Translations under genes and position numbers: made by a program
DNA from: a virus
Strand: one strand, 5' to 3'
Length of the DNA stretch: 24,122 bases
Virus record (IMG/VR): IMGVR_UViG_3300009172_001193
Coordinates: 1 to 24,122 of that record
The notes under the pieces: generated by a model
What the model was told of the DNA's origin: nothing
What the model saw: only the letters and a program-made list of their open reading frames with translations
The model's database searches: none
Shown here: one piece after another, positions 1-24,122 of the stretch
Position numbering within the stretch: the first letter of the stretch is position 1
How the letters are laid out: the number at the start of each line of letters is the position of its first letter

Positions 1-595
1 CTCGCATGCACTTCTCAAATAACATAAAGTCAGGCTGAGGAGCCGCTTTTACTTCTTTTGTTTTCTTATCTTTAACTGGCTTGCCTCTATCATCAAAGTA
101 TCCGGTAATAGTAGTCTTAACACCAGTTATACCATTATACAAATCAACATTAGGAGCAATTAACTGTTCAAAGTCTTTATCGCTAGATACAATAACATGT
201 TTATCATCTGGATGCAAGTCGATCCAACGTGCAATTAAGTCATCTGCTTCAACACCAGAATTTTGCAATACAGTAACATTAGTACGTTCTGTTAAGTACT
301 TTTTAAAGATATCAAAGCTCTCCCAAAATACTTGTTCTTCTTCTTGTTCTTTTACTGTAAGTTTATCTCTAGCAACCTTACGTTGTGCTTTGTAAGGAGC
401 ATAAATTTCTTTACGCCAGCTACGTCCTTCAAAGCAACATACAACATGAGTAGCCTTTTGCTCACGCCATTGCTTTAAGATACTAGCAAATATAATATGA
501 TAGCTCATTGCAACACGTTCTTCTGATGTACCGTGACGTATTACATGCCTAGCACGGAAAAACAAGTTAGCCGCATCAACTAGTAAAAAAGACAT
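1..595 (-). CDS. 5'-3' exonuclease / FEN-type nuclease (T4 RNase H-like), 3' end outside window
   Basis: Partial gene: it starts at the ATG at 595 and is still open at base 1 (198 residues visible). It should remove RNA primers and flaps during phage DNA replication, like T4 RNase H (PIN/FEN fold). Visible acidic metal ligands are D7 in LLVDAANLF, E56 in CCFEGRSWR (most relatives have Asp here), E116/D118/D119 in GVEADDLIARW and D139/D141 in SSDKDFEQL. The basic stretch RKEIYAPYKAQR (61-72) matches the substrate-binding helical region of FEN nucleases. The start is supported by AGGAG seven bases upstream and by a strong promoter at 626-654. What is seen is the motif set; the role is inferred from the family and from other T4-like replication genes in the window. 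DNA polymerase I-type 5' nuclease is the alternative family name. Confidence 0.85.
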   Translation of the reverse strand, partial: MSFLLVDAANLFFRARHVIRHGTSEERVAMSYHIIFASILKQWREQKATHVVCCFEGRSWRKEIYAPYKAQRKVARDKLTVKEQEEEQVFWESFDIFKKYLTERTNVTVLQNSGVEADDLIARWIDLHPDDKHVIVSSDKDFEQLIAPNVDLYNGITGVKTTITGYFDDRGKPVKDKKTKEVKAAPQPDFMLFEKCMR

Positions 596-625
596 ATGTA
601 ACTCCTAAAGTTTCATTATTTAATT

Positions 626-654
626 AATATAACATAACATTAATGTAATGTCAA
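626..654 (-). promoter_or_regulatory. sigma70-type promoter for the exonuclease gene
   Basis: On the minus strand, TTGACA (654-649) and TATATT (631-626) are separated by exactly 17 bases. The site lies in the 67-base gap before the exonuclease, and transcription should start near base 619. It is one of five sites in the window with the same layout. Confidence 0.75.
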
Positions 655-662
655 CCTTTATT

Positions 663-920
663 TTAAATACCTTGAGTTTGTTTTGGCTTAGTTGTTGCCC
701 TAAGTGTCAAGTATTCTTTTAGGCTTTCTTCATCAAAGCAATATGTCTTACCCGGGCCATTAAAATGTTGTTTGTATAATTGTTCTATCCTAACAGTATT
801 TGCCCTTGCTGATACTTGACAATGTTCTAGACTTTGAAAGTTTGGTTGAGTTAGTATAAAGTGTTCCGAAGTACCATCTTCGGCAACCGCCATTGCTACT
901 AATACAATTAGCCACTTCAT
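663..920 (-). CDS. small exported two-cysteine protein, unknown function
   Basis: 85 residues, not recognised. The N-terminus MKWLIVLVAMAVAEDG is a short hydrophobic segment ending in small residues, so a signal peptide cut near AVA-ED is likely and the mature protein would be periplasmic. Two cysteines follow (in SLEHCQ and KTYCF), enough for one disulfide. The ATG overlaps the stop of the upstream gene (ATGA at 917-920), so translation is probably coupled. The layout (hydrophobic start, LExC, then a second Cys) resembles the small protein at 6409-6600, and the two may be distant relatives. That reading is by eye only. Confidence 0.6.
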   Translation of the reverse strand: MKWLIVLVAMAVAEDGTSEHFILTQPNFQSLEHCQVSARANTVRIEQLYKQHFNGPGKTYCFDEESLKEYLTLRATTKPKQTQGI

Positions 921-1255
921 GATTGATTCAACGTCTTTTCATTAGTACGAACTCTACCACCATCAGCAATAGCACTTTGTTGTGCCTGCCCATCTAAACT
1001 AACATTCGTACAAAGGTCTGTAAACCATTGATCAACTACTGATTCAGGTGTAGGACCATAGTAGTTTGCTTTAATTAAGTGTTTAACAAATGCAGGATTC
1101 CATTCTAGTTCAAAATAACCTTCTTTTGGATTATCTTTATTAATGTCACAAGTAACAACATTAACCCAAGGCTCTTTACTGTCTTGCATTTTCTCAGACA
1201 TAGTACTAGGTTTAACTTTTTCTTTACCTAGCTTCTCTTTTAACCATTTAAGCAT
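917..1255 (-). CDS. conserved hypothetical phage protein
   Basis: 112 residues, no recognised domain. The first 20 residues are very basic (MLKWLKEKLGKEK), the middle is mixed alpha/beta (ELEWNPAFVKHLIKANYYG), and the tail carries a GGRVRTNEK stretch. It is soluble, with no signal peptide or membrane segment. The ATG at 1255 has GAGG nine bases upstream and overlaps the end of the DUF1289-like gene by eight bases; the 3' end overlaps the next gene by four. This tight coupling marks it as a real gene of the same transcript. No function can be assigned. Confidence 0.65.
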   Translation of the reverse strand: MLKWLKEKLGKEKVKPSTMSEKMQDSKEPWVNVVTCDINKDNPKEGYFELEWNPAFVKHLIKANYYGPTPESVVDQWFTDLCTNVSLDGQAQQSAIADGGRVRTNEKTLNQS

Positions 1256-1442
1256 TTTCTTGTTCCTCTTCCCTTACTGTGCATTGTGATACAACATTAT
1301 CACGTTCTTCGTCTGTGTAATTTCTCCACTCTGTTCTTTCCTCATCAGTCCTGTAACAACCAATACAATATTCACCGTTAGGTCCGTAACCTGCAACGCA
1401 GATGCCCACGCATGGGTTAGTTTCTATCCAGTGTTTTGTCAT
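1248..1442 (-). CDS. DUF1289-like small four-cysteine protein
   Basis: 64 residues with the pattern of the DUF1289 family: NPCVGICV at 9-16, then a Gly-rich turn, YCIGCYRTDEE at 25-35 and a YTDEERD helix start at 42-48. The four cysteines (C11, C15, C26, C29) are placed to bind a metal or Fe-S cluster; this is seen in the sequence, while the ligand itself is unknown. The family is common in Proteobacteria and its biochemical role is not established. Finding it in a phage suggests capture from a proteobacterial host. AGGAG sits six bases before the ATG at 1442. Confidence 0.8.
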   Translation of the reverse strand: MTKHWIETNPCVGICVAGYGPNGEYCIGCYRTDEERTEWRNYTDEERDNVVSQCTVREEEQENA

Positions 1443-1465
1443 TCAAGACTCCTAAGTAAGAAACG

Positions 1466-1490
1466 CCAAATCCCCAAATAGAGGACTTGG
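1466..1490 (-). other. intergenic hairpin, possible weak terminator or RNA-processing stem
   Basis: Bases 1466-1475 pair with 1481-1490 to give a 10-bp stem (two G-U pairs when read as minus-strand RNA) closed by a five-base loop, between the genes at 1500-1691 and 1248-1442. On the minus strand the stem is followed by CGTTTCTTACTT, which is not a clean U-run, so full intrinsic termination is doubtful. The stem is the strongest RNA fold seen in the gaps of this window. Confidence 0.45.
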
Positions 1491-1499
1491 CTATTCTTG

Positions 1500-1691
1500 T
1501 CAGTGGACGGATGCTCCATCCTCATATAAATTTATGCCCATTACACGGAGTAAGTTTTCCATTTCAATCGGCACATCTTTTTCTACTTTGCCTTCAGGAA
1601 TAAAAATTCCTTTTACATGACCGTCATCTCCAAATATTAGAGCCCAGTCATTGCCTTCCATTAGTTCGTCTAGTTTACCTTTTACTTGCAT
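1500..1691 (-). CDS. small acidic hypothetical protein
   Basis: 63 residues, not recognised. The sequence reads as one compact beta-rich domain: a helix (KLDELMEG), then DWALIFGDDGHVKGIFIPEG, which looks like a beta hairpin, then an amphipathic helix (PIEMENLLRVMG). No cysteine, signal or membrane segment. AAGGAG lies ten bases upstream of the ATG. It sits between a lipoprotein gene and the hairpin at 1466-1490. The good ribosome site and same-strand context support it as real; the function is unknown. Confidence 0.6.
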   Translation of the reverse strand: MQVKGKLDELMEGNDWALIFGDDGHVKGIFIPEGKVEKDVPIEMENLLRVMGINLYEDGASVH

Positions 1692-1721
1692 TTTCTTTAT
1701 CTCCTTATATTATCAGAAAAT

Positions 1722-1997
1722 TTAGTCTTTGCAAGGTTCTCCAGTTGTAACTGGACCAACAGATCCGTCGTTGCCGACTTGTTTAAAGTAAAGTTTGTCT
1801 CCTACAGATAAATCCTGGAACGGATCAGGGCTAAAAGCATATTCGCCTGACGGACTAGGGTTCTGGGTAACAACATGACAACCTACCCAAACATATTCAG
1901 CCTTACCATTTTTGCTGGCCGCTATGTGACCAGGTGAGCATGCACCTAGTACTGCTAATGTAGTTAAAAGCACTGGAATAACCTTAAGTATCTTCAT
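1722..1997 (-). CDS. small lipoprotein
   Basis: 91 residues with a textbook lipoprotein signal: K2 and K5, a hydrophobic core (VIPVLLTTLAVL) and the lipobox L17-G18-A19-C20. Mature protein of 72 residues; Ser at +2 favours the outer membrane, implying a Gram-negative host. The rest is probably a small beta domain (AEYVWVGCHVVTQN, then KLYFKQVGNDG) with two more cysteines (in VGCHV and GEPCKD). Possible roles are superinfection exclusion or an outer-membrane spanin, but no holin, endolysin or inner-membrane spanin is beside it, so no lysis role is claimed. Confidence 0.8.
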   Translation of the reverse strand: MKILKVIPVLLTTLAVLGACSPGHIAASKNGKAEYVWVGCHVVTQNPSPSGEYAFSPDPFQDLSVGDKLYFKQVGNDGSVGPVTTGEPCKD

Positions 1998-2051
1998 AGT
2001 TAGAAATCCTTTTCTAGATCGTGTTTAAATGCCTTCTATAAGCATTGTTAT

Positions 2052-2939
2052 TTATGTTCCTATAGCATTTCCAAACAAGTAGACATGTACTCTTGCCGCT
2101 ACATTGTATCCTCGTTTAAATGCCTTTTCTGCGACCGCACCTGCTGTCGCATGTTGTTCTTCTTCTCTTGCCCCTACAGGCATAACCCATACAGGCCACA
2201 TAACGCCGGCTTCCCTAAACTGGCTTATAACCCCTTCCATCTCTTCCCAATGTTCTTCTTGATGGCCAACTACAAACTTTAATTGACCTGTTTTACTTGC
2301 TTTGTAATAATCAGCAACAATCTCTGGCTTAATAGCTTTTTCAGGTTTCTCTCCTGCAACATTCCAAAGTTTAGGACTACAACTAAAAAATATTTCAGTA
2401 TCTATTTCTTTTACCCAATCTTTAAAGTCTTCACTAAGTTTTTGTGTTCCGTTAGTTTCAAATGTCATTGAAGCTGGCACATTGTTCTGTCTTACTAATT
2501 CGTTGTGTATACCTACAGTTGCTCTTTGTCCTGTAATCATAAGTGGCTCGCCACCTGTAATACACAAATGTTGTTGTTGTTTACTTACTGGATGCAAGAA
2601 CAGTCCTTCAGGGTTGCTATCATTTTTCATAATATCAATAATTTTATTTGCTAACACTTCAGGCTCTTCGTGTCCCATTAGACTCTTAAACTTCTTTGCC
2701 CAAGTGTAACTACTGTCGCAACCTTTATCCCATACAGGTAAGTCTTCAACTCTGTCTACACTAGATACATCAAAGTCTTCAAAAGGCAGTTCATATGTTT
2801 CTGGATTTGTAGGATCTATTTGTCCAAAGCCATTACATTGTAAGTTACATAAGAAGAAACGTATCCAAGCAGTAGGTACACCTGTATAATGTCCTTCTCC
2901 TTGTATACTGTGAAATATCTCACTATAATAGTATTTCAT
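2052..2939 (-). CDS. queE: 7-carboxy-7-deazaguanine synthase (radical SAM)
   Basis: QueE converts 6-carboxy-tetrahydropterin to 7-carboxy-7-deazaguanine with SAM and a [4Fe-4S] cluster. The start EIFHSIQGEGHYTGVPTAW (7-25) is typical of QueE; GGEP is at 129-132 and a TFETNGTQ strand near 160. The cluster motif is unusual: C31 and C35 (CNLQC) are followed by about 38 residues before C74 in GCDSSYTW, the segment that aligns with the usual WCDTxxTW. So the motif is CX3CX38C, with an insertion between the second and third cysteines. At 295 residues it is longer than E. coli QueE (about 220). It has its own promoter at 2961-2989 and GAGGAG just before the ATG. With FolE, a QueD-like protein and a TGT-like enzyme in the window, it most likely feeds DNA base modification rather than tRNA queuosine. 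Confidence 0.88.
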   Translation of the reverse strand: MKYYYSEIFHSIQGEGHYTGVPTAWIRFFLCNLQCNGFGQIDPTNPETYELPFEDFDVSSVDRVEDLPVWDKGCDSSYTWAKKFKSLMGHEEPEVLANKIIDIMKNDSNPEGLFLHPVSKQQQHLCITGGEPLMITGQRATVGIHNELVRQNNVPASMTFETNGTQKLSEDFKDWVKEIDTEIFFSCSPKLWNVAGEKPEKAIKPEIVADYYKASKTGQLKFVVGHQEEHWEEMEGVISQFREAGVMWPVWVMPVGAREEEQHATAGAVAEKAFKRGYNVAARVHVYLFGNAIGT

Positions 2940-2960
2940 ATTCTCTCCTCATTATAACGT

Positions 2961-2989
2961 ATTGTACTATAGTTACTACATAAAGTCAA
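2961..2989 (-). promoter_or_regulatory. sigma70-type promoter for queE
   Basis: TTGACT (2989-2984) and TACAAT (2966-2961) on the minus strand, 17 bases apart. The -35 begins two bases after the stop codon of the 2OG oxygenase gene, so the promoter fills the whole 51-base gap. It would give queE its own transcription start inside a long gene run. Confidence 0.75.
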
Positions 2990-2990
2990 C

Positions 2991-3749
2991 CTATATTTTT
3001 ACCACAAAGTCTGGATACTTTGCAATACTTTTATCAAGTAACGTTTCTAATTTAGTTAAGTCTACCCAACCTTTGACTACTGCTAATATTTTACGATTAG
3101 AACCATCAAAGTCTGCACCATGTAAGTAATCTTCGTTATTCCAAGCAAATGTATTAGTACCTTCTGGTAGTACAACATAATGCTTTTGGTCTGTTGGTAC
3201 CTCAGTATTAGGTTTATGTGCTTTAGCAGAAGTAAGCCAGAATGTAGGTTTAGGATTTTCATCTTGTAACATTATACGGATTTCTGTAGGAAAGAACATT
3301 TTACCATCTAAACTATCTGGCATGTTACCATCATAGTGTGCTGGTATTTGCTTATGTGCTGACCAAAGTCTAATACTTCTTATTCTAACAAATGGTAATT
3401 CATCAAACATTCTTTGTACCATAATAGGGCTTATTTCTCTAGCCTCTTCTGTAATTTTAGTACCCCAAGATCCATGTTCATACAGATCCATGTCCTCATG
3501 TAGTGCTAGTCCGTGCCATTGTGTTTTAGTTATATCTGGGTTAGTTAAATTAGCAGAACCTCTGTCAATATGGTTTCTCCAAACAACATGATTTTCATTT
3601 GTCCATAGGTCCCAAAAAGCAGTTTCGTTATCAAACACAAACGGTTCTAAGTCAAGTGGTAGAGAAACCACATCCTTATATTTGTAGTTAAGGTGCGGGC
3701 ATTGTTTAAGATCTATTAAATCTCTTAACTCGTTATAATTAATAGCCAA
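2991..3749 (-). CDS. 2-oxoglutarate/Fe(II)-dependent oxygenase, aspartyl/asparaginyl hydroxylase-like
   Basis: 252 residues. The C-terminal half shows the double-stranded beta-helix iron site: H138-x-D140 in IPAHYDG, distal H210 in DYLHGAD, and R219 in SNRKILAVV, which would bind 2-oxoglutarate. The order and spacing fit asparaginyl/aspartyl beta-hydroxylase or prolyl-4-hydroxylase-like enzymes. The substrate is unknown; phage members may hydroxylate a protein or a base. The start is a TTG at 3749 with GGAG six bases upstream; there is no nearby in-frame ATG, and the TTG directly follows the TGA of the ferredoxin gene. That coupling suggests the ferredoxin and the oxygenase are made together. 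Confidence 0.75.
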   Translation of the reverse strand: MAINYNELRDLIDLKQCPHLNYKYKDVVSLPLDLEPFVFDNETAFWDLWTNENHVVWRNHIDRGSANLTNPDITKTQWHGLALHEDMDLYEHGSWGTKITEEAREISPIMVQRMFDELPFVRIRSIRLWSAHKQIPAHYDGNMPDSLDGKMFFPTEIRIMLQDENPKPTFWLTSAKAHKPNTEVPTDQKHYVVLPEGTNTFAWNNEDYLHGADFDGSNRKILAVVKGWVDLTKLETLLDKSIAKYPDFVVKI

Positions 3750-4076
3750 TCATTTCTCCATTAAATTCTTTTTATCTTTTGTATCTTTAAATTCATCTGC
3801 TTCTGGTAAAGGATCTTTTTGCTCTGTGATTACTGGCCATTTTTGTGACATCTCTTCGTTAATTGTAATCCAATCTTTATCAGGATAACTTTGCATTTCG
3901 TAATCATCTATGATTGCATCTACAGGACACTCAGGTATGCATACTCCACAGTCAATACATTCATCAGGGTTAATAACTAACATGTTAGGCCCTTCATAAA
4001 AACAATCAACTGGACATACACTTACACAATCAGTATACTTACATTTAATACATGCGTCTACAACGTAATGTGGCAT
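3750..4076 (-). CDS. fdxA: 7Fe ferredoxin, FdxA type
   Basis: 108 residues starting [17 protein letters not shown]. Cysteines are placed as in Azotobacter ferredoxin I: C9, C17 and C50 for a [3Fe-4S] cluster, and C21, C40, C43, C46 for a [4Fe-4S] cluster, plus conserved C12 and C25. The acidic C-terminal tail (about 58-108) is also family-like. The ATG at 4076 was chosen over one 27 bases upstream because the family begins MPYVV and because AAGGA lies just before it; it is one base after the stop of the phosphoribosyltransferase gene. The protein would carry electrons in the host cytoplasm, possibly to QueE or to another Fe-S or iron enzyme encoded here. The partner is inference. Confidence 0.9.
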
Positions 4077-4077
4077 A

Positions 4078-4629
4078 TTATCCTTTTTCCCATGGAAAGA
4101 CAATCCAGTGGTCTTTCTCTGCTTTATTAATCTCTATTGAAGTATAGTCAATCTCTATGTCACTACCTAAATTGTTTACTATTGAAGCAAACTTGACATT
4201 ACCACTTTTACTTTGAAATACTTTATTCCAGGATTCATGTTCATCTGGCATACAAATAGATCTCCAATCGTTTTTAATCCACTCGTATGTTGCACCAGTA
4301 TCATTTATATCATCTAATATTAGAATCTTTTTTCTCTTACTAGGATCCCATCTGCATTTAAATATTTTTTGTTGTTCTTCGTTCATATAACCAAAAGCAT
4401 CTTCTGCCATCCAACAGTTACTTTCGTTTTCAGATACACCATCTCTTAGTCTAACATCTAGTGTATGCATGCGTAAATCATATTGATGACTCATTAATAC
4501 TGCCGGGACTAATCCTCCTCGAGTAATACCAACAATGTAATCAGGTCTCCATTGATCTTTATACATTTGACTAGCAATATCATGTACTGCGTTCTCAATG
4601 TCAGTATCAGTTAAAAACATTTTATTCAT
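4078..4629 (-). CDS. purine-type phosphoribosyltransferase
   Basis: 183 residues. The PRPP-binding motif is clear: [13 protein letters not shown] (102-114), and the pyrophosphate-loop element [13 protein letters not shown] lies at 31-43. This is the type I phosphoribosyltransferase fold, closest by eye to hypoxanthine/xanthine-guanine enzymes, which make a nucleoside monophosphate from a free base and PRPP. Base specificity cannot be read from the sequence. The start at 4629 is preferred to the one at 4644 because AGGAGG lies six bases before it; the stop of the upstream gene is two bases away. Together with GMP reductase it suggests purine salvage during infection. Confidence 0.8.
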
Positions 4630-4630
4630 A

Positions 4631-5113
4631 TTATTCCTCCTCAAAGCTATCAGGCCCAGAAAGTAATTTCTCCATTGCCTTATACTCGTTATATAATTGT
4701 TTTAATCCTTCAAATTTTTTATGCATTTCTTCATTTGGATATAGTATAGCAAGCCTTTTATCGATAACTTCTAACTTACGATTTATCTCTGCAATTTGTA
4801 CTTGTTCAAATCCAGGATCTCCCATCTTATCACCTATAGTAGTCCAAGGTGTATGAGTTGAACCCGGAGCAAACTCATAACTGTTGTTCCAGCCAATGTC
4901 TTCTGTTGCAGAAATTGCAGTTAAGGTAACATCATTTGTAACAGGAACTGTTCCTATTACTTCGTCATGTGTTCCGTCAGTGGTTACTGTAGTTGTAAGA
5001 GTTGCATCTTTCTTAACTAACTTACGTTTACTATCACCAAACTTCCGTGAGTAAACAGTCTTACCTTTGTCTGGGCTTTCGTAAATATACTTTGTGTTAT
5101 CGTTGTCTGACAT
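4631..5113 (-). CDS. conserved hypothetical phage protein with C-terminal coiled coil
   Basis: 160 residues. The N-terminus (KYIYESPDKGKTVYSRKFG, 8-26) resembles a motif that I recall from proteins of T4-like cyanophages. A low-complexity Thr/Val-rich stretch (about 37-70) follows, with an aromatic middle (about 74-91, including SYEFAPGSTH). From about 104 to 150 the sequence is a charged heptad-like helix (AEINRKLEVIDKRLAIL, then FEGLKQLYNEYKAMEKLL), a likely coiled coil. It could be a small structural or scaffolding protein. No function is assigned. Confidence 0.6.
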   Translation of the reverse strand: MSDNDNTKYIYESPDKGKTVYSRKFGDSKRKLVKKDATLTTTVTTDGTHDEVIGTVPVTNDVTLTAISATEDIGWNNSYEFAPGSTHTPWTTIGDKMGDPGFEQVQIAEINRKLEVIDKRLAILYPNEEMHKKFEGLKQLYNEYKAMEKLLSGPDSFEEE

Positions 5114-5128
5114 TACACCTACTACTAG

Positions 5129-5803
5129 TTAAGGCTTGTTAACAATATTCATAAACTCAGCTCTAACAGAAGCATCAGTTTTAAATACTCCACCAAGTTT
5201 ACTTGTAATAGTAGAGCTACCAGTATCTTCAACACCTCTAGACTTAACACAATAATGAGATGCATCAACTACGACTGCAACATGGTCTGTTTCTAAGATT
5301 GCCTGTAGTGCATGAAATACTTGCTCTGTTAAACGTTCTTGTATTTGAGGACGTTTAGCAAAGTATTCAACAATACGATTAATTTTAGACAGTCCAAGCA
5401 CTTTCTGATTAGGGATATATGCAACAGTAGCAAGTCCGTCGATAACAACAAAGTGATGCTCACAGTTACTTTGAACGTTAATATTACGTTCAACAACCAT
5501 TTCATCGTACTTCATTTTATTGTCTACTGCTGTACATTTAGGAAATGCTTCGTAATCGAGACCCCAAAAGATTTCGTTTACATACATTTTTGCAACTCTC
5601 TTTGGAGTATCCATTAAACTATCGTCACTTAGATCTAGTCCAAGTGTTTCCATAATCTTATTAAAATGTTTTTCGATAATTTCAATCTTGTCTGTACGAC
5701 TTAGATTGTTTTCTATTACAGGAGTTTCAACTCCCTTTTTAACTAGATATTCATGGATTGATTGCCCTAAGGCGGGGTCGGTTTTAGTTTTATTATATGA
5801 CAT
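5129..5803 (-). CDS. folE: GTP cyclohydrolase I
   Basis: FolE turns GTP into dihydroneopterin triphosphate, the first step of both folate and 7-deazaguanine synthesis. 224 residues, matching the family. Zinc and active-site residues are present: C114-E-H-H117 in SNCEHHFVV, H183 and C185 in ASHYCVKSRGVE, and the conserved blocks IPNQKVLGLSKINRIVEYFA (130-149) and RPQIQERLTEQV (151-162). The ATG at 5803 has AAGGAAGG six bases upstream. A 100-base gap precedes it, with a late-type box. Given QueE and a DpdA-like enzyme in the window, supply of deazaguanine precursor is the likely reason a phage keeps this gene; folate supply for dTMP synthesis is the alternative. Confidence 0.95.
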   Translation of the reverse strand: MSYNKTKTDPALGQSIHEYLVKKGVETPVIENNLSRTDKIEIIEKHFNKIMETLGLDLSDDSLMDTPKRVAKMYVNEIFWGLDYEAFPKCTAVDNKMKYDEMVVERNINVQSNCEHHFVVIDGLATVAYIPNQKVLGLSKINRIVEYFAKRPQIQERLTEQVFHALQAILETDHVAVVVDASHYCVKSRGVEDTGSSTITSKLGGVFKTDASVRAEFMNIVNKP

Positions 5804-5869
5804 AGTTTTCCTTCCTTACACGGATAATAAATTTTAATTTGTTTAGGGTACCTTTGTGTACCTTGCAAC

Positions 5870-5877
5870 TATTTATC
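5870..5877 (-). promoter_or_regulatory. possible T4-type late promoter box upstream of folE
   Basis: GATAAATA on the minus strand in the 100-base gap before folE, one base from the TATAAATA consensus of T4 late promoters. No convincing -35/-10 pair was found in the gap. A single short AT-rich match is weak evidence. Confidence 0.25.
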
Positions 5878-5903
5878 ATCATTTTAATTATTGTACACTC
5901 TTT

Positions 5904-6161
5904 CTACGGATTAATCAAGACTTCTGAAGGCCATTTCTCAAGAAATTCTAACATATCTTCCCGTTTTTTAAATTCAACATATGTTGTAGTAGACATGTTA
6001 TCAAACTTTTCGATACTGTTTCTCAAGTTATGAATTCTTCTCCAGTCAATTTCCTCACCTTTATAATTATGAGCTTTCCATCTTTTACCACAATGTGCAT
6101 TTAACCATTTCTTAACTTGAGATAATTCAACAACACTTTTATCTAACTTAATGTTGTTCAT
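5904..6161 (-). CDS. small hypothetical protein
   Basis: 85 residues, not recognised. It is basic and aromatic in the middle (WLNAHCGKRWKAHNYKGEEIDWRRI, split around residues 19-43) and helical at the end (EDMLEFLEKWP). No signal or membrane segment. The ATG overlaps the stop of the glutaredoxin gene by four bases (ATGA), so the two are translationally coupled. The Trp/Arg/Lys-rich core could bind nucleic acid, but this is a guess from composition only. Confidence 0.6.
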   Translation of the reverse strand: MNNIKLDKSVVELSQVKKWLNAHCGKRWKAHNYKGEEIDWRRIHNLRNSIEKFDNMSTTTYVEFKKREDMLEFLEKWPSEVLINP

Positions 6162-6409
6162 GCTTCTGTGTAGATTTTGTGATTCATTAAATCAGTCCAA
6201 CCTCCAACTAACTTATCATCAACAAAGATTTGAGGAACTGTTTTAGCATTAGGTACTGCTTCAAGTAGCATCTCTCTAGTAAACCCATCTGCTCCAATCT
6301 TATGTTCTGTATATGCTATGTCTTTTGTTTCAAAGAAGTGTTTAGCCATATCACAGTAACCACATAAATCTCTGCTGTATATTACAACTTTATATCTAGT
6401 ATTATACAT
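6158..6409 (-). CDS. glutaredoxin
   Basis: 83 residues. Thioredoxin-fold redox protein with the active site C16-G-Y-C19 (CPYC in the classical form), the cis-proline TVP at 57-59 that binds glutathione, and the GG pair at 69-70 followed by WTDL. Like T4 NrdC it could reduce ribonucleotide reductase or other disulfides in the host cytoplasm. The ATG at 6409 was chosen: it overlaps the upstream stop as TAATG, and the resulting length fits the family, whereas a TTG start at 6451 would add 14 residues not seen in glutaredoxins. The Shine-Dalgarno is poor, so expression probably depends on coupling. No ribonucleotide reductase is in the window. Confidence 0.9.
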   Translation of the reverse strand: MYNTRYKVVIYSRDLCGYCDMAKHFFETKDIAYTEHKIGADGFTREMLLEAVPNAKTVPQIFVDDKLVGGWTDLMNHKIYTEA

Positions 6410-6600
6410 TATACTTTTTCTAACCTTTCTGTCATAGATCCTATAAAACAACTTCCTTCAGTTGCATTGTAATCATTTATTATATCAGGGAGTTTCTTGT
6501 TACACTCCTCTAGTTTAGTTATGCCATACATCTGTTCTGGATCTATACTCATATTAAATCCACTAAAGGTTAAGTATACTACCAAGATTACCTCATTCAT
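6409..6600 (-). CDS. small exported two-cysteine protein, unknown function
   Basis: 63 residues. The hydrophobic N-terminus MNEVILVVYLTFSGFNMS suggests export or membrane anchoring, although it lacks the usual positive charge. Two cysteines follow (in LEECNKK and GSCFIG). It overlaps the cytidylyltransferase gene upstream and the glutaredoxin gene downstream (TAATG). The ATG at 6600 is preferred over a GTG one codon earlier. Not recognised; similar in layout to the protein at 663-920. Confidence 0.5.
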   Translation of the reverse strand: MNEVILVVYLTFSGFNMSIDPEQMYGITKLEECNKKLPDIINDYNATEGSCFIGSMTERLEKV

Positions 6601-7003
6601 CACATACTCGTTTTCTTAGGTCAGTAGTACTAAATCGGTGATCTCTTTTATTAAAATATAATTCAATATCTCTAGCTTTACAAACATCTCTACCTGTAAA
6701 ATCTTTTTCTTTATATTCTACACCCAAGAATCTTACGTCTAATTGAAACAAACTTAGTATGTCTATTACATCTACTTCTGTTTGATAAGGTACAATCTCG
6801 TCAACAAACTTTAATGCATTTAATTGTGTATAACGTTCTACCATTGTTTGTATTGGTTTGTTTTTTGTGTCCGGTCTATCAATAGTAGGATCGCTTTGTA
6901 GACCAACAATAAGATAATCGCAATTTGCTTTTGCTTCTCGTAACATACCAACATGTCCTGCATGAAGTAAGTCAAATGTACTAAATGTAATACCTACTCT
7001 CAT
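6593..7003 (-). CDS. glycerol-3-phosphate cytidylyltransferase-like (TagD family)
   Basis: 136 residues, the normal size for TagD-type enzymes that make CDP-glycerol from CTP and glycerol-3-phosphate. The nucleotidyltransferase signature H14-A-G-H17 is in FDLLHAGHVGML, and the C-terminal RFSTTDLRKR corresponds to the RTxGISTT nucleotide-binding motif, shortened here. The N-terminal VGITFSTFD strand is standard. The exact alcohol-phosphate substrate is uncertain. It overlaps its upstream neighbour as TAATG. Lying in the same run as GalE, a glycosyltransferase and a cupin, it probably takes part in making an activated polyol or sugar. Confidence 0.82.
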   Translation of the reverse strand: MRVGITFSTFDLLHAGHVGMLREAKANCDYLIVGLQSDPTIDRPDTKNKPIQTMVERYTQLNALKFVDEIVPYQTEVDVIDILSLFQLDVRFLGVEYKEKDFTGRDVCKARDIELYFNKRDHRFSTTDLRKRVCDE

Positions 7004-7260
7004 TAGTGCAACGTAAGAGTGCCTAGACGTTTAGCCATCTTCTCCCTACATTCTGGTATTGTTTCTATAATTGTATGCATGAGACGAGTAATCTCTTCAT
7101 CTGTTAACACACATGTATAAAGCTCTATTGCTGATTCGATCATAATACCAGCAACCATTAACAAGTGTCCATCTGTATCTGGACCTATACGTTGAGTAAA
7201 TAAATCCCAAAGTTCTTGTTGAAACTCTTCCATTTCTTCTTTAGTCGGTTCCGTTGACAT
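7003..7260 (-). CDS. small hypothetical helical protein
   Basis: 85 residues from the ATG at 7260, which has GGAAGGAGAG shortly upstream and overlaps the cupin gene by 20 bases. An upstream start at 7347 would overlap the cupin by over 100 bases and is rejected. Predicted all-helical: PTKEEMEEFQQELWDLF, then HLLMVAGIMIESAIELY, then DEEITRLMHTIIETI. It shows no cysteine pair or membrane segment long enough to be certain. Function unknown. Confidence 0.6.
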   Translation of the reverse strand: MSTEPTKEEMEEFQQELWDLFTQRIGPDTDGHLLMVAGIMIESAIELYTCVLTDEEITRLMHTIIETIPECREKMAKRLGTLTLH

Positions 7261-7585
7261 CTTTGCTGGCTCTCCTTCCATCAAATACGCAGACAAACTC
7301 AATACCAACTGGTCCGGCGTATACTTTATGGAATACTCCGTCCTCAATTAGCACTATATTATCCTTCTCTACATATATCTGTTTGTTATCGAGATCTATA
7401 CGCCCTGATCCCTTAGTGAATATATAAACTTCTTCTTGTCCTTTATGTTTATGTCCAGTAGTATGTTTTCCTGGATATAATACAGTAGAACTTAATACTA
7501 AATTATTTAATGTAGTATTATCTTTAACAACGTAACGTTCGTCCTCTTTTGCAACAACGCCACCAATGTCTGTAACCTGTAACAT
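7241..7585 (-). CDS. single-domain cupin protein
   Basis: 114 residues with the cupin metal motif: PGKHTTGHKHKGQEEVYIF, giving two histidines, a glutamate and the following GSGRI turn, then the second motif DNIVLIEDGVFHKVYA with its histidine. Small cupins of this type act as sugar isomerases or epimerases, dioxygenases or regulators. Beside a cytidylyltransferase and GalE, a role in nucleotide-sugar or sugar-phosphate chemistry is likely, but this is inference. Confidence 0.8.
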   Translation of the reverse strand: MLQVTDIGGVVAKEDERYVVKDNTTLNNLVLSSTVLYPGKHTTGHKHKGQEEVYIFTKGSGRIDLDNKQIYVEKDNIVLIEDGVFHKVYAGPVGIEFVCVFDGRRASKDVNGTD

Positions 7586-7765
7586 CTAGTGTTCCTTATA
7601 CACTACAGTAAATTCTTTATCAGTATGATCAATCCATCTCTCATGGATTTCATCTCCATCGTAAGAAGCTCCTTTATAAGAACCTCCTATTTTTAATTGC
7701 ATAAACTTATAATTTGCTTCATCAGTTCCTAAATTACGTCCACGTTTAGTTTTAATATTTGTCAT
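7586..7765 (-). CDS. small hypothetical protein
   Basis: 59 residues, not recognised. Basic start (MTNIKTKRGRN), aromatic beta-like middle (ANYKFMQLKIGGSYKGASYDG) and a charged end (HERWIDHTDKEFTVVYKEH). The ATG at 7765 was chosen for its AAGG eight bases upstream and a ten-base gap after galE; an ATG at 7783 overlaps galE and has a poorly spaced ribosome site. It directly abuts the cupin gene. Confidence 0.5.
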   Translation of the reverse strand: MTNIKTKRGRNLGTDEANYKFMQLKIGGSYKGASYDGDEIHERWIDHTDKEFTVVYKEH

Positions 7766-7775
7766 GCTAATTACC

Positions 7776-8804
7776 TTATCCATAATCCTTAAACCTCTTA
7801 CAATTATACCAGGCCCATGTTGTTCTAATAATATTGTCTAGAGTTGAGTTTGTTGCTTGCCAGCCTACAATGTTTTCTATTTTCTTAGAGCTAGCCACTA
7901 ACCTCCCGGGATCTCCAGGTCTCCTAGGTCCCTTGTGTACTAGGAGTGTTTTATTAGTGTGTCTTTCAATAGCACTAATAATCTCTTTAATAGAATAACC
8001 TTTACCAGTACCTAAATTAAAGTAATCAAACTGTCCAGGTTTAAAAGTTTTACCAAGTTCGTATGCAGTTCTATGAGCTTTGGCAATATCTTCTACATGT
8101 AAGTAATCTCTAACACAAGTTCCGTCCGGAGTATCATAATCAGTTCCGTTTAATGTAAACACATCATTTATCATTAAGGCTTGCATTATTCTAGCAATTA
8201 AATGTGTTGCTTGTTTAACTTGTCCGTGTCTAACTTTAGTATCAGCACCACAGGCATTAAAGTAACGTAAACAAATAGCTTTGAACCCATATGCTTTTGC
8301 ACAATCCTCAATAACTTTTTCAGCCATTAACTTACTCATACCATACGGACTAGGAGGTTTTGTTTCAAATGTTTCTCTAATAGATTCATTCTGTTTAGGA
8401 TCTGTAGCCGAATAAACAGCCGCTGAACTAGAAAATATAAATGTTCCATCCCATTTAAGAGTAGCCAATGAACTTAGCAACTTAGAAGTTTGTCCTACAT
8501 TATTAGTATAGTACTTAGAAGGATCTGACACACTAGGTCCTACTAAACTCTCACCAGCAATATGTATTACTGCTACAGGTTTGAGTGTTCTAAGTTGATG
8601 TAAGAATATTCCGTTTGTATAATCTCCTGGAATAAAAGAATCTATATGTTCTAGTAACCAAGAACCTGTTTGCTGATTCCTATCACACCCGAGTATTTTG
8701 TATCCAAGTCTTTTAAACTCAAGTACAGTTTGTCCTCCAATGTAACCATTACAACCGGTAATAGCAATCCATTCATCACGTTCTTGTGCTTCTACATGTT
8801 CCAT
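7776..8804 (-). CDS. galE: UDP-glucose 4-epimerase-like NAD-dependent sugar epimerase
   Basis: 342 residues, extended SDR fold. The NAD-binding G17-x-x-G-x-x-G is in TGCNGYIGG (16-24); the catalytic site is S125-S127 (FSSSAAVY) with Y154-x-x-x-K158 (PYGMSKLMAEK); LRYFNACGAD (179-188) and DTPDGTCVRDYLHVEDIA are strongly GalE-like, as is the C-terminal RRPGDPGRL. It should interconvert UDP-glucose and UDP-galactose or the N-acetyl forms. The first 11 residues are a short extension. With the glycosyltransferase just upstream in the transcript it probably supplies the sugar donor. Confidence 0.9.
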   Translation of the reverse strand: MEHVEAQERDEWIAITGCNGYIGGQTVLEFKRLGYKILGCDRNQQTGSWLLEHIDSFIPGDYTNGIFLHQLRTLKPVAVIHIAGESLVGPSVSDPSKYYTNNVGQTSKLLSSLATLKWDGTFIFSSSAAVYSATDPKQNESIRETFETKPPSPYGMSKLMAEKVIEDCAKAYGFKAICLRYFNACGADTKVRHGQVKQATHLIARIMQALMINDVFTLNGTDYDTPDGTCVRDYLHVEDIAKAHRTAYELGKTFKPGQFDYFNLGTGKGYSIKEIISAIERHTNKTLLVHKGPRRPGDPGRLVASSKKIENIVGWQATNSTLDNIIRTTWAWYNCKRFKDYG

Positions 8805-8817
8805 ACTAACCTACTTT

Positions 8818-10008
8818 CTAGTATTTAGGTGTTGCTACATGATCTCTATATCTGTTACCAGACCTAGACCATTGTTTTCCGTCCATTCCTTGCATAATAT
8901 CAATCATACGATCAATAGTACCGTTAGTCCAATCACTAATAGGTCCTTGATTAACAGGTCCTGTTAATAGCTTTTCTAACTTTATAAGTGCATCTTCTTG
9001 ACTCCAAGGAACATACAAACGTTCATGATCATTATTAAAAGTTTCTGGGAAACTTCTATAAGCTGGATATAAAACGTTGCATCCTAATGTGTCTGCTTCA
9101 CTCACTGTATTACTAACCCAATCTTGTAATGCACAATTAAACAATACTTTACTATCATTAAGTATAGCATAGTAATCATTCTTTTGCAAGTCATTATATA
9201 TTGTAAGATGTCCTTTTTCTTGCATTGCTTTTGCACGTTCGATATACTTAGGATTGTTAGAACGTAAAGGGCCTCCACTTAGTACTGCAAACTCAACTTT
9301 TTCATTTTCTTTAAAGTGTGTAGAATTATAAGTTTCAATAAGATCCATAAAGAAGTCTGGTTGCTTTTCTTGATCAAACCTTGCCGCAAATACAACTCGA
9401 TTTTTTCGTGTACTCCAATCTTGTACACCACCACCAACACGTCCTAATACTTCTTCTTTACCAAAACTTAATCCTGATATATTGTAAATAGGTGCAGTCC
9501 AGTTTGCAATTCGCATATGGGCAACCATTTCTTCGTTAGTTGCAAGTATAGTAACATTAGGGATCTCGTTACACATTTGTTCGTATAACGACATCCACTT
9601 ACTCATACCCCAAACATGTACAAAGTCATCTGGATCAATTGCTTGTGCTAAACAACGTAGAAAAATCTTAGGTCGTTGCTGAGCTGGTATCTGGCACATG
9701 ATATATGGTAATGATTCCATACCAGGTTGAAACATGTCTTCAAAAAAGATAACGTCATCACCAGTACATTCTCCACTTCGCATCATTTGTACTAAGTTCA
9801 TCATCTGGCTCATACCAAAGTATGAACGTCCGTGTGCATCAAGTACTTGTCCTACACTAATTGCTTTAGTGTCATCAATAGTAGTTCCAGGAACAATTAC
9901 ATAATCAATGTTCCTCTTTTGAAAAGCGGCTACACTCCATTGTTGTAATTGTAAAGTGTAACGTCCTTCGTAAGGCTCAAGGCCCATATAGAATAGTTTT
10001 CTAAACAT
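8818..10008 (-). CDS. GT-B glycosyltransferase, GT4-like
   Basis: 396 residues. The C-terminal Rossmann half begins with NRVVFAARFDQEKQPDFFMDLI (203-224), the GT4-type strand and helix that contact the nucleotide sugar; LTIYNDLQKNDYYAILNDSKVLFN (268-291) and the VSEADTLGCNVLYP region (302-315), where the donor-binding Glu is E304, follow in the usual order. The N-terminal half (about 1-190) is the acceptor domain and is not recognised. Acceptor could be host lipopolysaccharide, a phage protein or modified DNA. galE lies directly downstream and a QueD-like gene two genes upstream. The sequence alone does not decide between these. Confidence 0.75.
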   Translation of the reverse strand: MFRKLFYMGLEPYEGRYTLQLQQWSVAAFQKRNIDYVIVPGTTIDDTKAISVGQVLDAHGRSYFGMSQMMNLVQMMRSGECTGDDVIFFEDMFQPGMESLPYIMCQIPAQQRPKIFLRCLAQAIDPDDFVHVWGMSKWMSLYEQMCNEIPNVTILATNEEMVAHMRIANWTAPIYNISGLSFGKEEVLGRVGGGVQDWSTRKNRVVFAARFDQEKQPDFFMDLIETYNSTHFKENEKVEFAVLSGGPLRSNNPKYIERAKAMQEKGHLTIYNDLQKNDYYAILNDSKVLFNCALQDWVSNTVSEADTLGCNVLYPAYRSFPETFNNDHERLYVPWSQEDALIKLEKLLTGPVNQGPISDWTNGTIDRMIDIMQGMDGKQWSRSGNRYRDHVATPKY

Positions 10009-10011
10009 TGC

Positions 10012-10434
10012 TTATACCCACTCAACAGTAATTTCCCATAACGGCTCACTTCTATAGTTCCAAAGTTCTGCTTCACCAACAGCATTTTTGTAAATGCCTA
10101 CATGAATTTTAAGAACCTTAGGAGTACGTTCCGGAGTTCCTTGAATATGGAACGTGTAAGTAAAACTCCTGTTTCCAGTATCTTCATGGAAACGAGACTC
10201 AGGTTTATCAATAGTATAACTATAGATTTGCTCTGCTTTCTTAAGATCGTCCAAGTAAGAACGATAAAGTTTTAAAGGTAACTCGCCTAAGTCAGGAGTT
10301 AGATATCCATCATAAAGCTCTGATATCTTTAAAAGATCATACTTAATGTGGGCTAAGTTTAGTGACTTGTTACGCCTGTGTCCACTAAAACGGACGTGAG
10401 GGCGAACATTAATCGAATTGTCGGAAACAACCAT
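10012..10434 (-). CDS. conserved hypothetical protein downstream of the QueD-like gene
   Basis: 140 residues from the ATG at 10434, chosen because AGAGG lies nine bases upstream; this overlaps the end of the QueD-like gene by 26 bases. Starts further upstream would overlap by up to 80 bases. The sequence is basic at the start (RPHVRFSGHRRNKS), helical in the middle (YLDDLKKAEQIYSY), and ends in beta strands (RSFTYTFHIQG, KVLKIHVGIY, PLWEITVEWV). Not recognised. Coupling to the QueD-like gene suggests a linked role, which is inference. Confidence 0.6.
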   Translation of the reverse strand: MVVSDNSINVRPHVRFSGHRRNKSLNLAHIKYDLLKISELYDGYLTPDLGELPLKLYRSYLDDLKKAEQIYSYTIDKPESRFHEDTGNRSFTYTFHIQGTPERTPKVLKIHVGIYKNAVGEAELWNYRSEPLWEITVEWV

Positions 10435-10780
10435 TTTCATTATCCTCTGATACATCGATCCATACAGATCGGTTTGGGTACTTTTCATTAATTTGCTTAT
10501 ATAGGTCTTCTGCCATCATCTCGCAACTCTTATAATCAAGTTCAAGAATACTGCCTTTATAGAGATTCAAACACCATCGCTTGAACTGTATAAACTCTAC
10601 ATCTCTGTCATCATGGAAAACTTCCATGTGAACTTTAAAGTAAAAGATGTGTCGATGCGGGCTTGCTAAAAAGCTCACATCATATTCGTCACCGGTAGCA
10701 AGTTTTGGATCAGTTGCCGCGGCCGGATAACAATGCATTCCTTCTAATTGGAAGGTGATCCAGATCATGTCTTTTGACAT
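10409..10780 (-). CDS. QueD / 6-pyruvoyl-tetrahydropterin synthase-like protein (divergent)
   Basis: 123 residues, the size of QueD. The elements line up in order with QueD: an early histidine (H16 in EGMHCYP), the zinc pair H42-x-H44 in PHRHIFYFKVHMEV, DRDVEFIQFKRW (58-69) for the MVxDFxxLK strand, KSCEMMAEDLYKQI (84-97) for PTSExLAxxIW, and SVWIDVSEDNENG (105-117) for the terminal strand with its Glu. The catalytic cysteine that normally precedes HGH is missing (ASPHRH here); C86 lies elsewhere. So it is either a divergent QueD making carboxy-tetrahydropterin or another T-fold protein. FolE and QueE in the window favour the first. AAGGA seven bases before the ATG supports the start. Confidence 0.5.
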   Translation of the reverse strand: MSKDMIWITFQLEGMHCYPAAATDPKLATGDEYDVSFLASPHRHIFYFKVHMEVFHDDRDVEFIQFKRWCLNLYKGSILELDYKSCEMMAEDLYKQINEKYPNRSVWIDVSEDNENGCFRQFD

Positions 10781-10811
10781 ATTTCTGTCCTTATGTTAGT
10801 TAGGGTTAAAG

Positions 10812-11129
10812 TTAATCAATGTAATTCTCAGCTTTAAGATACAACCACATTTTCCAGTCTATTGCACCTAGATATTTGTTTGTAGCTTCTAACTGAGCTT
10901 CTATTGCCGCTAAACGTTCTTCTATACTAGAGTCTTCTGTACTAGTAGAAAGTGTAGCGACGTCTTCAACTGCTTCAGGAGTTGCATCCATTTGTGTTAC
11001 TGGTGCTTCTACTGATTTAGTTAAATCCTGATCGGACGTAGTAGACTTAGGCCGAGGCTTCCTTGGAATAGGAGTTCGGGCATTTCCTACATTTGATTCG
11101 ATAAAATCATCTCCGTTTTTGTCTGTCAT
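10812..11129 (-). CDS. hypothetical protein, disordered N-terminus and C-terminal coiled coil
   Basis: 105 residues. Residues 1-65 are Pro/Ser/Thr/Asp-rich and probably disordered; SIEERLAAIEAQLEATNKYL (about 68-87) is a clear heptad coiled coil, and the end is aromatic (DWKMWLYLKAENYI). AAGGA lies before the ATG. Small proteins built like this act as oligomeric adaptors or tail or head accessory parts, but nothing identifies this one. Confidence 0.6.
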   Translation of the reverse strand: MTDKNGDDFIESNVGNARTPIPRKPRPKSTTSDQDLTKSVEAPVTQMDATPEAVEDVATLSTSTEDSSIEERLAAIEAQLEATNKYLGAIDWKMWLYLKAENYID

Positions 11130-11179
11130 TTTAATTCCTTAAAACGTTTGTTATATACATAGTTATTAGTAATAGCATA

Positions 11180-11710
11180 TTATGTCTTACCAAAAAGTGA
11201 TATGGTTTCATCTTTCTCATAATGAGACCATGGAGTAAACTTCTCTTTAGTTACATCGTGTACATTCATACACCAAACACCTTTGTTAGATCCTTTAAAC
11301 TCTGCGTCTGCAATCTTAACAATAAGATTAGGGTTAATAGTTTTAACATCAGGAATGTGTACACTTAGTAAAGGAATAAACTTATTAGATGACCATACTT
11401 CCGGTTTAATTATATTTAAAAACGTCTTATGCAAGTGTGCTTCATAATCAAACGATACCCAAAAGTCTTCTGCTAATAGTAATGTTATTGTGTTATTCCA
11501 ATCATTTTTTGGAAATGAATTAGTATAAGTTTGAACACTATGATTTGCACCTAGATAGATATGAGAAATATTATGCTCATTTGCTATTTCAATAATCTTT
11601 TCAGGATCAGGATGTCCTTGAACAAATAATGTTTTCTTACCAAATGCTACAGTATGCTCTACTTCAGTTCCTGTAAAGAACTCTGTATCATCATAATTAT
11701 CAACTGCCAT
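11180..11710 (-). CDS. conserved hypothetical protein
   Basis: 176 residues. An opening block FFTGTEVEHTVAFGKKTLFV (11-30) is followed by HISHIYLGANHS-like beta/alpha segments, which suggests a Rossmann-type fold; later parts are NTITLLLAEDFWVSFDYEA and FIPLLSVHIPDVK. I have the impression that this type of sequence is shared by T4-like marine phages but cannot name a family. The ATG overlaps the stop of the methyltransferase gene as TAATG, so it belongs to the DpdA-methyltransferase transcript. Confidence 0.65.
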   Translation of the reverse strand: MAVDNYDDTEFFTGTEVEHTVAFGKKTLFVQGHPDPEKIIEIANEHNISHIYLGANHSVQTYTNSFPKNDWNNTITLLLAEDFWVSFDYEAHLHKTFLNIIKPEVWSSNKFIPLLSVHIPDVKTINPNLIVKIADAEFKGSNKGVWCMNVHDVTKEKFTPWSHYEKDETISLFGKT

Positions 11711-12456
11711 TATTTTTCTCCTAATAACGTTTCAATTTCGTTATAGTCATTATTAATTTTGTTAATTGAATTATATAAGTCATAGCTTAGAGGTGCAAAC
11801 TCTGCTACAATATTATCAAAGTTATCTTGTAATGTAGTATTGTTTGCATCTAAGTTTGTTACAAAACCTAAACCTGTAGGGAAAGTAGGAATAGTTCTTA
11901 CCATAAGATCAGGTCTGTACTTGTTTATAATGTGCATAAACTTCCAAGTATCTCCTGCCCAATAAAATGTGTTCCAATCTCTTGTTGCAGTTTCAGGAAC
12001 AACAGGAAACACATCATGAAATAATGTTACAGTATCATGTGTACTATACTTTTCAATATTAATAAAGTCCCAAAGAACTTGATCATAATGATGTAAGCCA
12101 TCTACAAATGCAAGTTCAATAGGTCCTTGCATTATTTCTGTTACATTGTTATTTGCAAAGAAGTCATCGCTTGTATCACTATATATTTTTGTGTTGTCGC
12201 TTAACTCAATTTCTGTAAGAGGATTAGGATCAACGCCTATACAATTTGTAGTAGAGTTTGCATACTGTAAACTCCTGCCAGTATTAGTACCAATCTCCAA
12301 ATAGTTAGCAGGCTTTAGAGTTTTATGAAACCATTGCAACCAGTCAGTATACTGTACTCCTGGAAGCAACCGTTCAGTTATCTCTTCATGCCTTGCTTTT
12401 TCATCTAAGTCTTTACCGGCTTGTTCCGGCTCGTCTATTTTTACTGCCACGTTCAT
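11710..12456 (-). CDS. class I SAM-dependent methyltransferase
   Basis: 248 residues. Motif I is YLEIGTNTGRS (52-62), the acidic end of strand 2 is D76 in IGVDPNP, and the later block ELAFVDGLHHYDQVLWDF (114-131) with the VTLFHDV strand (143-149) is typical of the Methyltransf_24/macrocin O-methyltransferase group. Such enzymes methylate small molecules, sugars or other hydroxyl acceptors. The stop overlaps the next gene (TAATG) and the start overlaps the end of the TGT-like gene (ATGA). That places it right beside the base-exchange enzyme. It might methylate a modified base or a sugar; the target is unknown. Confidence 0.8.
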   Translation of the reverse strand: MNVAVKIDEPEQAGKDLDEKARHEEITERLLPGVQYTDWLQWFHKTLKPANYLEIGTNTGRSLQYANSTTNCIGVDPNPLTEIELSDNTKIYSDTSDDFFANNNVTEIMQGPIELAFVDGLHHYDQVLWDFINIEKYSTHDTVTLFHDVFPVVPETATRDWNTFYWAGDTWKFMHIINKYRPDLMVRTIPTFPTGLGFVTNLDANNTTLQDNFDNIVAEFAPLSYDLYNSINKINNDYNEIETLLGEK

Positions 12457-14006
12457 TCTCCTACTCCTGATACTAACTTAGCAAGAGCTTCGTCATTAGG
12501 ATCATCAAAATCTCCTGCACCTGCCATTACTTCTGTTGTAGTATCGTCATCTGTACTAAAAAGATCATTAACCGAATCAGCACCAGTTGTTCTAGTCTTA
12601 CGTCCAGAGAACTCGTTCATTAACGGTATGCATTGATCTAATAGTTTATACGGCTCTTCGCTCTTAAACACCATGTCAACTAGTTCCATCATGTATAAAG
12701 CATTACGAGGCACCCACAAGTCCACCTGACCTTCCTGCGTTTTTTGTCTAGTCTTTCTCCACTGTCTAGGATCAGGGTGTGTCTGTTGCCAAGCAATGTC
12801 AGCAAGTGCATTAGCACGTTGAACAGACTGTATATGTTGATCCACGTTATGTGCCATAATTAAACTATAAGAAAAAGTATCCCAAGACGTTTTAGATACC
12901 TTTCCATTTTTGTTTGCTTGCCCTGGAGCATAGTAACAAACATCGCCCATTGTAATTCTATCGCCTACTGCCGACGACCAAGGCCATGGCATTTTACTAC
13001 CACTAAGGTCTCGGTTATCAACAGCCTTTTCCATTACATATGTCATACGTTCATTTGTGTGTACATGCTGAGTGTAGGTTAAACCGTATGCCGTGCTAAC
13101 GAATGGAGATGCACAGTCGTATGTTAAGAGTAAGTTCGGATTGACAGTTGCCTTTAAGGCTCTTTGAATCGCCGTTAAAAAGATTGCCCATTCCAATCGA
13201 CTTGTGCCAAGTACATGTATAACATCTCTACCTGGCTCAAGCATTCCTTCGTCACGCATTTGAATTAACCTACGAAGCAATAGGTGGGCATCTTGCATAT
13301 TGTTACCACCCATTGCCCAACCTTCAAATGGGAAGTGTTTAACATTATCATACCAAATGTCTGCTTCTTCGTTTGAACTACCTTGTAGCACATTAAGAAA
13401 CTTAGTTTTGTGTTGTCTATTTGCCATAAACCATGCATTGTTATACATTGTGCCATCTAGACATTGCTGGAAACTTTTTAGTCCAGTACGTTCGTTCAAA
13501 GGAGGCCTAGCCGCCCATGTCGGAATATCTAATACCATCGAATAGTCCGCAGTATACTCAAGCCAGTTTAAGATTTGTCCTCGAGTTTTATCTGCACTAC
13601 CTTTGTAACCTTCATCACCTGGCTTCTCTAAGAAGTTCTCCCAGTCAAATTTAATTACACCTTTTGCAATCTGGAACCCTCCAGAGTCGCCTAATATAAA
13701 AGTTTTATCTCTATCACGTTTCTGAATCATGCTTTCTGCAACATCAGTTTTATTTAAATCTAATTGTGCATGTCCTGCTGAATACAATGCATAAGGATAA
13801 TGAAAATATGCTTTATCTTTATTTAGGAAATTAAGTCCTTCAATGCCTTCTTCGAACCCAGCCGGGATACGAGTTGCAGGAACACTTTTACCAGGTTCGT
13901 TTTGTTCTTTACTTACAACAGTAGAATAGAATGTAGAGATACTAGGCAAAAATACTGCATAGTCTTCATTGGTATCCCATAAGTCAGTTTTATTTTTCGT
14001 TGTCAT
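12453..14006 (-). CDS. dpdA: TGT-like DNA guanine transglycosylase, DpdA family
   Basis: 517 residues, with the motif order of tRNA-guanine transglycosylases: D107 in GDSGGFQ (106-112), Q208 in NVLQGS, the glycine pair in GWAMGGNN (229-236), HVLGTSRLEWAIF (264-276), and the likely nucleophile D297 in LLTYDCASPF. In TGT these residues hold the 7-deazaguanine base and form the covalent intermediate. The C-terminal zinc motif CxCxxC of bacterial TGT is not visible, and about 120 residues follow SYSLIMAHNVDQH, so it is not an ordinary tRNA enzyme. With QueE and FolE on the same strand, the DpdA role, exchanging guanine in DNA for a 7-deazaguanine, fits best. An archaeosine-type tRNA enzyme is the alternative. 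Confidence 0.82.
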   Translation of the reverse strand: MTTKNKTDLWDTNEDYAVFLPSISTFYSTVVSKEQNEPGKSVPATRIPAGFEEGIEGLNFLNKDKAYFHYPYALYSAGHAQLDLNKTDVAESMIQKRDRDKTFILGDSGGFQIAKGVIKFDWENFLEKPGDEGYKGSADKTRGQILNWLEYTADYSMVLDIPTWAARPPLNERTGLKSFQQCLDGTMYNNAWFMANRQHKTKFLNVLQGSSNEEADIWYDNVKHFPFEGWAMGGNNMQDAHLLLRRLIQMRDEGMLEPGRDVIHVLGTSRLEWAIFLTAIQRALKATVNPNLLLTYDCASPFVSTAYGLTYTQHVHTNERMTYVMEKAVDNRDLSGSKMPWPWSSAVGDRITMGDVCYYAPGQANKNGKVSKTSWDTFSYSLIMAHNVDQHIQSVQRANALADIAWQQTHPDPRQWRKTRQKTQEGQVDLWVPRNALYMMELVDMVFKSEEPYKLLDQCIPLMNEFSGRKTRTTGADSVNDLFSTDDDTTTEVMAGAGDFDDPNDEALAKLVSGVGE

Positions 14007-14030
14007 GCTTTTGCCTCTTATTAATTGTTA

Positions 14031-14750
14031 TTATCCTTGGGCCATAATTAGGTATTCATAAGCAATAACGCCGCTATCAAATTCTACTTTAGCAACCTTT
14101 CCAGAAATACTCATAATAGGTGTACCTTGACTTGCTGTCTTTAGTGCTAGTATCAATGCATTAATAGGCAATGTAACAGGTTGTTTAAGATCCTGTGTAG
14201 TGTCTGCCATAACAAATTTACCAATATGTCCACCGCCTGCTTGTCCACCAAGTGTAAAGATAAGTTTACCATCTTCAGTAGTAGCAATTAAGTTAGGATC
14301 AATATTAGTATAAAGTCCTGCTCTTGTTGCAAGTTCAGAAATCTTGTTAGCCGCAGGTTGCAATGTTACTTGCCACTCTGTACCTTTAAAACTTCTAGGT
14401 TTAGTCTTCATTAAGTTAGTTGGCGTTAAACGATAGTGATCGTTGTTACCACTTTTGTCTGTAAAAATAAATCTATCAGTTTCATCTTTACTATTTGTAC
14501 CAGTTGCTACATTAGAGTCTTCACTCTTATATAAGTTAGACAACCCAACAAAGAAAGGCAAGTTAAGCATACCATACTTGTCAGGTAGTTCATCATATTC
14601 TTTAGGTGCTTCTGCTAGTACAGTAATTGTACTATCTTCTGGATATGCAGTAAACTTCGTTTTACCTGCATCTTTCTCTACCAGAATCTCTTCAAACGTA
14701 CCAAGCGAAGCAATATTCTTCGAAACGTCTAGTGTAATATCTTTAAGCAT
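14031..14750 (-). CDS. sliding clamp, T4 gp45-like
   Basis: 239 residues, close to T4 gp45 (228). It lies directly after the DNA polymerase gene, as a processivity factor would. LPDKYGMLNLPFFVGLSNL (55-73) matches the DLxxFLGxLSL segment of gp45. The protein then has alternating short strands (KLIFTLGGQ, KFVMADTT, PIMSISGKVAKVEF) and ends YEYLIMAQG, in the place of the clamp's C-terminal strand. Overall similarity is low, so the call rests on length, segment order and position. Clamp trimers tether the polymerase and in T4 activate late transcription. It has its own sigma70-type promoter at 14776-14804. Confidence 0.7.
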   Translation of the reverse strand: MLKDITLDVSKNIASLGTFEEILVEKDAGKTKFTAYPEDSTITVLAEAPKEYDELPDKYGMLNLPFFVGLSNLYKSEDSNVATGTNSKDETDRFIFTDKSGNNDHYRLTPTNLMKTKPRSFKGTEWQVTLQPAANKISELATRAGLYTNIDPNLIATTEDGKLIFTLGGQAGGGHIGKFVMADTTQDLKQPVTLPINALILALKTASQGTPIMSISGKVAKVEFDSGVIAYEYLIMAQG

Positions 14751-14775
14751 AATTTCTATTCTCCATTGTTTTTAT

Positions 14776-14804
14776 AGTATACATATAATTTAGGCAAATG
14801 TCAA
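14776..14804 (-). promoter_or_regulatory. sigma70-type promoter for the sliding clamp gene
   Basis: TTGACA (14804-14799), a 17-base spacer, then TATACT (14781-14776) on the minus strand, in the 71-base gap between polymerase and clamp genes. It is the best match to consensus of the five. A separate start would allow more clamp than polymerase. Confidence 0.8.
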
Positions 14805-14821
14805 TGACTTTGTTATCCGTT

Positions 14822-17467
14822 TTAGCCAAATAAGTCATCTACAAAGCCTCTGTCTTTTGTTTGGTTGAGATCCCAATTAAGGACACCAAGTAAGTTATCT
14901 ATCTTGCTATCAATAATAGTCTCCTCCATTGCATCATGGTCAAATGGTAGTTCCTTAAACCAATCAGGAATGTTTAGCTCATCAATCGGATAACCAATTG
15001 AAGTAATTTGCATTGGGTTATTCTTTAACTTACACACAATAGTTTTCTGTCCATCAGTTAGATCCATACTACGTTGGTCACCAAATGCTATCTTTAACCT
15101 ATTCCAATTTATAGCGGCTAGTGCATGTCCTATTCTGCACTTACCTGTCTTGTTATAAACGGCAGTATGTTTAGTTAAGTTATTAACTCGCTTAGGTGTA
15201 CCCTTTTCCCAACCCGGCCTTGCTTTAAATTCCTCACGAAATTCTTTAACACGTTGCATAACACTTTCTGGATCAGCACCTTCTAATGTTTTACCTAGTA
15301 TTTCTTCTAAGAATCGTTGCATAAACTCTGGAGTATCTGCACGTTTCATATCTAGGCCCATTGCTTTTAGTTTTCCTGGTGAACCATTGCCATCTTTACG
15401 TTGACCTTCTTCGTCATATATCATAACTGCATAACGTTTCTTAGTCATATAAATTCCACGAGATGCAACAACTTCTCTACCAGCTTTAATAATCTCTCCT
15501 AGTACCTGAGGACAATTAAACGCCTCGTTCATAAATCCAGGAAACGTTTCATTAACTTGTTCTGCTACTGTATCATAAATTTCAATAACTTTATCTTTAG
15601 TCCATTCTACTTTACCAGCTTCAATTTCATCTTTAAATAATGGATAAGCACTAAAGTAAACAGAATCAGTATCACCATATATTACTGCGTCACCCATATG
15701 ATCTTTTTTACCTGTAAAAGATTCATTAACTGCACCTGCCATATGTCTAGCAATACAACGTCCTGTAAGTGTAGTACTTTGTCCTAATCGCATATCAAAG
15801 AAACGACTACCTGCATTAAGTAATGCACCATACAAACTGTTCAAGTTAATCTTTTTAACTAACTGACGTTTATCCCAATACTCTTTGTCTTCAGGAGTTT
15901 TAGCATTTCTAAGTTCTGCTTGCATTTCTTTACGTTCAGCATACCAACGTTCTAGTAATCCAGGAATAACACCTTTCTCAGCATACGAGAATATAGTACC
16001 ATTGCTAGTAAGCATTAAAGATTGTCCACTAAAGTATACTAACTCATATATTTCTGCGGCAGACATTTCTTCAGACTGTCCATTTTCCCAATCCAAAATT
16101 AGTGTGACACCTTTGTCACGTTTCATTACATGTTCATACTCGGCACAAGCAAACTTACCTTCCCATGCTTCAGCAACACCTTTACCAGATGTTAAGAAGC
16201 CATCAATCATTTCTTCTGTTTCTGTTTGCCTAATTTGTGCAATAATTGTTTCTGGACTCATATTCAAAGCACGAATAATACTAGGATACAGACTGTTCAA
16301 ATCCATACTACCTATCCATTCATGCATACCTTTTTTAGGTACTGCAACATAAGCACCTGCCGCGGCATTAGTTGAACCATCTGTACGTCCTGGTCTATTA
16401 GGAACTATTAGTCCTCTGCTATGTGCTTCGTTAACTAGTGCTTGGTCAGTAACTGCAACCGCACCCATTGTAGCTCTAAGTGTAACTGTATTAGCATGGG
16501 CAATAAGATTAGTTAAGTCTAAGAACTGTAACTTCTGATCTAACTTCTTTAGTAGTACAACGTCTTGTCTGTTATAAGCAATAAACTTTTCAAAGTCATT
16601 GTTATATAACTGATCTAAAGAACCCTCATACGGGATCTTCTTTTCACCAATTTCAAATTCACCAATAGCATCTAGTCTATAAGTGTGTTGTTCATGGAAG
16701 TTATATTTTCTGTAAAGTTCTAGATAGTCTAAATGTACACGACCAATTGTATCAAATGTTTCTTGAGTTCTACCATAACGTTCAAACTCTCGTTTTTTAG
16801 GAAACTTATCTCCTAAACAAAAACGTCTAGTTTGCTCTTTGCCTAAAACTTTAGTAACACGATTAACCATATAAGGAATATCATAACCTTCTGAATTCCA
16901 ACCACTTAGTACATCTGCATCTTCAATAATATCTAAGAAGTATTCAAGCAACAAGTTTTCTGTTTCACATAAAATAGTATCTTCAAACTTTGATACAATA
17001 TCTTCTGCATGTTCCTTATTCATCTTTTTAGGAGCAACAACAAAAGTAATAGTTCTATCTAGCCAATCTAAATGTACTGTTACGGCAGTTACTGGATTAA
17101 ACGGATCACTAGGATCAGAGAATCCTTTTTCTCTATCATAGTCAACCTCAATATCAAAAAATGCTACTTGTAGTTTAGGTGCTTCTTGTCCGCCATAGTT
17201 TTCTTCTAGGCAACGTTGCATAGGCCTATAATCACTTTCCCAGCTTCTGCCATGTCCATGAATACGTTTTTCTTTATCAAATGCTTTAGCATTGCCTACC
17301 ATAATACGGCTAAGTTTGTTACCAGCAATATCTACAAATTTACCTTTAGCATCTGCATAGTACATTACATAACGACAAGGATAAACTTTCATTACCCTTT
17401 TACCATTAACACGTTCTACTACATTTATTATTTCTTTTTGTCTATCTTGCCAAGCATCTACAAACAA
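14822..17467 (-). CDS. DNA polymerase, family B (T4 gp43-like)
   Basis: 881 residues, against 898 for T4 gp43. Exonuclease motifs: D105-x-E107 in FFDIEVDYD, D196 in WNSEGYDIPY, and Y298-x-x-x-D302 in YNRQDVV. Polymerase motifs: A, D389 in MDLNSLYPSI; B, KKINLNSLYGALLNAG (538-553); C, D599 and D601 in YGDTDS. All catalytic residues are present, so both proofreading and synthesis should work. No intein or split. The only start that keeps the N-terminal strands is a TTG at 17467, with GGAG eight bases before it; it follows the stop of the upstream gene by one base. A rare start may keep the level low. Confidence 0.97.
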   Translation of the reverse strand: MFVDAWQDRQKEIINVVERVNGKRVMKVYPCRYVMYYADAKGKFVDIAGNKLSRIMVGNAKAFDKEKRIHGHGRSWESDYRPMQRCLEENYGGQEAPKLQVAFFDIEVDYDREKGFSDPSDPFNPVTAVTVHLDWLDRTITFVVAPKKMNKEHAEDIVSKFEDTILCETENLLLEYFLDIIEDADVLSGWNSEGYDIPYMVNRVTKVLGKEQTRRFCLGDKFPKKREFERYGRTQETFDTIGRVHLDYLELYRKYNFHEQHTYRLDAIGEFEIGEKKIPYEGSLDQLYNNDFEKFIAYNRQDVVLLKKLDQKLQFLDLTNLIAHANTVTLRATMGAVAVTDQALVNEAHSRGLIVPNRPGRTDGSTNAAAGAYVAVPKKGMHEWIGSMDLNSLYPSIIRALNMSPETIIAQIRQTETEEMIDGFLTSGKGVAEAWEGKFACAEYEHVMKRDKGVTLILDWENGQSEEMSAAEIYELVYFSGQSLMLTSNGTIFSYAEKGVIPGLLERWYAERKEMQAELRNAKTPEDKEYWDKRQLVKKINLNSLYGALLNAGSRFFDMRLGQSTTLTGRCIARHMAGAVNESFTGKKDHMGDAVIYGDTDSVYFSAYPLFKDEIEAGKVEWTKDKVIEIYDTVAEQVNETFPGFMNEAFNCPQVLGEIIKAGREVVASRGIYMTKKRYAVMIYDEEGQRKDGNGSPGKLKAMGLDMKRADTPEFMQRFLEEILGKTLEGADPESVMQRVKEFREEFKARPGWEKGTPKRVNNLTKHTAVYNKTGKCRIGHALAAINWNRLKIAFGDQRSMDLTDGQKTIVCKLKNNPMQITSIGYPIDELNIPDWFKELPFDHDAMEETIIDSKIDNLLGVLNWDLNQTKDRGFVDDLFG

Positions 17468-17468
17468 A

Positions 17469-17672
17469 TTATGTACTCCAAGGTGTTTTATTTTCTATTG
17501 CGTCCTGTGCCATTTGCACATACTCTTTATCATCTTCATTCATTATAGACCAAAATTTTGATACAGAAAGTGTTAGTTTCATAACCTCATCAGCATGGTC
17601 TATATGATAGTTAGTCTCCATCCAATGTTGGAGGGCGTTCATTCTTTGGTCAATTCGCTCGTTTAGGCTCAT
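17469..17672 (-). CDS. small helical hypothetical protein upstream of DNA polymerase
   Basis: 67 residues, apparently all helix: ERIDQRMNALQHWME, then HADEVMKLTLSVSKFWSIM, then DDKEYVQMAQDAIEN. Acidic overall. It overlaps the upstream gene as ATGA and ends one base before the polymerase start, so the three are translated together. Not recognised; a polymerase accessory role is possible from position only. Confidence 0.6.
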   Translation of the reverse strand: MSLNERIDQRMNALQHWMETNYHIDHADEVMKLTLSVSKFWSIMNEDDKEYVQMAQDAIENKTPWST

Positions 17673-18007
17673 CTTGAACTCCGTATTAACTTTTCACGAC
17701 CGTTAAAATTATCATTGTGTTCTTGTACATGTATATAATAACCTTCAATTGGATTACTGTCAAGGTATTCTAGTACGGCCAATTTAACAGATTCAGTAAT
17801 TTCCCAGATATGACATTGCCACAATGGTTCAAACTTAGCATCGTCTCGTCTCAACGTGCCACTAAATGATACCACTCCTGTAAATTCAACATGAGGGTCA
17901 AAGTCAGATAGATAAGAAAGAAAATAATGTTTAGCCATTCCAGTGTGATTACAATCAACCCCTTTTCCTGGCTCAAACATTAAACGTAAATAATTAGTTT
18001 GAGACAT
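17669..18007 (-). CDS. hypothetical protein between GMP reductase and DNA polymerase
   Basis: 112 residues, probably mixed alpha/beta: KHYFLSYLSD, VEFTGVVSFSG, WQCHIWEITESVKLAVLEYL, EGYYIHVQEHNDN. Three histidines and two cysteines are scattered and form no recognised motif. The gene is two bases from guaC and overlaps the next gene by four bases. Not recognised. Confidence 0.6.
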   Translation of the reverse strand: MSQTNYLRLMFEPGKGVDCNHTGMAKHYFLSYLSDFDPHVEFTGVVSFSGTLRRDDAKFEPLWQCHIWEITESVKLAVLEYLDSNPIEGYYIHVQEHNDNFNGREKLIRSSR

Positions 18008-18009
18008 TT

Positions 18010-19050
18010 TTAACCTCCGTAGATAGTGTTATGTGTATTTAGACAACGAACAAAGACTGCACACTTTGCCATATCTTTAATTCGCTTTGCTCCAATGTAT
18101 GTACAAGCACTTCTAACTCCACCAAGAATTTCTGTAATGGTTCCATCAACAGCACCTTTATATGGAATTGTAACTACTTTGCCTTCTGCACCTCTATAAC
18201 CATCTTTACGAGAGCCATGTATTTCCATTGCTTCGTCCGAACTCATGCCATAGAACTTTACTTTACCATCTACAACCTCGCCCTCAGATTCATCGTGTCC
18301 TGCTAACATTCCGCCAAGCATTGTAAAATGAGCACCTGCTCCAAATGCTTTTGCAACATCACCAGGGTAAACACAGCCACCATCTGCAATAATGTGACCA
18401 CCTAATCCATTCGCGGCATCTGCACATTCGATAATACCAGACAGTTGAGGAATCCCAACACCTGTCATTAACCTTGTTGTACAAACACTACCAGGACCGA
18501 TGCCACATTTAACAATGTCTGCTCCTCGGACAATAAGTTCTTCAACCATCTCCGCAGTAATGACATTGCCTGCAATAATAGTTTTATCTGGATATCTGTC
18601 ACGTAGACGTGAAATAAATGTACCATAGTTTTCATGATAAGCATTTGCCACGTCAACTGTAATAAATTTAATATCCGGATATGATTCTAGTACTGCATTC
18701 ATTGTTGCAAAATCTGCCGCTTCTGGATCCCAGATGGCGGCTGTTCCTGTACATACACTAATGTACTTCATTTTGACACCACCTCCAATGGCTGTTTTCC
18801 AGTCATCCATCTTATAATGCTTTCGCATCACGGTTAGCATCTTATGTTCTTGTAATCTCTTTGCCATAGTGAAAGTTCCAACACCGTCCATGTTACTAGC
18901 AAGGATTGGAACGCCAGTCCATGTGTTACCGGAATTGTGAAACTTAAACGTACGAAGCAAGTCAACATCACGCCTAGATTCTAGCTTGCTCCTCTTAGGT
19001 TTAAAAAGAACGTCCTTAAAGTCTAATTTAACTTCTTCTTCAATACGCAT
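18010..19050 (-). CDS. guaC: GMP reductase
   Basis: 346 residues, nearly the length of E. coli GuaC (347) and similar along its whole length, starting MRIEEEVKLDFKDVLFKPKRS. GMP reductase converts GMP to IMP and ammonia with NADPH. Catalytic C190 and T192 are in GIGPGSVCTTR (183-193); ASNMDGVG (51-58), IIADGGC, FTMLGGMLAGH and GGVRSACTYIGA are all present. The CBS domains of IMP dehydrogenase are absent and the C-terminus is GuaC-like, so it is not IMP dehydrogenase. It has its own promoter at 19075-19103. A complete, well-conserved host-type enzyme suggests fairly recent or strongly selected capture. Confidence 0.95.
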   Translation of the reverse strand: MRIEEEVKLDFKDVLFKPKRSKLESRRDVDLLRTFKFHNSGNTWTGVPILASNMDGVGTFTMAKRLQEHKMLTVMRKHYKMDDWKTAIGGGVKMKYISVCTGTAAIWDPEAADFATMNAVLESYPDIKFITVDVANAYHENYGTFISRLRDRYPDKTIIAGNVITAEMVEELIVRGADIVKCGIGPGSVCTTRLMTGVGIPQLSGIIECADAANGLGGHIIADGGCVYPGDVAKAFGAGAHFTMLGGMLAGHDESEGEVVDGKVKFYGMSSDEAMEIHGSRKDGYRGAEGKVVTIPYKGAVDGTITEILGGVRSACTYIGAKRIKDMAKCAVFVRCLNTHNTIYGG

Positions 19051-19074
19051 TAGGTTTTCCTCTTCATTATATTA

Positions 19075-19103
19075 AATATACTACAAACGTACACTAATGT
19101 CAA
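19075..19103 (-). promoter_or_regulatory. sigma70-type promoter for guaC
   Basis: TTGACA (19103-19098), 17 bases, TATATT (19080-19075) on the minus strand. The TGA inside the -35 hexamer is also the stop codon of the upstream gene at 19100-19102, so promoter and coding end share bases. Confidence 0.78.
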
Positions 19104-19369
19104 CCTCTTTTTTCCAGTTTAAACATTATAGCATCTTCCTCTGTTTCAAACTGAATTAACATAGTTGTTCCATCAAACATCTTCTTATCGGCTAATTGGT
19201 ACCTTGGTATGAACTTGTACTTTGCAGTAGGATACCGTTTGTCTAAATAACTACGGAGCATATCATGTCCTGGGTAAGGCGGAACCGAACCTCTAGGAAC
19301 ATAATATGCAAATCCGTAATACTTAGTACCCTTGACATGCTCTAGTTCCACCAACCAATCTGCTGTCAT
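19100..19369 (-). CDS. hypothetical protein
   Basis: 89 residues, not recognised. Pattern of beta strands and helices: DWLVELEHVKGTKYYGFAYY, a loop VPRGSVPPYPGHD, helix MLRSYLDKRYP, then TMLIQFETEEDAIMFKLEKR, which looks like a ferredoxin-like alpha/beta end. It overlaps the membrane protein gene by four bases (ATGA) and its stop lies within the guaC promoter. Confidence 0.6.
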   Translation of the reverse strand: MTADWLVELEHVKGTKYYGFAYYVPRGSVPPYPGHDMLRSYLDKRYPTAKYKFIPRYQLADKKMFDGTTMLIQFETEEDAIMFKLEKRG

Positions 19370-19644
19370 TGTAACAACATCTTAGCTAGTGCAATACAGT
19401 CAATAGTAATCAAACAAACAAAGTTCATAACCAATCCAGTACTACCTCTAGTCCAACTTGCCCACCCGCAGATAATGCATTGGATGATAAAGAAAGGGTA
19501 TATTAATATAAGTGGCGGAGTTGGTACTGTTAACATCATCCACATACTACAACCAATAGCCATTGCCCATGCTATTATTTCTAATACCAATCGTAATGGA
19601 TATTCGTCCCAGTCCTTTTTAATATAACCTAGAATAGATGTCAA
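19366..19644 (-). CDS. small integral membrane protein
   Basis: 92 residues with three likely membrane spans at about 18-39, 44-62 and 70-90, separated by a PTPP turn and a SWTRGSTG loop. The N-terminal KKDWDEYPLR is charged. This layout resembles small membrane proteins that I recall from T4-like marine phages. The start is a TTG at 19644, directly after the upstream stop (TAATTG) with only a distant AGGA, so translation is probably by coupling; no in-frame ATG lies before the first span. Function unknown; holins have a similar size and span number but no lysis gene is beside it. Confidence 0.65.
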   Translation of the reverse strand: MTSILGYIKKDWDEYPLRLVLEIIAWAMAIGCSMWMMLTVPTPPLILIYPFFIIQCIICGWASWTRGSTGLVMNFVCLITIDCIALAKMLLQ

Positions 19645-19896
19645 TTAAGGTACTTTGTTTCCTGTAACATCTAGGATTTCTTCAACTGCTTCAAGATCAG
19701 TTTGATCTCTTTCAAAGTCACCCTTAAATGCTTTAGTGATTGCTTTGTTAAGCACCGCAGGTTTAATTTCCAACTCCTCAGCAATAGCTTGAACAGTATC
19801 TTTTAAACCTCCATTTAGGTCCTCAACTTCACGTTTAATTTGTACTCCGTCATTAATAACGGACTTTAGTTTGGTAATTTGCTCTGGTGTAAACAT
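19645..19896 (-). CDS. DsbA-like small dsDNA-binding protein
   Basis: 83 residues, helical, acidic and without cysteines. The sequence resembles T4 DsbA, the double-stranded DNA-binding protein that helps late transcription: helices TPEQITKLKSVINDGVQIK and LKDTVQAIAEELEIKPAVLNKAITKAFK (residues 31-58), then a short acidic tail. The DELGVDGKMFNRLL-like region of T4 DsbA corresponds to EELEIKPAVLNKAI here. Own promoter at 19932-19960 and AAGGAG nine bases before the ATG suggest strong expression. The name rests on distant resemblance and size. Confidence 0.5.
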   Translation of the reverse strand: MFTPEQITKLKSVINDGVQIKREVEDLNGGLKDTVQAIAEELEIKPAVLNKAITKAFKGDFERDQTDLEAVEEILDVTGNKVP

Positions 19897-19931
19897 TTGA
19901 TCTCCTTGTAGGTTTGCTATTTACAAGTGTA

Positions 19932-19960
19932 AGTATACAACACTAATCTTATAAAGTCAA
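19932..19960 (-). promoter_or_regulatory. sigma70-type promoter for the DsbA-like gene
   Basis: TTGACT (19960-19955), 17 bases, TATACT (19937-19932) on the minus strand, in a 78-base gap. Transcription would begin near 19925 and could run on through the small protein and membrane protein genes. Confidence 0.78.
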
Positions 19961-19974
19961 GACTTATTTTGGTG

Positions 19975-20856
19975 TTATGGCTGTTTTTGTTTGCCTTCGT
20001 GGTCTAATTGCTCTAGTGTGCCTTTTAGATAAAGGTCATCTGATGACATGGAATCAATTATTGACTTAGAATCAATCCGTTCTATGTCATCCTCAGAACA
20101 TTCTTCTCCAAACTGTATCTCAATAACCCTTAGGATGTCAGATGTTTCGTTTTGGAGCATATGCCAGTCACCTTTTTGGATTGTAATAGTTTCGTGTAGT
20201 TTATAGTCACCAATTTTTATATGATCTGTACTAGCATCAAGTCCATATAACGAAGCAGTTCCTTCAGCAACAAACCAATGCTCTGCTCTTAATGAATGTC
20301 TTTGCATAGAAAGATGTTGGTGAGGTTCCACAATAAGTTCTTTTACTTTTGTAGTATCTAAGTCTCTATGTACTGCCCAGGCTCCCCAAGGTCGATGTTC
20401 TGTAGCCATATTGTGTTTTCCCCATCTATATAATAACTCACTACTGGAATTAATTTTACTGTTACCACCAACATTCCAAGAAAATTCAATATTTTGTATA
20501 GCTGTTTCTGGAGTGTTGTCCTGCGTTCTATCGCCACCGTTAGCGAAAGTAATTTTATTAGTAGGGTACACTTTCTTTACATGATTAATCAGTTCACATG
20601 CAGTACCATCTTTATCGTCAAATTCTAAGGCCATATCGACCATATCTAAAGAACCTATAATATCTAAACGTTCTTTAAGAGATTGAAAGTTTCTACCTTT
20701 CTTAATTCCAAGCCAATGATCTGAATTAACACCTACTAATAGATGATTGCCTAATGATTTGGCTTCTCTGAATAATTGTAAATGACCAGAATGAAGAGGA
20801 TCAAACCCTCCTGTTACAATAACAATATGGTCTTTTGGTTTTGGAAACGAGTGCAT
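19975..20856 (-). CDS. cytidylyltransferase-like domain fused to a ManC-type cupin (phosphomannose isomerase II-like)
   Basis: 293 residues in two parts. Residues 10-145 form a nucleotidyltransferase of the RfaE-C/TagD type: GGFDPLHSGHL with H22 and H25, VGVNSD, and INSSSELLYRW in place of the ISTT motif. Residues 154-262 resemble the C-terminal cupin of type II mannose-6-phosphate isomerase/GDP-mannose pyrophosphorylase: RPWGAW, then LSMQRHSLRAEHWFVAEGTA with likely metal ligands Q185, H187 and E192, then KGDWHML with H232. So one chain could isomerise a sugar phosphate and activate a sugar or polyol. Substrates are not known. The last 30 residues are charged and probably flexible. AAGGAG lies ten bases before the ATG and a late-type box upstream. 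Confidence 0.8.
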   Translation of the reverse strand: MHSFPKPKDHIVIVTGGFDPLHSGHLQLFREAKSLGNHLLVGVNSDHWLGIKKGRNFQSLKERLDIIGSLDMVDMALEFDDKDGTACELINHVKKVYPTNKITFANGGDRTQDNTPETAIQNIEFSWNVGGNSKINSSSELLYRWGKHNMATEHRPWGAWAVHRDLDTTKVKELIVEPHQHLSMQRHSLRAEHWFVAEGTASLYGLDASTDHIKIGDYKLHETITIQKGDWHMLQNETSDILRVIEIQFGEECSEDDIERIDSKSIIDSMSSDDLYLKGTLEQLDHEGKQKQP

Positions 20857-20890
20857 AGTATAAAAACTCCTTACTAAGTAATAATACTAT
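20855..20890. repeat. nested inverted repeats in the divergent intergenic region
   Basis: ATAGTAT (20855-20861) and ATACTAT (20884-20890) form a perfect 7-base inverted repeat around the palindrome TTACTAAGTAA (20871-20881). It covers the minus-strand start codon and lies between the divergent genes. It could be an operator or an mRNA stem, but AT-rich sequence makes such repeats fairly common by chance. Confidence 0.35.
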
Positions 20891-20895
20891 TTATA
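20888..20895 (-). promoter_or_regulatory. T4-type late promoter box
   Basis: Exact TATAAATA on the minus strand (20895-20888), 32 bases upstream of the ATG of the cytidylyltransferase-cupin gene. T4-like phages recognise this octamer with the gp55 late sigma factor and the sliding clamp. No other exact copy was noticed in the gaps. Confidence 0.5.
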
Positions 20896-20911
20896 GGAGG
20901 TTTAAGACAAG

Positions 20912-21838
20912 GTGCTATTCAAATCTAAATATCCAATAGTTGCAATGGCAATGAATAGAGTATCAGATCTTAACTTAGCTATAGCAACACATAAAGCAGG
21001 AGCAGTTCCTAGTATTAGTGTATTCAATTACTATACTGCACCAGGTGTATTAGGTTACGGTTGGTTAAAGGAAGATATACAAAAGTTTCATAAGCAATGC
21101 CCGGGCGGAGAGATTATTATGAGCATTGATACACAGTTTATGTTAGAAGATCAATCTGTTATGTGTGACTTACTAATACAACAACAAGTTAGCCATGTAG
21201 AACTAATTCATATTGATACACTTTATAGAGCTCACGAACAATCAGTAATTAAACATCAGAGCAGGATGCAAGATGCTGGTATTAAGTTAATACTAAAAGT
21301 AGTATCTGTTCCAACTGACATATCTAGGTATGCAAGATGGGACGGAAACAGGCAAGTAGATGCTTTAGGTATTAAGGGTCCTGATGGTGCAGGACGTCAA
21401 GGTGATGCAAAAGGAATTGAATTTGCTATAAACTATGCTAGAGAATATTATGCAAACATAGATATAATAGCAGTTGGCGGAGTAGGAAATAGAAAAGACG
21501 TAGATGCTATGCTGGCACTAGGAGCAAACTATGTAGGTATAGGAACATTATTTGCCGCAACAATAGAAAGTCCATTAAGCAAAGAAGCAAAAGATCAACT
21601 AGTAAATAGAAATGCAGACAAGTTAAGCAAGTTAAAAACATCTGGCGCAGATCAAAACGCATTAATATTTTCTGAGTACAAAGGTAAAGATAACGAAAAT
21701 AATACATTTAGTTTAAGAGCTGGAATTAAAACAGGAACCGAAGGACATGTGTTTGCTGGCAAAGGTATTAGTAGTATAACAGATGTAGTATCGGTAAATA
21801 TACTGGTAGACAGTTTAACACATAGAGAGAACACCTAA
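20912..21838 (+). CDS. nitronate monooxygenase / 2-nitropropane dioxygenase-like FMN protein
   Basis: 308 residues. TIM-barrel flavoprotein of the nitronate monooxygenase/FabK/IMPDH-like superfamily: PIVAMAMNRVSDLNLAIATH (8-27) is the N-terminal strand and helix, ALGIKGPDGAGRQGD (151-165) corresponds to the GxEAGGHxG substrate loop, and AVGGVGNRKDV (187-197) with YVGIGTLFAATIESP (207-221) is the phosphate-binding FMN site. The true substrate is unknown. The start is GTG at 20912, with AGGAGG 11 bases upstream and no alternative ATG. The stop overlaps the radical SAM start (TAATG). First gene of the plus-strand operon; its promoter was not identified. Confidence 0.78.
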   Translation: MLFKSKYPIVAMAMNRVSDLNLAIATHKAGAVPSISVFNYYTAPGVLGYGWLKEDIQKFHKQCPGGEIIMSIDTQFMLEDQSVMCDLLIQQQVSHVELIHIDTLYRAHEQSVIKHQSRMQDAGIKLILKVVSVPTDISRYARWDGNRQVDALGIKGPDGAGRQGDAKGIEFAINYAREYYANIDIIAVGGVGNRKDVDAMLALGANYVGIGTLFAATIESPLSKEAKDQLVNRNADKLSKLKTSGADQNALIFSEYKGKDNENNTFSLRAGIKTGTEGHVFAGKGISSITDVVSVNILVDSLTHRENT

Positions 21839-23274
21839 TGGAATTTAAAGTAAGTCCGTATAATTTTGATGGCGAGAGTTTTTGTTCTGAACCTTGGAGT
21901 CAATTAGAAATATCATCAAATGGAGATTTTAGCATATGTTGCCTAGCAAATTTTGATGAAACATTTGGCATGGCTAGAGATGAAAACGATCAAGTTATGA
22001 ATGTTATGACACATGATTTTGACGAGGCAATAAACAGTAAAACACATAAGGATCATAGACTACAGTTATCTAGAAACGAAAAGCCACTTCGTTGTCGTAA
22101 CTGTTACGAGTCTGAAGAAGCCACTAAAGGATTAACAGGCACACGTTATGGCAAAGCCTTACAAAAAAGTGGTATTAGTAAACGTATGCGAGTAGCAACA
22201 GGTACTGCTCAACGTACTGCAGGCTATGTAATACCAAGCCAAGCACACTATTATATGTCACCAGATGGATCAACTACATCAAGGGTTGTTAACTTACATA
22301 TACGGTTCGGTAACTTATGTAATATGAAATGCATCATGTGTAGCCCACAACATAGTAGTATGTGGTATGACGACTGGATTGCATTTGATTACTATGATGG
22401 AGAGCCAATCTTTAAGTTAGGAAAATACAAAACATTTTACTTACTGCCTAACGAACATGGTAAAACTGACATTGCAAATTCTGAAAAGTGGTGGCAAACA
22501 CAAGTATGGAGAGATAAGTTTGAGAAAATTATTCCTAGACTAAGACACATATACTTTACAGGCGGAGAACCTTTTGTTGTTCCTGAACTAGAGCAAACAT
22601 TAGATAAATTAATTGAAGCTGATACTGCAAAAGAAATGACATTAAGATTTGATACTAACTTAACAATTATTAACAAAAGAGTTTTAGATAAGTTAACTAA
22701 GTTTAAAAAAGTATATCTATGTATTAGTGTAGACGATACTGAAGAACGATATACGTTAATTCGTAACCCGGGTAACTGGGACAGGTTTATTAAAAACTTA
22801 GAAAAAGTTAAAGAGTATCCTGGACTAGAAATTGAATACCTTAGTAGTTGTATTGGAATACAAAGTCCTTATGCTATATTTAGAATAATACAACTATGTG
22901 AGAAGTATCAAGTTAAATCTAACTTTAGATTCTTAGAAGGACCTAAATGGTTAGATCCTAGATACCTACCACGTGGTGCTAAAGAGGAAATTATTGAAAA
23001 ATATAAAGAGTTCCAAGATACATATGAATTTGCTCATAAGTATAAAAATTGGACGTCATCAATGATACGTTTAATGGAAAAATATATTGATGATGAAAAG
23101 TTAGAAGATCAATACTTTCACTTAAATGAATATATCAAGTATATGGATATACTTGATCAACGTAGAGTTCACAAGTGGAGAGAAACATTACACGATGTGT
23201 ATAAGTTGTTTACTGACCACTGTGACCCAGATATGATAGAGAACCTACATGCAACACCTAGTCCAGCTCAATAG
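21838..23274 (+). CDS. radical SAM protein with N-terminal SPASM/twitch-like cysteine domain
   Basis: 478 residues. The radical SAM cluster motif is C161-NMK-C165-IM-C168 in GNLCNMKCIMC, followed by GGEP at 242-245 and a strand FDTNLTI that would contact SAM. Ahead of it, residues 1-95 carry a second cysteine set: C16 in FCSEPWSQLEI, C34-C35 in FSICCLAN, and C86-x-x-C89 in LRCRNCYE. This is the pattern of SPASM/twitch domains that hold an auxiliary Fe-S cluster, but at the N-terminus instead of the usual C-terminus. Such enzymes often modify peptides or carbohydrates. No precursor peptide was found beside it. It overlaps the flavoprotein gene by one base and pyrB by 26 bases, so the three are coupled. 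Confidence 0.85.
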   Translation: MEFKVSPYNFDGESFCSEPWSQLEISSNGDFSICCLANFDETFGMARDENDQVMNVMTHDFDEAINSKTHKDHRLQLSRNEKPLRCRNCYESEEATKGLTGTRYGKALQKSGISKRMRVATGTAQRTAGYVIPSQAHYYMSPDGSTTSRVVNLHIRFGNLCNMKCIMCSPQHSSMWYDDWIAFDYYDGEPIFKLGKYKTFYLLPNEHGKTDIANSEKWWQTQVWRDKFEKIIPRLRHIYFTGGEPFVVPELEQTLDKLIEADTAKEMTLRFDTNLTIINKRVLDKLTKFKKVYLCISVDDTEERYTLIRNPGNWDRFIKNLEKVKEYPGLEIEYLSSCIGIQSPYAIFRIIQLCEKYQVKSNFRFLEGPKWLDPRYLPRGAKEEIIEKYKEFQDTYEFAHKYKNWTSSMIRLMEKYIDDEKLEDQYFHLNEYIKYMDILDQRRVHKWRETLHDVYKLFTDHCDPDMIENLHATPSPAQ

Positions 23275-24085
23275 AACAGACTTTATATCGATATTCAAAC
23301 TAGCAAATAAAATAAAATCAGATCCTGAGGATTTTCAAGACACTTTAAAAGGTAAAATAATAACTAACTTATTTTACGAGCCAAGCACAAGGACTAGTAG
23401 TTCTTTTGCTAGTGCAATGTATAAACTTGGTGGACAAGTAATTTCAATTAATGACGTAAACTATAGTTCAGTATCCAAAGGAGAGGACCTTGAGGATACT
23501 ATTATTACAATGTCTAACTACTGTGACTTAATTGTATTAAGAACTAAAACAGCAGGAGAAGCAAGTTTAGCATCAGAAGTAAGTAGAGTTCCTATTATAA
23601 ATGCTGGTGATGGAATAGGAGAACATCCTACACAAACACTACTTGATTTGTTTACAATATATAATAACTTAGGAAAAATAGATAACATAATTGTTACATT
23701 TGTAGGCGACATTGAAAATGGAAGAACTGTACATAGTTTAGATAAAGCATTAGTTGATTGCGAAAAACATTTTATTAATACGTTTGATGATGTAGAGGCG
23801 TGGCCTGCAAGCGATGTATACTATCTTACTAGGGTACAAACAGAAAGAGGAAGTAAAGGAACGTATACTATGACTCCTCATCATGTATCTCATATGCCTA
23901 AAGATGCTATTGTAATGCATCCGTTTCCTCGTAATGGAGAGATTCCTAAATGGTTTGATGCTGATCCAAGAGCAAAATACTTTGAACAAATGGAAAACGG
24001 ATTATATATTAGGATGGCTTTATTGTTACTTCTTATTAAAAAAGACCAAGAAACTTTTGACTTTTCAATTCCCATTTCTTTCTAG
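23249..24085 (+). CDS. pyrB: aspartate carbamoyltransferase catalytic chain, compact form
   Basis: 278 residues, against about 310 for the family. It joins carbamoyl phosphate and aspartate, the committed step of pyrimidine synthesis. Present: S46-T-R-T49 in YEPSTRTSSSF, K78 in SVSKGEDLEDT, R98, H126 in GEHPTQT, R159 in NGRTVHSL, R195 in LTRVQTER, and HPFPRNGEI (224-232). About 30 residues normally found between GRTVHSL and the TRVQ motif are missing, so the aspartate domain is short, and the C-terminus has about 13 extra residues. The start gives MQHLVQLNRTDF, like other family members. All catalytic residues remain, so it is likely active. No regulatory chain (PyrI) is in the window. Confidence 0.92.
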   Translation: MQHLVQLNRTDFISIFKLANKIKSDPEDFQDTLKGKIITNLFYEPSTRTSSSFASAMYKLGGQVISINDVNYSSVSKGEDLEDTIITMSNYCDLIVLRTKTAGEASLASEVSRVPIINAGDGIGEHPTQTLLDLFTIYNNLGKIDNIIVTFVGDIENGRTVHSLDKALVDCEKHFINTFDDVEAWPASDVYYLTRVQTERGSKGTYTMTPHHVSHMPKDAIVMHPFPRNGEIPKWFDADPRAKYFEQMENGLYIRMALLLLLIKKDQETFDFSIPISF

Positions 24086-24122
24086 GATTGCCGTAATGTA
24101 TAACAGCACAACCTGGAATCTC
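24036..24122 (-). CDS. possible C-terminus of a convergent gene, cut by the right edge
   Basis: Reading the minus strand from the window edge gives an open frame of 28 codons to a TAA at 24036, containing PGCAVIHYGNPRKKWEL, which reads like real protein rather than random translation. The only other content of 24086-24122 is the space after pyrB. It would overlap the pyrB 3' end by 50 bases, which is unusual for convergent genes. Too short to name; the call rests on appearance only. Confidence 0.3.
   Translation of the reverse strand, partial: EIPGCAVIHYGNPRKKWELKSQKFLGLF

Follow-up and report, generated by a model that had tools for sequence, protein, structure and literature searches.

The gene on the minus strand at 12453..14006 of the window, by which we mean the entire 24,122-nucleotide stretch of IMG/VR virus record IMGVR_UViG_3300009172_001193 analysed here, very probably encodes a phage DNA guanine transglycosylase of the DpdA type. 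The explanation that we favour as a whole, and hold with some confidence, is a DpdA of jumbo-type phages that works without zinc, docks on a sliding clamp through its tail and inserts a 7-deazaguanine made independently of QueC. All features described below lie on the minus strand.

The gene is one intact open reading frame of 517 amino acids, and the AF2 model of its product (pLDDT 78, pTM 0.82) displays the barrel fold of tRNA-guanine transglycosylases (TGTs), so that its preliminary description as a TGT-like enzyme is borne out. The best 50 listed Foldseek matches are all TGTs, with E-values from 4.7e-8, and the structural alignment with mouse TGT covers 320 residues (VIA Z 18.8, rmsd 4.9). 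The base-binding and nucleophile motifs that had been described as intact were all found: DSGGFQ (residues 107-112; 13671..13688) with Asp107, for which the TGT precedent suggests a role in base recognition or catalysis; EGWAMGG (residues 228-234; 13305..13325), which aligns to E. coli TGT and resembles the GYAVGG base pocket; and Asp297 (13116..13118), which aligns to FDCVMP of E. coli TGT as the counterpart of the nucleophilic Asp. The residues D107, E228, G229 and D297 do not vary among the 24 rows of alignment A1, and the rest of the EGWAMGG loop is variable. On its own, the window protein (P0001) had no hit in Pfam or PHROG, nor one above the cut-off in NCBIfam; a weak match to modA and a single weak PDB match in the sequence search were taken as chance. 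Profile comparison relates the family to DpdA2 (E 5.6e-7, probability 92%), although this match is partial and members of the family are not detected by the DpdA2 sequence profile, and a 464-amino acid protein of phage nt-1, the length of the nt-1 DpdA2, was also retrieved by fold (E 1.5e-8). A direct comparison of profiles gave a weak match with E. coli TGT (probability 20%, E 0.0011) and no similarity with the 9g DpdA (DpdA1; probability 0.3%). At the sequence level, the family constitutes a separate DpdA subfamily. For its relative PA5oct, a deazaguanine system has already been mentioned in print.

The zinc motif CxCxxC is missing, as had been stated, and is likewise absent from all 60 relatives (L001-L060, fragments included), while E. 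coli TGT as positive control has it at C302. Since the seven DpdA2 proteins and the 9g DpdA lack CxCxxC as well, its loss does not set the window enzyme apart from known DpdAs; the assignment to DNA stands, supported by gene context, but the missing zinc site does not serve as its distinguishing reason. The 25-row alignment A2 contains no invariant cysteine (C182 and C298 have a weight of 0.88, C357 of 0.53), so that no C3H site assembled from non-adjacent residues can be seen, a check named in the preliminary description. H386 and H391 are invariant in A2 and nearly invariant in A1, and of the CxCxxC...H site of tRNA-TGTs the His alone is kept. The sequence HNV (residues 386-388; 12843..12851), in which H386 and N387 are invariant in A2, may be a remnant of the zinc-ligand His-Asn-Leu of TGT ('TIHNL' in E. 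coli; matched by eye). A zinc site built from H386, H391 and acidic residues would agree with the invariance of both histidines, but it is improbable, because the region is without conserved Cys and the TGT site is of the C3H type.

The gene neighbourhood provides good support for an enzyme acting on DNA rather than on tRNA, because a polymerase and a putative clamp lie upstream and folE, queE and pathway partners downstream, in an order conserved over the relatives. The family B DNA polymerase (PolB; 14822..17467), assigned from sequence families, ends in GFVDDLFG and was found upstream of dpdA in 46 of 46 eligible loci. Between the two genes and adjoining dpdA, a 239-amino acid protein of the unnamed family phrog_12062 (14031..14750) is a putative sliding clamp, detected in 44/54 loci. 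To build its profile, we took the ORF that lies upstream of dpdA at 58 loci as well as in the window; 37 of these sequences were distinct, and those of 200-300 amino acids were used. The profile recognises a protein of Phosso (E ~2e-70) that is encoded beside the polymerase and carries the annotation of a sliding clamp. This annotated clamp (L094) is the only independent match, those in L001, L002, L003 and L037 being matches by construction. The profile matched neither the annotated CP220 or RHph clamps nor PDB clamps, and the PA5oct relative is annotated as a structural protein.

Downstream, a SAM methyltransferase gene (Methyltransf_24; 11710..12456) overlaps the dpdA stop by four bases; among IMG/VR loci, it was seen only in L008 and L031. 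It is followed by o176 (11180..11710), a 176-amino acid protein of unknown function that lies downstream of dpdA in 41/41 loci with enough sequence, and by o123 (10409..10780; 38/38 loci), a QueD/PTPS-fold protein and candidate for processing 7-carboxy-7-deazaguanine (CDG) in place of QueC. A GT-B-like glycosyltransferase (GT; 8818..10008) and a GalE-like NAD-dependent nucleotide-sugar epimerase (7776..8804; PF01370, E 1.4e-44) each occur in 30/34 loci. The GTP cyclohydrolase I FolE (5129..5803; best phage match so annotated, 64%) and a purine phosphoribosyltransferase (4078..4644; PF00156, PDB purine phosphoribosyltransferases at E 9e-13 and 1.5e-10) are found in all 34. The CDG synthase QueE (2052..2939; phrog_2076, E 6.5e-55) was seen in 20/57 IMG/VR loci, many of which end before the queE position. 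In the broad sense of the term, a TGT paralogue encoded together with 7-deazaguanine synthesis genes, here FolE and QueE within a conserved gene order, is a DpdA.

The reading that the protein is instead a tRNA-guanine transglycosylase altering host tRNA draws on the best PDB matches, which are tRNA enzymes, and on FolE and QueE, which could supply host queuosine synthesis. We consider it very improbable, given the lost zinc motif, the constant position of the gene, with replication genes on one side and base-synthesis genes on the other, and the profile that is nearer to DpdA2 than to E. coli TGT. In addition, the 9g DpdA inserts preQ0 into plasmid DNA and does not complement a tgt mutant (PMC6884629).

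That the 7-deazaguanine base is made independently of QueC can be proposed with good confidence. The lack of QueC in the window is uninformative by itself, because the record is a 24-kb fragment, but QueC had no match in PA5oct or Phosso either, and the 340-kb contig G010 has only a weak 60-residue match; QueD is present in all three. Weak matches over the first 60 profile positions in G007, G010, G011, G013 and G015 were not counted as QueC; the one in G013 was, with its neighbours, just over the cut-off at 22.5 bits, and the QueC-like match L077 from G010 presumably reflects a NAD synthetase, judging from its SGGVDSA motif. Of 21 records that were searched for both o123 and full-length QueC, none contains the two together. 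Vibrio 2.275.O, a member of the dpdA family, has QueC and lacks o123, and the QueC-free route is therefore not universal. The o123 model (pLDDT 93) has QueD/PTPS proteins as all 18 Foldseek matches at E<=0.001 and shares with QueD the predicted T-fold and the His, HxH, Glu pattern. It differs from QueD in having an invariant Leu38 in place of the Cys four residues before HxH that is invariant in the QueD alignment A5, and the sequence profile similarity is weak (13.8%). In this locus, o123 seems to take the role of QueC. DpdL is a predicted CDG decarboxylase. Among the best literature matches listed, none was on the subject of DpdL, DpdM or DpdN.

The C-terminal region turned out to be shorter than described. 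In most of the matches listed, the alignment of the model with TGTs begins near residue 13 and ends at 436-448, and beyond a TGT fold reaching to about residue 440 there remain about 75 residues, not about 120. These are partly disordered, with residues 470-502 below pLDDT 50. They lend no support to the DNA-specific domain that had been suggested, and they carry a clamp-binding-like peptide, SVNDLFS (residues 478-484; 12555..12575). The peptide resembles the PolB C-terminus FVDDLFG of the same genome (shuffle p 0.038), and in RB69/T4 the polymerase gp43 binds gp45 through its C-terminal PIP box (PMC3012046). A second tail patch (F500, D501, L508, L511) is as conserved as the motif and is unexplained.

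From these comparisons, we see about an even chance that DpdA docks on the phage sliding clamp via its tail peptide, an estimate lowered from slightly above even because independent confirmation of the clamp identity was not obtained. The competing possibility, which falls somewhat short of even, is that the enzyme is a DpdA of the ordinary kind, that its tail plays no part in docking and that the LF peptide arose by chance or for structural reasons. Support for this possibility comes from the shuffle test of tails against PolB ends, for which 52 genomes yielded 31 distinct pairs (X1, ZZ01 and loci with an incomplete dpdA or without a polymerase end were left out). A match at the motif with p<=0.05 was obtained in 10 pairs (8/28 of the dpdA family here, 2/3 of DpdA2), but 19 failed and two more matched elsewhere; the FF clade, L033-L036, L012, Phosso and nt-1 gave no support at the motif. 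Moreover, different C-terminal endings are seen in one 9g-like protein and in the 573-amino acid DpdA-like protein of the PhiXhv type, and the motif columns except F483 are no more conserved in A2 than the remaining tail. Against this possibility stands F483, which is invariant although the tail is variable, and a similar peptide at the extreme C-terminus of 47/54 distinct DpdA2 proteins compared to 89/519 neighbouring control ORFs, in a count whose Fisher p-values ignore relatedness (80 loci, two without a DpdA2 ORF, the other 78 reduced to 54). C-termini of the 9g type were read for 3/7 loci, two ending in ...LQDLFDE and one in ...ETPGLF. The tails of 14 glycosyltransferases contain no consistent clamp peptide.

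It is possible, but rather less than evenly likely, that the neighbouring glycosyltransferase adds a sugar after DpdA has inserted the base. The window GT is related to that of ACP17 (blastp E 9e-15). With the ACP17 GT as query, relatives were found in 20 of 50,697 phage records; all seven representatives tested, which correspond to about six phage types as Ep032 and PhiXhv-12 are close kin, contain QueE and a DpdA-like protein, although the match to the DpdA-like protein reaches no more than E 7e-9 in Ep032 and PhiXhv-12. The GT directly follows dpdA in PA5oct and ACP17, and is adjacent to o123 in Phosso, though far from dpdA. Hydroxymethylcytosine as substrate was rejected for PA5oct, because its thymidylate synthase keeps the Asn that we take as the mark of a true thymidylate synthase. 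On the other hand, the GT is missing from 4/34 family loci and was not found in six o123 phages, its substrates could be proteins or surface sugars, and no obvious handle for a sugar would be left if o123 removes the carboxylate.

In the mechanism that we propose for DpdA, with its chemistry modelled on TGT, Asp297 would attack a guanosine of the phage DNA at its sugar and so release guanine, whose place would be filled by a 7-deazaguanine base bound by Asp107 and the EGWAMGG loop, all without the TGT zinc site. Through the tail peptide, the enzyme probably attaches to the sliding clamp of the phage and would thus follow replication and modify new DNA. CDG would be made by FolE, QueD and QueE (in large relatives, QueD is encoded at another place in the genome), after which o123 would process it in the place of QueC. 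For the guanine set free in the exchange, salvage by the purine phosphoribosyltransferase encoded nearby is probable, a step for which we see the chances as balanced. A more far-reaching and unlikely proposal is that a clamp-docked zinc-free DpdA, o123 in place of QueC and a dedicated GT yield a new glycosylated 7-deazaguanine, and that clamp tethering is general for phage DpdAs, DpdA2 included. If these ideas are correct, phage DpdAs without a DNA-binding domain reach their substrate by riding the clamp, modification at the replication fork becomes amenable to a one-residue test, o123 is a named candidate for the enzyme standing in for QueC, and a sugar-bearing 7-deazaguanine is predicted in growable phages, such as PA5oct relatives. 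To our knowledge, no sugar-bearing 7-deazaguanine is known as a DNA base.

The window enzyme has the TGT fold, two Asp residues and the glycine-rich base pocket in common with the bacterial and eukaryotic TGTs of Z. mobilis and mouse, but has lost CxCxxC, gained an N-terminal segment and a tail, and shares only 11-16% identity in structural alignments. With DpdA2 of the type of Vibrio phage nt-1 (YP_008125322; PMC6884629), it shares the DSGG.Q, H-x-LG and YD nucleophile blocks, the absence of CxCxxC, a clamp-like peptide (in most DpdA2 proteins) and nearby folE and other base-synthesis genes. In contrast to DpdA2, its peptide is internal rather than terminal, and it has about 30 more N-terminal residues; the DpdA2 profile A3 had no match in PA5oct, Phosso, 2.275.O and G010, nor the window-family profile A1 in ACP17, X1 and ZZ01. 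The DpdA of phage 9g likewise lacks CxCxxC, ends in ...LQDLFDE and is encoded next to the clamp gene (9g_00002/00003), but it has 317 amino acids and no sequence relation to the window enzyme, and the 9g genome contains QueC. Profile A1 also had no match in CP220, in a comparison that contained no DpdA3 or DpdA4 reference sequence. DpdA3 and DpdA4 are reportedly the DpdAs of Campylobacter phages or archaeal viruses (Cui et al. 2023). Although its chemistry is different and clamp binding by DpdA is a prediction, T4 alpha-glucosyltransferase offers a parallel: this enzyme, too, modifies DNA, and it binds the sliding clamp, gp45, with which it co-purifies (PMC13216743).

The dpdA-like gene (window 12453-14006, minus strand) encodes a protein of 517 amino acids, P0001. 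Directly upstream lies the gene for a putative sliding clamp of 239 amino acids (14031-14750), and a family B polymerase is also encoded upstream (14822-17467). The DSGGFQ motif with D107, the EGWAMGG motif and D297 sit where the preliminary description had placed them, and D107, E228, G229 and D297 are invariant in an alignment of 24 family sequences. Searched alone, P0001 gave no match in Pfam or PHROG and none in NCBIfam that passed the cut-off. By tblastn it matched 13 of 50,697 phage records: 11 from PA5oct-like Pseudomonas phages (37%), one from Sinorhizobium phage Phosso (27%) and one from Vibrio phage 2.275.O (35%, covering 42% of the query), and a pattern-based scan of IMG/VR yielded 57 loci of the family. 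An IMPDH/GMP-reductase-like gene (18010-19050, minus strand) and a nitronate-monooxygenase-like gene (20912-21838, plus strand) are located near the polymerase. In one related locus (L037 11527-13285), dpdA is directly followed by a GFO/IDH/MocA and an ADH-type dehydrogenase, possibly providing further base decoration.

The AlphaFold2 model of P0001, built from 25 sequences, has a pLDDT of 78 and a pTM of 0.82. All 50 Foldseek matches listed for it are TGTs, and VIA-align superimposed it on mouse TGT over 320 residues (Z 18.8, rmsd 4.9, model range 14-445). Because of these matches and this range, most of what had been described as a long C-terminal part is assigned to the TGT fold; only about 75 residues extend beyond it, with residues 470-502 below pLDDT 50. 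The reported absence of a CxCxxC motif was confirmed and extends to 60 of 60 relatives, but this motif, present in E. coli TGT, is also missing from 9g DpdA and 7/7 DpdA2 enzymes (Vibrio phage nt-1 type). Zinc loss is therefore something P0001 has in common with the phage DpdAs tested rather than a feature that sets it apart, and the original argument from zinc and a C-terminal domain does not hold in its stated form. No cysteine is invariant in the 25-row family alignment; H386 and H391 are, and H386-N387, matched by eye, may be the counterpart of the zinc-ligand His-Asn of TGT.

In the tail, F483 of the SVNDLFS peptide is invariant in the same alignment, while the other motif columns are no more conserved than the rest of the tail. 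The C-terminal peptide of the polymerase from the same genome often resembles this peptide (polymerase/DpdA: FVDDLFG/SVNDLFS in the window, HFDSLFG/SFNSLFD in PA5oct, NNTDLFD/NNNDLFG in 2.275.O, TFNSLFE/VFNSLFE in related locus L026). In a shuffled-tail test, p<=0.05 was reached by 12 of 31 distinct pairs, in 10 cases with the match at the motif (8/28 in the P0001 family, 2/3 in DpdA2). Loci L004 and L007 narrowly missed this level; the FF clade, L033-L036, L012, Phosso and nt-1 failed. P0001 also has a second conserved C-terminal patch (F500, D501, L508, L511) with a predicted helix at 506-516 (window 12474-12509, minus strand). The C-terminal result in DpdA2 is stronger than this shuffle result: hxx[LIMFY][FYW] occurs within the last 14 residues of 47 of 54 distinct DpdA2 proteins (L122-L201), mostly as ...SLEDLFA/G, versus 89 of the 519 other ORFs in these loci that are 150 amino acids or longer, and a stricter form in 46/54 versus 41/519. 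The nt-1, KVP40 and pf16 types of DpdA2 are without the terminal peptide. Phage 9g has its dpdA gene beside that of the clamp, and its DpdA ends in ...LQDLFDE.

In RB69 and T4, the polymerase binds to the clamp gp45 through its C-terminal PIP box (PMC3012046). Co-purification with gp45 has been described for T4 alpha-glucosyltransferase; in the same paper, the alpha/beta ratio was not mainly set by clamp contact (PMC13216743). The profile of the 239-amino-acid neighbour matches, at E about 2e-70, a Phosso protein that is annotated as sliding clamp and encoded beside the polymerase; it matches neither the annotated CP220 or RHph clamps nor PDB clamps, and the PA5oct relative is annotated as a structural protein. 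We infer that the neighbour is a clamp, and this indirect identification lowered our confidence in docking, in the overall assignment and in the combined reading of the locus. Docking of DpdA on the phage sliding clamp, as suggested by these peptides, has about an even chance of being correct; no such claim was met in a limited part of the literature on DpdA, deazaguanine, clamps and glycosyltransferases.

Among loci with enough sequence, the 176-amino-acid protein o176 (11180-11710, minus strand) is encoded in 41/41, the QueD/PTPS-fold protein o123 (10409-10780, minus strand) in 38/38, and a purine phosphoribosyltransferase (PRT; 4078-4644) and FolE each in 34/34. The GT-B-like glycosyltransferase (GT; 8818-10008) and GalE are found in 30 of 34 and are absent from L025, L026, L028 and L029, which represent two distinct DpdAs. 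Of the 57 loci, 20 include QueE, and many are cut off before reaching it. PA5oct, Phosso and 2.275.O encode QueD, as do 5 of the 18 IMG/VR contigs tested. In the QueE-like protein of the window (2052-2939, minus strand), CX3C is followed by F where the third Cys would be expected, and some 40 residues separate this position from the next Cys (GCDSSYTW); by the rule for the radical-SAM cluster motif, this appears to be an insertion within the motif. With this protein as query, QueE-like genes were found in 191 phage records of the collection.

The o123 model has a pLDDT of 93, and each of the 18 structures matched by Foldseek at E<=0.001 is a QueD/PTPS. H16, H42-x-H44, C86-E87 and E112 are kept, whereas Leu38 occupies the position of the QueD Cys; the roles of all these residues are presumed here. 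Both o123 and QueC were searched for in 21 records, most o123 phages having been picked by o123 matches and not by QueC. A clear o123 is present in 12 (the 340-kb contig G010, PA5oct, Phosso, Bakedbeans, Ahp1, phiST, RHph_I1_18, ACP17, X1, ZZ01, D479 and Roos), all of them lacking a full-length QueC match; weak matches below the cut-off came from X1 and G010, and a partial match over it from D479 (32.8 bits), a possible exception to the mutual exclusion. Full-length QueC is present in 8 of the 9 other records (nt-1, 9g, CP220, 2.275.O, PhiXhv-12, pf16, KVP40, Ep032), and 2.275.O carries it together with a P0001-family member. Moby, annotated as having a QueC-like protein, gave only a partial QueC match (32.6 bits); an o123 match at E 0.009 in this phage was put down to chance. 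Faecalibacterium phage Roos contains an o123-like gene (L114 6019-6327) and no QueE or QueC match. Since o123 and full-length QueC do not co-occur in these 21 records, o123 is proposed to handle 7-carboxy-7-deazaguanine (CDG) after QueE, from which it most likely receives it. Decarboxylation of CDG by o123 is one possible reaction; Cui et al. reportedly predicted an enzyme, DpdL, that decarboxylates CDG.

A search with the ACP17 GT found relatives in 20 of 50,697 records: 11 PA5oct-like phages, ACP17 (twice), Phosso, X1, ZZ01, Ep032 and three PhiXhv phages. All seven GT-bearing representatives tested, with PhiXhv-15 and -16 left out, contain QueE; they amount to about six types, because Ep032 and PhiXhv-12 are close kin. 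A DpdA-like protein is likewise encoded in 7/7 (PA5oct, Phosso, ACP17, X1, ZZ01 and, weakly at E 7e-9, PhiXhv-12 and Ep032). It is plausible that the GT puts a sugar on the base. In PhiXhv-12, the GT adjoins a protein containing the QueC match and an annotated N-acetylglucosaminyl-malate deacetylase gene; there (L093 3747-6981), an annotated amidotransferase overlapping the QueC match is followed by the deacetylase and then the GT. The amidotransferase/QueC gene is likely Gat-QueC, making the cluster a candidate for producing an amino-sugar-bearing 7-deazaguanine. Two cytidylyltransferase-like genes of the window (19975-20856 and 6593-7003), one of them joined to a cupin of the mannose-6-phosphate isomerase type, point to nucleotide-sugar synthesis by the phage. 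In Moby (L089 2505-3755), an annotated inositol-3-phosphate synthase within the dpdA2 cluster possibly reflects further base decoration. Every base exchange would set one guanine free. PRT matches the PDB purine phosphoribosyltransferases 1vdm (E 9e-13) and 4z1o (1.5e-10), with xanthine-guanine types weaker, and we infer that it salvages this guanine. In Synechococcus phage BUCT-ZZ01, an annotated XGPRT gene adjoins the dpdA2 cluster. The combined reading, in which a clamp-docked, zinc-free DpdA and o123 instead of QueC lead to glycosylated 7-deazaguanine in phage DNA, is tentative and rather doubtful.

DpdA3 and DpdA4 are said to have been described by Cui et al. in 2023. By profile comparison, the P0001 family is related to DpdA2 (probability 92%, E 5.6e-7), more weakly to E. 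coli TGT (20%, E 0.0011) and not to 9g DpdA; in the genome searches made, neither the DpdA2 nor the P0001-family profile detected members of the other, and Campylobacter phage CP220 gave no match to the family. Compared with DpdA2, 9g DpdA and E. coli TGT, the family is provisionally set apart as a separate DpdA subfamily, which may coincide with DpdA3 or DpdA4. A jumbo-phage survey already places a deazaguanine synthesis and incorporation system in PA5oct (PMC7824862), so finding one in this group is not new. The enzyme probably belongs with the known kind of DpdA, as a variant whose points of interest are the tail, with its putative clamp docking, and a locus that lacks QueC and is linked to a GT.
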